64,000 nt of DNA from Rubrobacter aplysinae. Its GTDB lineage: Bacteria; Actinomycetota; Rubrobacteria; Rubrobacterales; Rubrobacteraceae. A program made the translations under genes and the position numbers. Shown in pieces: positions 1 to 64,000 of this stretch; the first letter of the stretch is position 1, and each line of letters opens with the position of its first letter. The stretch lies in the NCBI RefSeq assembly GCF_001029505.1, contig NZ_LEKH01000009.1, positions 1 to 64,000 of the forward strand, in the 5' to 3' direction. The notes under the pieces are model-generated. The model made no database searches and was not told the origin of the DNA. It worked only from the letters and a program-made list of their open reading frames with translations.

Positions 1-117
1 ACCAAGAAGACTCTAGTAGAGGCGATGGGCGCAGCGCTATCCGCAATTACTGCTGCAGAGGCCCTGGGCTTTTTCGAGCACGCAGGGTACCGGCAAACTG
101 CGGTTCATCTACTGTGA
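1..117 (+). pseudogene. IS630-family transposase, C-terminal end only
   Basis: Frame 1 reads in from the window edge and ends at TGA 115-117. The 38 residues contain VEAMG-AL-A-TA--A-GFFEHAGY, which matches closely the C-terminus of the IS630-type transposase remnant at 54361-55153. Only the tail is visible, so I cannot tell whether the full gene outside the window is intact. It shows that at least two related IS630 copies exist on this replicon. Confidence 0.75.
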
Positions 118-181
118 AACGCGCTGTTAAAACACCGTATCTGTACTTGATGCATCTTTTAAGTTCTCGGATACTGCGGGT

Positions 182-805
182 ATGGATATTGGATACGCGC
201 AGGTATCGACCGGCGATCAGTCTCTTGAGTTGCAGAAGGAAGCGTTAGAGAACGTCGGCGTCGAGGAACGGTACATCTACACTGACGTTACCGGAGGAGC
301 CAACTTCGAGCGGCCCGGCCTCGAAAGAGCCAGGGATCAGCTCCGCGAAGGCGACACCCTGGTGGTCTGGAGGCTGGACCGGCTGGGGAGATCTCTCAAG
401 GACCTGATTGAGACGGTCAACGAGCTGGCCGACCGTGGCATCGGGTTCAAGAGTCTTACGGAGGCTATAGACACGACCACCTCTGGAGGCAGGCTCGTCT
501 TTCACATCTTCGGAGCGCTGGCTGAGTTCGAGCGGGAGATCATCCGCGAGAGGACTATGGCCGGGCTCAACACGGCTAGGGCGCGCGGTCGCTACGGAGG
601 GCGGCCAAAGGCCATGGATGATAAGAAGGTCAGGATGGCGAAGTCCATGCTCGTCGATCAGTTCAATACTGTGGCCGACGTGTGCGAGGCGCTTGGGGTG
701 TCCCGCTCCACGCTGTATAAGTATGTAGGTCCGGGAGGTACCGGACCGGTTCACTGGCGCGAAGATTCATCTGAGGAATCTGGAGACAAGGGAGACTCAA
801 CATGA
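182..805 (+). CDS. Serine recombinase (resolvase/invertase family)
   Basis: A 207-residue small serine recombinase. The N-terminal catalytic domain (about 1-135) has the nucleophile Ser9 in GYAQVST, the WRLDRLGRS arginine motif near residue 62 and LAEFEREIIRERT on the long helix. The C-terminal DNA-binding part (about 140-185) carries a helix-turn-helix, VADVCEALGVSRSTLYKY. The usual YARVST motif is YAQVST here: the conserved active-site Arg two residues before the nucleophile is Gln (CAG; one base from CGG). In gamma-delta resolvase this Arg takes part in catalysis, so activity may be impaired. It lies 64 bp after a transposase end, suggesting a mobile-element remnant. Its stop overlaps the start of the ClpS-like gene. 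Confidence 0.88.
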   Translation: MDIGYAQVSTGDQSLELQKEALENVGVEERYIYTDVTGGANFERPGLERARDQLREGDTLVVWRLDRLGRSLKDLIETVNELADRGIGFKSLTEAIDTTTSGGRLVFHIFGALAEFEREIIRERTMAGLNTARARGRYGGRPKAMDDKKVRMAKSMLVDQFNTVADVCEALGVSRSTLYKYVGPGGTGPVHWREDSSEESGDKGDST

Positions 806-1140
806 CCATGATGACCGCCACTACGGTACCTACGGTAGCGGAGCCCGAGACCTCGACCGTGACCGGCACGCGGACGATGCCACCCTACAACGTAGTGCTC
901 TTGAATGACGACGATCACAGCGTGGACTATGTAATAAGGATGCTAGGGGATCTGTTCGGGCACTCGCGCGAAAGAGGAGTTAGGATAGCACAGGAGGTAC
1001 ACACCACCGGCAGAGCTATCGTTGCGACCACCGATCTGGAAGAGGCGGAGCTCAAGCGGGAGCAGATCCACGGCTACGGCCCCGATCCGATGATCGAACG
1101 TTGCAAGGGATCTATGTCTGCGGAATCCACCTCCGGCTGA
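802..1140 (+). CDS. clpS: ClpS-like N-end-rule adaptor for ClpAP/ClpCP
   Basis: A 112-residue protein. After a variable 25-residue N-terminus the ClpS fold begins with PPYNVVLLNDDDHSVDYVI. The Asn-Asp-Asp that binds the substrate alpha-amino group is present, as is the pocket histidine in EVHTTGRAIV, followed by LKREQIHGYGPDP. Known role: hands proteins with destabilising N-terminal residues to a Clp AAA+ unfoldase. No clpA/clpC is nearby. It starts within the resolvase stop (ATGA, 802-805) with GGGAG upstream, so it is probably translationally coupled. ATG 811 is an alternative start. Confidence 0.85.
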   Translation: MTMMTATTVPTVAEPETSTVTGTRTMPPYNVVLLNDDDHSVDYVIRMLGDLFGHSRERGVRIAQEVHTTGRAIVATTDLEEAELKREQIHGYGPDPMIERCKGSMSAESTSG

Positions 1141-1383
1141 CCAGTGGGAACTACCCATAGGTACTCTACACCTTCTTTTGGGCCTCCTTGAAGAGCCTGA
1201 AGGAATAGCTACGTGGATGCTGTTGAGGCTACGGATAGAGCCGCTCCAGGTCCGTTGGATGGGCCTAGAAATGGTACGAGCGGGCGAATTCCAGTACAAC
1301 AATACGTGGTAAACCTTCTTCCCCATTCTCAAGATGCTAGCAGAGCGTGCGCGATATGCCCCAGATACTCTTCCTTGTTTGAC

Positions 1384-1426
1384 ACCGTATACGGTATTAA
1401 GATGTTGACACCATAAAAGGTGTCAA
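1384..1426. promoter_or_regulatory. Two palindromes ahead of the toxin-antitoxin operon
   Basis: The first is a perfect 12-bp palindrome, ACCGTATACGGT (1384-1395). The second has perfect 8-bp arms, TTGACACC (1405-1412) and GGTGTCAA (1419-1426), around ATAAAA. The motif TTGACACC also precedes the first palindrome (1379-1386). They end 9 bp before the toxin start and are likely binding sites for the HTH antitoxin, since such operons are usually autoregulated. The rest of the 1141-1435 gap shows no gene. Confidence 0.6.
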
Positions 1427-1435
1427 AAGCGCGTC

Positions 1436-1828
1436 ATGAGCAGCGACTCGGAGGAGAAGTCATGGAGGACCGTCTACTACAAGAACGCTTCGGGCAAGGT
1501 TCCAGTGAGGGAGTTCATCGAGGAGCAGGACGCGAAGACTCAGGAGCGTATTCGAGCCGATCTCGGACGGCTGCGGAGGTTTGGAACGGCTCTGGGTTTT
1601 CCGTATGTACGCAAGCTCGAAGGCAGGGAATTTTGGGAGCTCAGGACACGGGTCGGCGGTGAAGTCTAACGGACTTTTTACTTCGCTTACTCGGGGAGGA
1701 AATTCGTGCTTTTGCACGCTTTCCAGAAGAAGAGTCAGAAGACCCCGCAGAAGGAGCTGGATACTGCGGAGGCGAGGATGAAGGATTACATAGAGCGCCA
1801 CAACAAGAGCCGCAGGAGGAAACAATGA
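1436..1828 (+). pseudogene. RelE/HigB-like toxin (phage Gp49-like) broken by a nonsense codon
   Basis: The frame opens at ATG 1436 and stops at TAA 1667-1669 after 77 residues (ending WELRTRVGGEV). The same frame continues past that stop as RTFYFAYSGRKFVLLHAF, then FQKKSQKTPQKEL, to TGA 1826-1828. The family is normally about 110-130 residues and has a Tyr where the stop falls, so one change, TAC to TAA, explains it. The restored 130-codon frame ends in a 4-bp ATGA overlap with the antitoxin, the expected operon layout. The truncated product lacks the C-terminal beta strand and helix needed for RNase activity. A sequencing error is the alternative. Confidence 0.82.
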
Positions 1829-2154
1829 TCGCAGGAAACCCCCGGGACGACATAAATCCGGAAGTAGAAGAAGACGTAGAGGGGCACTTCGAGGGCCTTT
1901 ACGAGCGGGACGAAGAGTTCCGTAGGGCGTGGGATTCGAGAAGGCTGCAGCGCGAGCTGGGCGACAGGCTCCTACAGCGCAGGCTCGAACTCGGGTACTC
2001 CCAGCGAGAGCTGGCCGAGAAGGTGGGGACGAGCCAGAACCGGATCTACCTCATAGAAAGCGGTGAGGCTAACCCGACCCTCGATACCCTCGGCAGGCTA
2101 GCCGAGATCCTGGATGCACGTCTGACGGTGGATCTCAACGCACCCGCCTCATGA
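1825..2154 (+). CDS. XRE-family antitoxin / transcriptional regulator
   Basis: A 109-residue protein. An acidic N-terminal half is followed by an HTH_3 domain at about 48-105: LLQRRLELGYSQRELAEKVG, then TSQNRIYLIESGEANPTLDT. Proteins of this layout pair with HigB/RelE-like (Gp49-like) toxins and neutralise them while repressing the operon. It starts inside the toxin stop codon (ATGA). Because the upstream toxin has a premature stop, this gene may be an orphan antitoxin; read-through or reinitiation would be needed for coupled translation. Confidence 0.85.
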   Translation: MIAGNPRDDINPEVEEDVEGHFEGLYERDEEFRRAWDSRRLQRELGDRLLQRRLELGYSQRELAEKVGTSQNRIYLIESGEANPTLDTLGRLAEILDARLTVDLNAPAS

Positions 2155-2576
2155 CCTCCGTCTCCGAGGGTAAGTCGCTGCTTTACACTACCGTCGGAGG
2201 CTTGGATGTGTAGCGTCCTAGAACCCGTCTATCTGGACAAGGTCAGGAACTTGGATTCGGGAAGGGAGTACGGTAATGCGAGGAGCGCCCACGGGCTATC
2301 TATGCGCCCCTCCCCTGCCTCTTCCCGCAGATCCCCGTTTTCCGCACATCGGTAGCCTCATGCTTTCCGTACCACTCTTGCAAACTTTTTCTGGTACGAG
2401 TCTCCCAACCTTATTTAGCCTACTGCGGATCCGCATTAGGAGCATGAGAGCAAAAACTCGTAACGTAAGGAGTGTCCGTTACGAGTCACGCCTAGTGGTG
2501 GCATTGACGCTCAATGTGTCCAGTTGGTAGACGGATATGGTTTCGTTCGCTCACTCGCTGCCATCTACCTACCCTC
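2155..2576. other. Non-coding gap after the antitoxin
   Basis: I see no convincing gene in these 420 bases. They hold a perfect 12-bp palindrome TGCGGATCCGCA (2424-2435) and the hairpin listed at 2456-2486. The gap ends at the 3' end of the minus-strand DUF1772 gene. Confidence 0.5.
2456..2486. repeat. Inverted repeat, 10-bp perfect arms
   Basis: ACTCGTAACG (2456-2465) pairs with CGTTACGAGT (2477-2486) across an 11-base loop. There is no T-run on either side, so it is not a standard terminator. It lies between the convergent antitoxin and DUF1772 genes and could form an mRNA 3'-end hairpin for either. Confidence 0.6.
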
Positions 2577-3059
2577 CTAGACACGGAGCGCGATGGTAAG
2601 CACGGCCGCCGCGGCGAGGCTGGCTACGACCCGCAGATGGTTCCATGCGGTCCACTTCCTCACGTACTCGTTCCAGCGATCCATAGCCTCGGCACTTTCG
2701 GGGTTCAACGCTGCGAGCCTATTATTGAGCGGGACATTGCGCGCGGCCGTTACCCCGATGGTGCCTACTAGGTAGAGTATTCCTCCTGCGAGTACCAGGG
2801 CCGCTGACTGCTCGCCCAAGGAGAGCACCGCCCACACGATCAGCACGAGGCAGGCTGCGGCCGTCCCGAACAGTGTCATCATGAAGGGAGGAGTGACGGC
2901 CAGGATGTTGATCGACTGCATAGCGGCGATCCCCTGCGCGGGCGGTAGCCGCTTGAGCGCAGGCATCACGAAGCTGGAGAAGGCGAAGAGGACCCCCGCG
3001 TTTAGCCCGCAGCCAAGTGCCGAGAGGAGTGTCAGTACAAAGAGAAAGCCATCTATCAT
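2577..3059 (-). CDS. DUF1772 (anthrone-oxygenase-like) membrane protein
   Basis: 160 residues and four hydrophobic segments. It has the family pattern: an N-terminal GVLFAFSSFVMPAL helix, ITARNVPLN-like AARNVPLNNRLAAL, and the C-terminal WNEYVRKWTAWNHLRV before a last helix. ATG 3059 is chosen because GGAGG lies just upstream (GGAGGTTCAG-ATG); a longer reading frame to 3101 lacks such a site. Family members are integral membrane proteins of uncertain function; some fungal relatives oxidise anthrones. The neighbouring minus-strand gene upstream is broken. Confidence 0.75.
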   Translation of the reverse strand: MIDGFLFVLTLLSALGCGLNAGVLFAFSSFVMPALKRLPPAQGIAAMQSINILAVTPPFMMTLFGTAAACLVLIVWAVLSLGEQSAALVLAGGILYLVGTIGVTAARNVPLNNRLAALNPESAEAMDRWNEYVRKWTAWNHLRVVASLAAAAVLTIALRV

Positions 3060-3072
3060 CTGAACCTCCGGG

Positions 3073-3343
3073 TTAGCCGAGTGCGACAACAAAGCACGCA
3101 AGCGCCAGCAGCAGTGCCATCGGTCCCCACAAGAATCTCTCCCAGGGACTAGACGAGGCGAAGTTCGCGACCGCGCTGAGGGTCATCATGGCGACGAGTG
3201 CCCAAGTCCCCAGCGGGGGATATCGAAAGGCGGACTGGCTTCCCAATACCCGGCCCGACCGAGGATGACGAGGAAGCGGCGACCAAGAGCACCACGTACG
3301 AGACGGCACTTGCGATCCGGAGCCTTGGCGGCAGCACCCTCAT
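3073..3343 (-). pseudogene. Small membrane protein gene with two frameshifts
   Basis: Reading from ATG 3343 gives MRVLPPRLRIASAVSYVVLL, then VAA. A change of frame gives FLVILGRAG, and another gives VLGSQSAFRYPPLGTWALVA to ACFVVALG (stop at 3073). Joined, they form one roughly 90-residue protein with three hydrophobic helices and a smooth transition at each point, so the gene was once continuous. It lies 14 bp upstream of the DUF1772 gene on the same strand. Two single-base indels (or sequencing errors) explain the break. Function is not recognised. Confidence 0.6.
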
Positions 3344-3349
3344 GAACAC

Positions 3350-3649
3350 CGCCCCGTCGCCCTCGAAAACGAGCTCATGGGCCATCCCTCGGTCGCCGAG
3401 GCAGCCGTCATCGCCGTCGCCCACCCGCGCTGGCAAGAGCGTCCGCTGGCCGTGACAGTGCTCAAGGAGGGCGAGAGTGCGACGGCGGAGGACCTGCTCT
3501 CCCACCTCTCGAAAACCTTCCCGAAGTGGTCGCTGCCAGACGCCGTCGAGTTCGTCGCTGAGATACCGCGCACCTCCACCGGTAAGTTCAAGAAGCTCGC
3601 CCTGCGAGAGCAGTTCGAGGGCTATGCATTGCCCGATGCCGAACGATAA
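3350..3649 (+). pseudogene. Acyl-CoA synthetase C-terminal fragment
   Basis: About 97 residues match the AMP-binding enzyme C-terminal domain: VALENELMGHPSVAEAAV, then AHPRWQERPLAVTVLKEGE, ending IPRTSTGKFKKLALREQFE. The Lys of TGKFKK is the lysine that acts in the adenylation half-reaction. The large N-terminal adenylation domain is absent: upstream of about 3350 the frame loses similarity and runs into the antisense membrane-protein remnant. This is a 5'-truncated remnant left by a rearrangement. Confidence 0.75.
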
Positions 3650-3799
3650 CAACCTCGAGAGCAGCCCAGCTCATCCAGTGTAGCTTCTGTTTATAGTGTG
3701 CTCAGCGTCGTCCACTACTCCCCTTTCTCCCCTTCCCGGAGCTTCCCGGAGATAGGCCACCTGCGATGCTAGTCATTCGACCGCTCTATACAGAACGCT

Positions 3800-5281
3800 C
3801 TACCGTCTTCGGCTGCCCCGGTACCGCAGAGAGACAAGAAGACCAAGGCCGCCAAGGGCTCCTGCGAAGAGCAATAACATGGCGTCAGGCACGCTTCCGA
3901 GGCCCATACCCCCGGTATCCGGCATCACGATGGCTTCGCTGGACTCACCCGTGCCCGCCCCCGAGCCCTGGAGGCCCAGGCTCGCGAGCATCGCGTCGTG
4001 GATATGCGTATTTTCGTAGACTCCCACGAGGCTCTCTCCGCCCGGACCCATAGCAGTTACGGGCACGTCCTCGGCGCTATGGTTGGCGGTGGTCCAGTCC
4101 ACGAGGAACTCCGCATCGGAGTTGGCCACGGGGAAGGGTCCATCTTCGGCCGTGCGTCCCTCACCCGATTCGTTAGGATAATCCGGGTCGTCCTGGATCT
4201 CGTTCGTGTCTTCGATGGCTAGGCCGCCGGTCTCGTGATCGGCGGTAACTATTACCAGCGTGTCGGGGTGGCTCTCGGCGTAGGACTTCGCAACGCCGAC
4301 AGCGCCATCAAGAGCCTGCCCGGCCTCTACCGTAAGCGGAGCATTGCTCTGGTGGGCCATCTCGTCTATGCCCTCACCCTCGACCATGAGGAAAAAGCCC
4401 TCCGGGTTCTGTGAAAGCGTGCCGATGGCTTTCTCCGTCATCTCTGGCAGCGGCACCGAAGGATCATAGGAGGCACCTTCGTCTTCCGGCCCTGCCTGGA
4501 ACATCTCCTCGTTTGCGAAAAGTCCGAGAAGCTTCGAGCCAGAAGCAGACTGCAGACTCTGAGCGTCCGTGATGTACTCGTAGCCAAGCCCCTGCGCCTG
4601 CTCGACCAGGTTACCCTCTTCTCCGGCGCTCTTCTCCTCCGGGTCCGCCGCCGGCTCGTCCGGGAAAGCTCCCGCGTTCCCCTCCGGATACCAGTAGTCC
4701 TCACCACCGCCGAGGATCACGTCTGGCTTGCTCCCGGTCAGGTACTGGCGGGCGATCTCGCTTTGCTTATCCCGGTCTTCTACGTGGGCACCGAACGAGG
4801 CCGGGGTAGCATCGGTTACCTGGCTGTCGGTAACCACCCCGGTAGCCTTACCCGCGGCCCCGGCTTTTTCGAGCACGCTGGGCACCGTGTTCCCGTTCTC
4901 ATCCACGCCCACGGCGCCGTTGAAGGTCTTTACCCCGGTTGCTATGGCCGTACCCCCGGCTGCGGAATCTGTAACGAATGCCTCCGGGTCGCGCGGCGTG
5001 GTCTCGGACCTTCCAGCATAGGGCATGGAGTCCATGGCCAACTGTCCTTCGGTACCGACCGTCGAGTAGCGTATGAGATCCCGATGGGATGTGCCCATCC
5101 CGTCACCCACGAACACGATGACATTTTTCGCGGTCCCGGTAGGAGTATCAGCGACATTACCGACCTCATCGGCTTCATCAGCCTGTGCGAGGCGCTCTGA
5201 AGGGCCGGTCAGCATCAATATGCAGAAAACGCAGAAAGCCAGACCGAACAGAAATCCGGTAACTCTTATAGCATGAAGCAA
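3800..5281 (-). CDS. phoA: Alkaline phosphatase with a sortase-type C-terminal anchor
   Basis: 493 residues of the PhoA-like alkaline phosphatase family. Metal and catalytic motifs are present: NVIVFVGDGMG, VTDSAAGGTA (catalytic Ser in DSAAG), EGEGIDEMAH, VTADHETGG and NTHIHDAM. The TTG at 5281 is preferred because GGAGG lies 7 bases upstream and it yields a compact signal segment (LFGLAFCVFCILMLTG). The C-terminus has MPDTGG, a hydrophobic stretch (MLLLFAGALGGLGLLVSL) and a basic tail RYRGSRRR, the layout of a sortase substrate, so the enzyme is probably fixed to the cell wall. Role: release of phosphate from organic monoesters outside the cell. Confidence 0.85.
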   Translation of the reverse strand: MLHAIRVTGFLFGLAFCVFCILMLTGPSERLAQADEADEVGNVADTPTGTAKNVIVFVGDGMGTSHRDLIRYSTVGTEGQLAMDSMPYAGRSETTPRDPEAFVTDSAAGGTAIATGVKTFNGAVGVDENGNTVPSVLEKAGAAGKATGVVTDSQVTDATPASFGAHVEDRDKQSEIARQYLTGSKPDVILGGGEDYWYPEGNAGAFPDEPAADPEEKSAGEEGNLVEQAQGLGYEYITDAQSLQSASGSKLLGLFANEEMFQAGPEDEGASYDPSVPLPEMTEKAIGTLSQNPEGFFLMVEGEGIDEMAHQSNAPLTVEAGQALDGAVGVAKSYAESHPDTLVIVTADHETGGLAIEDTNEIQDDPDYPNESGEGRTAEDGPFPVANSDAEFLVDWTTANHSAEDVPVTAMGPGGESLVGVYENTHIHDAMLASLGLQGSGAGTGESSEAIVMPDTGGMGLGSVPDAMLLLFAGALGGLGLLVSLRYRGSRRR

Positions 5282-5669
5282 AACTGCTCCTCCCTTAGCA
5301 ATCCCCAAATCAACCCGGCCGCCATAAGCCACTACGATAGTATGCTCTTTGAGAACACCGGGCACAAGTATAAGAGTGCCTGACGGCGCAAGCAATTCTG
5401 AAACGCTGAGGATTACCGAGGATCTAGCGTGTCAAATACAGTGGCTTCTAGCCTGCTCACAGGTCTGTGGTGGATAATCCGTGCTTGCTGCTTTAGCGGC
5501 TCTAGAGACATCCATACTCTCGTGCTAGAGGCTAACGGGGTAACAAGGTTAGGCCCAAAGATAGCGCGTCTATACTTATACTCACCATTCCTGCTCTCTG
5601 GTAATCTCCCGCATGTATTAGGAGAAAAGCAAGCTTTGCGGAAAATCTACCGGAGGGGAGGGTGAGAAT

Positions 5670-7712
5670 ATGAGCCAGGAGGAAGGCTCTAGAAGAGAGG
5701 CTCTGGAAGAGCCCTACATACCGGCCTCACAATCGTTGCCGGAGATCACGGTCAAGGCCATCGCGCTCTGCATACTGCTATCGGCGCTTCTGGCCGCGGC
5801 CAACGCCTACCTCGGACTGAAGGTTGGCCTCACCGTCTCGGCCTCTATACCGGCAGCCGTGATCTCGATGGCCGTGCTGCGCTTCTTCCGTGAGCACAAC
5901 ATCCTGGAGAACAACATCGTCCAGACCTCCGCCTCCGCCGGGGAGGCGCTCGCTGCAGGCGTGATCTTCACCCTGCCCGCGCTGGTCCTGCTCGGCTACT
6001 GGCAGAGCTTCGAGTTCCTGCCGGTTGCGGCCATCGCGCTGTGTGGCGGGGTACTCGGCGTAATATTCACCATCCCTTTGAGGCGGGCCCTGATCATAAA
6101 CGCCCGGTTGCGCTTCCCAGAAGGTGTCGCAACCGGTGAAGTTCTCAAGTCCGGCACCGAGGGAGGCCAGGGAGCGAGAAATGTTGCCCTGGCCGGGGTG
6201 GCGGCCGCGCTGCTGAACCTGTGCCAGACGGGCTTTGGGGTAGTCTCCTCTACGGTGGCGGGCGGCTTCTCCGCCGGACGGGCCGTCTTCGGCGTCGGCA
6301 GCGGTCTCGGGGTGGCGCTACTCGGGGTCGGCTACATAGTCGGGATCAACATAGCCGTGCTCGTTTTCCTCGGCGGAGCGGTGGCCTGGCTGGTAGGGAT
6401 CCCGCTCTACACCGCGTTCGCAGACCCGGCTGCCATATCCGAGCTTACGGGTGGCGCGGGGGGCTATGCCGCAGCAGAGGCTATCTGGAGCGAGCGCATC
6501 CGCTACCTCGGCGTCGGCGCCATGGCCGTCGGCGGGGTGTGGGCCCTGGTCTCCGTATTCCGCCCCGTGATCGACGGCGTCCGCTCCTCCATTGAGGCGG
6601 TACGCCGGGCTCGCCGGGGCGAGGATACCGGCCTCGCGCGCACCGACCGCGACACCCCGATAAACATCCTCCTCTACGGGACGCTCGCGCTTACCGTGCC
6701 GATCTTCCTGGTATTCTTGCTCGTCGTCGACCCCGCCGCCCTCGGCATCGGCGGTGGCTCCTACGCGTTGGTCATCATCTTCGGCGTGGTCTTCGCCTTC
6801 GTCGCCGGCTTTCTGTTCTCCTCTGTCGCCGGCTACATGGCGGGCCTCGTAGGCTCCTCGAACAACCCGATCTCCGGCGTGACCATAGCAACGGTGCTCG
6901 CGGTGTCCCTGATACTACTCGCCTTGCTCGGCGGCCAGATAGACCTCGGCGTCGACAGCTCCGAGGCAACCGCAGCGGCGGCGACAGCAATCCTGGTCGC
7001 TGGCGTGGTCTGCTGCGCCGCGGCCATAGCCGGGGACAACATGCAGGACTTGAAGGCCGGAAACATAGTCGGGGCCACGCCCTTCAAGCAGCAGATAGTG
7101 CAGATAGTCGGCGTCGTGACGGCGGCCCTGTGCATAGCCCCGATACTCGCCGTCCTGTACCAGGCCTACGGCCTCGGAGACTCGCTCCCGAGAGCTGGCA
7201 TGGACCCCTCACAGGCCCTGCAGGCCCCCCAGGCCACGCTCATGGCCTCGGTCTCGCGCGGAGTGCTAGGCGGCGGGCTTCCGTGGGGGATGTTCGCGGT
7301 TGGTGCTGCGCTCGCGGCGGCGATCATAGCCGTGGACCAGACGCTTGCCCAGCGTGGGGCGAACTTCCGCACCCCGGTACTCGCCGTGGCGGTCGGGCTG
7401 TACCTCCCGCTTGAGCTGTCGGTCCCGATCTTTATCGGGGGCCTGGTCTCCTACCTGGTGGGACGCAGGCTCGCGGACCGGGGAGAGACTAGCACCTCCC
7501 GCGGCGGCATCCTGTTCGCCTCCGGACTTATAACGGGCGAGGCACTCATGGGCATCCTGCTAGCGATTCCATTCGCCGCCGCCCAGAGCGCGGAGATACT
7601 CCTCATAGCGCCTGACACCCCGGCCTTTACGCTCATCGCCAATGTGCTCGGCGTCGCCCTGTTCGCAGTCTTCGCGTTCTGGCTGTACCGCGTGGCAACG
7701 GGCAGGCGTTGA
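5670..7712 (+). CDS. OPT-family oligopeptide transporter
   Basis: 680 residues with about 14-16 hydrophobic segments. The N-terminal region has the OPT signature NAYLGLKVGLTVSASIPAAV and NNIVQTSASAGEALAAG. OPT proteins import small peptides or metal-chelate peptides by proton coupling. GGAGGGTGAGAAT sits just before ATG 5670. It stands alone, between the divergent alkaline phosphatase and the amidase block; peptide or amide uptake would fit the downstream hydrolases but no operon link is visible. Confidence 0.85.
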   Translation: MSQEEGSRREALEEPYIPASQSLPEITVKAIALCILLSALLAAANAYLGLKVGLTVSASIPAAVISMAVLRFFREHNILENNIVQTSASAGEALAAGVIFTLPALVLLGYWQSFEFLPVAAIALCGGVLGVIFTIPLRRALIINARLRFPEGVATGEVLKSGTEGGQGARNVALAGVAAALLNLCQTGFGVVSSTVAGGFSAGRAVFGVGSGLGVALLGVGYIVGINIAVLVFLGGAVAWLVGIPLYTAFADPAAISELTGGAGGYAAAEAIWSERIRYLGVGAMAVGGVWALVSVFRPVIDGVRSSIEAVRRARRGEDTGLARTDRDTPINILLYGTLALTVPIFLVFLLVVDPAALGIGGGSYALVIIFGVVFAFVAGFLFSSVAGYMAGLVGSSNNPISGVTIATVLAVSLILLALLGGQIDLGVDSSEATAAAATAILVAGVVCCAAAIAGDNMQDLKAGNIVGATPFKQQIVQIVGVVTAALCIAPILAVLYQAYGLGDSLPRAGMDPSQALQAPQATLMASVSRGVLGGGLPWGMFAVGAALAAAIIAVDQTLAQRGANFRTPVLAVAVGLYLPLELSVPIFIGGLVSYLVGRRLADRGETSTSRGGILFASGLITGEALMGILLAIPFAAAQSAEILLIAPDTPAFTLIANVLGVALFAVFAFWLYRVATGRR

Positions 7713-8072
7713 GAATTTTCCGAGTGGAAACAAAGTATCTCCGAGGTGAAGCATCTTGTGAAATAGCTTGGGTATTCTTAAGAAAGCGGACGGCAGAGGC
7801 AATGGAAATGGGAGCATGCCGTAAATTTCAGGGACAGTGATTACGTGCATGGTGCCCTGGCTAAGGGTTAACGACGCGCCGCGTTCAGGCTCCGTGCCTA
7901 ATGCACTTGCCTCCCTACGGAGCGATCTACACTAATGACGCGAAACGCGAGCCACTTGCTATGGGAGATTCGGTTACGGTCAACTTGGCTGGACCACGGC
8001 CTGCCCGATTACTATTGTGTCTTTCATGCTATCCTGCCGGTCTTGGGGAGCCAAGCGAAGGAGGGTTTCGAG
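7713..8072. other. Gap before the first amidase
   Basis: A reading frame runs through the right half into the amidase (from 7935), but it has no family similarity and no ribosome site at its start, while GGAGG precedes ATG 8073. I treat it as a 5' leader and promoter region; no distinct promoter is recognisable. Confidence 0.45.
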
Positions 8073-9527
8073 ATGCCCGGCAACAACGAGATATGTAGTA
8101 TGGAAGCCGTCGAGCTCAGGGGTCGTATACGAAACAAGGAACTCTCGCCGGTTGAGGCTGTGGAGGCGGTGCTCGACCGAATGGAGAAACTAGACCCCAC
8201 TCTCCACGCCTTCTGCACGCCAACCCCTGAGAGGGCCCGCGAGCAGGCTCGACGCGTGGAGGACGAGATTCACCGGGGCGAAGATGCCGGGCCGCTCGCT
8301 GGAGTGCCCGTGGGCATAAAGGACCTCGTGGCCACGAAAGGCGTTCGTACGGTCATGAGCTCGCACGCATACAAAGACTTCATACCCGGGGAAGACGACG
8401 TCGCGGTCGAACGCCTCAAGGACGCTGGCGCGATAGTCTTGGGCAAGACCAACGTCCCGGAGTTCGGCTACAGCGGCGTGGGTCACAATCCGGTATTCGA
8501 AACTACTACCAACCCGTGGGACACGAACCTTACGCCTGGCGGATCCAGCGCCGGTTCCGGGGCCGCGGTGGCCTCTGGCATGGGACCTATAGCGGTGGGT
8601 AGCGACGGCGGCGGCTCGGTCCGTATCCCGAGCAGCTTCTGCGGACTCTACGGCATGAAGCCTTCGATGGGGCGGGTCCCCCTGTACCCTGGCTGTCGCG
8701 ACCAGCAGTTCCCCGGTCTCTCCAGCTGGGAGTCCTTGGAGCACATAGGCCCGATGAGCCGCACCGTCCGTGATGGCGCGCTGATGCTTTCCGTGATGGC
8801 TGGCCCGGACGATCGGGATCGTCACAGCCTGCCCGAGCCTCACTTCGACTGGATAGAGACGCTACAGGGAGACTTACGTGGGCTGAAGGTAGCCTACAGC
8901 CCGAACCTGGGCTACGCTCCGGTCGATCCGTGCGTGCGCGAGGTGGTCGGAAAGGCCGCGAAGGTGTTCGAGGAGGATCTCGACTGTACCGTCGAGGAGG
9001 CTAACCCGGGCTTCGACGACCCTTACGATGCCTTCTGGGGGCTGGTCGCCCTGGATACGGACCTCGCGGGTATGCGCGAGATGGCCAGCGAGCTTGGAGA
9101 CAGGATGTCGCCGCATCTCGTGGATTTCCTGGAGCAGGACTGGAAGGCGGAAGATCTCACGAATGCCGTGATGAAACGTAAGGCCGTCTACAACAAAATG
9201 TGGCGTTTCATGAGTGACTACGACCTGCTCCTCACCCCCACACTACCCGTACCGCCGTTCGAGACCGGCATCCAGGGGCCTGGAGTAATAGACGGGCACG
9301 AGGTCGAGCCACTCTACTGGCTCTCTCTTACCTTCCCGATCAATATGACAGGCCAGCCCGCCGCCACCGTGCCTGCGGGGTTCACCCCCGAGGGACTGCC
9401 GGTCGGGATGCAGATCGTGGGGCGGCACCTGGACGACCCGCTGGTACTGAGAGCCTCTGCCGCCTTTGAGAAGGCAAGGCCCTGGGCAGATCGCTGGCCG
9501 TCGCTGCTCGATGAGGTGAGAGCGTAG
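8073..9527 (+). CDS. Amidase-signature hydrolase
   Basis: 484 residues. The Ser-cisSer-Lys triad can be placed at Lys83 (GIKDLV), Ser158 (GGSSAGS) and Ser182 (SDGGGSVRIP), with the family's 24-residue spacing between the serines. It hydrolyses a C-N amide bond; the substrate cannot be read from sequence. ATG 8073 is supported by GAAGGAGGGTTTCGAG upstream. It is followed 167 bp later by a metal-dependent amidohydrolase on the same strand, and two more amidases lie within 6 kb, so a shared amide-degradation role is likely. It is not gatA-like in context, as gatB and gatC are absent. Confidence 0.88.
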   Translation: MPGNNEICSMEAVELRGRIRNKELSPVEAVEAVLDRMEKLDPTLHAFCTPTPERAREQARRVEDEIHRGEDAGPLAGVPVGIKDLVATKGVRTVMSSHAYKDFIPGEDDVAVERLKDAGAIVLGKTNVPEFGYSGVGHNPVFETTTNPWDTNLTPGGSSAGSGAAVASGMGPIAVGSDGGGSVRIPSSFCGLYGMKPSMGRVPLYPGCRDQQFPGLSSWESLEHIGPMSRTVRDGALMLSVMAGPDDRDRHSLPEPHFDWIETLQGDLRGLKVAYSPNLGYAPVDPCVREVVGKAAKVFEEDLDCTVEEANPGFDDPYDAFWGLVALDTDLAGMREMASELGDRMSPHLVDFLEQDWKAEDLTNAVMKRKAVYNKMWRFMSDYDLLLTPTLPVPPFETGIQGPGVIDGHEVEPLYWLSLTFPINMTGQPAATVPAGFTPEGLPVGMQIVGRHLDDPLVLRASAAFEKARPWADRWPSLLDEVRA

Positions 9528-9694
9528 GAACCCGCGGGGCTCTCGGTAGGGGCTTGCGAATGATATCCAGCAGGCACCCGGGGTCGCCGAGTACGGTAGG
9601 AAAGGTTACCTGACACTCGTTCTCGACGGCCTGTCTGGGATGCAAAAATTCGCGGCATGGCCGGGACCCGGAGGTCCAGAGAAAGGATTTTAGT

Positions 9695-11053
9695 ATGGCT
9701 TATGAAACGGGCTTTGGAGCAGTCCCGGAGAATCTGGGTGCGATACGGCAGGGCCGCCTCCACCATCCTGGTGACCATGTCGAGCCCTCGGGCCGCACTA
9801 TTTTGAAAGGCGGTAAGGTGATCGACCCCGCAAACGGGGTCGAGGACGAGTTGGACGTCGCATTCCGGGAGTCCCGCATCGAGGAGGTTGCCGGAGAGGT
9901 GAGGCCGGGACCCGGCGACCGCGTCTACGACGTGAGGGGGCTGCAGGTGTGGCCCGGGCTCATAGACATGCACTTACACCTCGGCGACCTTTTCGAGGCG
10001 AGCTCTTCCCCAATCTTTGAATCCGTAGCCGACGGAGTTACGGTTGCCCTCTCACCAGGAGCCGGCAACTCTTTCATGTCACCGGCTTTACTAGGCGCCG
10101 AGGTAGACCGTGGCGTGCCGCTCGACATGGGTCTTTATCTCGGAGGGCCCAACGTAATGGGAAGTCGGCTCTCTGTGGATGAGCTAGTCCCCCTGTTCCA
10201 GGGTGATCTTTCTGAAGAGGTCGCTTCAGAGAAAATGACGCGCAACCCTGTTGCTTACGCGACCGCTCCCCTGACAGTGGGCCTCAAGGATCACATGGGT
10301 CACTTCATTGCAGATGACGAGACTTTGGATAGTCTATTCGAGGTCGCATCGCGCGCCGGGCTGGTCTTCATGAGTCATGCCCAAGATCCCGAGCACGGCG
10401 AGCGGCTGGTCGAGCTTTCCAATGGCCGGCCGCTACATCTTACACACTGCACCGCGGCGGGTTCGGGCAGTCATGGCGACGCTAGAGAGGGGATGCAACG
10501 CTTCATAGAGATGATGAAGCAGGACCATATCTCGGGTGATCTGATGACCGCCCACCTACGGCCGGGGCTGGGAAACCGCGAGGGCATCCTAATAGATGCC
10601 GGCGCGCAGCAGCTCGCCCACGAGGCTCTGGCGGATGGCACCGTCGAGGTGCTTATCTCCGATGGACAGTGTGACGCGACGATGAAGGGCTTTGGAGATA
10701 CCCGGGACAATGTGCCCGCGCTACTGGAGCTGGTAGAGCAAGGCGTCTTATCATCTTCTCGCTCTGTAGCGACGATGACGAGCAATGTGACCAGACTGCT
10801 CGCAGACCTGACTCATCAGGAGTGGTGGACCAAAGAACTTGGCCATCTGGGCAACGGTGCGCGAGCCAATATTACCGTCGTAGACCCATTCGACAAGATG
10901 CCCACCTTCGTCTTCGTAAATGGCTCTATGGCAGCCATGGAGGGTCGGCCCATTAGAGAAGCGAGCGGCGCGGGTGGCTGGGTCACGAAGTTCGGTATTC
11001 TGGAGCGTACCGGGGTAGGCGATCTCTCCGCCTTTCGCTACGAGACCGGATAA
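9695..11053 (+). CDS. Metal-dependent amidohydrolase (dihydroorotase/hydantoinase-like)
   Basis: 452 residues. The N-terminal beta sandwich (ILKGGKVIDPANGVEDE) leads into the HxH metal motif DMHLHLGD (His93, His95). Further histidines follow in MSHAQDPEHGER and PLHLTHCTAAGS. The C-terminal GNGARANITVVDP is typical of cyclic-amide hydrolases. It probably opens or cleaves a cyclic amide or carbamoyl-type bond in the cytoplasm. It shares a strand with the amidase upstream and ends 18 bp from the convergent third hydrolase. AAAGGA precedes the start. The exact substrate is unknown. Confidence 0.78.
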   Translation: MAYETGFGAVPENLGAIRQGRLHHPGDHVEPSGRTILKGGKVIDPANGVEDELDVAFRESRIEEVAGEVRPGPGDRVYDVRGLQVWPGLIDMHLHLGDLFEASSSPIFESVADGVTVALSPGAGNSFMSPALLGAEVDRGVPLDMGLYLGGPNVMGSRLSVDELVPLFQGDLSEEVASEKMTRNPVAYATAPLTVGLKDHMGHFIADDETLDSLFEVASRAGLVFMSHAQDPEHGERLVELSNGRPLHLTHCTAAGSGSHGDAREGMQRFIEMMKQDHISGDLMTAHLRPGLGNREGILIDAGAQQLAHEALADGTVEVLISDGQCDATMKGFGDTRDNVPALLELVEQGVLSSSRSVATMTSNVTRLLADLTHQEWWTKELGHLGNGARANITVVDPFDKMPTFVFVNGSMAAMEGRPIREASGAGGWVTKFGILERTGVGDLSAFRYETG

Positions 11054-11071
11054 ACACGAAAGGTACTCGGT

Positions 11072-12184
11072 CTAGCGTACGATCGTTTCGGAGCTTGGCA
11101 GTCCCAGGGACCTCCCGACAGCGAGCAACTGGGCCTCGTTTCCCGGTCGGGCCGCTACCTGAACAGGACCGTCCTCCGTGGGCACCGCAAGGGCGGGCCA
11201 GCCGAGTTCGTTGTAGAGAGGCGTGTGCCGCAGGAGCCTCAAGCTGGTTATGAACTCATCGTGCTCAAAGTCCGAGAGTGCAGATTCGAGCAGAGGCGCG
11301 GCCCCGTCTAGCAGAGGACCTACTAGCACTTCCGCTCCCTCCACGGCCTGTAAGAACCTGCTACGCCAGGCTTCGATCGTTTGGCGCGCCTGGTCCGCGC
11401 CATCGAAGGAGAGGTCGAATTTCCAGCGTAGATCCTTGCCGTAGCGTTCCGGATCCGCTTCGTAACGCTTCCCATGAACCTCCCAGACCTGCTCTCGGAA
11501 TAGGGTCCAGTGTTCCGCTGGTAAGTCCGGCACCTCTAGATCGACGCCAATACGGCTCACCCGGAGATCGGAGGGGTCGGGCAGCTCGTCTAGCCCTAGT
11601 ACCTGCTGTAGATCTTCGATACCCGCAGCCAGGTAGCCTAGAGAGTCATATGACGCCGCGAGAGGGAAGATACCTCCCATCGGCGCGGCACCGTTGGTGA
11701 GCTTTAATCCGTATACACCGCAACACGCGGCCGGTATACGTACGGAGCCACTAGTATCTGTACCTACGGCTAGTCTGCAGACGCCCGCCGAAACGGCCGC
11801 GGCTGAGCCTCCGCTAGATCCTCCGGCTGTTCGAGATCTATCTCGAGGGGTGAAGATTGCCCCATAGTGTGGATTGTAGCCACTCACGCCGTAGGCGAAC
11901 TCGTTCAGGTTGGTCTTGCCGAGGACTATAGCTCCCTCGGCCTCCAGAGCGTCGACTGCGGGCGCGTTGCGCTCCGGTACATGGTCGGCGAAGATCTTCG
12001 AACCGTATGTGGTCCTAAGCCCTGCAGTATCCACCAGGTCCTTTACGCCTATCAGGAGGCCGGAGAGTCGTCCGCCCCGTGGAGCTTTCGCCTGAGCTAA
12101 AACCCGGTCCCGGTCCACCTCTATGAAGGCGCCGAGATCGGGGTCCATGAGATCTAGCGCCGCCAGAGCCTCATTCTGCGACAT
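11072..12184 (-). CDS. Amidase-signature hydrolase, short form
   Basis: 370 residues, shorter than the usual 450-500. Lys48 (GVKDLVD), Ser123 (GGSSGGS) and Ser147 (TDTSGSVRIP) form the triad. The second ATG (12184) is chosen because GGGAGG sits 6 bases upstream; a frame extending to 12388 adds a low-quality basic leader. The shortness comes mainly from the region after the triad (about 150-370). It is divergent from the membrane protein at 12432 and convergent with the amidohydrolase, placing it in the amide-processing block. Confidence 0.85.
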   Translation of the reverse strand: MSQNEALAALDLMDPDLGAFIEVDRDRVLAQAKAPRGGRLSGLLIGVKDLVDTAGLRTTYGSKIFADHVPERNAPAVDALEAEGAIVLGKTNLNEFAYGVSGYNPHYGAIFTPRDRSRTAGGSSGGSAAAVSAGVCRLAVGTDTSGSVRIPAACCGVYGLKLTNGAAPMGGIFPLAASYDSLGYLAAGIEDLQQVLGLDELPDPSDLRVSRIGVDLEVPDLPAEHWTLFREQVWEVHGKRYEADPERYGKDLRWKFDLSFDGADQARQTIEAWRSRFLQAVEGAEVLVGPLLDGAAPLLESALSDFEHDEFITSLRLLRHTPLYNELGWPALAVPTEDGPVQVAARPGNEAQLLAVGRSLGLPSSETIVR

Positions 12185-12431
12185 AGCCATCCTCCCTGTT
12201 CGACTCTCTCCGACTTCTCCGCCCCACCGAGGCGCGCTCAGTCTTCTGAGTCTAAACGATTGCTTGTTCTTACGCTGTCCGCTACATTTCCCGCTAAGGT
12301 TCTCTGGGATTGTCGTCTTGGCAAGTACCACTAGGGGCCGGGCGGAGGGAGCGTCAATATTCGGTGACGCGTGATCTACGAAGGGCACTTGCCGCTTCTA
12401 AAGTGTGATCGGCGCGTGAGGGAGGGGCAAG

Positions 12432-13646
12432 ATGAGAGGTAGAACACGGATATTTCCGGAATTTCTTGCGGTTGTAGCCGCTGGCTTCATCCTGTACGGG
12501 GTCATGCTGGCCTTGGAAGGACCGCTCGGGCGGAGTTCACCGCTCTTCTCGTTCGAGACTTGGTTGGCAAAGGCTCCAGACAATCTTCTATACCGGCTGC
12601 TCTGGCTCCTTGGCGATGTCTCTGAGGCTGAGTTTTACGCTGGTGTGTTTGGCGGCGTAGGTCTCCTGGCCTTCGCCTTTATCGCTTACCGGCTTGACCA
12701 GGCTGGCTCTAGATGGAGAGGATTCCCCATATCCTACGGTACTGGACTGTGGCCCTGGGTCCTGGCCGCCTCGTCTCTGGGGCTCATCATTTCCGTGTTT
12801 TTGTTCGGCGGTTTCCTCTCCGGTGGGTGGGTCCCGACATTCGTGCCGTTTGTCAGCGTGCCCGCCGGTGTCGTCTTCATCTATGGTAGAGGGTGGAAGA
12901 ACGTTTTTACGGGCGGCATTCTGGGAGGCCTGGTCACGTTCCCCATCGCCTACCTGACCATCCAGTATCTTCTGGCACCCTTTGGGCTCCCGCCAGTGAT
13001 AGGGGCCGTGACCGGTATGTGGCTCGGGGCGATCATCGTCTTCGAGCTTTGCCGCTTCCTGCCCTGGATGACCCGCGAAGATGCCCCCATCGAAGGTGAT
13101 GATATCCCGGAGACGGAGGCGGGGGCGAGCGTCCAGGAATCTTCTCCGCTCAATGTCCCGGGTACAAGAGGCTGGTTCGGTCGGAGAGTGCTCGCTGAGT
13201 TCTCCGAAGCCCAGCTCTATGGCAACGAGTTAGCCTCGGCCGGCTTGATCCTGGGCACCCTCCTAACCTGGGCGCTCAACCCCCTGCACCCGGCGCTAGG
13301 GTCCGGCCTCCTTCCCGCTATCATCCTAAGCCAGGTGCTCACCGCCGCCATCGGCCTTCTGCTTTACTACGGCGGATGGCAGAGCAACGAGTGGTACCCG
13401 ACGTTCGTGCCCGTTGTGAGCGTGGCCCCCGCAGCGGTCTTGACTTACGGTGGAAGTATGCAAAGCATAATCGCCGGCGCCGTGCTTGGAGCTATCGCCG
13501 GACCTCCGGTAGCGCAAGCCATCATAAAGCGGTTACCCGATCACTGGCACCTCTTCATTGGTAACACGTTCTCGATGGCAATCTGCACGCTAATCATAAT
13601 CCCGATACTCGGGCTCCTGCCAGGGTTCGAAGTAGTGTCAGCTTAA
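12432..13646 (+). CDS. Membrane protein with two internally repeated halves
   Basis: 404 residues, about 10 hydrophobic segments, family not recognised. Two similar modules are visible: GGWVPTFVPFVSVPAGVVFI near 125-150 followed by YGRGWKNVFTGGILGG, and NEWYPTFVPVVSVAPAAVLT near 315-340 followed by YGGSMQSIIAGAVLGA. The linker (about 215-245) is acidic and hydrophilic. Duplicated halves are typical of transporters, and its place among amidases suggests uptake of their substrate, but that is inference. GGGAGGGGCAAG precedes the start. It is divergent from the short amidase across a 247-bp gap. Confidence 0.7.
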   Translation: MRGRTRIFPEFLAVVAAGFILYGVMLALEGPLGRSSPLFSFETWLAKAPDNLLYRLLWLLGDVSEAEFYAGVFGGVGLLAFAFIAYRLDQAGSRWRGFPISYGTGLWPWVLAASSLGLIISVFLFGGFLSGGWVPTFVPFVSVPAGVVFIYGRGWKNVFTGGILGGLVTFPIAYLTIQYLLAPFGLPPVIGAVTGMWLGAIIVFELCRFLPWMTREDAPIEGDDIPETEAGASVQESSPLNVPGTRGWFGRRVLAEFSEAQLYGNELASAGLILGTLLTWALNPLHPALGSGLLPAIILSQVLTAAIGLLLYYGGWQSNEWYPTFVPVVSVAPAAVLTYGGSMQSIIAGAVLGAIAGPPVAQAIIKRLPDHWHLFIGNTFSMAICTLIIIPILGLLPGFEVVSA

Positions 13647-13687
13647 CTGACGCCGGAATAGCGCATGGGAGTCTATGCTTGCCAATG

Positions 13688-14045
13688 TCAAAACCGGGTT
13701 GTTATAGGACGCGTCGTCTCGTAGGCTTGGATGGCCTGCAACACGAGCGCATCGGCATACCTGGTTCCTGCAATCTGTAGCCCCATCGGGAGCCTGTCCA
13801 AGAATCCGCAGAGTACGGTGGCTGTCGGCTAATGGCTCAGGTTGAGTGGGTATGAGAACGGGGTCCACTTTGTCCAGCGTTCTCCTGCTTCTTCTGGGCC
13901 GGGCGACTCGACACCGGTATCGAACGCCAGGAGCAGGACAGTGGGGATTAGCAAGAGGTCGTAGTAGCGCGGGAGGAATCGCCCTCAGGACCGTGAGTTC
14001 TCCGCGGCGCTCGCCTGCATTCAGATACTCCAGGACGGAGCAGTT
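13688..14045 (-). pseudogene. Decayed amidase-signature gene, C-terminal part
   Basis: On the minus strand one frame reads RFLPRYYDLLLIPTVLLLAF, then ESPGPEEAGERWTKWTPFSY, PLNLSH, an in-frame TAG (CAG Gln expected), PTATVLCGFLDRLPMGLQIA, and ends ETTRPITTRF-stop at 13688. This follows the last 110 or so residues of an amidase (compare YDLLLTPTLPVPPF and LPVGMQIVG in the intact copies). The catalytic domain is missing and the frame is lost above about 13985. It ends just upstream of the intact amidase at 14066, so a neighbouring copy has been degraded. Confidence 0.78.
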
Positions 14046-14065
14046 CTCGTCTTGACCCGCGATTT

Positions 14066-15529
14066 CTATCTACCTCGTTCGCCTAAGGCGTGCTCAAAAA
14101 CTCTTGCCAGCTGGAGAACGCCCAGCTCGTTCTTGTACCTTCCTACTATCTGCAAGCCCACGGGCAATCCCTCGAGCGTAAAGCCACAGGGAACCGAGAT
14201 CGCGGGTAACCCGGTAACCGTGATGTAGTAACAGGAACGCATCCAGTCTATATACGTTTCTAGCTCCACGCCGTTTATCTCGGTAACGTAGCGTTGTTCT
14301 ATGTCGAAAGGCGGGACCTGTGTGGTAGGCAGGATGAGGAATTCGTATTTCTCCATGAACTCGCGCGCCTTGTGGTAGAGGCTCCCGCGCAAGCGCTCGG
14401 CTTCTCCCACCTGACGCCCACTGAGTCGACGGCCTTCCTCTATGTTCCAGACGACGGTATCCTTGAGCGCCTCCCGATTACCATCGAGCAGATGTCCGTA
14501 CGAGAGCTCGAATTGCCAGGCTCTCCAGACCTTGAACACCTCATCTGCGCCGGAGAGGTCTGGCTCGGCCTCCTCGACAACGCACCCGATACTCTCGAAG
14601 ACCCCGCGCTTGGACTCAAAGCTATCCGTCACCCGGGAGTCGAACGGCAAACCTCCAAGATTCCTGCTCCACGCTATACGCGTGCCGCCAAAGTCGCGTT
14701 CGAGCAGGCTTCCAGAGCCTTTAACGGTCTCGCTGATGGATAGTGGCGCGCGGATGTCCGGACCCGAGATGGCTTCCAGAACCAGCGCCACGTCTCCGAC
14801 GGTACGGCCCATCGGGCCGTCAACCGAGAGCGGCGACCAGGGGGCATCCGAGGGCCAGGTGGGCACCGTACCTGGTGACGGTCGCAAGCCGACCACGTTA
14901 CAGAAGGCGGCGGGGTTCCGGAGCGAGCCGCCCATGTCGCTACCGTCGGCGAGCGGGATCATGTCACAGGCGAGGGCGGCCGCCGCCCCGCCACTCGACC
15001 CGCCGCACGTTTTGGAGAGGTCGTATGGGTTCCTGGTCTCACCAAAAACTTCGTTGAAGGTCTGCGAGCCCGCGCCGAACTCGGGGGTGTTGGTCTTGCC
15101 GATGGTAATGGCCCCCGCCCCTCTCATCCTCTGTACTATGAGGGCGTCCTCTTCCGGAACGAAGTCCTTGAAGACCTGCGAGCCGTAGGTGGTCCGGATC
15201 CCCCTGGTAGGGAATAGATCCTTGTGGGCCACCGGCAGCCCGTGGAGCGGACCAACGTCTTCGCCCCGGCCAAGCGCCTCGTCCGCAGCCCGAGCATCAC
15301 TCATGGCCCGCTCGGGGACCAGGGTGACTATGGCGTTGACCCGGGGGTTGAGCCGCTCTATGCGTTCCAAGTACGCCCCCATGACCTCGACCGCGGAAAG
15401 CTCTCGGCTCCGTAGACGGTGGGCCAACTCCACGGCGGTAAGGGGGCATATCTCGGACACCCGCCCGGCATCCTTTTCTCCCGTAACACTGGGGATGCTG
15501 GATCCCGGCTCCCTAGACGGCTTAGACAA
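14066..15529 (-). CDS. Amidase-signature hydrolase
   Basis: 487 residues from TTG 15529, which has GAGGAG about 10 bases upstream and overlaps the M20 gene's end by 8 bp; a GTG 23 codons inside is the alternative. Triad residues are Lys103 (VAHKDLF), Ser178 (GGSSGGA) and Ser202 (SDMGGSLRNP). It is the last gene of a four-gene minus-strand operon (DUF3311, symporter, M20 deacylase, amidase). The arrangement implies import of an N-acyl or amide compound followed by two hydrolytic steps. Confidence 0.86.
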   Translation of the reverse strand: MSKPSREPGSSIPSVTGEKDAGRVSEICPLTAVELAHRLRSRELSAVEVMGAYLERIERLNPRVNAIVTLVPERAMSDARAADEALGRGEDVGPLHGLPVAHKDLFPTRGIRTTYGSQVFKDFVPEEDALIVQRMRGAGAITIGKTNTPEFGAGSQTFNEVFGETRNPYDLSKTCGGSSGGAAAALACDMIPLADGSDMGGSLRNPAAFCNVVGLRPSPGTVPTWPSDAPWSPLSVDGPMGRTVGDVALVLEAISGPDIRAPLSISETVKGSGSLLERDFGGTRIAWSRNLGGLPFDSRVTDSFESKRGVFESIGCVVEEAEPDLSGADEVFKVWRAWQFELSYGHLLDGNREALKDTVVWNIEEGRRLSGRQVGEAERLRGSLYHKAREFMEKYEFLILPTTQVPPFDIEQRYVTEINGVELETYIDWMRSCYYITVTGLPAISVPCGFTLEGLPVGLQIVGRYKNELGVLQLARVFEHALGERGR

Positions 15530-16697
15530 CCCCCAAATACTCCTCGGCGAGCGCGACGTAGAACCGGATACCCTCCAGATACTTCTCCACGTCTATCCAC
15601 TCGTCGGGCTGATGGGCCATGCCGGGCTCGCCCGGGCCGTAGATCAGCGTCGGTAAACCTAGTTGGGGGACGTAGACAGAGGCATCCGTGTAGTATTTGG
15701 CGCCCTCTGGGGTGAGATGCTGACCGAGACGCCTCTTTGCGGTATCCAGACACAGTCCTATAAAAGGATCGTCTTCGGGAGTGGACACCGGGGCCATGTC
15801 GTTAACCACCCTGACCTCGTAAGAAGCCCCCGTACTGCTACATACCTCCGCAAGCGCCCGTTCGATCTCCGAGAGCACCTCTTCGTGGCTCTGGCCCGGC
15901 ACCGTACGGAGGTCCAGGGTCGCGCTACACCCGTCGGCGACCACGTTGGCCTTGACGCCGCCCTCTATGGTCCCGACGTTGATGGTCGGTCCTCCGAGTA
16001 GCGGATGCTCCTCGTGGCTGAAGGAGTGGCCCTCCAGCCAGTTGAGAAAGTGCCTCATCTTATCAATGGCGTTGACGCCGTTCTCCGGCATCGAGCCGTG
16101 GGCCGTCCTACCGGAGATCGAGACCTCCACCCACAGCGTCCCCTTGTGGGCGACGAAGGCGCCGTTTGCGCTGGGCTCGCCCACGACTAGCGCCGTGGCG
16201 TCGTCCATCTGACCCTTTTTCACCACCTCATGGGCGCCGAGGCCGTCCACCTCCTCGCCGACGGTGCCGACGAACCGCAGCTCCCCCCCGAGCCGGGTGC
16301 CGGAACGCCGCAGATATTCGAGGGCGAGCACCATGGCCGCGACGCCGCCTTTCATATCCGTGGTGCCGCGGCCGTACATCCTACCCTTGGCAGACTCTCC
16401 GCCAAGAGGCTCGTGCTCCCAGCTAGCGTTCCCTAAAGGCACGGTGTCGAAGTGTCCGCTGTATACGAGTACCCGGCCCTCTATGGAGGCCTCACCGGGA
16501 AGACTGGCCAGTAGGTTCGTGCGACCTTTCTGCACTTCATGCATCTCGGCGGTCACCCCGGCCGCCGCGAGACGCTCCTCGATCTTCTCGGCTACCGCGT
16601 GCTCGTCGCCTGGCGGGTTGATGCTCTCTGTCTGGACCAGCGACTGGAGAAACGAGACTGCTTCATCTCTATCAAGTATGTCGAATACTCTTTGCAA
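15522..16697 (-). CDS. M20-family deacylase/peptidase (ArgE/DapE-like)
   Basis: 391 residues. Metal ligands and catalysis are in VYSGHFDTVP, YGRGTTDMKGG and VGTVGEEVDGLGAHE, with the dimerisation domain inserted at about 175-290 and a late YTDASVYVPQLG. M20 enzymes remove an acyl or aminoacyl group from an amino acid using two zinc ions. It overlaps the downstream amidase by 8 bp and lies 60 bp after the sodium symporter in the same operon, so it probably acts on the imported compound. Confidence 0.87.
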   Translation of the reverse strand: MQRVFDILDRDEAVSFLQSLVQTESINPPGDEHAVAEKIEERLAAAGVTAEMHEVQKGRTNLLASLPGEASIEGRVLVYSGHFDTVPLGNASWEHEPLGGESAKGRMYGRGTTDMKGGVAAMVLALEYLRRSGTRLGGELRFVGTVGEEVDGLGAHEVVKKGQMDDATALVVGEPSANGAFVAHKGTLWVEVSISGRTAHGSMPENGVNAIDKMRHFLNWLEGHSFSHEEHPLLGGPTINVGTIEGGVKANVVADGCSATLDLRTVPGQSHEEVLSEIERALAEVCSSTGASYEVRVVNDMAPVSTPEDDPFIGLCLDTAKRRLGQHLTPEGAKYYTDASVYVPQLGLPTLIYGPGEPGMAHQPDEWIDVEKYLEGIRFYVALAEEYLGVV

Positions 16698-16757
16698 TTA
16701 CGGTAGCCCCCTTCACGATATTAGCGGCAATTAGCGGCAGCCAGGTGGCTCTGGATT

Positions 16758-18275
16758 CTAGAGCTTCGCCGTGTCCGGTGTCTGCTTCTCCAGATATTCC
16801 TGATCGTCGCTGGCATCCACGTATTCGTCCACGGTAACTTTATCCTGGGGCGACGTAAGATACGTCAGGGCGATCACGACCACGATATTCGCCAACAGCC
16901 CCATGATGCCCGCGTTGATCTCGAACGGGGCGGCCACGCCGGAGAATTGGAAGAAGTAGTTGATGGCTACCCCCACCGCCAGTCCGGTGGCGATCGCCAC
17001 GGGGGTGGCGCGCCGCCAGTAGAGGGCGCTGTAGACGCCCGGAGCGAACTGCACTATAGAGCCGTAGGCCCCGAGCAGGAGAGCTATGAGCCCCTGACCG
17101 CCGAAGATGGTCACGAGATAGGCCAGTGCTCCTATGAACACGACCAGCAGCCGCATCGTCCTGAGCGTAGCCCTTTCGGACATGTTGGGCCTGGTGGTTT
17201 TGACGACGCCGTCGTGGAACTCCAGGGCCGCGCTGTGGGTAATGGCGTCGGCCGAGGACATGGCGGCGGCGAGCGCCCCCGCCCCGACCAGCCCGTAGAG
17301 CCATCCCGGAAGCTCTAGCACGGTCGTGATCAGGTACGGGAGCACGTTGTCCGGGTTACCGTCGAGCTGGGCGTTCGTGACTACCCCGACGGCCGCGAAA
17401 CCCACGAGCAGGAGCGGCACGACGAACAGGGCGAAGATCGGGTATGCGAGGACCGTCTTCTTTGCGGTCTTCGCGTCTGTCGCGTAGGACTTTGAGAACA
17501 GGTGGGGCCACATGATAAGCCCTACGCCGGAGACCAGGATGATCGTCGTGTACGCCACGGGGGACATCGTGGACCCCTCCGCGCCGAGCAGCAGGAAGTC
17601 TGGCTTCTCTCGGGCGACGCTGGCGAACATCTCCCCGACCCCGCCGTGGAGCTGGTAGACGATGGTAAGCCCAACCGTCCAGGCTATTACGATCATGAGC
17701 ACGCCCTGGAACACGTCCGACCACGCCGCCGCCCTCAGCCCTCCGGTCGCCACGTACAGCACCACTATGCCGTAAGCGGCGAGGGCGCCGAGCCATATCG
17801 GCACTCTGTCTTCGGTCATGACGTTGAAGATGATCGCCATCCCGGTCATCTGGGTGGCCAGATACTGGATGAACGCGAGCAGGGCGATGACCCCGATCAG
17901 CATGGAAAGCGCCTTCAACCGGTATCTTCCGTAGAAGAACCCGGTAAGAGAGTACAGGCCGTGCTTGCGGCCTATGGCCCCTATCTTCGGTGCCAGGATA
18001 TACCAGGGGATGATGGCGAAGGCGGTGTAGGTCAGTATATAGAGCGCCGGAGCCCCCATCGAATACGACCAGCCGGGCGCCCCGAGAAAAGAGAAGGCGC
18101 TGAAGATAGCGCCCCCCATCAAGAACCACATAACAATGAGGCCGAGCCCCCGGCCCGCGGTGGTGAACTCGCTGACCGAGGCCCTGCTGTGCCCCCTGCC
18201 AGCAAGAAGACCTACGGCCATGGCAATTACCAGGTAGATGACCATTATGATGAGAGCTATCTGCCAGTTGGGCAT
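16758..18275 (-). CDS. Sodium:solute symporter (SSS family)
   Basis: 505 residues with about 13 transmembrane helices. It shows SSS features: FTTAGRGLGLIVMWFLMGGA near 40, GAPALYILTYTAFAIIPWYI, and GAGALAAAMSSADAITHSAA near 335, the last being the sodium-site helix. It imports an organic solute with Na+. The partner DUF3311 gene lies 11 bp upstream, the common pairing for this branch. Downstream hydrolases (M20, amidase) suggest an acylated or amidated substrate. Confidence 0.88.
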   Translation of the reverse strand: MPNWQIALIIMVIYLVIAMAVGLLAGRGHSRASVSEFTTAGRGLGLIVMWFLMGGAIFSAFSFLGAPGWSYSMGAPALYILTYTAFAIIPWYILAPKIGAIGRKHGLYSLTGFFYGRYRLKALSMLIGVIALLAFIQYLATQMTGMAIIFNVMTEDRVPIWLGALAAYGIVVLYVATGGLRAAAWSDVFQGVLMIVIAWTVGLTIVYQLHGGVGEMFASVAREKPDFLLLGAEGSTMSPVAYTTIILVSGVGLIMWPHLFSKSYATDAKTAKKTVLAYPIFALFVVPLLLVGFAAVGVVTNAQLDGNPDNVLPYLITTVLELPGWLYGLVGAGALAAAMSSADAITHSAALEFHDGVVKTTRPNMSERATLRTMRLLVVFIGALAYLVTIFGGQGLIALLLGAYGSIVQFAPGVYSALYWRRATPVAIATGLAVGVAINYFFQFSGVAAPFEINAGIMGLLANIVVVIALTYLTSPQDKVTVDEYVDASDDQEYLEKQTPDTAKL

Positions 18276-18286
18276 GGCTGGTCCTC

Positions 18287-18496
18287 CTACCTATCCGGGT
18301 CCATAAGGTACATGAGCAAGAGTAACGAGAAGACGACGAGTATCCACAGCACGACCCAGAAGAAGACGAACGGCAGACCGAAAACAAAGGGCTCGACCCT
18401 GTTTGCAAGCGAGAAAATCGGAAAAATGGTCGGCAAAAAAGCTAGCACCATGACAACTATAAAGATCGTCTGGAACCTTCTACGGCTCATCTGCAC
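18287..18496 (-). CDS. DUF3311 small membrane subunit of the symporter
   Basis: 69 residues with two hydrophobic helices (FIVVMVLAFLPTIFPIFSLA and FVFGLPFVFFWVVLWILVVF) separated by NRVEPFVFG. Proteins of this type are encoded directly before SSS symporters and are thought to be accessory subunits. It opens the operon that continues through the M20 deacylase and amidase. A 29-bp perfect palindrome lies 48 bp upstream. Confidence 0.82.
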   Translation of the reverse strand: MQMSRRRFQTIFIVVMVLAFLPTIFPIFSLANRVEPFVFGLPFVFFWVVLWILVVFSLLLLMYLMDPDR

Positions 18497-18543
18497 CTCC
18501 CCATTGGCCTGTAACCTCTCTGTGTCTCTACGTGCCTCTACCC

Positions 18544-18572
18544 GCTAGGAAAGATCCGGGATCTTTCCTAGC
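18544..18572. promoter_or_regulatory. Perfect 14-1-14 palindrome upstream of the symporter operon
   Basis: Arms GCTAGGAAAGATCC (18544-18557) and GGATCTTTCCTAGC (18559-18572) flank a single G. A one-base centre makes a transcription terminator unlikely and a dimeric repressor site plausible. It sits 48-76 bp before the DUF3311 start, about where a promoter would lie. No regulator gene is adjacent. Confidence 0.6.
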
Positions 18573-18790
18573 CCTAGCCAGGGCACGAAACTCGACTAAA
18601 GTTAGCGGCGGCAACTCTCCCCATTCGTCCAAGCTAACACTAAGGTATATAAGCTATCAAGCGTGATCTGGTATTTTCTATCAGCCCTTGGCGACCATTA
18701 TCTCGCCCTCTTCGAGGCTCTCCGCCCCCCCCCGGCCTACCATCGCCTTTGCTATGGCTCAGACTTGGATCTACCGGGCACTAGCATTCC

Positions 18791-20758
18791 TTACCAGGTA
18801 GGCTCGGCGGCGAGGATGGCTTCTGCTCCTTTGGTGTTCACCGGAGGGGAGAAGCGGGCGCCCTGGACGTAGTCAAACTCCATCTCGGACAGGAGCCGTA
18901 ACTGCCCCGGAGTATCCACTCCCTCCGCGAGTACCTCCAGCCCCAGCTCGTGGGCCACGGTGAGCACGGTACGGGCGAATTCCACCGATTTTCCGGCTTC
19001 GGGGCGTATGTCGTTCACGAAAGAGCGATCTATCTTCAAGATGTCTATCGGCATCCGGTGCAAGAAGTCTAGAGAGGTTCTGCCGGTCCCGAAGTTTCCT
19101 ACGATCAGCAGTACCCCGAGCAACTTGAGGCGTTCGAGGACTTGCATTGCTAGCTCGGACTCTTCGACGGCTACCTTCTCTGACACTTCGATCATCAGCG
19201 CGTGTGCGGGGAGACCGCTCCTTTCCAGTATGCCTGCGACCTCTTCAGGAAGGCTTTGGCGCAAGAAGGTGCCGGCAGGGAGCTTGAGGCTAACCTTCGG
19301 CGGAAAGTGGTTAGAGAAGCGCCCCCGCCACGAGAGTGCCCGCCGGCACGCCTTCTCTAGCGTGAGCAGATCCAGCTCCTGGATGAGCCCGTTGCGCTGT
19401 GCCATAGTCGCGAACTCTCCAGGGGGTAGTAAGCCTCGCTCGGGATGGTCCCACCATGCAGCGGCTTCAAAACCTACCACTCCGCCGGTCGCGAGCCACA
19501 CGATTGGCTGATAGTGCAGGCTTAACTCGTCTCTCGCGACCGCTTTCCTGAGATCCGTCTCCATCCTGAGCATGGAGACTGGTCTCGCGCGCATCGAGGG
19601 CTCGAAGATGGCCGGGCGTCCCTCTCCGGCTTCCTTTGAGCGGAACATCGCCGTGTCGGCGTCTCTCAATATCTCCTCGACGGTCCGGTATCCGGAGCAA
19701 TCCGGGAGAATGCCGATGGAGGGTGTCGTATACAGCTCGTGTCCGTGGAGCATTACGGGCTTTTTGAAAGCCTTCTGTATGCGCTCGACCACGATGTCCG
19801 CCACCTGGTGACTTACCTCCCCAGCTCTGTCTACGGTTTCCGTGACGCCCAGGACCAGAACGAACTCGTCGCCCCCGAGGCGGGCCACCATATCTTCGCT
19901 TCCGGGACGCACGCAGGCCAACAGTCGCTGCGCCACCACCTCCAAAAGCTCATCCCCTATGTGGTGGCCCAGGGAGTCGTTGACGTTCTTGAACCGGTCC
20001 AGATCCAGGAAGATCACGGCAAAGGATCTGGCGGCGTCGCTTGTGGCATTCGGGTGGTGCTTGGAGAGCCGGTGCTCCAACAGCGCCCGGTTTGGTAGAC
20101 CTGTTAGAGGATCGTGGGTAGCATCGTAGCGCGCCTGTTCCTCGGCGCGGCGGGTTTGCTGCAAAGCGCCCATTAGACGAACGCGAAATTGCCAGAGCAG
20201 GAGCAACACTATCGCCGCAGCGGCCATCAGCGTCGAGGCGCCAAATACGAACTCAAAAGCTGAGATCTCTGCCCCGGATGATCTGGCCGCTAGTACCGGG
20301 CCCGCCACTACGACTACTACCACCGACACCCACGCCGCGACCATTAGCAGCTTGAAGATGCGCTCTCTAGCATAGGGGATGGCGAGCGCTGCAGCGACCA
20401 GCGAGGTGATGGCCGAGGTGGGGAGCAAGGCTGGCTGCAAGGGGACAAGCGCCAAGGAGGCACAGAGTATGGCTGCACAGACCAGGACGATCGCACTCTG
20501 TCGATTGTCCTGGCTCACTTGGCCTTTCGCCACCGTAGCTACCAAGGAGAATGCGAGGATCACGGCGCCGCTCAAACCAACCGTGAGATCACCCGTGTAC
20601 AAGAACACCGCCGCGCAGAACAGTACGAAGGCCACGGAGAATAACTGCAGTGCCCCGAGAACTTGCCAGAGCTGGATGAGCTGTACCTCTGGGTGATCCG
20701 CCGGAGCGGTCCCCAGGTCGCCGCCTTCATTACTATTCCCCTCTGCCCAGCCGGCCAT
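18791..20758 (-). CDS. Membrane GGDEF-EAL protein (c-di-GMP turnover)
   Basis: 655 residues. About seven transmembrane helices (35-205) are followed by a GGDEF domain (about 220-390) with an intact RLGGDEFVLVLG motif, then an EAL domain (about 400-650). The Arg of the RxxD inhibitory site is missing (GSED). The EAL half is altered: GFEAAAWW for GFEALLRW, and VGNFGTGRTSL where active enzymes have DDFGTGYSSL, losing both metal-binding Asp residues. I infer an active cyclase with a regulatory or non-catalytic EAL. No operon partner is clear; the terpene synthase lies upstream, 147 bp away. Confidence 0.85.
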   Translation of the reverse strand: MAGWAEGNSNEGGDLGTAPADHPEVQLIQLWQVLGALQLFSVAFVLFCAAVFLYTGDLTVGLSGAVILAFSLVATVAKGQVSQDNRQSAIVLVCAAILCASLALVPLQPALLPTSAITSLVAAALAIPYARERIFKLLMVAAWVSVVVVVVAGPVLAARSSGAEISAFEFVFGASTLMAAAAIVLLLLWQFRVRLMGALQQTRRAEEQARYDATHDPLTGLPNRALLEHRLSKHHPNATSDAARSFAVIFLDLDRFKNVNDSLGHHIGDELLEVVAQRLLACVRPGSEDMVARLGGDEFVLVLGVTETVDRAGEVSHQVADIVVERIQKAFKKPVMLHGHELYTTPSIGILPDCSGYRTVEEILRDADTAMFRSKEAGEGRPAIFEPSMRARPVSMLRMETDLRKAVARDELSLHYQPIVWLATGGVVGFEAAAWWDHPERGLLPPGEFATMAQRNGLIQELDLLTLEKACRRALSWRGRFSNHFPPKVSLKLPAGTFLRQSLPEEVAGILERSGLPAHALMIEVSEKVAVEESELAMQVLERLKLLGVLLIVGNFGTGRTSLDFLHRMPIDILKIDRSFVNDIRPEAGKSVEFARTVLTVAHELGLEVLAEGVDTPGQLRLLSEMEFDYVQGARFSPPVNTKGAEAILAAEPTW

Positions 20759-20905
20759 TCGCTCCCCGATCTACAGTGCTCTGCGATATGTGAGACGTCC
20801 CGGACGACGCCACGTTATCGCCCTGATCCACCTGATTAGCACCCGGCTTACCTCCCAAATCCAGTTTGAGAGCCTGGTTTGAGAGAACTAACCAAGAACC
20901 AACGG

Positions 20906-21982
20906 CTAGTCTCTGCGTACAATAGCCTCCCGGTAGCGTGCGGCACAAGCCTCATGCCAAATGATTACGCCACCTACCCGGTTACGGAGCATACGCTCAT
21001 ACCATTCAGCGGCGCTTCCCCACGAACCTTCCATCGAGCGGACCTCGGCTCCGAGCTCGACAAAGGTCTCGATCTCTTCGAGGATCATCCGCTCGGCTAC
21101 ATCTACCGCCTCGGGCAGCGAGGTGCAGGTGGTCTCCGGGTCTTGCTGGAGGACGATAACGAGGTTGTGGACCTCGCCGCTGGCAAGCTCCTTGTTCAAG
21201 GACACCATGTCATTGTGCCAGCAACAGATGTTGTGGGATGCCGCGCTCAGGCGCCTGACGCTCGGCTGTTCGAGAAGCCTTTTTGGCAATCGGACTCCAT
21301 CCAATGCAGCGAGCACGAAAGTCAAGATGTCTAGCCCCCCGGTTACCGAGCGCATCTCTATGTACTCCGAAAGAGCCGGGCACTCCCCGCGGCGCTGGTA
21401 GGAGGTCTCCCTGATGCTGGCGAAGAAGAACTCCCGCATGACCGCCACCAGCCGCCGGTCTACTGGGTTTGCTATCCTCTCCTGGCGGCCGCGGGTCCGC
21501 AAACGCTCCAACAGATCCGCTAGCGCGCCGTAGAGACCTTCTCCCCCATCTGGATCATTGGCGCGGATAGCAGCGGGATTAGTAGACTCAGTCACCGGTA
21601 AAGAGCTCTGCCGCATCAGGCGCAGATATGCCCGGTCTAGCTCGGCCAGTCGCTCCCACTGTACCGGATTATCCGTGGAATCCCACCGGTCGTCGCGCAG
21701 CAGCAACCAGGCGCACCAGTCTGCCACTAACCGCGCGTCCCCTGGACCCGAGGCCTCCGGGTGCAACAGGCTCACTAGAGCTCCTATGTCCATGGCCGAA
21801 AAGCGACGCCGCTCGAGCTCGGAGTGAAACACGCCGTGCTCGTCAGCCCACTGCATGTGCCTTTTCTGAACCAGCTCTGCGTACGGCCCGGAACGCACCG
21901 GGAACGGGACCCCGATCTGCGGAACCTCAACGGGGCCGTACCCCCTCTGCTCGTGCCGCTGGACGCCTCTGTACTCCTGCAT
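20906..21982 (-). CDS. Class I terpene synthase
   Basis: 358 residues from ATG 21982; a frame to 22006 starts from GTG. Two Mg-binding motifs can be seen: the Asp-rich DDRWD at about 97-101, and the NSE-type HNDMVSLNKE at about 256-265, giving Asn257, Ser261 and Glu265. The C-terminus has the Arg-Tyr pair in ACAARYREA. Such enzymes cyclise farnesyl or geranyl diphosphate to a hydrocarbon or alcohol. No prenyltransferase, methyltransferase or P450 is adjacent, so the product is likely released as such. Product identity cannot be read from sequence. Confidence 0.85.
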   Translation of the reverse strand: MQEYRGVQRHEQRGYGPVEVPQIGVPFPVRSGPYAELVQKRHMQWADEHGVFHSELERRRFSAMDIGALVSLLHPEASGPGDARLVADWCAWLLLRDDRWDSTDNPVQWERLAELDRAYLRLMRQSSLPVTESTNPAAIRANDPDGGEGLYGALADLLERLRTRGRQERIANPVDRRLVAVMREFFFASIRETSYQRRGECPALSEYIEMRSVTGGLDILTFVLAALDGVRLPKRLLEQPSVRRLSAASHNICCWHNDMVSLNKELASGEVHNLVIVLQQDPETTCTSLPEAVDVAERMILEEIETFVELGAEVRSMEGSWGSAAEWYERMLRNRVGGVIIWHEACAARYREAIVRRD

Positions 21983-22006
21983 GGCCTTACCTACCTTTCT
22001 GACCAC

Positions 22007-22455
22007 CGGCGCCTCACTGGACCCAATCGTTGGTTAACTGGAAGCCAAGGCGAGCCAGAGGTGCCTGTGGTCATCGAGTTGACATCGACGATACGAGTAT
22101 GTACCAGTGTGGGCTGGTGTCTACGGGTACACTAGGGCCACGGCTATGTAGGCTCGGGTGATACGAGCTCGTCTGGTTACACTGATACTCTTCGTGCCGA
22201 AGACCTGTGCAGGCGGGCTTTTCTCGTTAAGACACTCCTACCAGGTACTAAAGCGCAGGTCCGTAAGCTCCGAAAGAACCGATGAAGAACCGATAACGAA
22301 TAGATAAAGCCCCCAACCGCATCTCGTGAGTCCATGACCTTGTAACTACTATGACCCCAGAGAGTGGTCTTGAAAGATATAACCTGATATACGTCGTTGT
22401 GATCGCTTTTTAGCTATTTAGCTAGTCCAGTTGAGGAGTGTGAGGGCTTCTGAGT
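22007..22455. other. Gap between terpene synthase and HD-GYP gene
   Basis: About 450 bases between divergently transcribed genes. I see no gene or clear promoter; it must contain the start signals for both. Confidence 0.45.
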
Positions 22456-23553
22456 ATGGAGGAAGTGGGGCGCACATCCGCCAATAACCTGGGTCGCCTC
22501 GGAGATTTGGCGTCCAATAGATCCGCCTCGCCGGTAGAGAGCACCTTGCAGATAGCCAGGGAACAGCTCGGGATGGACGTCTCCTTCGTCTCCGAATTCG
22601 ACGGAGACTGGCTCGCCTTCCGGGACTCAAAAGGTGATATGGATTCATTCGCAGGCGCTGGTACCGCAGGGGGTATGCCTCTCGAGGCGGCGTACTGCAA
22701 GCGTACCGCCCGCTCGGAGAGCCCCTACCTCATAACCAACGCGAAGACGGACGAGGTCGCCCGGGAGATGCCCGTAACCTGGGAGGCCGACGTAGGCTCT
22801 TACGTTGGCGTGCCCATAGTGTTCTCGGACGGAGAGGTGCACGGCACCTTCTGCACTATGAGCCACTCTCCGGCCCCCTCCATAAGGGACCGCGACATAG
22901 AGTTCATGAAGGTCCTGGCCCGCATAGCCGCAGAGCAGCTTGAGAGAGAGGCGATACAGGCCGAGAGAAAGCGCCTGGCCGCCGAGTCCTCGGGGCTCAG
23001 GGCCCTTGTCGCCGCCCTCAACGCCCGGGACGGCTACACCGCAGAGCACTCCGAAACCGTCGTGGAGCTCGCCTCGCAGGTCGCCGAACAGATGGGCCTC
23101 TCGCAGGCTGAGACAAGCGAAGTGCGCCAGGCGGCCCTGTTGCACGATGTCGGGAAGATAGCCGTACCCGATGAGATCCTGAGAAAGCCCGGCAAGCTCG
23201 ATGAGCACGAGTGGGCGATAATGCGCCAGCATCCCGATACCGCAGAGAAGATCGTCTCCTCCATCCCCGAGCTGTCTCACCTGGCACCCGTGGTGAGGGC
23301 CGACCACGAGCGGTGGGATGGCACCGGCTACCCGCGGGGCCTCAGGGGAGAAGAGATCCCGCTGGCTAGCAGAATAGTCTTCGCCTGCGACACATGGGAC
23401 GCCATGAGCACGAACCGTCCGTACCGCAAAGCTCTGGGTATCCGGGAGAGATTCGAGGAGCTGGAGAACGCCTCGGGTGGACAGCTCGACCCCGACGTAG
23501 TCACGGCTCTGAAGCCGGTACTAGCGGAGTACGGCTTCCTCGATCCAGAGTAG
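22456..23553 (+). CDS. GAF domain / HD-GYP phosphodiesterase
   Basis: 365 residues. A GAF sensor domain (about 25-160, with YVGVPIVFSDGEVHGTFC) joins by a coiled helix (ERKRLAAES) to an HD-GYP domain. The metal site HDVGKIAVPDEIL and the signature DHERWDGTGYPRGL are intact, and the N-terminal helix has GYTAEHSETV. HD-GYP enzymes hydrolyse cyclic di-GMP to GMP. It stands alone, but with the GGDEF-EAL gene 1.7 kb away this segment carries both synthesis and breakdown functions. Confidence 0.88.
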   Translation: MEEVGRTSANNLGRLGDLASNRSASPVESTLQIAREQLGMDVSFVSEFDGDWLAFRDSKGDMDSFAGAGTAGGMPLEAAYCKRTARSESPYLITNAKTDEVAREMPVTWEADVGSYVGVPIVFSDGEVHGTFCTMSHSPAPSIRDRDIEFMKVLARIAAEQLEREAIQAERKRLAAESSGLRALVAALNARDGYTAEHSETVVELASQVAEQMGLSQAETSEVRQAALLHDVGKIAVPDEILRKPGKLDEHEWAIMRQHPDTAEKIVSSIPELSHLAPVVRADHERWDGTGYPRGLRGEEIPLASRIVFACDTWDAMSTNRPYRKALGIRERFEELENASGGQLDPDVVTALKPVLAEYGFLDPE

Positions 23554-23790
23554 TCCTTTGAGCTTCGAGACAGCTCTTTGACTATTTTTGAACCATAGTC
23601 GTTTGAAGCATACCCGGGGAAACACTGAATCAGCTCTTCAATCAAGCGGGCAGGAAGACATACTTTCTGGAGCTATATTGGTAGACACTGTTCAAGCGGG
23701 ATCTCAAGGCTGTTAGCAGGCGTTCACACCGGGCGTTTGCTTGTTGGACTTCCGCTAACGTAATCTGGTGGCGGCTAACATCTTGCTATT

Positions 23791-25083
23791 TCAGTAGGCT
23801 AGTAGGTCGACCGTCTTGTCTATACTATCCACCGGCGTGGCCCCGGCGGAGACTAGATGCTCTAGCAACCGCGTACCCTTTCCACTGGTGTAGTCTTTCC
23901 GGCTAACCCACAGCGGTAGACCGTTACGGACCAGCGCGACCGGGACGCCGGTTCTTTGGGCTTCGGAGGCGGCCTCGAGGTTGCGGAGATTACCGTCGCC
24001 GACGGGCATGTCGCAGACGACCACGAGCCGGACGCTTTTTGCGGCCGCCACGTTTGCCTCGTGGGCCTCCTGTGGGATCGGCGCGTAGGACTCGGCCTCG
24101 ATCAGGGGAGCCCCGAGCGAGCGGGCCACGGCGTGGTCCGTATCGCCGATGCTCAGGACGCCGGCCGAGAACGGCACCCCCTCCTCGTGCAGCCGCCGCA
24201 TCAAGCCGGCCCCCGATCCGCCGCCGCAGACGACGTGTACCTCCGGGGACTCTTGCTGATCCCGGAATACGCCGACCGGCTGTATCTGGAGCGCGCCGGT
24301 ACGGGGCGAGATCGAAAGCTCCACCTCCGCGCCGAAGGCGCTCTCTACCTCCTCTGGCCTGAGCGCCACGCTCGGCGGGCCGGCGGCGCGGATCCTGCCT
24401 CTATCCAGAACCACCACCCGGCGGGCGTAGCGGGCGGCCAGGTTGAGGTCGTGGACGACCATGAGTACCGTCCTGCCGCCGGCGTTCAGCCTGAGAAGCG
24501 TCTGCATGAACTCGACCTGGTGGCGGATGTCCAGGTGGTTCGTCGGCTCGTCGAGGAGCAGCACCCCCGGCTCCTGTGCCAGCGCCCGCGCCAGGGTTAC
24601 GAGCTGACGCTCCCCACCCGAAAGCCCGCTCATCCTGCGCTCCCTGAACCCCCACACCCCGACCTCCCGCATCGCCTCCTCGACGACCCGCGGCCCCTCG
24701 GGGTCGGAGAGGAGCCGCCCGGTCCGCGGCGTGCGGCCGAGCTCGACGATTTCCCGTGCCGTGTAGTCGAAGGCCGGGGAGCCCTCCTGGGAGACCACCG
24801 CGACCCGCCGGGCAAAGGCTTTAGGCTTCCAGGCTTCCACCTGCCGCCCGTCGAGCAGCACCGCCCCGAGCCGCGGCTCGAGAGCCCGGGCCATCGCCCG
24901 GAGCAGGGTGCTCTTGCCGCTACCGTTTGGGCCGACGACGGCGAGAAACGAGCCTTTGGGGAGCTCCAGGGTAACGCCGTGGAGCTTGTCGTCCGCGCCG
25001 TAGCCGACCCTGAGGCCCCGAACCTCAAGCGTCATTTCGGGGTTCTCGGGGGTTCGTGGGTTACCGGGCTTCTCAGAGGTCAC
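23791..25083 (-). CDS. btuD: Cobalamin ABC transporter ATPase with extra C-terminal domain
   Basis: 430 residues. The ABC domain (about 17-260) has Walker A VVGPNGSGKST, signature LSGGERQ, Walker B VLLLDEPTNHLD and the H-loop VVHDLN. A further 160 residues follow, beginning VHVVCGGGSGAGLMRRL and ending TVDLLAY; similar tails occur on some other B12-type ATPases and their role is unclear. GTG 25083 has GGAG 8 bases upstream and overlaps the permease end by 11 bp; ATG 25035 is the alternative. Last gene of the riboswitch-controlled operon. Confidence 0.85.
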   Translation of the reverse strand: MTSEKPGNPRTPENPEMTLEVRGLRVGYGADDKLHGVTLELPKGSFLAVVGPNGSGKSTLLRAMARALEPRLGAVLLDGRQVEAWKPKAFARRVAVVSQEGSPAFDYTAREIVELGRTPRTGRLLSDPEGPRVVEEAMREVGVWGFRERRMSGLSGGERQLVTLARALAQEPGVLLLDEPTNHLDIRHQVEFMQTLLRLNAGGRTVLMVVHDLNLAARYARRVVVLDRGRIRAAGPPSVALRPEEVESAFGAEVELSISPRTGALQIQPVGVFRDQQESPEVHVVCGGGSGAGLMRRLHEEGVPFSAGVLSIGDTDHAVARSLGAPLIEAESYAPIPQEAHEANVAAAKSVRLVVVCDMPVGDGNLRNLEAASEAQRTGVPVALVRNGLPLWVSRKDYTSGKGTRLLEHLVSAGATPVDSIDKTVDLLAY

Positions 25084-26110
25084 GCTTGCGGCTCCGGCGC
25101 AGGAGGTACAGGAAAAACGGCGCGCCGCAGAGGGCTGTCACGATGCCGACCGGGATCTCGGAAGACGACACGCTCCGAGCCGCGGCGTCGGCCAGGATCA
25201 CGAACGCAGCGCCCCAGAGGCCGGAGACCGGGATCAGGAGCCCGTGACGGGGGCCGACCAGCAGGCGGGCGACGTGCGGCACGATCAGGCCCACAAACCC
25301 GATCACTCCGCTCACCGCTACCGCCGCCGAGGCCGCGAGCGCCGCGAAGCCCACGCACAGCATCTTGAGCCGCTCCACCCGCAGCCCGAGATATCCGGCC
25401 TCCTCCTCTCCCAGTGAAAACACGTCCAGGTCCCGGGCCAGGACGAGCAGCCCGGCCGCGGCGATCACCAGGTACGGCGCGGCGGATACGACCCTATCCC
25501 AGTCCGCCGCGGAGAAGGACCCCAGAAGCCAGAACAGGACGCCTGAGATCTCCTCGCTGTCCAGCGTGAGGATGAGAAAAGAGTACACCGCTCCCGCGAA
25601 CGCCCCGACCGCGAGCCCGACGAGGAGCAGGTTCGCGACCGGAAACCTCCCGCCCTGCCGGGCCAGAGCCACGACCGTGAACGCGGCCCCGATTCCCCCG
25701 ACGAACGCCGCGAGCGGCACGGCCGAGAGCCCGGCAAAGCTCGCCGAGAGCCCGAGGGCCGTCGCGAGCACCGCCCCCAAAGCGGCCCCCGGCGAGATGC
25801 CGACGATGTAGGGGTCGGCCATCGGGTTGCGGAAAAGCCCCTGCATCGCCGCCCCGCTAACGCCGAGACCGCAGCCCACCAGCGCGGCCAGGACTATCCG
25901 GGGCAGCCGGATGTCGAGCACTATCGCCCTTGAGGACTCCTCCCCGCCGCCGAGCAAGGCCCCCACGACCTGCGCCGGCGAGAGCCAGGCCGGCCCGATG
26001 CCAAGGGCGAGCACCCCGGCCGCGGCCACGGCGCACACGGAGCCGAGCACCCAGGCCGGGTAGACGCCGTTCTTACCACCGCTCTTGGTACCTTTTTTAC
26101 CGCCGCTCAC
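25073..26110 (-). CDS. btuC: Cobalamin ABC transporter permease
   Basis: 345 residues of the FecCD/BtuC family with about ten helices. Family motifs include RLPRIVLAALVGCGLGVSGA, MQGLFRNPMADPYIVGISPGA and GVIGFVGLIVPHVARLLVG, the last coupling to the ATPase. GTG 26110, 7 bp after the cobS stop, is taken as start; the longer frame to 26224 would run through cobS with low-complexity sequence. It forms the membrane channel for vitamin B12 or corrinoids together with BtuD and BtuF. Confidence 0.85.
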   Translation of the reverse strand: MSGGKKGTKSGGKNGVYPAWVLGSVCAVAAAGVLALGIGPAWLSPAQVVGALLGGGEESSRAIVLDIRLPRIVLAALVGCGLGVSGAAMQGLFRNPMADPYIVGISPGAALGAVLATALGLSASFAGLSAVPLAAFVGGIGAAFTVVALARQGGRFPVANLLLVGLAVGAFAGAVYSFLILTLDSEEISGVLFWLLGSFSAADWDRVVSAAPYLVIAAAGLLVLARDLDVFSLGEEEAGYLGLRVERLKMLCVGFAALAASAAVAVSGVIGFVGLIVPHVARLLVGPRHGLLIPVSGLWGAAFVILADAAARSVSSSEIPVGIVTALCGAPFFLYLLRRSRKRDL

Positions 26111-26117
26111 TCCGGGC

Positions 26118-26930
26118 TCACAGTATCGCGTGGTTCGCCAGGGCGGCCAGGGAGAGGAGGGCCACGACCTCCCCGGCCTCGGAGAGCGCGCCGTAGGTGT
26201 CGCCGGAGAGCCCGCCGAGGACACCGGACATCCAGCGCGCCAGCAGGTGCGTCGTCGCGAAGACCACGACCAGGACGAGCGCGCCCCAGAGCGGGAGCAG
26301 GACGGCCCCGATCAGGAGCGCGCTCACCGTCGCGACGACGAAGTACCGGCTGCGGACCTGCTCGTGGAAGTTGCGTCCCATGCCGCCCTCGCGGGCCGCC
26401 GGGAAAAAGAAGATGCCGTAGATGTCTGACCAGCGGCCCATTACCGGCGCGAGCAGCGCCCCGGCCCACCAGGCCCCGCCGAGGCTGTAGATCGCCGCTA
26501 TCTTCAGGAGTACGGCCGATATCAGGGCCAGAGACCCCATCGTGCCGATGCGGCTGTCCTTCATGATCTCGTGCTTCTGCTCCCGCGAACGCCAGGAGAA
26601 CAAGGCGTCCGCGCTGTCGGCGAGCCCATCTAGGTGCAAGCCCCAGGTCACGACCATCCAGGCCACGACCACCGCCACCGCCCGCACGGGCTCCCCGAAT
26701 ACAAACCCGGCCGCCAGCCCTGCTCCCGCCCCACAGGCCCCGATAAGCAGCCCGACCAGCGGAAACGCCGCCATCGCTCGGGCCACGGAAGCCTCCTTCA
26801 TCGGCGGCAGTCCGGGAACCGGAAACGCCGTCAGAAAGCGGACCGCCTCCCCGAGGGGCTGTAGCGGTCCCCAGCGGTTTCTACTGCCGGACTTCGGACT
26901 ATCCGGCATCTGTCTCCTCACCTGTCTCAC
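26118..26930 (-). CDS. cobS: Adenosylcobinamide-GDP ribazoletransferase
   Basis: 270 residues, about six helices. Characteristic CobS motifs are FLTAFPVPG near 33, WGLHLDGLADSADALF near 96, KDSRIGTMG and GRWSDIYGIFFFP. It joins adenosylcobinamide-GDP with alpha-ribazole (phosphate), the last assembly step of cobalamin. Its start overlaps the end of the phosphatase gene by 32 bp. Together with the transporter this points to salvage of imported corrinoids rather than full synthesis, as no other cob genes are in the window. Confidence 0.9.
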   Translation of the reverse strand: MRQVRRQMPDSPKSGSRNRWGPLQPLGEAVRFLTAFPVPGLPPMKEASVARAMAAFPLVGLLIGACGAGAGLAAGFVFGEPVRAVAVVVAWMVVTWGLHLDGLADSADALFSWRSREQKHEIMKDSRIGTMGSLALISAVLLKIAAIYSLGGAWWAGALLAPVMGRWSDIYGIFFFPAAREGGMGRNFHEQVRSRYFVVATVSALLIGAVLLPLWGALVLVVVFATTHLLARWMSGVLGGLSGDTYGALSEAGEVVALLSLAALANHAIL

Positions 26931-27606
26931 CAGTGGAAGGGCTCCTAACCGGAGAAGCTCGCCGTGTGTCTGCCTCGTGTGCCTCGTATAGGGGCGGCAC
27001 CTCGTTCATGGTTCTCAGGATGGCCGCCGAAGGATAGATGTCGAGGGCGGTAACGCCGCCGAGGTCCGTGCGGAACCGCCAGTGCTCGCTGAAAGGGACG
27101 CCGAGCAGGTGGCACAGGAGGAGCCGGATCGGGGCTCCGTGCGTGACCACCAGCGCCCGGCCTCCGGCATGTTCCCGGAGCAGGTCCTCCCAGGCGGCCC
27201 CGACGCGCTCCCACAGGTCTGCCCCGCTCTCTCCGCCGTGGGCTTGGCTGTTCCAGAAATCTCCGAAGCGCCGCCGAGCCTGCTCGCCGTACCGGGCGGA
27301 GACCTCGTCGTGGGTCAGGCCCTCCCAGACGCCGTGATCCACCTCCCGCCACCGCTCGTCCCGCTCCCGCCTCTCGCCTTCCACTAGGTCGGCGAGGCCG
27401 TCGGTGCGGGAGAGCCCGGACGAGACCACCGCCGTGTACACGCCGCGCTGTAGCCGGGCGGCGGCCGCCTCCGCCCGTGCCCGGCCGAACCGTGTCAGGG
27501 GCCGGTCTGAGCGGCTCTGGTAGCGGCCCTCCCGGTTCCAGTCCGTCTGGGTGTGGCGTACCAGCTTTACGTGCGTGTGAGCGGAGCCCTCTCCCACTCG
27601 TATCAT
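26899..27606 (-). CDS. cobC: Histidine phosphatase, alpha-ribazole phosphatase (CobC-like)
   Basis: 235 residues. The phosphohistidine motif is VRHTQTDWN near the N-terminus (RHT in place of the commoner RHG). DHGVWEGLTHDEV and the second histidine VVTHGAPIRLLL complete the site. In this operon position it most likely removes the phosphate from alpha-ribazole phosphate or adenosylcobalamin phosphate. Its start overlaps the btuF stop (ATGA). General phosphoglycerate-mutase-like phosphatase is the alternative. Confidence 0.8.
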   Translation of the reverse strand: MIRVGEGSAHTHVKLVRHTQTDWNREGRYQSRSDRPLTRFGRARAEAAAARLQRGVYTAVVSSGLSRTDGLADLVEGERRERDERWREVDHGVWEGLTHDEVSARYGEQARRRFGDFWNSQAHGGESGADLWERVGAAWEDLLREHAGGRALVVTHGAPIRLLLCHLLGVPFSEHWRFRTDLGGVTALDIYPSAAILRTMNEVPPLYEAHEADTRRASPVRSPSTGETGEETDAG

Positions 27607-28652
27607 CCCCCGCCGGTCGTGGACTCCCCATCGAAGGCCTCCGGATGGATAACCTCCGCGATCTCGCGCACGCCGTCCACGATCCTGGGCCCGGGCCGGG
27701 TAACGAGGTCGTCGTTTATCACGAAGACCTTGTCCTGCTCAACGGCCGTGAGCGAAGAGTACTGTTGGCGGCTCTTTATACCTTTCACGGTGGCGCCGGA
27801 GCTCTCGCCGGCCAGATAGTATCGCGGGTCATCCTCCAGTATCTTCTCGACCGAGTACTGCGGGTATGCTTGCCCGGCGTCGGCGGCGATGTTCTCTCCC
27901 CCGGCGAGGTTGATGGCGTCGTTTACGAAGCTGCCCGGACCGGCGGTGAACAGCGGGTCGTAGCCGACCTCGTAGAACATCTCGGGCTCCGGCAAGCCTT
28001 CCACCTCCGACCGGAGATCGTCCAGCTCGCTCCGGAGCCGCTCCTCTACGGCCTCTGCCTGATCTTCGTTGCCGACGACTTCCCCGACCGTACCGATGCT
28101 CTGTATGGCCTCGTCCACGCTCGTCGGGTTGATAACCACCACCTTCGCCCCCGTCCTGTCTTGCAGGCTCTCGGCCTGATCTTCCGTGGTCGAGTCGTAG
28201 GAGAGGAACAGGAGGTCCGTCTGCAGGGAGGCGATCTTCTCCGCGTTCACCTCGTTGTAGTTACCGACTTCCTCTATGCTCTCGACCTCTTCCGGATAGT
28301 CGCCGGCCTCGGAGACGCCGACCACCCGATCCCCGGCCCCGACCTCGAACAGCGTCTCGGTAACGCTCGGCACCATGGAGGCGATCTCCTCCGGCTCCTG
28401 GCCGATCCGGACCTGCCGATCCAGCGAGTCTTCTATGGTAACCGGAAAGGAGGCGCTGGCCGTGGTGCCGCCGCCCGCCCCGCCGGAACCACCGCTAGTG
28501 GCGCCCGAGGAGCCGCTACCAGAATCGTCATTAGAATCGCCACCAGAGCCCTGGCCGCAAGCGGCTGCCACCAGTACCATTGCCGCCACGACGAATATCG
28601 CCGGCAACGTTGCGCCCGGCTTCGCGTTAGGCCTCTCACCAACTCTACGCAA
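27603..28652 (-). CDS. btuF: Cobalamin-binding lipoprotein of the ABC transporter
   Basis: 349 residues. The signal peptide ends in the lipobox VAAAC, followed by a Gly/Ser-rich linker (about 34-60) that tethers the receptor to the membrane. The binding domain has SMVPSVTETLFEVGAGDRVV, then GNYNEVNAEKIASLQTDLLF and DAGQAYPQYSVEKILEDDP, typical of the BtuF/FhuD fold. TTG 28652 is chosen because AAAGGA lies 6 bases upstream. It is the first gene after the B12 riboswitch and delivers corrinoids to BtuCD. Confidence 0.87.
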   Translation of the reverse strand: MRRVGERPNAKPGATLPAIFVVAAMVLVAAACGQGSGGDSNDDSGSGSSGATSGGSGGAGGGTTASASFPVTIEDSLDRQVRIGQEPEEIASMVPSVTETLFEVGAGDRVVGVSEAGDYPEEVESIEEVGNYNEVNAEKIASLQTDLLFLSYDSTTEDQAESLQDRTGAKVVVINPTSVDEAIQSIGTVGEVVGNEDQAEAVEERLRSELDDLRSEVEGLPEPEMFYEVGYDPLFTAGPGSFVNDAINLAGGENIAADAGQAYPQYSVEKILEDDPRYYLAGESSGATVKGIKSRQQYSSLTAVEQDKVFVINDDLVTRPGPRIVDGVREIAEVIHPEAFDGESTTGGG

Positions 28653-28904
28653 GAAAATCCTTTCGAGCTTGCAAAAATTTCCGCAGAAGTTGCGGTAACG
28701 TTGGCGCTATCCCTCGGACTCTGCCGTACTTACCTTGCGCCTCTTTCGCCGCTCTGAGCGCCCCGCTCCGGAGGCGGCCCGCAGAACATTCGAGAGGCGT
28801 TAGAGCTAGCCTGCGGATGCCGAGTGCTGCTCGGCGCGCGGAAATCGGTCTCTGCACGTGTACCTCCTTCGGAGTCCTCGCTCCGGTTGGGCAGCTTGGG
28901 GCGT

Positions 28905-29075
28905 TGGAACAGTCTCCTGACTCCCGGATCCCCGCTTTCCCCGCGCCTTCCCGCCCGCTTGGGGCAGTGGCTACCGTCGAGGCTAGCTCCCCGGATACAG
29001 TGGCGGGACCGTGCCGGACTCTCACCGGCTTCCTGGACTCCGCCGCCCGCTGTCTGTGTACTTCTGTGTATCTCT
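28905..29075 (-). ncRNA. Cobalamin riboswitch
   Basis: The minus strand contains the core in order: GGAAGCCGGTG, AGTCCGGCACGGTCCCGCCACTGT (about 29003-29029), CCGGGGAGCTAGCC, the second box TAGCCACTGCCCC (about 28961-28973), GGGAAGGCGCGGGG, GATCCGGGAGTC and AGGAGACTG (near 28911). These are the conserved elements of the adenosylcobalamin riboswitch. It controls btuF and the genes behind it, lowering expression when B12 is plentiful. The boundaries are approximate by 10-15 bases. About 250 bases of leader separate it from the btuF start. Confidence 0.92.
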
Positions 29076-29120
29076 ATGTAGCGCGCGTCCACCGCACGCT
29101 ACCATTGCTCGTCTATTAGC

Positions 29121-29821
29121 CGCGTAATGATAGCCAAGTCCGAATTACACTTCAAACCGGGTTAGCTTTGTTCCAGCACACAACCCTCGACGTCGGGGTC
29201 TCCTAGAGGCGCGTCAGCGGGCTCCTGCCAAAGTACACCCTTTCCCCAGCAGCATAGAAGGTTGGACCGGGTTAGCCTCGGTCTGGTACTCATCTCTAGG
29301 AGTATCAGGAGCGGATCCGGCGAATACCGAGACTATCAGCGAGTGCCCCGGAGCACGCGAACTCCCTCATCATCTTCCGCAGTGACCACCCCAGTGAGCC
29401 CGCCAGAGGCGGCGTGTACAGCCAGCATGTCCGTCTCCGGGGCGCTATCTGACGAGGGAGATCCGACCGGCAGGAAAGGCGCTACGCGGACAGGCATCAT
29501 CACGGGTGTCGGCACGTTTAAACGAGCGAGCTTTCATGCACTGCCGTTACTGGTTCCACGGTTTCACTTAGCTTTTGTCCTCGTGGTGTCGGTGGTTATC
29601 ATCGAGTTGTTCGCCAACGGATGGGTGATGTGGCGACTAGCAGGCTATGTAGCCAGAAAGGGCAGTATGTAGGGGTACGTCGGTCAGCAGCTCTCTGCCT
29701 GACTTGCCGCCATCAATTCCGACGGTTGGTTTTTTGGGCGTTGCCGCGCCTAACCGCTGGCGTGACCACGCAAGTGCTAGACTTTACCCTACAATAAAGC
29801 AACGAGTGTTGAGGTGAAGCT
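29121..29821. other. Gap between riboswitch and cadC
   Basis: About 700 bases. Apart from the hydrophobic fragment at 29490-29672 I find no gene. The sequence TACAAT (29790-29795) is a possible -10 element for cadC, but no good -35 is present. GAGGTGAAGCT precedes the cadC ATG. Confidence 0.4.
29490..29672 (+). pseudogene. C-terminal fragment of a membrane protein (doubtful)
   Basis: The frame reads GIITGVGTFKRASFHALPLL, then VPRFHLAFVLVVSVVIIELF, ANGWVMWRLAGYVARKGSM and a stop. It has two hydrophobic stretches and a basic end, like the last helices of a transporter. An open frame extends upstream to 29262, but that part is Ser/Thr/Arg-rich and shows no family. I cannot name the family with confidence (a VIT/CCC1-like protein is one thought). 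Probably a remnant. Confidence 0.3.
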
Positions 29822-30214
29822 ATGAGCGACGACCGGTGCGACCTGCTGTGCATAGACGCTCCCCGGGCCGAGGCCATCCGGGAGAAGCTGCTCGGAGAGG
29901 AGCGGGCGCAAGAATCTGCGGAGGCGGCGCGGGCTCTTTCGGACCCCACACGGCTGACGTTGGCCGGGGCGTTAGGAGAGGCCGGTGGCGTTGGCGGGGA
30001 GCTTTGCGTCTGTGATCTGGCCTGGATCTCGGGCCGCGCCCAGAATCTAGTCTCCCATCACATGAGGACCCTGCGTTCTCTGGGGCTGGTTCGTTCTCGT
30101 AGGGATGGCAAGCTCGTCATGTACCGGCTGACCGGGCGTGGCCAGGCCCTGCTCGGCGCCGTTATCGGCGAGGAGCCGGAAGGCCGGGCGTCCGAGGAAG
30201 AGGTGAGCGTGTGA
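29822..30214 (+). CDS. cadC: ArsR/SmtB-family metal sensor (CadC-like)
   Basis: 130 residues. A winged helix (about 35-110) includes LSDPTRLTLAGAL and the recognition helix region AQNLVSHHMRTLRSLGLV. Four cysteines fall where CadC binds soft metals: Cys6 and Cys10 at the N-terminus (RCDLLC) and the CVC pair in GELCVCDL near 62-64. Known CadC proteins release DNA on binding Cd(II), Pb(II) or Zn(II). It directly precedes the P-type ATPase, sharing a 4-bp GTGA overlap, so it most likely represses its own operon. Confidence 0.9.
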   Translation: MSDDRCDLLCIDAPRAEAIREKLLGEERAQESAEAARALSDPTRLTLAGALGEAGGVGGELCVCDLAWISGRAQNLVSHHMRTLRSLGLVRSRRDGKLVMYRLTGRGQALLGAVIGEEPEGRASEEEVSV

Positions 30215-32532
30215 AGGACAAGAAGAGTCTTACCGTCTTTCAGCCCGACGAGTCACCGGAGACAGGAGGTGCCCCTGCTCAGGAGGCGGGGAGAGGCCCC
30301 GCGCAGGAGCCTGTTTCCTCTTGCACCGACGACTGCTGTGCGCCCTACGGCGATGGAGGAGTAGGTGGCGGAGCAGGAGGATCGGAGAGTGCCAACCGCA
30401 CAGTGGTGCGGGTAGAGGGGATGGACTGCGCCAGTTGCGCCGTGACCGTCGAGCGGCGGGTCGGCTCTCTTTCCGGCGTGAGCCGGGCCACCGTGAACTT
30501 CGCAGCCGGGAGACTCGACGCATACCACGACGACTCCGTAAGTGTGGAGCGGCTAGAGCAGGCCGTTAGAGGCGCCGGCTACGACGTGGGAAGGAGTGCG
30601 GAGTCAGAGCAGATATCGTTCTGGCGTACGCGGAGGTTTCTATTTACCGTGGCCTCCGCGCTCCTGTTCGCGCTCGGGGCCGTTCTGCAGCTAGCCGGAG
30701 CTCCAGAGATCGCCCGGATCCTCCCCTACACCGCGGCGATCATGGTCGGCGGGCTGCCCATCTTCCGGGCGGCCGTATCCGCCGTGCGCGCCCGGCATCT
30801 GGACATGAACGTCTTGATGAGCGCGGCGGCTATCGGGGCAGCCGGTATCGGGGCCTGGGGCGAGGCGGCGCTGGTAGTAGTCCTGTTCGCCGCCGGTAAC
30901 GCTTTGCAGACCTTCTCCATAGACCGTACCCGGGGTGCAGTGCGCGGGCTAATGCGCCTGACCCCCGACGAGGTGCTGGTTCGCCGTGAGGGAGCGGAGA
31001 GGCTGGTACCCGCAGACGAGGTGGGCGCGAGAGAGTTGGTGGTCGTGAGGCCCGGCGAGAGGCTGGCCGTGGACGGAGAGGTCCTGGAGGGCCGGACCAC
31101 GGTGGACGAGGCCCCGGTAACCGGCGAGAGCGTCCCCGTGGAGAAAGCCGCCGGAGACGAGGTATTTTCCGGCAGCCTGAACGGTTCAGGCGGGATCGTG
31201 GTGCGCACCACTAGGGAGGCCAGGGATTCCACCCTGCAGCGGATAGCCCGGATGGTCGAGGAGGCTCAGAGCACCCGGGCGCCGGCCGAGCAGTTCGTGG
31301 ACCGTTTCTCTCGCATCTACACGCCGCTGGTGGTGGCTGCGGCGGCCGCCGTCACGGTCATACCGACCGCGCTCGGGGGAGAGTTCGGTACCTGGTTCTA
31401 CCGGGGGCTCGCGCTCCTGATCATCGCCTGTCCTTGCTCGCTGGTGATCTCCACCCCCGTAACGGTCGTCTCCGGCATCGGCGCGGCCTCCAAGAGGGGC
31501 ATCTTGATAAAGGGCGGCGCGGTGCTCGAAGCCGCCGGTAGGCTAAAAGCTCTTGTCTTCGACAAGACCGGCACCCTCACCGAGGGCCGGCCCGTGGTCT
31601 CGAACGTCCAGGCCACGGCGGGCATGGGACGAGACGAGGCCCTCCGTATCGCCGGGGCTCTGGAGCGCCGTTCGGAGCACCCGCTGGCCCACGCCATCCT
31701 CTCCGCCGCCGGAGACGGGGGACTTCCCGAAGTGTCGGGCTTCACCACTACCTCCGGGCGCGGAGCCGAGGGCGAGATAGGAGGCCGGCGCTACCTGATC
31801 GGCAGCCCCCGGCTCTTCGCCGAAGAGGGCATATCGCTCAAAGAGGCCAGCGAAGCTCTCACGAGGGTAGAAAACGCCGGCGAGACGCCGGTGATACTCG
31901 GTGATGAGGATGGCCCGCTCGCGGTATTCGGGCTCTCCGACGCCATCCGTTCCGACACCCTGGAGGCGCTACAGACTCTGCGTTCCGCCGGCCTTGAGGA
32001 ACTGGTAATGCTCACTGGGGATTCCGAGGCCCCGGCCAAGAGGGTCGCTAGTGAGCTCGGTCTAGACTACCGGGCCTCTCTCTTGCCGGACCAGAAGGTT
32101 GCGGCGGTACGAGAGCTCGTGACCAGGAACGGCGCCACGGGTATGGTAGGCGACGGCATAAACGACGCCCCGGCGCTCGCCACCTCATCCGTGGGCTTCG
32201 CCATGGGCACGGCGGGCACCGATGTCGCGCTTGAGACCGCGGATATTGCGCTAATGCAGGACGACCTGCGCAAGCTCGCCGCAGCGGTCCGGCTCTCGCG
32301 GTCTGCTGAAAGGATAATCAAGCAAAACATACTCATCTCGATACTCATAAAGGGCGTATTCGTGTTGCTCGCCCCGTTCGGGCTGGTGACGCTGTGGCTG
32401 GCGGTGCTGGCCGATATGGGTACCTCTCTAGCGGTTACGCTAAACGGCTTGAGGCTGTTCGGCGCCGATCTCACAGAGGGCACTACCTCGTCGGAGACCA
32501 CCCGCACGGATACGAATAAGAGGAACCCATGA
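30211..32532 (+). CDS. cadA: P1B-type Cd/Zn/Pb-exporting ATPase
   Basis: 773 residues from GTG 30211. The N-terminus has a Cys-rich stretch (SCTDDCCAPYG) and a heavy-metal-associated domain with GMDCASC. The catalytic core holds the CPC metal-path motif IIACPCSLVIS, the phosphorylation site DKTGTLTEG, SEHPLAHAI and the hinge MVGDGINDAPAL. The CPC motif and CadC partner favour Cd/Zn/Pb export over copper. It pumps metal out of the cytoplasm at the cost of ATP. The four-base overlap with cadC implies coupled translation. Confidence 0.92.
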   Translation: MKDKKSLTVFQPDESPETGGAPAQEAGRGPAQEPVSSCTDDCCAPYGDGGVGGGAGGSESANRTVVRVEGMDCASCAVTVERRVGSLSGVSRATVNFAAGRLDAYHDDSVSVERLEQAVRGAGYDVGRSAESEQISFWRTRRFLFTVASALLFALGAVLQLAGAPEIARILPYTAAIMVGGLPIFRAAVSAVRARHLDMNVLMSAAAIGAAGIGAWGEAALVVVLFAAGNALQTFSIDRTRGAVRGLMRLTPDEVLVRREGAERLVPADEVGARELVVVRPGERLAVDGEVLEGRTTVDEAPVTGESVPVEKAAGDEVFSGSLNGSGGIVVRTTREARDSTLQRIARMVEEAQSTRAPAEQFVDRFSRIYTPLVVAAAAAVTVIPTALGGEFGTWFYRGLALLIIACPCSLVISTPVTVVSGIGAASKRGILIKGGAVLEAAGRLKALVFDKTGTLTEGRPVVSNVQATAGMGRDEALRIAGALERRSEHPLAHAILSAAGDGGLPEVSGFTTTSGRGAEGEIGGRRYLIGSPRLFAEEGISLKEASEALTRVENAGETPVILGDEDGPLAVFGLSDAIRSDTLEALQTLRSAGLEELVMLTGDSEAPAKRVASELGLDYRASLLPDQKVAAVRELVTRNGATGMVGDGINDAPALATSSVGFAMGTAGTDVALETADIALMQDDLRKLAAAVRLSRSAERIIKQNILISILIKGVFVLLAPFGLVTLWLAVLADMGTSLAVTLNGLRLFGADLTEGTTSSETTRTDTNKRNP

Positions 32533-32839
32533 TCGGTACTTAGCTCACCGAAAACTACGTAGTTGCCGAGGTTATAGGTGTACCCTCAACGGCTCGCCAT
32601 CCCTTTTGGTAGACGTCTCGCCCCTATGCTCTCGCCCTACCTCACCTCACGCGTAGAGAGGTTCGGCGACTACATAGTGGATATTGGGCCCCCTCCCGCC
32701 CCACTCGATGGCCAGATGCCAAAATTTACCGAGTAACCATCATGATTAAAGTAATATTTACTACAACAAGTGGTGATCCAATGTATATGTAAACTACCCA
32801 GTCACAAACCGCTGTTCTAGTCTTGCGCTTTCCATCCTC
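32533..32839. other. Gap between cadA and the aminotransferase
   Basis: 307 bases between convergent genes. The right half is AT-rich (around 32735-32800). I see no gene and no classic terminator. Confidence 0.4.
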
Positions 32840-33772
32840 CTATAAATAGTAATCAACGGGTGAAGAGGAGCATTGCTTGTGGTGGAGGTTCCAGTATTCC
32901 CGGTGCAAGAGTTGAGTTACAGACCCAGGGTGCCCGTCACCCACAATTCTACCGTTTATCTTCGTGAGCGGTATAACCCCACCCGCTGTACTAGTTCCGA
33001 AGATCTCGTCCGCCTCCTGCACCTCATCCGCCGGGACTGCTCTTTTATCGACCGGGATGCCGAGTCTCTCCGCAAGTTCGATGACGACCTTGCGCGTAAC
33101 GCCTTCGAGAACGCCACGGTCCGGCGTGGCAAGCACCCCGTCTTTTACCACAAAGACGTTAAATCCGGGCCCTTCTACGATATTGTTCTCACCATCAATG
33201 AGGATGGTCGTTTCACCCTCGCGCTCGTAGGCGCTGAATAGACCCGCTACCAAGTCCAGCCAATGATAGTTCTTTACGGTAGGATCAACGGATTCCGGCT
33301 GTATGCGTTGTACGGGGCTAACGGTGGCGTGCAGACCAGCCTTCTGCTTTTCGGGATCAGCTATCCAAATAAAGGGTACGGCGAAAGCGAAAAATTTGTT
33401 GACACACTCGCGGGGATCCCGTGAGCCGTAGGGTGGCGTACCACGGGTACAGATCATCTCCACGTAAGCTCTGCGGAAACCGGTAAGGCGTACGCATTCA
33501 AAGAGCACCTCTCGAATCTCTGCCCGCTCGTGTGGTGGGTGTAAGCGCAGCTTATCCATGCTGCGCTCAAAGCGATCGAGATGATCCTCAAGACGGAAGA
33601 AGCTACCCTGCCACACGTGTACCACGTCATAGGTCGCGTCCGAGCGCAGAAACCCCCAGTCGAGTATTGGCACGCACGCTTGAGCGATGGGGACGAACCG
33701 GCCGTTGACGAACGCTACCCCATCATCATAGTTTCCTCTGTCTTCTCCCGAGGGCTGTCCGAAGCTCTCCAT
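32840..33772 (-). CDS. Class IV aminotransferase, (R)-amine transaminase-like
   Basis: 310 residues, fold-type IV PLP enzyme with the Schiff-base Lys in VKNYHW (about 167). The pattern ILDWGFLRSDATYDVVHVWQ, then FRLEDHLDRFERSM, EGPGFNVFVVKDGV, and FGTSTAGGVIPLTKINGRIV resembles (R)-selective amine transaminases more than branched-chain or D-alanine enzymes. It would move an amino group from an amine or amino acid to a keto acid. GGAGG lies upstream of the GTG/ATG start pair; ATG 33772 is used. It lies 143 bp downstream of the symporter gene on the same strand and may belong to the amine-related regulon. Confidence 0.82.
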   Translation of the reverse strand: MESFGQPSGEDRGNYDDGVAFVNGRFVPIAQACVPILDWGFLRSDATYDVVHVWQGSFFRLEDHLDRFERSMDKLRLHPPHERAEIREVLFECVRLTGFRRAYVEMICTRGTPPYGSRDPRECVNKFFAFAVPFIWIADPEKQKAGLHATVSPVQRIQPESVDPTVKNYHWLDLVAGLFSAYEREGETTILIDGENNIVEGPGFNVFVVKDGVLATPDRGVLEGVTRKVVIELAERLGIPVDKRAVPADEVQEADEIFGTSTAGGVIPLTKINGRIVGDGHPGSVTQLLHREYWNLHHKQCSSSPVDYYL

Positions 33773-33915
33773 CACCCCTGTCCCTCCATCAGATACTGGC
33801 AGTTGCCCCTAGCGTACGGTGGCGGCCCTAGCACGGCGGGTCAATATACGGTTCAGCCATTGTCACAGCTATCATCCACTGGGCATGAGTTGGAAAGCAG
33901 GCCCTAATCTCCGGT

Positions 33916-35550
33916 CTACGCGCTGCCGGACAGAGGCAGTACGTAGGCCACCAGGAGAAAAACTATGGCTCCGACGCACGAGACGCCCGCTACCAGGGCG
34001 TAGCGCAGGGTTCTCCGTAGCTGGGCTGAAGACTGCTTGTTCTTCGAGACGGCCAGCAGCGAATCGCGGAAGGCTATACTCTCGGCATCTGGCTTGCTCA
34101 AGAAGTCCGCGATGAAAAGCGCGAGGAAGCTCGCTATCCAGCCGGGGATCACGGGCTCCAGGTAGACCGGGAGGTCCACGCCGCCGAAAGTCTGCGAGGC
34201 CTCGAAGGCGAAGACCGTCACGAAACCCGCCAGCAGGCTGGCCAGGGCTCCCCACTTGGTTATCTTCCTGTAATAGATGCTCAAAAACGCCAGGGGGCCC
34301 CAGGAGGCCGCGAAGAGGGTGGCTGCGAATATGCCGATGTCCAGTACCGCCGTGGGAGAGAAGAACACGACCACGAGCACGATAACGCCCACACCGAGCA
34401 TCACCAGACGGTTGAAGAGCAGGCCCGAGCCAGACTCCGCCTCCTGCTCTGTGGAGGTCTGTGTGGAGCCCCTCCTAAAGGCCGGCAGGATGTCGTTCAC
34501 CGCGCTAAAGCCTATGAGCGACAGGAAGGTGGAGGCCGAAGACAGCCCGGCCGCCACGATACCGGTTACTATGATTACCCCGAGCCAGATGGGGAGTACG
34601 TTTTGCGCGGCCCAGATGTACACGAGCTCGGTCGGGGCGATATTGGGATTGAAAACGTTTACCGTCGCCGCCCCCATGGCCATGAACATGTAGATAAAGA
34701 GGATGGCTATCATCGAGGCGAACCCGGACCTGATCGCCACTTGCTCACTCCGGGCCATCAGGTAACGGCTGCTCTGCCAGGGGCTGGTTGCGACGATAAT
34801 CCCCCATAAGAGACCAAGCACCACCCACAGGAAGATACCCTCGGACGGGGTCGCAAACTGCGCGTTGGGCCCGCTGGTTACCCCACCCCAGTCCAGCATC
34901 CCCGGCTTTGCTCCGAGGCCGCTCAGTGAGTCTATAACGGCCGAGGGGCCACCCACTTCCGCCGCCAGGAAAACGGCTCCCAGCACGGCCGCCACGGTAA
35001 ACAAACAGAACATTATGGTGTCTGTAATCAACACCCCCGGAGAACCAGAGAAGAAAGTAAACGAGGTAAAGCCTATCCAGAAGATCAACAACGCGGCCCA
35101 GAAGCTAATCCCCAGTATGTCCGAGATTATGAGGCTTACGCCCTGGGTCACGGCTATCAGATAGAAGCTTATCCCCGCAACCACGGTAACGCCGGCCGCC
35201 GCCCTCACCGCACCAGAGTTAAAGCGCCTCCCGAAAAACTCCGGTACGGTCAAAGCCTCAGAGCGCCGCAGGTAACGCCCGAAGAATACCGCGCCAACGA
35301 CGTAGCCCGCCGCGTTGAACGCCGCCATCGTCAGCAATAGAAGAGGATAGCCGGAGTAGGCGAAACCGGCCTCGCCCAGGAACCCGACCGTGCTTAAATA
35401 AGAAGCTATAAGGGAGCCCGTTATCAGGAGTACCGGAGCATTGCGGGCGGCTACATAGTAGTCCGCCTTATTGCTAATCCTGGCACCGACGAACACCCCG
35501 ATCGCGATGTAGATCAGGAAGCTTACGATAACGGCAACGGTAAAGACCAT
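33916..35550 (-). CDS. Sodium:solute symporter (SSS family)
   Basis: 544 residues with 13-14 helices. It begins MVFTVAVIVSFLIYIAIGVF and has DYYVAARNAPVLLITGSLIA, GEAGFAYSGYP and IVAAGLSSASTFLSLIGFSA, the last matching the conserved SSS sodium helix. Likely imports an organic acid or amino compound. Its ATG comes 3 bases after the stop of a 34-residue membrane ORF. It lies downstream of the catabolic operon on the same strand, after a 284-bp gap, and may supply that pathway. Confidence 0.86.
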   Translation of the reverse strand: MVFTVAVIVSFLIYIAIGVFVGARISNKADYYVAARNAPVLLITGSLIASYLSTVGFLGEAGFAYSGYPLLLLTMAAFNAAGYVVGAVFFGRYLRRSEALTVPEFFGRRFNSGAVRAAAGVTVVAGISFYLIAVTQGVSLIISDILGISFWAALLIFWIGFTSFTFFSGSPGVLITDTIMFCLFTVAAVLGAVFLAAEVGGPSAVIDSLSGLGAKPGMLDWGGVTSGPNAQFATPSEGIFLWVVLGLLWGIIVATSPWQSSRYLMARSEQVAIRSGFASMIAILFIYMFMAMGAATVNVFNPNIAPTELVYIWAAQNVLPIWLGVIIVTGIVAAGLSSASTFLSLIGFSAVNDILPAFRRGSTQTSTEQEAESGSGLLFNRLVMLGVGVIVLVVVFFSPTAVLDIGIFAATLFAASWGPLAFLSIYYRKITKWGALASLLAGFVTVFAFEASQTFGGVDLPVYLEPVIPGWIASFLALFIADFLSKPDAESIAFRDSLLAVSKNKQSSAQLRRTLRYALVAGVSCVGAIVFLLVAYVLPLSGSA

Positions 35551-35553
35551 TCC

Positions 35554-35658
35554 CTAATCCCCCCTGGAGTACTCCCGTGAAAGGGCAACATAAGTGATCA
35601 CGACAAAGATGAGCGGTGTTAGACCGTAAAAGAATGCAAAGACCAAAGCAGAAATCAA
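35554..35658 (-). CDS. 34-residue symporter accessory membrane peptide
   Basis: TTG 35658, with AGGAG upstream at proper distance, opens MISALVFAFFYGLTPLIFVV followed by ITYVALSREYSRGD and TAG. It is one transmembrane helix with a charged cytoplasmic tail, and its stop lies 3 bases before the symporter ATG. Very short hydrophobic ORFs directly before SSS symporters are a recurrent arrangement and are thought to be accessory subunits. Its length makes it easy to miss. Confidence 0.68.
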   Translation of the reverse strand: MISALVFAFFYGLTPLIFVVITYVALSREYSRGD

Positions 35659-35942
35659 ACCGTTCTCCTATCTTCCCCACAGGCATTTATAGCTCCGGCG
35701 CGTAACACTGCGTTTGCCAGAAATGCCAGGAAATGAGCCTCACCCATGCCTCCCCTTCCGCTCGCGTCCCCGAATCCCCTACTACTAGATCAGGCATTAT
35801 GCTCAATACGACGCGCGATGCGCAACCATCCCGATGGATAAATTCGTGTCTCACGGCCTGTTTTAGGGTCCGACAGACGCAGACGCTTCCCTCGGGAGTG
35901 CGGCCGTAGTTCGGGGCAAGCGAGTTATGTAACCCGTCTCAT

Positions 35943-37394
35943 CTACGAATAGTCCAGTTTCGCCATTACGTGCTTGATCACGGTGTAGTCCTCCAAAGAG
36001 TAGGCGGACATGTCGTTGCCGTAGCCGGACTGCTTGATGCCCCCGTGCGGCATCTCGGAGGCGAGGTTGGTGTGCTCGTTGACCCATACCGTACCGGAGC
36101 GTAGCCTGCGCGCCGTCTCCAGGGCCCGGCCCACCCTCTCGGACCATACGGAGGCCGTAAGACCGTACGAGAGCCCGTTGGCCAGCCGTAGAGCCTCCTC
36201 GTCGCTACCGAAGCTCTGGACCGTGATCAGGGGCCCGAAGGCCTCTTTCCGTACTATCTCGGCGTCCTGCCCCACGTCCGCCACGACGCTGGGCGCGTAG
36301 AAGAAGCCCGGCCCATCGGACGGCTCACAGCCGGCTAGCACGCTGGCCCCCTCCTCTACCGCGCGCTCGGCGAAACCGGCCACCTTGTCCCGGTGCGCGG
36401 CAGAGACCAGCGGCCCCATGTCCACGTCCCCACCGGAGAGCGGGTCGCCGAGGGAGATCTCCCCGACCTTCGATAGCAGCTCGGAGACGAACTCCTCGTA
36501 GACCCGCTCGTGTACCAGGACCCTGGCCGCCGCCGTACAGTCCTGGCCACTGTTGTAGAAGGACGATCCGCATATTCCGGCGGCCGCGGTCTGTATCTCC
36601 GCGTCGTCGAAGACCAGCGCCGGAGCCTTGCCCCCGAGCTCCAGGTGGGCCTTTTTGACCGTCTCCGCCGCCGCCGCGGCCACCTTCTTGCCGGTGCCCA
36701 TGTCTCCCGTCAGGGAGACCATGTCGACGCCCGGGTGGCCCACCAGGCCGGTCCCGACGGGATCTCCCCTGCCCGTCAGCACGTTAAACACCCCCGGGGG
36801 GAAGATGTCCGCGGCGAGCTCGGCCACCCGGAGCGCGCTCAAGGGGGTAAGCTCGGAGGGCTTCAGGACGACGGTGTTCCCCGCCGCGAGGGCCGGGCCT
36901 ATCTTCCAGGCCAGCATCAGCAGCGGGTAGTTCCAGGGGGCGATGGAGGCGACGACGCCGACGGGCTCGCGCCGGATCATGCTGGTAAAGCCCCGGGCGT
37001 ACTCGCCGGCGGACTTCCCCTCCGGCACGCGCGCCGCGCCGGCGAAGAACCTCAGGTTATCCGCCGAGAACTCTACATCTCCCATCGCCACCGGCCACGG
37101 CTTGCCCACGTTCATGGACTCCAGCCGGGCAAGCTCCTCGCCGTTACCCTCGATGCGATCCGCGAGGGTCAGCAGCATCCGGGAGCGCTCGGCGGGCGTC
37201 GTGTCGAACCACGTCTTCTCGAATGCCTCCCGGGCGCTCTCGACGGCGCGATCCACCTCCCTCCGGGTCCCGCTCGGCACCTCCGCGATGATCTCACCAG
37301 TGCTGGGGTTTAATGCGGGGTCGGTTTCATCCCCCGTGGCGGACAACCACCCACCGCCCACGAACGCTCCGGACTCAAAGGTTTTCTGCTGCAC
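35943..37394 (-). CDS. Aldehyde dehydrogenase, gamma-aminobutyraldehyde type
   Basis: 483 residues. The catalytic Cys is in YNSGQDCTAAARVLV and the general-base Glu in HLELGGKAPALVF; NAD-binding APWNYPLLM and SLTGDMGTGKKVA are present. The QDCTAA context is typical of aminobutyraldehyde dehydrogenases (PatD/YdcW, PuuC group). It would oxidise an amino- or acylamino-aldehyde to its acid with NAD. It is the last gene of the eleven-gene operon, 18 bp after the PLP decarboxylase, which fits an amine-to-aldehyde-to-acid sequence. Confidence 0.85.
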   Translation of the reverse strand: MQQKTFESGAFVGGGWLSATGDETDPALNPSTGEIIAEVPSGTRREVDRAVESAREAFEKTWFDTTPAERSRMLLTLADRIEGNGEELARLESMNVGKPWPVAMGDVEFSADNLRFFAGAARVPEGKSAGEYARGFTSMIRREPVGVVASIAPWNYPLLMLAWKIGPALAAGNTVVLKPSELTPLSALRVAELAADIFPPGVFNVLTGRGDPVGTGLVGHPGVDMVSLTGDMGTGKKVAAAAAETVKKAHLELGGKAPALVFDDAEIQTAAAGICGSSFYNSGQDCTAAARVLVHERVYEEFVSELLSKVGEISLGDPLSGGDVDMGPLVSAAHRDKVAGFAERAVEEGASVLAGCEPSDGPGFFYAPSVVADVGQDAEIVRKEAFGPLITVQSFGSDEEALRLANGLSYGLTASVWSERVGRALETARRLRSGTVWVNEHTNLASEMPHGGIKQSGYGNDMSAYSLEDYTVIKHVMAKLDYS

Positions 37395-37412
37395 TCTCGT
37401 CTCCTTAGATTC

Positions 37413-38861
37413 TTAGGGTTCCAACCGCTGGCCGAGCTCCCGGATGACCTCTGGTACCAGGTCGATGTCCTCCGCCGTAGTCCTGAAGTTCACGAAGCAC
37501 ACCCGCAGGCAGGCGTGACCATTCACCGCCGCCGGCGCGAGGAAGACCCTTCCGTCGCGCATCATCTCTTCCGCGAGCCGGAGGTTATGGTTGTCGAGGT
37601 CCTCGGCTCCCTCCGGAATGTGGCGGAAGCAGAGGGTAGAGAGCATGGGCTCGTGCAGGAGCTCGAAGTCCGGGAGTGCCCGGAGCATCCCGGCGAGCCG
37701 GCGGGCGTTGTCCAGGGTGCGTTCGATCCAGATCCGGTACTGCCCGGCCCCGTGGACCCGCAGCGCCATCCAGAGCCTCAGGGAGCGCAGCGGCCGCGAG
37801 TACTCCAGAGTGCGGTCCACCGGGTTCGCCACGTCCCCCTCGTGCAGCATGTACCGTTCCTCGTGGCCAAAGGCCGCCCGTAGACGCCCGGTCTCCCGCA
37901 GGAGGACGACGCTACAGCTCTTCTGCACCCCGAGCCACTTGTGCGCGTCGAGGGTGGCGGAGTCGGCGCGATCCAGACCCTCGAAGAGCGGCGCCGCGCT
38001 CGGCGCGGCCGCCCCCGGCAGCCCGTAGGCGCCGTCTACGTGCAGCCACACTCCGTGGCGGGAGCACACGTCGGCGATGGAGCCCAGCGGGTCCACCGCC
38101 CCCGTTAGCGTCGTACCCGCCGTCGCCACCGCCGCCACGGGCGTGATCCCGTCCGCAACGTCCGAGGAGAGCGCCCGTTCGAGAGCGTCGGGCCGCAGGC
38201 GGTGCCGGTCGTCGGCGGGGATGGCGCGGACCGCCGAGCTTCCCAGACCACACACCTCCACGGCCCGGACCACGGAGTGGTGGGACTCCTCGGAGCAGTA
38301 CACCGCCGCCCGGCCCCCGACCCCGTTCGCGCGAGTGCCCGGCATCGCCGCCTCGCGCGCGGCGAGCAGCGCCGTGAGGTTCGAGGTCATGCCGCCGCTG
38401 GTGAACGCACCCTCGGCGAGCGGGAAGCCCACGAGCTCCGCGACCCAGTGCAGGGCCTGGTCCTCGATAAGGTCCGCCCCACCCGCCGTGACGGCGAGGT
38501 TAACGTCGTAGGTGGCAGCCAGGGCAGAGGCCAGCACCCCGACCTCAAGCCCGGTAGAGCCGATGTAGCCTAGATAAAGCGGCCGGGAGGGCGAGACGCT
38601 GGCGTCCAGCACGCGCGCGGCGTCCCGGAGGGCCACCTCGGCGTCGCCGGAGCCCTCGGGCAACGACGCCCTCAGGCGAGCCGCCAGGGACTCGTCCAGC
38701 TCGGGCTCCGAGGCGCGGGGATGGTCGAAAGACTCCCAGGCCTCTGAGATGACCCGCTCCAGGCTACCCAGCACGCCCTCGCGGTCGGCCAGCGCCGGTA
38801 GCTCCTCCTGCTCGTGCTGGGGACCCTCCCCCAGACGCCGCTCCCTGTCTCGGTCGCTCAC
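37413..38861 (-). CDS. Group II PLP-dependent amino-acid decarboxylase
   Basis: 482 residues. The PLP lysine is Lys308 in DAHKWLGVQKS, the ring-stacking histidine is in SEESHHSVVRA (about 195) and the pyridine-N Asp is Asp276 in LHVDGAYG. GAFTSGGMTSNLTAL is the phosphate-binding start. The group covers aromatic amino acid, glutamate and diaminobutyrate decarboxylases; the layout resembles the aromatic type most. Its product would be a primary amine. It overlaps the APC permease by 4 bp, suggesting that the imported amino acid is the substrate. Confidence 0.85.
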   Translation of the reverse strand: MSDRDRERRLGEGPQHEQEELPALADREGVLGSLERVISEAWESFDHPRASEPELDESLAARLRASLPEGSGDAEVALRDAARVLDASVSPSRPLYLGYIGSTGLEVGVLASALAATYDVNLAVTAGGADLIEDQALHWVAELVGFPLAEGAFTSGGMTSNLTALLAAREAAMPGTRANGVGGRAAVYCSEESHHSVVRAVEVCGLGSSAVRAIPADDRHRLRPDALERALSSDVADGITPVAAVATAGTTLTGAVDPLGSIADVCSRHGVWLHVDGAYGLPGAAAPSAAPLFEGLDRADSATLDAHKWLGVQKSCSVVLLRETGRLRAAFGHEERYMLHEGDVANPVDRTLEYSRPLRSLRLWMALRVHGAGQYRIWIERTLDNARRLAGMLRALPDFELLHEPMLSTLCFRHIPEGAEDLDNHNLRLAEEMMRDGRVFLAPAAVNGHACLRVCFVNFRTTAEDIDLVPEVIRELGQRLEP

Positions 38862-40396
38862 TTATCCTCCCTCTGGGGGAAACCGGCGTTCGCCCCCTCT
38901 CCGACGGCGGCGAAGACCTCGGGGCGTCGGCGCTTTAGCAGGCTCCCCACGAGCAGGCCCACGAGACCGCCGCCGAACAGTATTACCGGAAGTACCACGG
39001 CCATCGTGTTCAGGGGTGCGTCGGTGGCGCCCGTGATGAGCACGTTGAAGTTCGTCACCCCGAGGATGAGCACGACCGTCAGTAGTACACCGGCTATGGC
39101 CGGGGCCACCGCGGAGGACCAGCGGCTCAACCCGGTTTCCGGACGGCGCCTGAAGTACCCGATCACCGCGAAGGACGTTATGGACATGAGAAGCAGCACG
39201 CCTAGGGCGCCGAGGTTGGTCAGCCAGGTAAACAGCGTCAGTACGGGATCCGCCGCGGCTAGGGCGAAGATGAGGACTATCGTGAGCGCGAGCGCGGACT
39301 GTGCCAGCGAGGCCACCCAGGGCGCACCGGAACCGGCGCGCACGCTGCCGAACGCCCTCGGGACCACGCCCTCGCGCCCCAGCGCGAACATGTAGCGGGC
39401 CACCGCATTGTGGAAGGAGAGTAGCGCCGCGAAAAGGCTGGTGGCGAACAGAAGAGACGCGGAGGTGCCCCAGATCTGGCCGAGCCGTTCGGCGCCGGCC
39501 ACGAACAGCACGGTCGTCGGGTCGGGCTCGCCGCCCGCCGTGAACCCGGCCTCCACCATCGCGCCGGGGTCTACCATCGTGGCCGGACCCGCGGCTATGC
39601 CCAACAGCCAGCTAGAGAACGCGTAGAAGACAGCGATGAGCCCGACGGCGATGAATGTCGCCCGCGCCACGGTGCGTCGTGGATCCCGGACCTCCTCGCT
39701 GTAGATCGCCGCCGACTCGAAGCCGACGAACGAGGCGGCGCAGAAGGTGAGCGTCGCACCCGCGGCCGCGCCGAAGGCTATCGTCGGATCGAAGCCGAGC
39801 AGGCTAAAGCCCTGGGGTCCGGGCTCGGCCAGTATCGAGAGGTCGAACAGGGCTACTATTAGCACCTCCAGCACCAGCACCACGGCCAGCACGCGGGCGT
39901 TGAGGTCTATCCGCAATACCCCGAGCGTGGCTATGATGCCGATGCACATTAAACACCACAGCCACCAGGGGGCCGTGATGCCGAGGATGCTGGACATGGA
40001 GGAGCCGAAGGCGACGCCGAACAGCCCGTAGATGCCGAGCTGCATGCTGTTGTACGCGATCAGGGCCACGAAGGCCGCCCCGACGCCGTACACCTTGCCG
40101 AGCCCCTTGGAGACGTAGGAGTAGAACGCCCCCGCGTTGGTGACGTGACGGCTCATGGCCGCGTATCCGATCGCGAAGAGGGCCAGGATTATGCCCAGCG
40201 GTATGAACATGAACGGCACGGCGCGGTTGCCCGTCACCAGGTAGGTCGCGGCCTGTCCGCCGGCGACGGCGGTCAACGGCGCCGAGGCCGCGACGATGAA
40301 GAACACGAGGTCCGGCACCCCCAGCGCCCGCCGCTGCAGCCCTCCACTTCCCGTCTCCCCGCCACTCCTAGGCGTCTTCGATTCCGTGGCTGACAA
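38858..40396 (-). CDS. APC-family amino acid permease
   Basis: 512 residues with 12 helices. The start is TTG 40396 with GGGAG 6 bases upstream, 17 bp after the M20 gene; a longer open frame overlaps that gene and is Arg-rich. Signature parts: FFIVAASAPLTAVAGGQAAT, GAFYSYVSKGLGKVYGVGAA, AASFVGFESAAIYSEEVRDP and ARYMFALGREGVVPRAFG. APC permeases bring in amino acids or amines. Tightly placed before the decarboxylase. Confidence 0.87.
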   Translation of the reverse strand: MSATESKTPRSGGETGSGGLQRRALGVPDLVFFIVAASAPLTAVAGGQAATYLVTGNRAVPFMFIPLGIILALFAIGYAAMSRHVTNAGAFYSYVSKGLGKVYGVGAAFVALIAYNSMQLGIYGLFGVAFGSSMSSILGITAPWWLWCLMCIGIIATLGVLRIDLNARVLAVVLVLEVLIVALFDLSILAEPGPQGFSLLGFDPTIAFGAAAGATLTFCAASFVGFESAAIYSEEVRDPRRTVARATFIAVGLIAVFYAFSSWLLGIAAGPATMVDPGAMVEAGFTAGGEPDPTTVLFVAGAERLGQIWGTSASLLFATSLFAALLSFHNAVARYMFALGREGVVPRAFGSVRAGSGAPWVASLAQSALALTIVLIFALAAADPVLTLFTWLTNLGALGVLLLMSITSFAVIGYFRRRPETGLSRWSSAVAPAIAGVLLTVVLILGVTNFNVLITGATDAPLNTMAVVLPVILFGGGLVGLLVGSLLKRRRPEVFAAVGEGANAGFPQREDK

Positions 40397-40413
40397 TATA
40401 CTCTCCCTTTCCC

Positions 40414-41685
40414 TTAGACCTTCACCAAGCCGCACCAGTCCCGGACGAAGAGCCCGAGCGCCTGCGCGGTCTCGACGACGGAGCCGAGCGAAACCCGCTC
40501 GTCTATGCCGTGTATCTGCTCGGCCCGGGGGCCGAAGCACACCGCCGGTATCCCCTCCCGCACGAAGTGGCGGGCGTCCGTCGTGGCGGTGGTCGGTATC
40601 AGCGGCGGCCGCTCCCCGTGCAGCCGCTGGTAGGCCCCGGCCAGCGCATCCGCCACGGGCACCTCTCCACCGAGAACAAACCCCTCGCAGGAGAAGCCGT
40701 CGTAACGGACGCGGGGCGGGTTCTCCGCCAGGCGCGGAGAGTTCCGCGCGGCCTCGGCGACGGTCTCCTCGACCAGGGTGCGCAGCTCTCCGGGGTCCTG
40801 GCGCGGGTAGAGGCCGAGCCGGTACGAAACCGTGCAGGAGGCCGCGACGGTCGAGGGCCAGTCGCCGCCCGAGATCACACCCGGGTTCAGGTTGATGGGG
40901 TGCTCAAACGTGTCGTACGGGGCCGGCGGGTCCTCGTTAAGCCTCTCCTCCAGCCGTCTTAGCGCCTGCAGCACGTCTCCGGCGGCCTCTATGGCGTTGA
41001 ACCCGAGCCGGCTGGCGCGGGCCGCGTGGGCCGGGACACCCGCGACGTCCACGTGGAACCACAGCACGCCGACCTGGGCAATGGTTATGTGGTCGGGGTG
41101 CGGCTCTGTAATGACGCAGGCATCTGCCCGCGAGCCGTCGAGCAAGCACTGCAAGGTGCCGTGACCCGTGCACTCCTCCTCCACGACCGACTGGAGCTGG
41201 ACGGGGGCCGCGGGCGCATACCCGGCCCGGCCGAGCGCCCGCACCACGCCGGTCATCGTGGCCAGCCCGGCTTTCATGTCCCCGGCACCGCGGCCGTACA
41301 ACCAGTCGCCGTCGCGCACCGCCTCGAACGGCGGGTGGGTCCAGAGGCTCTCCTCGGCGGGCGGTACCACGTCTATGTGGCCGTTCAGGATCAATGAGCG
41401 GCCCCCGTCCGTGACGGGCTCCCAGTCGGCGACGACGTTGCGTTTGCCCTCGACCTCCCAGCCAAACGGCGAGGCCCCCGGCGCGGCGCGCAGGGCCTCC
41501 TCGTCGAGCGGCACGTCGCGGGTATCCAGGCCGCACTCGGCGAACGCGGCCTGTATCAGGCGTTGTCCGGCCTCCTCGTCGCCCAGCGTGGTCGGGGCCT
41601 CGACGAGCCGGGCCAGCAGATCCTCCATCCAGCCCCTCTCGGCGGAGACCGCGTCGAGGACGGCCTCGTCGCTCACCTCGTTCAT
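40414..41685 (-). CDS. M20-family deacylase/carboxypeptidase
   Basis: 423 residues from ATG 41685, which overlaps the ALDH stop (ATGA). Zinc-site motifs are LILNGHIDVVPPAEE, YGRGAGDMKAG and VVEEECTGHGTLQ; the final ligand region is near GIPAVCFGPRAEQIHGIDE. Enzymes of this subgroup (ArgE/DapE/ACY1) hydrolyse N-acyl amino acids or related amides. In this operon it might remove an acyl or glutamyl group from a pathway intermediate. An open frame extends far upstream to 42279 but is antisense-like Arg/Pro-rich sequence inside the ALDH gene. Confidence 0.85.
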   Translation of the reverse strand: MNEVSDEAVLDAVSAERGWMEDLLARLVEAPTTLGDEEAGQRLIQAAFAECGLDTRDVPLDEEALRAAPGASPFGWEVEGKRNVVADWEPVTDGGRSLILNGHIDVVPPAEESLWTHPPFEAVRDGDWLYGRGAGDMKAGLATMTGVVRALGRAGYAPAAPVQLQSVVEEECTGHGTLQCLLDGSRADACVITEPHPDHITIAQVGVLWFHVDVAGVPAHAARASRLGFNAIEAAGDVLQALRRLEERLNEDPPAPYDTFEHPINLNPGVISGGDWPSTVAASCTVSYRLGLYPRQDPGELRTLVEETVAEAARNSPRLAENPPRVRYDGFSCEGFVLGGEVPVADALAGAYQRLHGERPPLIPTTATTDARHFVREGIPAVCFGPRAEQIHGIDERVSLGSVVETAQALGLFVRDWCGLVKV

Positions 41686-43148
41686 CCCACGCTGCCCTCC
41701 AGGATCTGGAGCGTCTTCAGCTCGGAGTAGAAGTCCAGGGCGTAGTCGCCGCCCTCGCGGCCGATGCCGGAGATGTCCATGCCGCCAAAGGGCGCGGTGA
41801 GGTCGCGGACGAGGAAGGTGTTGACCCACACTATGCCCGCGCGCACCTGCCGGCCCACGCGGTCGGCCCGGCCGAGCGAGGTGGTGTAGAGGACGCCCGA
41901 GAGGCCGTACTCGGTGGAGTTCGCGAGCGCCACGGCCTCCTCCTCCTCGGAGAAGGTCTGGAAGGTCAGCACGGGGCCGAAGACCTCGCTCTGAACGATC
42001 TCGGCGTCGTTCGAGGTCGGCTCGATCAGGGTCGGCTCGTAGAAGAGCGGGCCCGCCTCTGATCGCCGGCCGCCGCGGACTATCCTGTGGCCCTCGGCGC
42101 GGGCGCGCTCGACGAAGCCCTCGACACGTTGCAGGTGCTCGGGATGGATGAGCGGCGAGATGGTGGTCGAGTCCTCGCGGGGGTCGCCGAGCACCTGCTC
42201 GTCCAGATAGCGGTGGAACTTCTCCAGAAACTCGTCGGCGACGGACTCCTGCACTATTAGGCGCGTCCCTGCCAGACACACCTGCCCGGAGTCATCGTAC
42301 TGGCCGGCGGCCTTGCGGGCCGCTGCGTCGAGGTCCGCGTCCTCGAAGACGATTAGCGGCCCCTTTCCTCCCATCTCGGCGGTGAACGGCACGAGATTTC
42401 GGGCTGCTGCGACCCCGATCTGACGCCCCGCCTCGGGAGAGCCCGTGAAGGAGACACGCTTTAGCAGCGGGTGGGAGACCAGCGAGGCCCCGACCTCCTC
42501 GCCGTAGCCTTGGAGCACGTTGAACACTCCGGGCGGGAACCCGGCCTCGGCGGCGAGCTCGGCGAGTATCGAGCACGAGAGCGGCGACCACTCGGCGGGC
42601 TTTAGCACGACGGTACAGCCTGCGGCGAGCGCCGGGGCCGTCTTCCAGGTCGAGAGCATGAAAGGCGCGTTCCAGGGCGTGATCACGGCCGCGGGTCCGG
42701 CGGGCATCCGCTGCACCCGGTTCCAGGTGCCTAAAGAGTGCCAGTCGCGCTCCTCGTAGGCGGTGGCGAGATCCGCATAGGAGCGGAAGTTTTTAGCGCC
42801 GCGCGAGATCACCCGCGCCCGCAACGACCTTAGGAGCATCGCCATGTCGGCGTTCTCGACCGCGGCGAGCCGCTCCACGTTCTCGTCTATAAGGTCGGCC
42901 AGCCGGTGGATGTACCCGGCGCGTCCGGCGGGCCCGAGCGCGGCCCACCCGGGGAACGCCTCGTTCGCGGCCTGGACCGCTTGGTCCGCCTCCCTCTCGC
43001 CGCCGCGCGATACCTCGGCGATCACACCGGCGTCTATCGGGGAGACGTCCTCGAAGCGGGACTGGCTGGCAACCCGCTCCCCGCCGATGAAGTGGTCCGG
43101 GGAGACCTCGACACCGGCGACCTCTACCCGCCCAGTAACGGAGCTCAC
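41682..43148 (-). CDS. Aldehyde dehydrogenase, HpaE-like semialdehyde type
   Basis: 488 residues. The catalytic Cys lies in DDSGQVCLAGTRLIV and the Glu in FTAEMGGKGPLIVF. TPWNAPFMLSTWKTAPALAA and FTGSPEAGRQIG bind NAD. The GQVCLAGTR context is typical of HpaE/DmpC-type dehydrogenases, which oxidise the semialdehyde formed by extradiol ring cleavage. The neighbours (an extradiol dioxygenase and an HpaG-like protein) support that role. It overlaps the ADC-like gene by 4 bp. Start is GTG. Confidence 0.86.
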   Translation of the reverse strand: MSSVTGRVEVAGVEVSPDHFIGGERVASQSRFEDVSPIDAGVIAEVSRGGEREADQAVQAANEAFPGWAALGPAGRAGYIHRLADLIDENVERLAAVENADMAMLLRSLRARVISRGAKNFRSYADLATAYEERDWHSLGTWNRVQRMPAGPAAVITPWNAPFMLSTWKTAPALAAGCTVVLKPAEWSPLSCSILAELAAEAGFPPGVFNVLQGYGEEVGASLVSHPLLKRVSFTGSPEAGRQIGVAAARNLVPFTAEMGGKGPLIVFEDADLDAAARKAAGQYDDSGQVCLAGTRLIVQESVADEFLEKFHRYLDEQVLGDPREDSTTISPLIHPEHLQRVEGFVERARAEGHRIVRGGRRSEAGPLFYEPTLIEPTSNDAEIVQSEVFGPVLTFQTFSEEEEAVALANSTEYGLSGVLYTTSLGRADRVGRQVRAGIVWVNTFLVRDLTAPFGGMDISGIGREGGDYALDFYSELKTLQILEGSVG

Positions 43149-43948
43149 GCGAAGTCCTTTACTACTTCGAGGTCGTCCACGGTGTAGCCGAAGGTGAGCC
43201 TGTAGCCCCGGTCTACCTCTACCGGGGCCAGGGTATGGTGCTCTTCGCCGGGGGCCGGGTAGAGGTTCAGCGTGGCCGGCCCGGTCATTACCTTGGACAC
43301 CTCCCGATCCCGGCTTACGGCGCGGACCAGCTCGTGTACCTGGGGCTCGTCGTGGCGTCCGGCGGTCAGGCGCGGGAAGTAACGCATGTTTACGATGGGC
43401 GGATCGTTGTGCTTTGGCCCCCCCTCACTCTCGCCCTCTATGGTTAGCGTCATGTCGGACATGGCTCGTCCGTTTGCCGAGCAGGTCGCGCCGTGACGGG
43501 CTCCGGGGCGGAGGCCGGGATCGGCGGTGAGACTCGTGCCGAAGGTCCGGGTCATCCAGATCTCGCCTAGCTTTTTGGGGAAGCCCTGGATCCAACCCCG
43601 CGCCAGCGCGAAGTCCTGGTCCACCCAGATAAACGGGCAGGTCGTGACCTCCTCGCCGTCCAGCAGGGCGTTGATCACGATAAAGTATTCCCGGTAATGC
43701 GATCGCACTGGATCCAGCAGCTCCTCACCGCCCTCCGAGCACGACTGCCAGTCCGCGCAGACGGCGGCGCAGCGCCCTGCGTCCGGATGGGGCTCCAGTC
43801 CCTCGGGCAGCACCGCCAGAACCGCGTCCGGGTCTGCCCAGTAGTCCACTACCAAAAAGTCGCCGACGTAGTGCCAGGGTGGCGGCTGGGTGATACTGGC
43901 CCGGCCGGTGGCGGTTCTGGGTACGGTAAAGCCCTGCAGGCTGCTCAT
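43145..43948 (-). CDS. Acetoacetate decarboxylase-fold protein
   Basis: 267 residues. The ADC family core reads CPFIWVDQDFALARGWIQGF then PKKLGEIWMTRTFG; Lys125/Lys126 correspond to the adjacent lysines of acetoacetate decarboxylase, where the first forms the Schiff base. Members include decarboxylases, aldolases and hydratases. Between the ring-cleaving dioxygenase and the semialdehyde dehydrogenase it may decarboxylate or isomerise a keto acid in the pathway. It starts in the stop of the dioxygenase gene and ends overlapping the ALDH start. Confidence 0.82.
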   Translation of the reverse strand: MSSLQGFTVPRTATGRASITQPPPWHYVGDFLVVDYWADPDAVLAVLPEGLEPHPDAGRCAAVCADWQSCSEGGEELLDPVRSHYREYFIVINALLDGEEVTTCPFIWVDQDFALARGWIQGFPKKLGEIWMTRTFGTSLTADPGLRPGARHGATCSANGRAMSDMTLTIEGESEGGPKHNDPPIVNMRYFPRLTAGRHDEPQVHELVRAVSRDREVSKVMTGPATLNLYPAPGEEHHTLAPVEVDRGYRLTFGYTVDDLEVVKDFA

Positions 43949-44868
43949 CAGATAACCTCCGTGGGTAGCGATTGACCTTGCATCTCCAGGCTCTCGCGCT
44001 CGGACTCGACCGCGGCGTCGTCGAAGCGGAAGTAGGAGCGGGGCGGTAGCGGACCCCAGGTATTGGACGAGTAGCGGTTGTCGGGCCAGACTCGCGGCTC
44101 GCGCTCGGCCTCTAGCTGCTCCATGTCACAGTACAGCTCGACGAAGCATTCCTCCTCGACGATGCGCACGTAGGAGGCGATGTTGCCGCCGACGCCGTGG
44201 CGCACGGGGCCCCAGCCGAGCCACCTTCCGTGACGCCCGAGATGGTCCAGGGCGACCCGCATCTGGCCGACGTCCACGACGTCGAAGGCGAGATGGTGGA
44301 AGTGGCTGTAGCCCTTGTCCACCAGAGCCATCACGTGATGGTCACCGTTTATGTTGAACCACACGCCGCCGCTGCCGAGCCAGTCGGTAACCTCCATGCC
44401 GAGAACCTGCGTATAGAACTCGACCCCGGTGGAGATCTCCGCCGTCAGAAAGTTGACGTGCCCGAGCTTGCGGGGGTGTCCCACGGCCTGATCCCGGGCC
44501 GGGCGCGCCTGCGGCGTCCAGCGTGACTCCGGCTCCCGGTAGGGCAGCACGAGCACGCCGTTGCCCTCCGGGTCCGAGACCCGGAGCCCGCCGTCACGCT
44601 CCTCGTATCCAACCCCGAGCCCCTCGAAGTGGCTCCGGGCGTCCTCCAGGGTGCACGAGCGCCGCAGCTCGTAGGCGACGTGCTCGACTCCGGGGGCGTC
44701 GCCCACGAGGAGCTCCAGAGAGAAGGGCTCGTCGTCGCAGGCGAGCCGCACGCGGTGATCGTCGCGTTCGCGCTCGACGAGCCCGAACTCCCTGCACCAG
44801 CGGTGGGAAGCGTCTTCGAGGCCGGTGATGCGCAGGCTGACGTGATCTATGCGGCGGAGTGAGATCAC
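43948..44868 (-). CDS. VOC-family (type I) extradiol ring-cleavage dioxygenase
   Basis: 306 residues, two VOC domains. The catalytic C-terminal domain has the 2-His-1-Glu iron site: His137 (KLGHVNF), His191/192 (FHHLAFD) and Glu244 (FVELYCD). WGPVRHGVGGN near 219-229 supplies the second-sphere His of catechol 2,3-dioxygenases and homoprotocatechuate 2,3-dioxygenase. It would open a catechol-type ring next to the hydroxyls using O2 and Fe(II) (or Mn). Its start overlaps the P450 stop (ATGA). Confidence 0.85.
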   Translation of the reverse strand: MISLRRIDHVSLRITGLEDASHRWCREFGLVERERDDHRVRLACDDEPFSLELLVGDAPGVEHVAYELRRSCTLEDARSHFEGLGVGYEERDGGLRVSDPEGNGVLVLPYREPESRWTPQARPARDQAVGHPRKLGHVNFLTAEISTGVEFYTQVLGMEVTDWLGSGGVWFNINGDHHVMALVDKGYSHFHHLAFDVVDVGQMRVALDHLGRHGRWLGWGPVRHGVGGNIASYVRIVEEECFVELYCDMEQLEAEREPRVWPDNRYSSNTWGPLPPRSYFRFDDAAVESERESLEMQGQSLPTEVI

Positions 44869-46115
44869 GCTTTGACCCGCACGGGCAGCCGCTTGATACC
44901 GTTGAAGAAGTTGGAGCGCAGGCGCTCGGGCGGACCGGCAAGCTCCAAATCTACGGTGCGCTTGAGAAGCTCCTCGAAGGCCACGCGAACCTCCAGGCGC
45001 GCCAGGTGGGCGCCCAGACAGAAATGCTTGCCCCCGGGGCCGAAGGTCATGTGCCCCACGTGCCGGCTCGGCTCCCGGCCGATGTCGAAGGTGCCCGGGT
45101 CCTCGAAGACGGTCTCGTCGTAGTTGCCCGAGGTGAACCAGGTCGTGACCTTGGCGCCGGCCGGTATCTCCGTGCCCGCAAGCTCCGTGTCACAGGTCGT
45201 GGTGCGCCGGAAGTGGTGTACCGGGGTAGCCCAGCGCAACATCTCCTCGGCGGCCGACGAGTGCAGCGAGGGGTCCTGACGCAACCGTTCGAGCTGCTCC
45301 GGATGCTCCAGCAGGGCGAGCAACCCGTGGGTGATGGTGTGACGGGTGGTCTCGTTACCGGCGGTCGCCAGCAACACGAAGTTCACGTCGTACTCCCGCT
45401 GGGTGAGGCCCCCGAACGCGAGCTGGGTTATGATGTCGTTCCTCTGGTCGTGCCGACGCTCCTCGGCGATCTTGCGCCCGAACTCGAACATCTCCTGCGC
45501 CGCCGGGCTGGAGAAAGGCAGGAGGCGATGCGCATCGTCTTCAAAAGTATGGGCGTACTCGGGGTCCTGGCCGCCGAGAATTCGGTCGCCAAGCTCGATA
45601 ATGTAGCGGCGCTCCTCTTGCGGTACGCCCAGGATCTCGGCAAAGACCTGCATGGGGATCTCCGAGGAGATCTGCTCGACAAAGTCGAACTCGCCCCTGG
45701 GTAGCGCCAGGTCCAGTACCTCCTGGGTGACCCTACGGACCTGATTCTCCCACTCCTTCACCGCCCGCGGGGCGAAGCGGCTCTTGATGAGCCCCCGGAT
45801 CTCGTCGTGGCGCGGCGGGTCCAGGTCGATCATGGACTTCCGGGCCTCGATCTGGTCCGGTTCGAGATCCTCTAGCGAGGTCCCGCCGACCTCACTGGAG
45901 TAGATGTCCCAGTGCCGGTGAACCTCGCGGATGTCCTCGTAGCGGGTCACGGCCCAGAAGCCGGGGCCGTCTGGCTCGGGGTTGAAGCAGACCGGGGCCT
46001 CCTGGCGTAAGGTGCGGAACCACTCGTAGGGGACCCGCTCGACGAAGGCGTCGGGGTCCGAGAGGTCTATATCCTCCAGCGGTACGGTCTCGGGTACACC
46101 CGTCTTGTCTGTCAT
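44865..46115 (-). CDS. Cytochrome P450
   Basis: 416 residues. The haem cysteine is Cys366 in FGPGGKHFCLGAHLAR, with the one-residue-longer loop known from the CYP124/125/142 group. The I-helix has ATAGNETTRHT for O2 activation, and the ExxR pair lies in EEMLR. The C-terminal RLRSNFFNGIKRLPV also fits that group. It likely hydroxylates an intermediate. No ferredoxin or reductase gene is adjacent, so electrons must come from elsewhere. AGGAGGTTAGTGA precedes ATG. It lies 11 bp after the GS-like gene. Confidence 0.9.
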   Translation of the reverse strand: MTDKTGVPETVPLEDIDLSDPDAFVERVPYEWFRTLRQEAPVCFNPEPDGPGFWAVTRYEDIREVHRHWDIYSSEVGGTSLEDLEPDQIEARKSMIDLDPPRHDEIRGLIKSRFAPRAVKEWENQVRRVTQEVLDLALPRGEFDFVEQISSEIPMQVFAEILGVPQEERRYIIELGDRILGGQDPEYAHTFEDDAHRLLPFSSPAAQEMFEFGRKIAEERRHDQRNDIITQLAFGGLTQREYDVNFVLLATAGNETTRHTITHGLLALLEHPEQLERLRQDPSLHSSAAEEMLRWATPVHHFRRTTTCDTELAGTEIPAGAKVTTWFTSGNYDETVFEDPGTFDIGREPSRHVGHMTFGPGGKHFCLGAHLARLEVRVAFEELLKRTVDLELAGPPERLRSNFFNGIKRLPVRVKA

Positions 46116-46126
46116 TCACTAACCTC

Positions 46127-47470
46127 CTACAGGTGGTGCAGGTACTCTGTTATCTCCCAGTCCGAGACCCACGTGCGGTGACGCTCGGCCTCGAAGCGCT
46201 TGACGGTGAGGAACGTGTCCACTATCTCCGTCCCCATCGCTTCCCGCAGCACCTCGTCCGCCTCTAGCGCGTCCAACGCCTCTTCCAGGGTGTGGGGCAG
46301 CGGCGCGCCGGCCTGCTCCTCGCTCAGGGTGTAGGCGTCGCCGCCCACCGGGGGGCCGAGCGGCAGCTTCTCGCGTACGCCGTGCAGACCGGCGAACAGT
46401 ATTGCGGCGACGACGAGGTAGGGGTTTGCGCTACCATCTCCCACCCGGACCTCGACCCGCGTGGCCCCGCCGCGCTCGGGCGGCACCCGGACGAACGACG
46501 TGCGGTTGTCCCAGCCCCAGTTGACGTTGGTGGGCGCCAGAGAGTCTGGTACGAGCCGCCGGTACGCGTTGATAGTCGGGTTCAGGAAAGCCGTCAGCCC
46601 CGTACCGTGGGCCAGAATCCCGGCGATGAAATGGCGGAGCTCCTCCGACACGCCATTCTCGTCTTCACCGTCGGCGAAAGCGTTATCCCCTTCTCGCCCG
46701 AGAGAGAAATGGACGTGGAAGCCAGAGCCGCCCTGATCGTTGAACGGCTTGCCCATAAAGGTGGCCATGAGGCCGTTGAGCGCGGCGACGTCCTTTACCG
46801 CCGCCTTGAGGCGGAAGGCGCGGTCGGAGACCGTAAGAGCCTCGCCGTGGTCCAGGTTGATCTCGTACTGCGAGTTCATGAACTCGTGGAAAGCGGCGAA
46901 GGTACCCATGCCCGAGTCGGATAGCGACTCGGCGATCCGGCGCACCACCCCTTGCGGGTCCGCCTGCGGCCCCACCGTGTACACCATGCTCAGGTTGTCC
47001 ACGTAGCGGCACATCCCGTTCGGCGACTCCGGGTCGGGCCTGCACAAAAAGAACTCCATCTCCGGCGCCACGACCGGCGACAGGCCGAGCTCTTCGAAGC
47101 CTGCTATAGCCCGTCTGACCGCCCCACGCGGGTTGGGCGGCTCGGGATGGTCCCCGACCGGGTACAGGTCGGCGATGCAGCATGCCAGGCCCGGCTCCCA
47201 GGGGACGAGCGTCATCGTCGAGAGGTCGGGGTACGCGATGAGATCTGGGTAGCCTTCCTCCCCGCCCCGCACGGGAGTATGCCGCAGGTCGGTGCCCATG
47301 ACCGACGAGCAGAAACCCAGCCCGTGCTCTATGGCGCGCTCGAACTCCTTTACCGGCACGTCCTTGCCGCGGGGCACGCCGTGCAGGTCTGCGTAGAGCA
47401 CGCGCACGGAGCTCACGTCATGCTCCGAAAACTCCGGGTAACGTGCCGTTATCCCTTCCTTTTGAACCAC
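46127..47470 (-). CDS. Glutamine synthetase-like ligase (gamma-glutamylamide synthetase type)
   Basis: 447 residues. It contains an N-terminal beta-grasp part (VRVLYADLHGVPRGKDVPV) and the GS catalytic domain: APEMEFFL, GSGFHVHFSLG, NPTINAYRRLVPDSLAPTNV, and EVRVGDGSANPYLVVAA. Members outside nitrogen assimilation attach glutamate to amines (PuuA with putrescine, IpuC with isopropylamine, TdnQ/AtdA1 with aniline). With a class I amidotransferase 2 bp upstream and a P450 11 bp downstream, ligation of an amine to glutamate is more likely than glutamine synthesis. Start GTG with AAAGGAG 5 bases away. Confidence 0.85.
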   Translation of the reverse strand: MVQKEGITARYPEFSEHDVSSVRVLYADLHGVPRGKDVPVKEFERAIEHGLGFCSSVMGTDLRHTPVRGGEEGYPDLIAYPDLSTMTLVPWEPGLACCIADLYPVGDHPEPPNPRGAVRRAIAGFEELGLSPVVAPEMEFFLCRPDPESPNGMCRYVDNLSMVYTVGPQADPQGVVRRIAESLSDSGMGTFAAFHEFMNSQYEINLDHGEALTVSDRAFRLKAAVKDVAALNGLMATFMGKPFNDQGGSGFHVHFSLGREGDNAFADGEDENGVSEELRHFIAGILAHGTGLTAFLNPTINAYRRLVPDSLAPTNVNWGWDNRTSFVRVPPERGGATRVEVRVGDGSANPYLVVAAILFAGLHGVREKLPLGPPVGGDAYTLSEEQAGAPLPHTLEEALDALEADEVLREAMGTEIVDTFLTVKRFEAERHRTWVSDWEITEYLHHL

Positions 47471-47472
47471 CG

Positions 47473-48195
47473 TTACTCCTTTCCGCCGGCGTCGCCGGCT
47501 GATTTCCCGGTACGGTGCGCCGCCACGATGGAAGCGAAGGCGTCGAAAAGCTCGAAGGCGTCGCCGCGGGCGGCTTGTTTGCGCTGATGCGTCGCTTCTA
47601 AGAGAGGCCGCCAGTCATCGATCCCCATCTCCGCCAGACGCTCGGTGTCTAGCCCCGCCCAGCCGGAGACTATCTCCACGGTGCTCTCCGGGTGGAACTG
47701 GACCCCGAGATGAGGACCTATCCTGAACGCCTGAACGGCCGTATCCGTCCGTGCGATCTCCGCCGCGTCCGGGGGCGTGGTAAAGCTGTCGTAGTGCCAC
47801 TCCAGCCAGGGTCCGGCGGGAACGGTGGACGGGTCGTCGGTCTGGATCTCACACCATCCGAGCTCCGGCTCTGGCGAGCGCTCCACGCGACCGCCGAGCA
47901 CCGTGGATAACACCTCCCCGCCAAAGCACAGGCCGAGCACCGGGACCTCGCCATCCACGGCCCGCCGGATTAGCTCTATCTCTCTTACGACCGCGGGCAC
48001 GTGTACGTCGTTGGGGTTACAGGCCGAACCGAGAGACGCCACGAAAGCATAGTCGGTGGGATCCGGCGCCTCGCTCTCGTCGTAGGAAAGCTGAACCTCG
48101 AAAGCAATGCCGCGCTCGTGCAGCCAGTCCTCCAGTATCCCCGGCGGCGTTATGTCACCGTGCTGGCGAATAAGAACGGGCTTCCCCGTGTTCAC
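47473..48195 (-). CDS. Class I glutamine amidotransferase-like hydrolase
   Basis: 240 residues. The triad is Cys90 (LGLCFGGE), His168 and Glu170 (GVQFHPES). Stand-alone class I amidotransferase-like proteins next to GS-like ligases hydrolyse gamma-glutamyl amides (PuuD) or assist aniline glutamylation (TdnT/AtdA2). Placed directly before the GS-like gene, it is the probable partner that makes or breaks the gamma-glutamyl bond. Start is GTG with GGAGG 7 bases upstream. Confidence 0.85.
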   Translation of the reverse strand: MNTGKPVLIRQHGDITPPGILEDWLHERGIAFEVQLSYDESEAPDPTDYAFVASLGSACNPNDVHVPAVVREIELIRRAVDGEVPVLGLCFGGEVLSTVLGGRVERSPEPELGWCEIQTDDPSTVPAGPWLEWHYDSFTTPPDAAEIARTDTAVQAFRIGPHLGVQFHPESTVEIVSGWAGLDTERLAEMGIDDWRPLLEATHQRKQAARGDAFELFDAFASIVAAHRTGKSAGDAGGKE

Positions 48196-48326
48196 CTTTC
48201 CACCTCCAACACAGTCCTTTTTCCCTGAGCCGGCTTTTCCGTGACACGGGCCGGAAAAACGGCTAACCCACGACTAACCCGAGGCCTGCCCGAGCCCGCG
48301 GCGGCTTCTAGATGCGCCATTCGAGA

Positions 48327-49196
48327 CTACCTTTCCAGCATCTTTTCGGCCTCGTCCTCGGGGACGGCCAGCGCAACATGCAGCGTGTTGGCCGAGGTCT
48401 GCGGCTGCTCGCCGGCCTCCGAGAGGTCAACCTTCCACTCCTCCACGGTATTGGACAAGCGGCCTATCCCGTCTATCTCTACCTCTACGGTGTCGCCGGG
48501 CTCCATCGGCCGGGAGTTTGCCGGCGTGCCGGTCAAGAGAACGTCTCCGGGCTCCAGGGTTATGAGACGGCAAACGTCCGCGAGCTGGTAGGCGACGCTG
48601 AAAAGCAGGTCGTCAGACCCGCCCTCCTGGACCATCTCACCGTTCAGATACGTCCTAAGGGTGAAAGAGGTGGGATCGAACTCGTCCGCGCCCACCAGCT
48701 CGGGGCCGAGCGGGAGGAAACCGTCCTGCCCTTTCACGCGGAGCATCGAACCCCGATCCGCGTGGCGGAAGTCGTGCAGCCCCACGTCGTTGGCACAGGT
48801 GTACCCGGCCACGTATGACAAAGCATCCTCTACACCGACGCCCCGCATGTGCCTGCCGACCACGACGGCCAGCTCTCCCTCGTAGTTGAGAAAACGGGTC
48901 CCTTCCGGACGCCTCAAAGCCTCGCGGTGACCGTTGAGAGCCGTCAGGGGCTTCAGAAAGTACGAGGGTTCCGCCGGCGGGTTTGCCTCGTACTCCTCTA
49001 CCCGGCTCCGGTAGGTAAGGTGGACGGCCATGATCTTGGTCGGCTCCACGGGCGCCAGATACCGCGCCTCACCCTCTGGTATCCGCTCGCCCGACTCCAG
49101 CACTATCTCGTCGCCTTCCACACGGCCCCACACGGTTTCGGCGTTATAGAGCACGCGCACGTTGCGGCCCGCCCTCATATCCTCGTTAAATCCCAT
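48327..49196 (-). CDS. Fumarylacetoacetate hydrolase-family protein (HpaG-like)
   Basis: 289 residues. The FAH core shows metal-site acidic residues in LNYEGELAVVVGR and the family's YTCANDVGLHDFRHAD, KGQDGFLPLGPELVG and LTGTPANSRPMEPGDTVEVE, then IDGIGRLSNTVEEW. This pattern is close to HpaG-type decarboxylase/isomerase enzymes of catechol meta-cleavage. It would act on the ring-opened oxo-acid. It is the first gene of the operon, 131 bp before the amidotransferase. GGGGAG stands 8 bases before ATG 49196. Confidence 0.85.
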   Translation of the reverse strand: MGFNEDMRAGRNVRVLYNAETVWGRVEGDEIVLESGERIPEGEARYLAPVEPTKIMAVHLTYRSRVEEYEANPPAEPSYFLKPLTALNGHREALRRPEGTRFLNYEGELAVVVGRHMRGVGVEDALSYVAGYTCANDVGLHDFRHADRGSMLRVKGQDGFLPLGPELVGADEFDPTSFTLRTYLNGEMVQEGGSDDLLFSVAYQLADVCRLITLEPGDVLLTGTPANSRPMEPGDTVEVEIDGIGRLSNTVEEWKVDLSEAGEQPQTSANTLHVALAVPEDEAEKMLER

Positions 49197-49230
49197 GTCG
49201 GCTACTCCCCTGTACTCCTTGGCTTTCCTT

Positions 49231-49249
49231 AATGTATAAATTATTCATT
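49231..49249. promoter_or_regulatory. Palindromic operator between the operon and its GntR regulator
   Basis: AATGTATAAATTATTCATT is a near-perfect palindrome centred at 49240 (one mismatched pair). It lies 35 bp before the FAH start and about 70 bp before the GntR start in an otherwise short AT-rich divergent promoter. Related strings (ATGTATCC at about 49292 and ATCCATGTAT near 49316) sit between it and the regulator. It is the best candidate binding site for that regulator. Confidence 0.6.
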
Positions 49250-49319
49250 CTCTGCTGACGTGTCAAGTTGGTTACAGGAGAAATTTGCACAATGTATCCA
49301 GAATTCGTATTATTTATCC

Positions 49320-50042
49320 ATGTATAGAGCCTCACACCCCCCCGAAGATGGGCAGCATCTCCGGATCGACTCTGTGGTGGATCTTGCTTACGGGCGCATC
49401 CGGGCCGTGGTTCTTAGCGGCGAGTTGGCTCCGGGCACTAAGCTCAGGCAGGTGGAGCTTGCCGAGCGGTTGGGGATCTCGCGGACTCCGGTACGGGAGG
49501 CGCTCCTCCGGCTATCTGCCGAAGGGCTGGTAGAGCCACTTGCAAACCGGGGGTTTCGTGTCGCGGATCTAGGCATAGATGCGGTGCTGCGACGTCTGGA
49601 GGTCAGAGCCATTCTGGAGCCGCGCATAGCGGGGCTCGCCGCCGAGCGCAGGACCGAGCGTGATCTGGAAAATCTTGACGCAGCCATCGTACGTGAGGAG
49701 CAGGCTACCAACGGGATAGCCGCGCACGATGCGAGTCGTGAGTTCCACGTCGAGCTTGCACGAGCTGCCCACAACGACGAACTGCTCCGGGTCCTGGAGT
49801 CCCTTTGGTTAGTGGAGGTCGGACGTCGGTTGCTTTCGCGACGCTGGGTGGTCTCTGAGTGGCCCGCCGAGGACATAGAAGACCACCGTGTGATCATGGA
49901 GGCCGTGGCAGATCAGAAGGTCGAAGAGGCGGCACGCCTTGTAGCTGAGCATGTCAGTGGCGCCGTGGATCACTGGGATTCTGATCTCTACGTGAGCGAG
50001 ACATCTCCTGGCCCACCGGACGTCACAGACGGTGCTCACTAG
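49320..50042 (+). CDS. GntR-family regulator (FadR/FCD subgroup)
   Basis: 240 residues from ATG 49320; a GTG at 49260 would add 20 residues over the promoter and is less likely. The winged helix (about 18-80) has AYGRIRAVVLSGELAPGTKL and LAERLGISRTPVREALLRLS. The FCD effector domain (about 95-220) has metal-site histidines in SREFHVELARAAHND and EDHRVIMEAV. It is transcribed away from the eleven-gene operon across the palindrome, the usual arrangement of a local regulator released by a pathway acid. Confidence 0.87.
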   Translation: MYRASHPPEDGQHLRIDSVVDLAYGRIRAVVLSGELAPGTKLRQVELAERLGISRTPVREALLRLSAEGLVEPLANRGFRVADLGIDAVLRRLEVRAILEPRIAGLAAERRTERDLENLDAAIVREEQATNGIAAHDASREFHVELARAAHNDELLRVLESLWLVEVGRRLLSRRWVVSEWPAEDIEDHRVIMEAVADQKVEEAARLVAEHVSGAVDHWDSDLYVSETSPGPPDVTDGAH

Positions 50043-50537
50043 AATCTAGTGCATGTTATGGGCTTCCGAGGAGAAGCCCGGTAGCTTGTGGGGCCTCAAA
50101 CGCCTCAAACGTGTGAGGGCGATGAAGTTTAGTCCCTCTACTATCTCGAAAAGCCTCCTGTAGTCCCCGATCAACCTCCGAAAACATGGCGCCAGGCAAA
50201 ACCCCCGTCGGCAAAATCGCGTTCTACCAGCCATCTTATCAGCAAGAACTCAAAGCGTGGAGCCGAGCATCCAGCGCGACCGATAGTCCCGAGCCCCTCT
50301 CTGATTGAGCTGTCACAGATTCCGCAGCTGCAACTCGCACTCCGCACTCCTCCACACATCTGTCCCAAGATTCCTCTCCATTTGCCCCTAGAGGCTCTCT
50401 CGGTATCCTTTTCTTCTGTGAGTCACATGTGTAACTCGTGGTACACACAGCAACTCATCGTGACCGTACTATAAATAAAGCAATATAATACTAAAGAACG
50501 GGAAGGAAAAGTAGAAAAGAGCAGGGACGAAAAAACA
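50043..50537. other. Gap between GntR gene and replication gene
   Basis: A hairpin GGGCTTC (50060-50066) / GAAGCCC (50073-50079) follows the GntR stop, without a T-run. The IS5-type remnant occupies about 50085-50260. The rest (50270-50537), downstream of rep, shows no gene; it turns AT-rich toward rep. Confidence 0.5.
50085..50260 (-). pseudogene. IS5-type transposase, C-terminal remnant with frameshift
   Basis: Minus-strand reading gives FEFLLIRWLVERDFADGG, then after a frame change FCLAPCFRRLIGDYRRLFEI and VEGLNFIALTRLRRLRP. This follows the end of IS5-group DDE transposases (RRWVVERTFAWL, RRL-KDYE). The Glu of WLVER is the last catalytic residue of the family. Everything upstream is lost. 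It marks a past insertion beside the replication region. Confidence 0.6.
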
Positions 50538-52052
50538 TCACATACCATCAGGGGAAAAACGTATAGTGCAAACATGGCGCAGATTTTCAGGGGAGACATC
50601 ACCAACATAGACGTAGAGTTCATGGTGGGGAGAAAGATAGAAGCGATTACCCTCGGGATCAACAACCGCGCTAGGAGCATCGATGAAGCGGCTATATTCC
50701 TCAAAGGGCAGAGATTCAAGAGTCGACACGATCTCGGAGAAATCTCCCGGGTCTATAACATCCTTAGGGATGAGATCTAGAGAGAGGGAGTGCTCTTCTA
50801 AGGTAGAGCTATTGTAGGGTTCCCCACGTTCCTCCGTGGCCCTCACCTCTCCCGAACCGCCGTTACGTCTAGGGAAGTCATCCTCCTGAGACTCTGGGGT
50901 ATTATGCGACAGAGGAGTTTCGGGCTCTCCTACCACAGGGTCGTTTTCTTGAGGAAGATCGCGGGAGGATGCAGGCGGGAGATCAAGATCGTAGCCGTTT
51001 TCGATGGCTTTACGCAACCAGCCCGCGGGGTTACGGACGTTACGCTGATGAGGTAGAGCCTCGACGTATTGCATTATCCTCCCAGGCCCATATGAGGCCA
51101 CCATTGTCTCCGCAGTATCGGCGGACATGCCTTCGGCCTTGAGGCGTTGTATGCAGAAGATCTCATCTTTGCTCAGGGACTCGGACTGTATCGCGCGTCG
51201 TTCCTGGTAAGAACTGGAGATCTTGTACACTGCATACTCTTTATCATTGCTTTTCCGGTAGCTGACATCCTCTAGAAACTCCTGAGCCATCAGCTCGGAG
51301 TGAGCCGGGGCAAGCTTCTCCTTTATCTTCGAGGCATACCGGTAGTCACTGAGAGGTATACGGTCTTTCAAAGAGAACAGCTCGGCCTCCCAGGTACGAC
51401 GCCCAGCTCGCTTCTTGTCTATAAGGCGGTACAAGCGCTTGGCGATCGGGCTCGACAATGACCAATAGAACCTGCTGTCGATGTTTTTGAGGTAGTTCGC
51501 CTGGTAGGACTCCAGAAAGTAGTTACTAAGGAGCACCGCATTGCGGTCTGTTCTATGACCGTCGGGATCCTCATACTCTGCAAGCTTCACCTGCGAAAGT
51601 AGGCTGAAGCTGTCCGAGATATAGCGCTTTTTACCTCCATGATAGAAAGCATTGTGGCTCTCGATGGTAGTAGAGGACATACGGAGCAGGGAGTCCCTGA
51701 CTTGCCGATAATCTCTACCGGAATGTCCTCTCCCCATGAGCTCGACCAGCTCGTAGATCGAGAAGCTTAACCACCCGTTCGCTGGAAGGCCGCGCTCGTC
51801 GATGAGTTGCAGGAGCGCAACGTACACGTCCTGGTCAAAACGGCCTGGTAATCCCCTCCCCATCGCTGCTCTGACTACCCAGGACTGCTCGAGGATGTGC
51901 CCCTCCCGAGTACGAAGTTCGTTCTCATACTGAAGAACTCCGGTACCCGCGTTACGGTCACCGACCCGAAAGTATGGGTGTTCCTCGAAGTTTCCCTCCG
52001 CAGGCACAAGACTCTTGCTGGTTCTGTGCTGTCTTCTGGGCTGCTGGCTCAT
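50538..52052 (-). CDS. repA: Plasmid replication initiator (RepA/RPA family)
   Basis: 504 residues from ATG 52052 with GGGAG upstream. The N-terminal half (about 40-290) carries the winged-helix initiator fold, including FSIYELVELMGRGHSGRDYR, QVRDSLLRMSSTTIESHNAF and RLYRLIDKKRAGRRTWEAEL. The C-terminal 170 residues are Glu/Ser/Pro-rich and less conserved. Such proteins bind iterons and open the origin. The iteron array begins 125 bp upstream of the start, so the protein probably also represses its own promoter. Confidence 0.87.
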   Translation of the reverse strand: MSQQPRRQHRTSKSLVPAEGNFEEHPYFRVGDRNAGTGVLQYENELRTREGHILEQSWVVRAAMGRGLPGRFDQDVYVALLQLIDERGLPANGWLSFSIYELVELMGRGHSGRDYRQVRDSLLRMSSTTIESHNAFYHGGKKRYISDSFSLLSQVKLAEYEDPDGHRTDRNAVLLSNYFLESYQANYLKNIDSRFYWSLSSPIAKRLYRLIDKKRAGRRTWEAELFSLKDRIPLSDYRYASKIKEKLAPAHSELMAQEFLEDVSYRKSNDKEYAVYKISSSYQERRAIQSESLSKDEIFCIQRLKAEGMSADTAETMVASYGPGRIMQYVEALPHQRNVRNPAGWLRKAIENGYDLDLPPASSRDLPQENDPVVGEPETPLSHNTPESQEDDFPRRNGGSGEVRATEERGEPYNSSTLEEHSLSLDLIPKDVIDPGDFSEIVSTLESLPFEEYSRFIDAPSAVVDPEGNRFYLSPHHELYVYVGDVSPENLRHVCTIRFSPDGM

Positions 52053-52177
52053 CAATATTCTCCCAATATTCCTTCTTTCTGTTGTTTAACAAAACAATAA
52101 ACAAGACAACATGTCTAACAGAGAGCGGAGCGTGATCTGAGAAAAAGGTTGATTTGCAGGAAAAAGCCAACGAGTTT

Positions 52178-52708
52178 TTCCTTAGTTGCACGGTATTGTT
52201 TCCTTAGTTGCACGGTATTGCTTCCCTAACTGACCGGTAAATTTCCTTGGTTGCACGGTATCGTTTCCCCGAGTGCACGGTATCGACGGCCAAAAGTACC
52301 GTGCACTCAGGGAAATCTGAGTATGAAGCAATTTTCTTCCTTAGTTGCACGGTATTAGGTTTATGCAGGCCTCGATCTGAGGTTGAGACATTGGCTTTTA
52401 AACGCCCTCCACTGATGTTGGAAATCTGCCGCAAAACGATGTTCTGACCAAGAAAGCCCCTTTCCGGTAAAGGCCCATGTGGGCATTTGAGTCGTATATT
52501 CGTAAGGAAACCCGTTTATATGTACATTTAACCTTTAGTTAAAGCTTAGTCTTGAAGATTATTTCCTGCAGCTCTGGAAACTCCTCCGTGATAGGTGCAA
52601 GAAGGCACGACGGATAACAGGAACGGAGTATATTCTCTTCCTTAGTTGCACGGTAGCAGCCCTCAAAGGCGATCGTTGTATAGGTAGAACTTCCTTAGTA
52701 GCACGGTA
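52178..52708. repeat. Iteron array, probable origin of replication
   Basis: Consensus TTCCTTAGTTGCACGGTATTG occurs at 52178, 52200, 52222 (degenerate), 52243, 52265, 52337, 52638 and 52691. An inverted copy lies at 52297-52314. The first five are spaced 21-22 bp apart, two helical turns, as in iteron-controlled origins. The fifth and the inverted copy form a hairpin with 12-bp arms, GAGTGCACGGTA (52271-52282) and TACCGTGCACTC (52297-52308). Position directly upstream of the initiator gene supports oriV. Confidence 0.9.
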
Positions 52709-53055
52709 GTTTGGAGACGATTTGGATTCAGGAGATAGCCAGGTGAGTTTGCAGGAACGCGCCAACGTCGAAACAGCGATCTGGTCCCACAGGCCCACCC
52801 AGAAGAGTTGATAGAGGCAGTTTAAAAACTGGATCCAGAACTTCGGAGGAGATGGTCGCCAGGCCGGTACGTGACTCTATAAGTGCCATCTAACCGCTAT
52901 CTTGGAGTAAAATTCTACGCTCAGAGAGACAGTGGGTAATGTGTCAAACGATACACTTCCATCAGTACAGAATTACGTAAAAACATAAAAACGGCAACGG
53001 ATTGTCGGGTTGGGGATTATGGTCTTTGGAGGAAGACTCTGCTTGCTCCGGAAGA
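52709..53055. other. Gap right of the iterons
   Basis: 350 bases with no recognisable gene. The stretch 52905-53000 is AT-rich and could be the unwinding region of the origin, but no repeats are visible in it. Confidence 0.35.
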
Positions 53056-53334
53056 TTAAGCTTCTATTAGGTGGACATTAGAGCTTTTCAGAGCATAGAG
53101 TTCGGTGCAGAGCGACAGGAGCACGAAGAGTATGAGAGAGCGCGCGATATCCAGTGGGTCTACCTCGGTGCCCGGCAGCAGAAGCGGCAGGGCGAACGGT
53201 AAGTAGGCAACCGTCGTAACCATGAGGAGGTCTATCGGGCCGAAACAGAGGGCCGCGCTGCCTCTGGCCGCCTGCGCCAATCTCCCTCGATCCCAATCTC
53301 GCCACGCTCTACGTTGCCTAGCGGTCGTTCTCAC
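53056..53334 (-). CDS. Small hypothetical membrane protein
   Basis: 92 residues. A basic N-terminus (RTTARQRRAWRDWDRGRLAQ) is followed by two hydrophobic helices (DLLMVTTVAYLPFALPLLL and DIARSLILFVLLSLCTELYA). AGGAGG lies 5 bases before GTG 53334, a strong reason to believe it is translated. It is 52 bp downstream of the HdeD-like gene on the same strand. Family not recognised. Confidence 0.62.
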   Translation of the reverse strand: MRTTARQRRAWRDWDRGRLAQAARGSAALCFGPIDLLMVTTVAYLPFALPLLLPGTEVDPLDIARSLILFVLLSLCTELYALKSSNVHLIEA

Positions 53335-53386
53335 ACCGACCTCCTATCTTGACTCCTGGTGAGCACCCGGCGAAAGATCAAGCCAC

Positions 53387-53956
53387 TCAATCACCCTGAC
53401 TCGTGTTCTGGCTCCGCACTCTGAGGGCGAGCCAGACGAGGGTTACGCCCGCACCAAGCGCGAAGATGCCGATCAGCCATGCGAGCGATAGCAGCCCCAC
53501 ACCCGGCAGGATGCCGAGGATCACACCGAGCAGCACCAGGAGTGCACCACTGGAGATCATGGCCCACATCTTCTCGATCTCGCTCCTGAGCAAAATGGCG
53601 GTAGCTATCCGCAATGCTCCGCCGAAGATGGCCCAAAGGGCTACGATGTAGAGCAGAAAGACTGCGGAGAGTCCGGGCCAGAGGAGCGCCAGCAGGCCCA
53701 CTAAAACCCCGAGCAGTCCCTCTGCCAGGAGCAGAGTCCGCCGCTTACCCTTGACCAAACGTAACCCCGCTACCACGGTAAAGGCCCCATCAACCACCGC
53801 GTAGGCGCCGAAAATCACTACCAGCACCGCTAGCGTGAGACTTGGCAAGATGATGGTCACGAGACCGAACAGGATGGCAGCGACGCCTCTCAAGGCCAGC
53901 GCCCACCAGCTTCTCGAGAGCGCCGGTGACACCGCTCTCCCCCACGACTGGCTCAT
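53387..53956 (-). CDS. HdeD/DUF308-family membrane protein
   Basis: 189 residues with six helices in three pairs, the HdeD pattern: SWWALALRGVAAILFGLVTI, then YAVVDGAFTVVAGLRL, LLLAEGLLGVLVGLLALLWP, and WAIFGGALRIATAILLR. Such proteins are linked to acid or envelope stress in enterobacteria; the role in actinobacteria is unknown. GAGGAGGACGACGT precedes ATG. It probably forms a small operon with the 92-residue membrane protein downstream. Confidence 0.85.
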   Translation of the reverse strand: MSQSWGRAVSPALSRSWWALALRGVAAILFGLVTIILPSLTLAVLVVIFGAYAVVDGAFTVVAGLRLVKGKRRTLLLAEGLLGVLVGLLALLWPGLSAVFLLYIVALWAIFGGALRIATAILLRSEIEKMWAMISSGALLVLLGVILGILPGVGLLSLAWLIGIFALGAGVTLVWLALRVRSQNTSQGD

Positions 53957-54360
53957 ACGTCGTCCTCCTCATGTTTACCCTCGTGTTTACTAACAGGAAT
54001 GTCTTTGGGGACCTCCTCGACCTAGATGATCTCGAAGCTGGAGTCGTGGGGTCCTTTTGAGACCGTCGTGAGGCCGAGGTTGATTCAATTCACTTTGCGA
54101 AATGGTATTATCGTCCCCTCTCTCCAGGCTCATGCTCCCGAAATCGGGCCCGGATCGCATACAGTCGCCTCCGAGCACTAAATGGTGCCGTCTGGGAGGC
54201 TGTGCCGATGACGATCCTCGTGGATGCGCCTCTGCATCTTGCATAATGTGGAAATTGTCTCACGACTGACAACTCCTGTAACCACCAGCCTGAAAATCTT
54301 GTCCTTCTTACCCTCGCGTTACCCTACCGTGATAAGGCTCTGGTCAGTCTACAACATAGA
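53957..54360. other. Gap between HdeD gene and IS630 remnant
   Basis: About 400 bases in which I recognise no gene. Part may be the end of the insertion sequence, but I could not define its terminal repeat. Confidence 0.35.
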
Positions 54361-55153
54361 TCACAATTGTTGACCCAGCGCTGGGTATCCTGCATGTTCA
54401 AAGAAACCCCTGGCATCCTGGGCGGTGACCGCATCGAGAGCAGTGCCCATAGCCTCAACCACGGCTCCTCTGGTCCTGGCCTCTATCCTTCTCAAGATCC
54501 CTTTCACCTTGGCGAAAGCTTCTTCTATGGGATTGAGGTCCGGCGAGTAGGCTGGCAAGTATAAAAGCTCGCAGCCCGCATTCTCGATCAGCTCTCTAAC
54601 ATTCTCGACCTTGAAGCCCTCTGGCCTACTACAGACCAGGCTCGCAAGGGCGAGAGGGAGATGTTTGCCCCCATCTCATCCACGAACACCAGCCTCTTGG
54701 GATCTATCTCTGCAGCTACGCTCATTCTCCAGGCTGCCCTTTGGAACTCATCTCGTTCCACCGCCCCCACAGTCCGTTTTTTTGACTGAAGCCAAGCCTC
54801 TTCAGAAGCCGTTTGACCGTGGAGATACTCAGAGACTGGCCTGCAACCTTCTCAAGGAACAGGCGCCTCTCGGCTATGGTTGCCGCCGACCGCTCCTTGA
54901 TGTCCTCTTCTAAAAGCTTGCGGGTAGTCTCATTGGTTTTCGGTACTCTGCCGCTGCCCTTTTTCGGTTCGAGCGAGTCCCCTCGGTCGGCGAGTCTCAT
55001 GTAGCGCTTGACGGTTGGGAGACTGACGCTAAAGAGGCGAGCCGTGGCAGACTTGGAGGTACCCGCGCGGACGGTCTCTACAATCCTAGTGCGCAGGTCT
55101 TCGGAGTAAGGTCTCATGTAGTCCATACTCGTCCACGCGTCCATCTGGGTCAA
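54361..55153 (-). pseudogene. IS630-family transposase with internal deletion and frameshift
   Basis: Three pieces lie in order. An N-terminal HTH part (55153-54722) contains RPYSEDLRTRIVETVRAGTS and KRLLKRLGFSQKNGLWGR. A second frame (54770-54588) contains DPKRLVFVDEMGANISLSPL with the first catalytic Asp. A C-terminal part (to 54361) reads GCELLYLPAYSPDLNPIEEA with the catalytic Glu. The stretch that should hold the second Asp (DNLSAH region, roughly 80-90 codons) is missing between RASRS and ENVRELIENAG. The enzyme cannot be active. Its tail closely matches 1-117. Confidence 0.85.
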
Positions 55154-55156
55154 CCC

Positions 55157-56134
55157 CTATGAACTTTGCTGTAGGATGACGACCTTTGCAGGCTCTAGCT
55201 CGGCGCGCACCCCGGATGGGTCGACGCCGCGGCTCTCTAGCTCGGCTTGCAGAGGCTCCGTGTCCGGAACCGGCAACGGTCCCTCCATCTGGATGACGAG
55301 CATGTCTTCGCTGGTTGTTACTTCGACCGCCGTCCAACCGACTTCCTTGCCAAACGCGCCCGCCGCCTCCAGCGCCCTGGCCTCGCGTGAGGTGTCGCGG
55401 GCAATGGAGATGGAGCTCGTGGTTAGAGGCACGCTTACGATTACTATCATCGCGGCGATGACGAGGATAGCGTTGCGGCGGTTGATTGTTCTCTGCCCCG
55501 AGTTCGCGTCGGGCGCGATAAGCCGCTGGACGCCGTAGATCGCCATTACCACCGTCCCGCTCCCGAGGATCGCGGCCACGTTCGTCAGAAACAAAAGGAG
55601 CGCCCCGAGGGATTGTCCGAACTCGCCCGACTCGAGGGTCAAACCGGCCACGGACAGCGGAGGGACGAGCGAGATGGCGATGGCCACGCCCGGCAATGTG
55701 TCGGACACGTCACTCCGCACCAGGGCCACGGACCCTACGGCCCCGGTGGCGAGCGCCGCGAGCAGGTCTATAAGCCTCGGGGCGACGCGCCCGGCGACCT
55801 GGGAGTTCGTTGCGGCGGCGACATCGTTGACTACTATCAGACCGAGCAGCCATCCGATGGCGATAGCTGCTAGGGCACCGCCCGCGACGAGGAGCAGCGA
55901 GCGGATCAGGTTCAGCCGATCCGCGAGCACGACCGAGAGGACCGTGCCGAGAACCGGGGTCATCAAGGGCGCGACGATCATGGCGCCGATCACCGTCGCG
56001 GCAGAGTCGGCCACGACGCCGGCGGCGGCGATGATCGCCGACAGTGTGATCAGGATCCAGAACCTGCTCAGCCTGTGGCGGACGTCCGGCCCGTGGAAGA
56101 ACACCGAATTGCGCATGTGCTCGAGGTCGTTCAT
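55157..56134 (-). CDS. DUF389-family membrane protein
   Basis: 325 residues from ATG 56134, chosen for GGAGG 8 bases upstream; a frame to 56230 lacks a ribosome site. The DUF389 core has about nine helices with the pattern ITLSAIIAAAGVVADSAATV, IGAMIVAPLMTPVLGTV, VALVRSDVSDTLPGVAIAIS and LVPPLSVAGLTL. The last 75 residues form a soluble domain. Family members are of unknown function, some thought to be transporters. It lies only 3 bp after the IS630 remnant and is otherwise isolated. Confidence 0.82.
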   Translation of the reverse strand: MNDLEHMRNSVFFHGPDVRHRLSRFWILITLSAIIAAAGVVADSAATVIGAMIVAPLMTPVLGTVLSVVLADRLNLIRSLLLVAGGALAAIAIGWLLGLIVVNDVAAATNSQVAGRVAPRLIDLLAALATGAVGSVALVRSDVSDTLPGVAIAISLVPPLSVAGLTLESGEFGQSLGALLLFLTNVAAILGSGTVVMAIYGVQRLIAPDANSGQRTINRRNAILVIAAMIVIVSVPLTTSSISIARDTSREARALEAAGAFGKEVGWTAVEVTTSEDMLVIQMEGPLPVPDTEPLQAELESRGVDPSGVRAELEPAKVVILQQSS

Positions 56135-56986
56135 CAACACCGCCTCCGTGTCGGGTTGCGCCATAGAAATTTCGGGATATATCTTCCCATCGTCTAGTGG
56201 AAAGTGTCGCCCATGCTCTTTATCGCACAACGAGAACTGCTGACTATGGCAAAAGACGAAGTTCGCGGGCGCGCTCTATGGTCGCCCGGATGATACGTCG
56301 AGCTTGCGGTGGATCGAGCACAACTGTCTCTTAGTCGTGTTCACCGACAAGCAAAAGAGTCGGCCACCTCTTGCCGCTGAAGATGGCGGTCCAGAAGATC
56401 GGGTACTTCCCGCTCTATCTCATTCAACCCCTGGCCCGGCACGGCGCACCGGATTCTCGAACGCGGCTTGCATCCAGTGCGGTCCAGCATCGAGAGTAGG
56501 CAGACACCGGAGCCCCGGCACTCCTCTACAAGTGCGCGAGCTTCTTCGAAGAGGAAATGAGACTCGGCCCAGTCGCCCACCCAAGGCCAGCCGAGTCGGC
56601 GCGTACGTAGGCGAGGCATGCGCGTGCACGATGTTCGTTCTTAACTACGGTCTGGGTGAGCTCGATGCCGCGCTCGAGCTCCCTTGCTACTTCCGTAGCG
56701 TTCAAAGCCAGAACCAGGCCGAGCGCCACGCGCGGCATGCCAGCGAGTTGGGATTCACCGAAGCTGTGGGCCGAGGTTTGATCCAGAGCGTCGAGCACGA
56801 GCCGCCCCTCCCGCAGCGCCCTCACCGCAATTCCATCTCCGGTTACTATGAGTGACAGGTATCTAGCGACGATAAACGTAACTGCCGGGAAAGTCGAGCG
56901 AGACTTGGGACAGTCATAGGCACTCCTCCAGCTGATTCCTCAAACCCTTTGCCACTAATTGTTGAGTTTTTGAATACCGTTGGTTT
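56135..56986. other. Gap with a decayed TPR-like gene
   Basis: Apart from the fragment at 56341-56825, I see no gene in these 850 bases. Stretches near 56870-56986 are AT-richer and carry nothing recognisable. Confidence 0.4.
56341..56825 (-). pseudogene. TPR-like regulator fragment, frameshifted
   Basis: Minus-strand pieces in two frames join as EHRARACLAYVRADSAGLGW, then VGDWAESHFLFEEARALVEE, ending DLLDRHLQRQEVADSFACR. The repeated helix pattern with WVGDWAESHFLFEEARAL looks like a tetratricopeptide region, as in C-terminal parts of large AAA/LuxR-type regulators. No ATPase or DNA-binding part remains. The assignment is tentative. Confidence 0.35.
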
Positions 56987-57027
56987 TCACTCCGTTACTG
57001 TCGCTACACTGGCTCCGCCCGAGGCGT

Positions 57028-57471
57028 CTAACAGAGCTTGGTGGCTCCCCTGTCGGTCATGAGGGTCTGGCAGGTCATGTACTTCGCGTCTCCGCTGGCT
57101 AGAAACGTGACTATCGGGGCGGCATCTGTATCCGGGTCTCCGAAACGTCCCAGGGGGATGTCCCCGAGAGCCTGCTCGTACATCTGTGACGCGGACTCCC
57201 GCCAGTTTCTTACACCCCCGGTCATCGTTATCGGGCAGACGACGTTGATCCGGGCCCCGTCTGCGTCCCCCTCGTTCGCCACGAAGCGGCTCAGGCCGCG
57301 GATGACCTCCTTGGTCGCTGCGTATGCCGCCTGCGTGGGCTGGGCCCAGAGGCCGGTCCCGGAGCCGAAGTTGATCACCGCCCCGCCGGTCCTGGCTAGC
57401 TCGGGATATGCGGCCTGCATAAACTTCACTATCGCTTTGAAATCTGCCCACCCTAGTTGCCTGTGTGCCAT
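57028..57471 (-). pseudogene. Short-chain dehydrogenase, 5'-truncated
   Basis: About 145 residues cover the second half of an SDR: INFGSGTGLWAQPTQAAYAA with the Ser and Tyr-x-x-x-Lys of the active site (YAATK), then GARINVVCPITMTGG and the C-terminal LMTDRGATKLC. The Rossmann nucleotide-binding half (the TGxxxGIG region) is absent, since upstream sequence is unrelated and AT-rich. Compared with a usual 250 residues, 100 are missing. It cannot bind NAD(P) and is a remnant. Confidence 0.75.
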
Positions 57472-58262
57472 GAAGCATTATCTATTCTATCCGGATGGAC
57501 TTTGGAGCACCAGCCGCATCACCTCTTGTTACAAACAGACAGCTCCACCCATTTCCTGCATACCAGATCTTGCGCATCAGCTATAGCTCCTAGCGGGATA
57601 CCGCCAGCGTCCACTACCACTGACCTCTAGGTCCCCCACTTACACGCGGCTACTCTTTTCTACTGGTGTAGCCTCTTATGTGAGCCATACGTTTCCGAGT
57701 GGAGTTGGAACCCTAATTTAATTCTGTCCACAATTTCGCTCGGACTTTTATGTGGTGTGATGTGTGCTAGCTCTTCCCTATTAATTTGCGCCTTACAATT
57801 CGTCTGTGTCTCGTACCAGCTAAATGTAAGCCACTGCAAACATTTGTCGTTAGCTAGTTTGAAGGTGAAATTTTTGAAACAGCTCCCGATCGCGCACTTC
57901 GACTGCATTCAAGCTGGTCTCGAAGCGCAGCAACTGAACTTACTGAAAAATATAATTACAGAAAAAAGTAATCACAGAAAAGTTTGCCCATCTGTAGAAA
58001 CATCTGTAGAAAATACCCGAATCCGAGATCTTTCGAACTTTTACAGAAATACATAGCCACATATATACAAGTAAACGTAATATAATAAAAACATAATTAT
58101 ATTTTTATGTAAATTACTACCGACTACTGTTTAGAGGAAAAGACTCGCAGAATATATAATTCCGTAAAATTATATGTACGTTTTACTGTAATTACGTATT
58201 CACGTGTATCTGTTATTCTGTAAGTGGCTTGGCGGCTAGATTGTACATAGCGGAGGAGGCTT
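57472..58262. promoter_or_regulatory. AT-rich region before parA, candidate partition site
   Basis: From about 57650 the base composition drops sharply compared with the surrounding GC-rich DNA. Five copies of a TTACAGAAA-like motif occur: 57956, 57972, 57992, 58004 and 58041, the third and fourth within a tandem CATCTGTAGAAA (57989-58000 and 58001-58012). Further AT-rich strings with TACGT run to 58200. GGAGG stands before the parA start. This matches where a centromere and promoter would lie. A short open frame at 57660-57908 has no family similarity and I do not call it. Confidence 0.5.
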
Positions 58263-59183
58263 ATGGCCATCACGATAGCTCTTACCAACCAGAAGGGCGG
58301 GGTGAGCAAGACCACTACGGTTCTCAACTTGGGACATGCGTTGGCCCGGAAGGGTAGAAGGGTATTGTTGGTGGATCTCGATCCCCAGGCATCCCTGACC
58401 CTGGGGCTTAACGTCTCGATAGAGGAGGCGGCCTTCTCGCTGTTTGGTGTCATCGAGGCGGGGGACAACATCCGAGAGATCGTACTCGACCTTGGAGGCG
58501 CGGATGGTGTTGCCGAAGATGAGAACGGGGGGGAGTTCCACGAGCCGGCATCAGAGAGGCTGGGGGCTGTCGATCAGGCTACGCCGGGCGGGTTGGAATC
58601 AGAGACATCTGTGGCGTCCGAGGCCGGCGGTCAAGAGGAGGAGGGCGAAGTTAAGGGGTACGTACATCTCGCTCCGGCTCACATTTCGATGTCGGCATTG
58701 GATACGAGGCTGAAGGAGGAGATGGGATATCATACCTTTCTCGCCGAGGCTCTTGAGGCCGTAGCGGAAGACTATGACTTTGTGCTAATAGACTGCCGCC
58801 CGGCGCTGGACGCCCTCGAAACGAATGCGATGTACGCGGCCGATTACCTGATAATCCCCGTGGAGACCAACAAATACTCGCTGTACGCCACGAAGGACCT
58901 CGGGGAGTTCTACCAGAAGGTCCGGGACCGGTTGAACCCCGGGCTGCGCATCCTCGGGGTGCTGTTTACCCGGGTAGAGAGCCGTACACGGCTCTCAAAA
59001 GAGGTGATAGAGCGGGTAAGCACGGTTTTCGGAGATAGCATACTAAATACACAGATACGCAAGAATGTTCGCCTGGCGGAGGTGCCGGGGAGCAGTGACT
59101 CTATCTTCGACTATGCGCCAGCCAGCCACGGCGCCCAGGATTACATGAGCCTCGCCGAGGAGGTGATCGAGCGTGTCGGATAA
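58263..59183 (+). CDS. parA: ParA/Soj-type partition ATPase
   Basis: 306 residues. The deviant Walker A is NQKGGVSKTTT (Lys11, Lys16), Walker A' VDLDPQASLT lies near 38, and Walker B is VLIDCRPALD near 175. An acidic insert of about 45 residues (about 80-128, rich in Glu, Gly and Ser) lies after the LFGVIEAG helix, where typical ParA proteins have a short loop. ParA moves plasmid copies apart by ATP-driven binding to the nucleoid. The partner gene starts 11 bp before its end. The nearby iteron origin confirms a plasmid context. Confidence 0.9.
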   Translation: MAITIALTNQKGGVSKTTTVLNLGHALARKGRRVLLVDLDPQASLTLGLNVSIEEAAFSLFGVIEAGDNIREIVLDLGGADGVAEDENGGEFHEPASERLGAVDQATPGGLESETSVASEAGGQEEEGEVKGYVHLAPAHISMSALDTRLKEEMGYHTFLAEALEAVAEDYDFVLIDCRPALDALETNAMYAADYLIIPVETNKYSLYATKDLGEFYQKVRDRLNPGLRILGVLFTRVESRTRLSKEVIERVSTVFGDSILNTQIRKNVRLAEVPGSSDSIFDYAPASHGAQDYMSLAEEVIERVG

Positions 59184-60033
59184 CCCGTCAGATAAGTCCC
59201 GGAAAGCGGACGAGCTAGATTTCACGGGCCTACTCCCCGGGGACGATCAGCCCCGGCGTGCCCGCGGCTCCCGCCGGAGCCGGCAGGCGTCCGGTGTCAA
59301 AGAGGCCGCGAAGCCGGAGACCTCTACGGTAACCCGATCCACCGAAGAGGAGACCGTCGTGGATCGCGAACCTCCGGAGGCAGAAGCTCCCGAAGACGGG
59401 GGAGAGAAAGGTATCACTCGGGAAGAGACTGGAGAAGCAGAGACCTCTCCCGAAGAGGCGACCGAGGGGCAACCCTGGGAGTCGGAGCAGGCGAGCGGAC
59501 GCGGGGATGCCGCCCGTACCCCGGTCTCTAGCCCGACGTACGGGTCTGTGGAGAGCGGCGCCCGAGGGGAAGGTGGGAGAGAAGAAACCCTCACGAACCT
59601 CACGAGCCTCACGTCACCGGCAACCCAGCCTCCTGGAAGTGGCAAACCTGGGACTGGACCCAGGCCCCAGGACGAGGAAGCGGGAAGCGACGGCGGGCCC
59701 TTAGACTCCGCCCCTGAAGCTTCCTCCGGTTGGGTCGCCCGTGGAGCCTTGCGGGTGGGTGACGCGCACGACCGGCAGGCTATCGTACTCGAGGGGCACG
59801 AGCTGGACACGAGGCTCCGGCAGGTGTCCCGGATGTCCCCCGAACAACGGAGTAGTTACAAGTCAACCATCCTCCTGTCAGAGGAACACTACGATCTGCT
59901 CACGGATCTGTGCCGGGACTTCCGCAAACGAGGCTTCAAGGGGCACGACGCAACGATATCCAACGTAATGTCTGTCGGACTGGAGATCATGCGTGAGGCC
60001 CTGGAGGCGGAGAAGAATCTGCCAAAACCCTGA
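59173..60033 (+). CDS. Probable centromere-binding partner of ParA
   Basis: 286 residues from GTG 59173. The first 180 residues are low-complexity (Glu, Gly, Ser, Pro, Arg), probably disordered. The last 75 form the only folded-looking part: SSYKSTILLSEEHYDLLTDL then CRDFRKRGFKGHDATISNVM and SVGLEIMREALE. The strand-helix-helix pattern resembles ribbon-helix-helix DNA-binding proteins. No ParB/KorB HTH domain or arginine-patch motif is present. Overlap with parA implies it is the adaptor protein. Assignment is from position and pattern. Confidence 0.65.
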   Translation: MSDNPSDKSRKADELDFTGLLPGDDQPRRARGSRRSRQASGVKEAAKPETSTVTRSTEEETVVDREPPEAEAPEDGGEKGITREETGEAETSPEEATEGQPWESEQASGRGDAARTPVSSPTYGSVESGARGEGGREETLTNLTSLTSPATQPPGSGKPGTGPRPQDEEAGSDGGPLDSAPEASSGWVARGALRVGDAHDRQAIVLEGHELDTRLRQVSRMSPEQRSSYKSTILLSEEHYDLLTDLCRDFRKRGFKGHDATISNVMSVGLEIMREALEAEKNLPKP

Positions 60034-60826
60034 CCTCGCCAAAACCCGACCGGTAGCCGGGAAGCCCGGAGTCTATCCCCGCCACTCTGGATAACCGTGG
60101 CTCTCCCCGGCGACGAAGCCCGGCCCGAGGAGGTGGCGCTGCTGCGCCACCGCGGGTAGGCAAAGCGCTCGCGAGAACATAGCCGAACCCCGGTCCACGC
60201 TGGCTTCGCGGAGTCGTCCCAGAGAGCCGCCTCCGAGCCTAAGCCGTCCGCAGGTTTATAGAAGTCACGGCCGACACCGGCTCCGGACCTCGCCACCTTG
60301 CTGGCCCACGCCGAGGGCGGGCTAGTGGATGCTATCGCGAATAACTCGCGTAACCTCGGCGGCGTGATCGACTCCGAGTGTGACAAGGCCGCCTGCCTCC
60401 GTCAACGACATGGTGGGTGAGAGAACCTGCAAGCTTCTCGGCCTGGGCAAAAAAGTAACGTTCATCGATCTACTGAAGGCGCTCTACCGGGCCGCCTGTG
60501 AGAGCGCCACTTGACTGTGTAAAAGCCCGCTTCGGCGCCAGCGTAGGGCTCACTTTGTATCATCCTATGCAGGCGACGGACGCAGGCCGCAAATGGGGTG
60601 AATGGGGTTAGGTTGGTCTGGTGGAAGCTCGTGGACTCGGGACGTAAGCGGCCAGAGGGGAGCCGACATGCCCGTAACGAATATTTAACGATGAAGTCGT
60701 AAAGCCTGCCCGCTCTTCGGAGACACCTATCTCTTCGGAGACACCTATCTCTAGAGCAGACTTACGTCCCTAATAATCCTATTTTCGTACCTCCTCCAGG
60801 GCCAATTAGCGGATATACATCGGCGC
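60034..60826. other. Gap after the partition genes
   Basis: About 790 bases. A 34-residue open frame (60410-60514, containing KLLGLGKKVTFIDLLKALYR) and the adjoining frame from about 60288 (LATLLAHAEGGLVDAIANNS) look coding-like but match no family I know; they may be a decayed gene. A tandem repeat lies at 60713-60748. Confidence 0.35.
60713..60748. repeat. Tandem 18-bp duplication
   Basis: CTCTTCGGAGACACCTAT occurs twice in direct contact (60713-60730 and 60731-60748), followed by CTCT of a third start. It lies about 80 bp downstream of the stop of the minus-strand isomerase-like gene. Confidence 0.7.
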
Positions 60827-61552
60827 CTATCCTCTAAAGAGCTTGCCGAGACCACTTCGTGTTTCGAGAGCACCGGCTAGCCGGAGTGCTTCCCAGAAGG
60901 TAACCTGGTTGGCCGTAAGCACCGGCTTCCCGACCGTCTCCTCTAGCTTCTGTATCCAGGCTGCGGTGTGCAATGCGGTGTCGGGGATCAACAGCGCCTC
61001 GGCCTCTGGATGATCGTTCTCTGAGGCGAGCCGCAGCACCTCCCGTTCTTCGAGCGTCCCGACCTCGGCGGCGGTAATGATTCCTCTGCTGGCGATCCGC
61101 GGCACCCCGATGCCGGCCGTCCCGAGAAACTCCGCAAACAAGCCGGCTATATCCTCGGGGTAGGTGGCGGCGACCGCGACCCGTGTAACCCTCAGGGCCC
61201 TCACGGCCTCGATGTACGCCAACGCCGTCGTGGAGGCCGGGACTCCCAGAGCTTCCGCTAACTGGCGGGCCTGATGTTCCGCGCCGTCTCGTCCGAGCAC
61301 GAAGCTCGCGCTCGTCGAGCTCCACACCACGGCCCGTGGGGGCAGGTCTGCTATCTCTCTCGCGCCCTCCAAAAGCCGCGGTATGGAGCCCATCTCCGAG
61401 AGCGCCTCCACGGTGTGGGCGTCTTTCCAGATGGAGGTGTGGACCACGGCGGCCTCCACCGATGAGCCGAACTTCTCGGCCAGCCGCGGGTAGTCGTCCT
61501 CCGCGGCGTGCCCGGGATACAGAAATCCCAGCTTGGTAGCCCTTGATTCATT
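60827..61552 (-). CDS. Maleate isomerase / Asp-Glu racemase-family protein lacking both cysteines
   Basis: 241 residues from ATG 61552. It has the two-domain pattern of the maleate isomerase/arylmalonate decarboxylase group: KLGFLYPGHAAEDDYPRLAE at the start, VVWSSTSASFVLGRDG where others have ACTSGSFV, and LLIPDTALHTAAWIQ where others have SCTNLRT. So Ser and Asp stand in for the two catalytic cysteines. Isomerase chemistry by the usual two-Cys mechanism seems excluded; a lyase or different reaction is possible. A second, Cys-containing paralogue is encoded divergently 200 bp away. Confidence 0.75.
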   Translation of the reverse strand, partial: NESRATKLGFLYPGHAAEDDYPRLAEKFGSSVEAAVVHTSIWKDAHTVEALSEMGSIPRLLEGAREIADLPPRAVVWSSTSASFVLGRDGAEHQARQLAEALGVPASTTALAYIEAVRALRVTRVAVAATYPEDIAGLFAEFLGTAGIGVPRIASRGIITAAEVGTLEEREVLRLASENDHPEAEALLIPDTALHTAAWIQKLEETVGKPVLTANQVTFWEALRLAGALETRSGLGKLFRG

Positions 61553-61751
61553 CATCCACAATCCCCGTCCCGCTACGCGTCTCGTGAGCCCGTGAGCCAC
61601 GCCCTAAAGGGTATTAAGGGGGCACTATACCTCTCTCTAGCGGAGGCTTGCAGCAGGGGGGTTGCCGTCCCAGAATAGAGGAGCGGGACGGAGACGGCCG
61701 ATACCGGGGTGCTCGTAAGCATATACCCGTGTTTTCCGGGAGCGGAGGCAC

Positions 61752-62504
61752 TTGATCAACGTGGACCTAACCGGACAGGCTCTACTCGACCAGGAGAGGC
61801 AGACGGGTATTGGCCTGATCGTGCCGTTCGACCTCATGATCGACCGCGAGTACTGGCGTTGGGTCCCGGAGTCGACCACGCTTTATCTCACGCGTACTCC
61901 CTCACTCGAGCTGCCGATGAACGTGGATTTCGCCTCCGCAGTGGGCGACCTGGGCATGATTTCCAGAGCCACGCGCGACCTCGCGGCCGCACGTCCGGAC
62001 GTTACGGTCTACGCCTGCACCTCCGGGAGCTTCGTCGACGGTCTCGTTGGCGAGGCCAGGATCAGGGAGGCCATGCGAGAGGCCGGCGCCCGGCGGGCGC
62101 TCACGACCAGTGGCGCGCTTCTCGAGGCGCTCCAGGCTCTGGGTGTACGGCGGCTCGCGGTCGGCACGCCCTATGACGCCACGGTCACCGAAAGGCTCTC
62201 ACGCTTTCTGGCGGAGGCCGGGTACGAGATCGTCTCCAGCGCCTTTCTCGGCCTCACCGGGAACATATTCCGGGTCAGCCGCCGGAGCGTCCGCGCCCTC
62301 GCGCTCGCCGCCGACGGCCCGGAGGCCGACGCGATCTTTCTGTCCTGTACGAACCTCCGGACCTTCGACGTACTCGAAGGGGTCGAGGAGGAGCTAGGCA
62401 AGCCCGTGCTATCGGCGAACCAGGTAACGATGTGGGCCGCCCTGCGCGCCGCGGGGCTGGCGGAGGCATATCATCGGCCGCCGCCGTCCCCGCTCTGGCT
62501 GTAA
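61752..62504 (+). CDS. Maleate cis-trans isomerase-family protein
   Basis: 250 residues. Both cysteines of the family are present, in YACTSGSFVDG (about 89) and FLSCTNLRTFDVL (about 198), and the N-terminus has GIGLIVPFDLMIDREYWRWV. Such enzymes isomerise maleate to fumarate, or act on related dicarboxylates. Start TTG 61752 follows GGGAG at 9 bases. It is convergent with the GntR gene at 62534 and divergent from the paralogue at 60827. Maleate is an end product of some ring-cleavage routes, a possible link to the pathway at 36-49 kb. Confidence 0.8.
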   Translation: MINVDLTGQALLDQERQTGIGLIVPFDLMIDREYWRWVPESTTLYLTRTPSLELPMNVDFASAVGDLGMISRATRDLAAARPDVTVYACTSGSFVDGLVGEARIREAMREAGARRALTTSGALLEALQALGVRRLAVGTPYDATVTERLSRFLAEAGYEIVSSAFLGLTGNIFRVSRRSVRALALAADGPEADAIFLSCTNLRTFDVLEGVEEELGKPVLSANQVTMWAALRAAGLAEAYHRPPPSPLWL

Positions 62505-62533
62505 CCGGCTGGCCTTAACCGGCTCGGGAGCGT

Positions 62534-63211
62534 CTATGGCTCGCGGTCGCTCTTACCAGTGAGGTCGTTCATCGCGTCCCGCAGGTGGGCTTCGAGGAGC
62601 CCCAGGGCCTTTGTTTCGTCGCCCCGGCGCATGGACTGGAGTATGCTTCTGTGCTCGGTGGCGAGGCGTTGATGTACCGGATAGGCGAACTCGAGCGCCG
62701 ACAGGCACATTCTCGTCTCGACGAGCAGGGTGTCGAACATCTTTCGCAGACGTTTGCTCTGCGAAGCGCGCACCAGGTGCTCGTGAAAGCACAGGTCGCA
62801 GTCCGCGATTCTGGGCCATTCGCCGCTCTCCGCGGCCTCTAGCATACCTTCCACGCATTCTTCGAGCCGGTCGAAAGGCTCGGCCTCACCCCGGCGGATA
62901 ACTACCTTCGCGGCCTCACGCTCGATCGCCCTCCGGGCGAGATACACGTCTACTATATCTTCCTCGTCGAGCGAGACGACGAAGACGCCCCGGTTGCGCC
63001 GGTATACGAGCAGGCCTTCCTGTACGAGCCTCTGCAGCGCCTCACGCACGGGACCCCGGCTAACCTCTAGCTGGGATGCGAGAGACGACTCACCGAGCCG
63101 CTCGCCGGGCGAAAACGTCCCATCTTTTACCCGCTCCCTGATCTGGCTGGCTATGGCTCCGGCCGCCGTCTCCCGGCTAACGGGCTCGAGACCCTCTAAA
63201 CCGTGCATCAT
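62534..63211 (-). CDS. GntR-family regulator (FCD subgroup)
   Basis: 225 residues. The winged helix (about 15-80) contains ASQIRERVKDGTFSPGERLG and LASQLEVSRGPVREALQRLV. The FCD domain has acid/metal-binding residues in DCDLCFHEHLVRASQSKRL and EHRSIL. It is divergent from the D-2-hydroxyacid dehydrogenase across a 169-bp gap, with a short convergent gap to the maleate isomerase-like gene. It probably regulates these neighbours in response to a small carboxylic acid. Confidence 0.86.
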   Translation of the reverse strand: MMHGLEGLEPVSRETAAGAIASQIRERVKDGTFSPGERLGESSLASQLEVSRGPVREALQRLVQEGLLVYRRNRGVFVVSLDEEDIVDVYLARRAIEREAAKVVIRRGEAEPFDRLEECVEGMLEAAESGEWPRIADCDLCFHEHLVRASQSKRLRKMFDTLLVETRMCLSALEFAYPVHQRLATEHRSILQSMRRGDETKALGLLEAHLRDAMNDLTGKSDREP

Positions 63212-63380
63212 TCGCCCCCATGCCTCCTGTAAAGCATCACCCGAGCAAGAACCAGTTTACCCGGCTCCAGAGGATTGGTACCCTCCCGACCAATGAGTCA
63301 ACTGTTTACAATTATACAATAGGGACCTACCTTAGGGTGATGTTAGGGGGGAGCACGGTGCGTAACGAAGGGAGGTTAGC

Positions 63381-64000
63381 GTGGAGGCGAGCACTTCCAA
63401 CGTGACCGGGGAGGATAGGGGAGACGGCCGTCTGCCAAGGGTCCTGGTTCTCGGTGCGGGGGCTTCAAACCCGCCCCGGGGCATCGAGCCGGTGATGGAG
63501 AATGCCCGGGTAAGCTTCGCCGGAGACGTGGAGGAGTTGAGGCGCGAGCTGCCGGGTACGGAGGCTCTCTTCGTGTGGGATTTCAGGTCCGACGAGCTAC
63601 AGCAAGCCTGGGAGCGGGCGGACAGCCTGGAGTGGGCCCACGTCGCCGGCGCGGGGGTCGACGCGGTGCTTTTCCCGGCTCTGGTGGAGAGCAGCGTGAC
63701 CCTCACCAACTCCCGAGGCGTCTTCGACCGCCCGATAGGGGAGTACGTGATCGGGCTGATGCTGATGTTCGCCAAGGGCTTTGCGGAGACCATGGAGCAG
63801 CAGCGGAGCAAGCGTTGGGCCCACCGTGAGACCGAGACGCTCTCCGGCAAACGTCTCCTGGTGGTCGGGGTGGGGCCGATCGGGCGCGAGGTCGCGCGTC
63901 TGGCGAAGGCCCTGGACATGCACACAGAGGGGGTGGCGCGAACTGGACGAGAGGGCGACGAGGATTTCGATCGCTTGCTCTCCGACGAGCGGCTGGACGA
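63381..64000 (+). CDS. D-2-hydroxyacid dehydrogenase, cut by the window end
   Basis: GTG 63381, with GGAGG 5 bases upstream, opens a frame that stays open to the window edge (206 codons). It reads LPRVLVLGAGASNPPRGIEP, SLEWAHVAGAGVDAVLFPAL, TLTNSRGVFDRPIGEYVIGL and the nucleotide-binding LLVVGVGPIGREVARLAKAL. These are the catalytic-domain start and the Gly-rich NAD(P) motif of the D-isomer 2-hydroxyacid dehydrogenases. The catalytic Arg, Glu and His would lie beyond the window. It reduces a 2-keto acid or oxidises the hydroxy acid. Confidence 0.85.
   Translation, partial: MEASTSNVTGEDRGDGRLPRVLVLGAGASNPPRGIEPVMENARVSFAGDVEELRRELPGTEALFVWDFRSDELQQAWERADSLEWAHVAGAGVDAVLFPALVESSVTLTNSRGVFDRPIGEYVIGLMLMFAKGFAETMEQQRSKRWAHRETETLSGKRLLVVGVGPIGREVARLAKALDMHTEGVARTGREGDEDFDRLLSDERLD

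What the first reader, a model, noticed from the sequence alone, without database searches (positions are those of the whole stretch)
46127..48195. Amidotransferase and GS-like ligase pair followed directly by a P450
The amidotransferase (Cys90, His168, Glu170) and ligase are 2 bp apart and the P450 follows after 11 bp. In aniline degradation the same pair is followed by a Rieske dioxygenase. Replacement by a P450 would mean that gamma-glutamylation presents the amine to a monooxygenase.
Basis: inference. Interest (0 to 1): 0.75.

Follow-up and report, generated by a model that had tools for sequence, protein, structure and literature searches.

The report
Glutamate-tagged aromatic amine degradation operon
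The three genes are the front end of an 11-gene operon that probably tags an aromatic amine (such as tyramine) with glutamate, lets a P450 oxidise its ring, opens the ring and ends in GABA, a combination of known enzyme types that I could not find described as one pathway.

Summary
In detail: on the minus strand a class-I amidotransferase (Cys90/His168/Glu170), a GS-like ligase (2 bp later) and a P450 (11 bp later). The ligase is not GlnA: its four ammonia-site residues are lost, its catalytic ones kept, and it groups with glutamyl-amine ligases.

The trio is the front of a likely 11-gene operon (49196 to 35943), followed by HpaD-, ADC/MppR- and HpaE-like enzymes, an M20 hydrolase, a permease, an aromatic-type amino-acid decarboxylase and an aminobutyraldehyde dehydrogenase, with an HpaG-like enzyme ahead. 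A palindrome lies between it and a divergent GntR gene.

Among 55 neighbourhoods of the ligase clade, 48 carry a P450 and 39 an extradiol dioxygenase (one of two unrelated folds, never both). Some carry PuuC- and PuuD-like enzymes; none has PuuB.

Best reading: an aromatic L-amino acid is decarboxylated, the amine gamma-glutamylated, the ring oxidised and meta-cleaved, releasing pyruvate and gamma-glutamyl-aminobutyraldehyde, then GABA and glutamate. The glutamyl group would keep the amine from cyclising on the ring-cleavage aldehyde.

Gamma-glutamylation feeding a P450 is already the published model for isopropylamine. New is its coupling to an arylamine meta-pathway. No substrate was tested.

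The parts
49260..50042 (+). GntR/FCD-family regulator, divergent from the operon
   Evidence: Pfam GntR 4e-17, FCD 3e-20; homologues sit at the same place in L014-L018, L021, L023 and others
49231..49249 (.). Palindrome AATGTATAAATTATTCATT between the GntR gene and the operon, likely operator
   Evidence: only match in the window at up to 3 mismatches, 0 in 100 shuffles; only site in the own genome at 0-1 mismatches; similar palindromes in the matching gap of L014, L015, L016, L018, L023
48327..49196 (-). FAA-hydrolase-fold enzyme, HpaG-like (isomerase/decarboxylase)
   Evidence: TIGR02303 HpaG-C-term 3e-66, below cut-off; linked in 39 of 55 loci
47473..48195 (-). Class-I glutamine-amidotransferase-fold hydrolase, probable gamma-glutamyl amide hydrolase
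   Evidence: Cys90/His168/Glu170 invariant 48/48; model pLDDT 91 matches GATases, gamma-glutamyl peptidase 1 and PuuD by fold
46127..47470 (-). GS-like ligase, probable gamma-glutamyl-(aryl)amine synthetase
   Evidence: Pfam Gln-synt_C 3e-102; separated from GlnA in the tree; ammonia-site residues replaced, metal/Glu/phosphate residues kept 58/58
44865..46115 (-). Cytochrome P450, CYP125/CYP124-related, own clade
   Evidence: Cys366, Thr256; 40.6% identical to CYP125A1; tree; Foldseek
43948..44868 (-). VOC-fold extradiol dioxygenase, HpaD-like
   Evidence: TIGR02295 HpaD 2.5e-27, below cut-off; candidate metal ligands His137, His191/192, Glu244 invariant 26/26
43145..43948 (-). Acetoacetate-decarboxylase-fold enzyme, MppR-like; proposed hydratase/retro-aldolase
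   Evidence: Pfam ADC 1e-53; MppR 4jm3 5e-51; Lys125 invariant 42/42
41682..43148 (-). Aldehyde dehydrogenase, HpaE-like
   Evidence: TIGR02299 HpaE 9e-156, best model, below cut-off
40414..41685 (-). M20-family (ArgE/DapE-type) amidohydrolase
   Evidence: NF005306 above cut-off; start taken at MNEVSDEA
38858..40396 (-). APC-family amino acid/amine permease (TTG start after AAGGGAGAG)
   Evidence: Pfam AA_permease_2 6e-21; start chosen from the sequence
37413..38861 (-). Group II PLP decarboxylase, probable aromatic L-amino acid decarboxylase
   Evidence: best solved relative DOPA decarboxylase 7xin 9e-61; PLP Lys308 invariant; substrate not settled
35943..37394 (-). Aldehyde dehydrogenase of the aminobutyraldehyde dehydrogenase subfamily
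   Evidence: NF010000 662 bits, above cut-off 615; 18 bp after the decarboxylase

Best explanation
The operon encodes catabolism of an arylethylamine. Proposed steps: (1) an aromatic L-amino acid, or its amine, enters by the APC permease and is decarboxylated (for example tyrosine to tyramine). (2) The GS-like ligase makes the gamma-glutamyl amide from glutamate and ATP. (3) The P450 converts the ring of the amide to a catechol (for example gamma-glutamyl-tyramine to gamma-glutamyl-dopamine). (4) The HpaD-like dioxygenase opens the ring beside the side chain. (5) The HpaE-like enzyme oxidises the semialdehyde. (6) The HpaG-like enzyme isomerises/decarboxylates. (7) The ADC/MppR-like enzyme hydrates and retro-aldol cleaves to pyruvate and gamma-glutamyl-4-aminobutyraldehyde. 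(8) The aminobutyraldehyde dehydrogenase gives gamma-glutamyl-GABA. (9) The amidotransferase-fold enzyme releases GABA and glutamate. The glutamyl group acts as a handle and as a protecting group that stops the free amine from cyclising onto the ring-cleavage aldehyde. Shown by sequence: the genes, the loss of the ammonia site, intact catalytic residues, conserved linkage. Inferred: every substrate, the order of steps, and the assignment of steps 7 and 9.
For: Ligase: D50, S53, Y179, E327 of GlnA become C, V, V, L across a 58-row clade while nine metal/Glu/phosphate residues are invariant; the genome's own GlnA keeps all four; tree. Linkage in 55 loci: P450 48, extradiol 39, ADC 43, HpaG 39, HpaE 37, decarboxylase 20, amidotransferase 33, PuuB 0, in changing gene order, in Actinomycetota and one Acidobacteriota contig. 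The VOC extradiol enzyme (24 loci) is swapped for a LigB-fold one (15), never both; the LigB one matches HpaD_Fe, so extradiol cleavage is the retained function. P450 redox partners lie in many clusters. Decarboxylases of three subfamilies have solved aromatic amino acid decarboxylases among their best relatives. PuuC-like ALDH and PuuD-like hydrolase sit with the ligase in L059, L110 and others; the L059 ALDH is 50.5% identical to E. coli PuuC. MppR acts as an aldolase, and a similar retro-aldol role was proposed in phenol meta-cleavage (PMC7820114). No HpaB in the own genome. A dedicated GntR-side palindrome.
Against: No substrate is known for any member. HpaD, HpaE and HpaG assignments are below the curated cut-offs. 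The decarboxylase is in about a third of loci and the PuuC/PuuD enzymes in fewer. The P450's relatives take sterols and isoprenoids. Several ligase-clade loci lack a P450 (L029, L043, L047, L059, L111, L117), and in L111 a VanA-type Rieske oxygenase lies beside the ligase, which could mean O-demethylation rather than hydroxylation. The own genome has a copper amine oxidase and an HpcH/HpaI-family protein on other contigs, so a conventional amine-oxidase route is not excluded.
Confidence: 0.6

Rival explanations
1. Same route, but the P450 removes an O-methyl group: the substrate is a methoxylated phenethylamine (such as 3-methoxytyramine) and the P450 is a demethylase that exposes the catechol.
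For: In L111 a VanA-type (vanillate O-demethylase family) Rieske oxygenase and a reductase lie beside the ligase, with no P450 detected there.
Against: VanA-type enzymes also do other monooxygenations; L111 lacks the extradiol module in the stretch read, so it may be another pathway; nothing in the window points to C1 handling.
Confidence: 0.15
2. An aniline-type pathway: the amine nitrogen is on the ring and the P450 takes the place of the Rieske dioxygenase.
For: The amidotransferase-ligase pair is shared with aniline-type clusters, e.g. Dietzia L065.
Against: Linked aromatic-type amino-acid decarboxylases, aminobutyraldehyde dehydrogenase and PuuC/PuuD-like enzymes have no role there; the aniline-type ligase is only a distant, long-branched neighbour in the tree.
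Confidence: 0.08
3. Two pathways side by side: gamma-glutamylation serves polyamine or short-chain amine use, while the Hpa-like genes degrade homoprotocatechuate made by ordinary oxidative deamination; the P450 acts on something else.
For: PuuC/PuuD-like enzymes occur near the ligase in some loci; a copper amine oxidase exists elsewhere in the genome.
Against: PuuB is absent from all 55 loci; no HpaB in the genome; the own genome has a second GS-like ligase next to a PuuD-like gene on another contig; the set stays together through rearrangement.
Confidence: 0.12
4. The P450 is an ordinary CYP125-type sterol or terpenoid hydroxylase that happens to sit in the operon.
For: Nearest solved relatives are CYP125 and CYP124; 40.6% identity to CYP125A1.
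Against: 48 of 55 linkage, correlated divergence with the ligase (r = 0.92), and clade-invariant residues absent from CYP125.
Confidence: 0.05

Closest known systems
Ipu pathway of isopropylamine (IpuC, P450/ferredoxin/reductase, amidotransferase), Paenarthrobacter aurescens TC1 and Pseudomonas KIE171
   Same: GS-like ligase, P450 and class-I amidotransferase in one cluster; P450 acts on the gamma-glutamyl amide and an amidotransferase-type enzyme is proposed to release the product (PMC6776027)
   Different: Aliphatic amine, no ring cleavage; the ligases are separate branches, the P450s only 31% identical
Aniline and 1-naphthylamine degradation (TdnQ/AtdA1/NpaA1 with a GATase and Rieske dioxygenase)
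   Same: Amidotransferase-ligase pair that activates an arylamine (PMC11335346; L065)
   Different: Dioxygenase removes the nitrogen; here a P450 plus meta-cleavage genes and a decarboxylase
Homoprotocatechuate (4-hydroxyphenylacetate) meta-cleavage pathway, HpaDEFGHI
   Same: HpaD-, HpaE- and HpaG-like enzymes
   Different: No HpaB in the genome; ADC/MppR-like enzyme in place of HpaH/HpaI in the cluster; amine kept through ring cleavage (inferred)
Puu pathway of putrescine
   Same: Gamma-glutamyl-aminobutyraldehyde and gamma-glutamyl-GABA as predicted late intermediates; PuuC/PuuD-like enzymes in some clusters
   Different: No PuuB in any of 55 loci; the aminobutyraldehyde would come from an aromatic ring
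PipA/MorA P450 clusters of cyclic amines in Mycobacterium
   Same: P450 in amine use; in Gulosibacter a glutamine synthetase gene (GMOLON4_438/3052) is numbered next to its bioI/pipA P450 genes and was overexpressed (PMC9477822)
   Different: Saturated N-heterocycles; the MorA/PipA sequences were not compared here

Membership tests
GlnA (true glutamine synthetase) | Ammonia-site residues Asp50, Ser53, Tyr179, Glu327 | tested here: not met
   C, V, V, L in the window and its clade
GlnA (true glutamine synthetase) | Groups with GlnA | tested here: not met
   separated by a 100% SH-aLRT branch from the own GlnA, E. coli GlnA and archaeal GS
GoaS (gamma-glutamyl organic amine synthetases) | GS fold, catalytic residues kept, ammonia site lost, groups with IpuC/PuuA/aniline ligases | tested here: met
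   quick tree with long reference branches
GoaS (gamma-glutamyl organic amine synthetases) | Ligates an organic amine, not ammonia | not testable with these tools
   needs enzyme assay
Class-I GATase-fold hydrolases | Cys-His-Glu triad | tested here: met
   48/48
Peptidase_C26 / PuuD | Closest to PuuD | tested here: not met
   PF00117 scores above PF07722; no convincing similarity to E. coli PuuD by blastp
CYP125 steroid 26-monooxygenase | At least 40% identity to CYP125A1 | tested here: inconclusive
   40.6% for the window, 31-41% for the clade
CYP125 steroid 26-monooxygenase | Conserved substrate-region residues | tested here: not met
   clade-invariant G176, P200, F201, P204, W326 differ; F-G loop insertion
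CYP125 steroid 26-monooxygenase | Oxidises sterol side chain | not testable with these tools
   needs binding titration
Homoprotocatechuate meta-cleavage (Hpa) | HpaD, HpaE, HpaG models above curated cut-off | tested here: not met
   best or near-best models but below cut-off
Homoprotocatechuate meta-cleavage (Hpa) | HpaB 3-hydroxylase in the genome | tested here: not met
   no PF03241 match
Aminobutyraldehyde dehydrogenase | NF010000 above cut-off | tested here: met
   662 vs 615 bits
Puu pathway | PuuB gamma-glutamylputrescine oxidase with the ligase | tested here: not met
   0 of 55 loci

The most novel reading that the evidence does not exclude
A previously undescribed, widespread actinobacterial route in which gamma-glutamate is kept as an amine protecting group from P450 ring oxidation through extradiol cleavage, turning aromatic-amino-acid-derived amines into pyruvate, glutamate and GABA, with an ADC/MppR-fold enzyme as the hydratase-aldolase.
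Probability: 0.5. Interest if true: 0.8.

Novelty: new variant of a known kind. Interest (0 to 1): 0.62.

Why it matters
It would link two separate chemistries, gamma-glutamyl amine activation and aromatic meta-cleavage, explain many genes annotated only as glutamine synthetase, P450 and acetoacetate decarboxylase (ligase clade in 41 of 397 sampled genomes of the phylum), suggest a biological use of glutamate as an amine protecting group during ring opening, and give a route from aromatic amines to GABA. Each step is testable with purified enzymes.

Tried and rejected
Annotated plasmid search for a named TdnQ/AtdA1 gave none; Dietzia L065 was used as an aniline-type stand-in on gene context only. 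Literature search for gamma-glutamyl-tyramine or -dopamine returned ten papers, none of them by title about bacterial breakdown of such amides. The 2002 Ipu paper and the 1999 PipA paper are not held, so the Ipu claim rests on PMC6776027. A flavin reductase beside the ligase in L034 suggested an HpaB-type hydroxylase; the candidate 557-aa neighbour is an Nramp transporter. The genes flanking the P450-less cluster L029 that were scanned are unrelated (ABC-F, UvrC, exopolyphosphatase). The ORF 40414-42279 was cut to 40414-41685 as its upstream part is not M20. The local PLP decarboxylase subfamily could not be given a substrate.

Full report
What is there. On the minus strand the window holds a class-I amidotransferase (48195..47473), a GS-like ligase (47470..46127) and a P450 (46115..44865), separated by 2 and 11 bp. 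The amidotransferase triad Cys90/His168/Glu170 is invariant in 48 aligned relatives.

The operon. Downstream genes overlap by 1-4 bp or are separated by at most 18 bp as far as 35943: an HpaD-like extradiol dioxygenase, an ADC/MppR-like enzyme, an HpaE-like dehydrogenase, an M20 hydrolase, an APC permease, a group II PLP decarboxylase and an aminobutyraldehyde dehydrogenase. Upstream, 131 bp away, is an HpaG-like gene, then a divergent GntR gene. The 19-bp palindrome AATGTATAAATTATTCATT (49231-49249) lies in between; it is the only match in the window at up to 3 mismatches and the only site in the genome at 0-1 mismatches (a second one has 2), and similar palindromes occur at the same place in L014, L015, L016, L018 and L023. 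Transcription as one unit is inferred from spacing.

The ligase is not a glutamine synthetase. The residues that bind ammonia in GlnA (D50, S53, Y179, flap E327) are C, V, V, L in the window and its clade, while all metal, glutamate and phosphate residues examined are invariant; the genome's own GlnA keeps all four. In a quick maximum-likelihood tree of 71 rows the ligase lies outside GlnA (100) on the side of IpuC, PuuA and an aniline-type ligase, inside a clade of its own (97, 49 rows). Reference branches are long, so its sister group is not settled.

Conserved company. The ligase clade was found in 10 of 40 genomes of the order and 41 of 397 of the phylum. In 55 neighbourhoods, some cut by contig ends: P450 48, ADC 43, extradiol 39, HpaG 39, HpaE 37, amidotransferase 33, decarboxylase 20, ferredoxin reductase 19, ferredoxin 18, PuuC/aminobutyraldehyde-dehydrogenase-like 11, PuuD-like 6, PuuB 0. 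These counts use similarity to seeds from the window and relatives, so loci found through the ligase favour close kin, and many rows are related. Gene order differs widely between groups. The extradiol enzyme is either the VOC or the LigB fold, never both; the LigB form in Kibdelosporangium matches HpaD_Fe. Pairwise identities of ligase and P450 correlate at 0.92 over 45 loci, as expected for joint inheritance; shared descent of whole genomes contributes to this.

The amine. Three decarboxylase subfamilies accompany the ligase. Their best or near-best solved relatives are DOPA decarboxylase (window), a non-canonical aromatic amino acid decarboxylase and two entries labelled only as decarboxylases (Crossiella), and 4obu followed by several aromatic amino acid decarboxylases (L120). 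From my own knowledge 5hsi and 7cwx are bacterial tyrosine decarboxylases and 4obu a tryptophan decarboxylase. PuuC- and PuuD-like enzymes sit with the ligase in S. lunaelactis plasmid pSLUN1 and L110, and singly elsewhere; the pSLUN1 dehydrogenase is 50.5% identical to E. coli PuuC. In the homoprotocatechuate pathway the final retro-aldol step releases the side chain as an aldehyde; with a CH2CH2NH-glutamyl side chain that product is gamma-glutamyl-4-aminobutyraldehyde, the PuuC substrate (chemical reasoning from the known pathway). This is the main ground for choosing an arylethylamine over an aniline.

The P450. Its nearest solved relatives by sequence and by predicted fold are CYP125 (including a reconstructed ancestor) and CYP124; it is 40.6% identical to CYP125A1 and other clade members 31-41%. 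The clade has invariant residues absent from CYP125 (G176, P200, F201, P204, W326; H301 in 56 of 60), with P200-P204 at the F-G loop/G-helix start in the model and H301 and W326 in strands near regions that in P450s contact substrate (location judged from the predicted secondary structure, no pocket was computed). Solirubrobacterales clusters encode a ferredoxin and reductase between HpaG and the amidotransferase gene. No HpaB exists in the genome. The reaction, hydroxylation or O-demethylation, is open; L111 has a VanA-type Rieske oxygenase beside the ligase.

The last steps. MppR of the ADC-fold family is an aldolase, and ADC-like proteins were proposed for the retro-aldol step of phenol meta-cleavage in Saccharolobus (PMC7820114); the lysine aligned with MppR's GMPK motif is invariant (Lys125, 42/42). 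The amidotransferase resembles GATases and, by fold, gamma-glutamyl peptidase 1 and PuuD; I assign it the release of glutamate, which is inference.

What was known. [quoted passage not shown] the two plasmid clusters of P. aurescens TC1 have ipuC, P450, ferredoxin and amidotransferase together. I found no description of the aromatic version in the papers held, which omit most subscription journals.

Limits. No substrate is known for any cluster member. HpaD/E/G names are below curated cut-offs. A copper amine oxidase and one HpcH/HpaI-family protein lie elsewhere in the genome, so an ordinary deamination route is not excluded.

Noticed in passing
window 49231-49249: Palindrome AATGTATAAATTATTCATT between GntR and the operon; similar palindromes in five Rubrobacter-type relatives, and in AATGnATACATTC form in some Solirubrobacterales.
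   Followed up: partly
window 50538-52055: RPA-type replication initiator protein (PF10134) beside the operon's regulator, suggesting a plasmid-derived stretch; an IS630-like transposase fragment follows at 54722-55153.
   Followed up: no
L111 11469-12482 and 10466-11452: VanA-type Rieske oxygenase and reductase next to the ligase in a genome region where no P450 was detected: a possible natural substitution.
   Followed up: partly
L060, L105, L106: Streptomyces-type clusters (one on a mobilizable plasmid with nearby integrases) carry a second P450 with its own ferredoxin and an F420-dependent LLM oxidoreductase.
   Followed up: no
L036 9205-9879 and L050 9177-9971: Shared protein of about 225 aa with no Pfam match, divergent from the ligase in Kibdelosporangium clusters that lack a recognised amidotransferase.
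   Followed up: no
own genome contig C16 32737-34424 (L003, L127): Second GS-like ligase directly followed by a PuuD-like gene, a probable separate gamma-glutamyl amine route.
   Followed up: no
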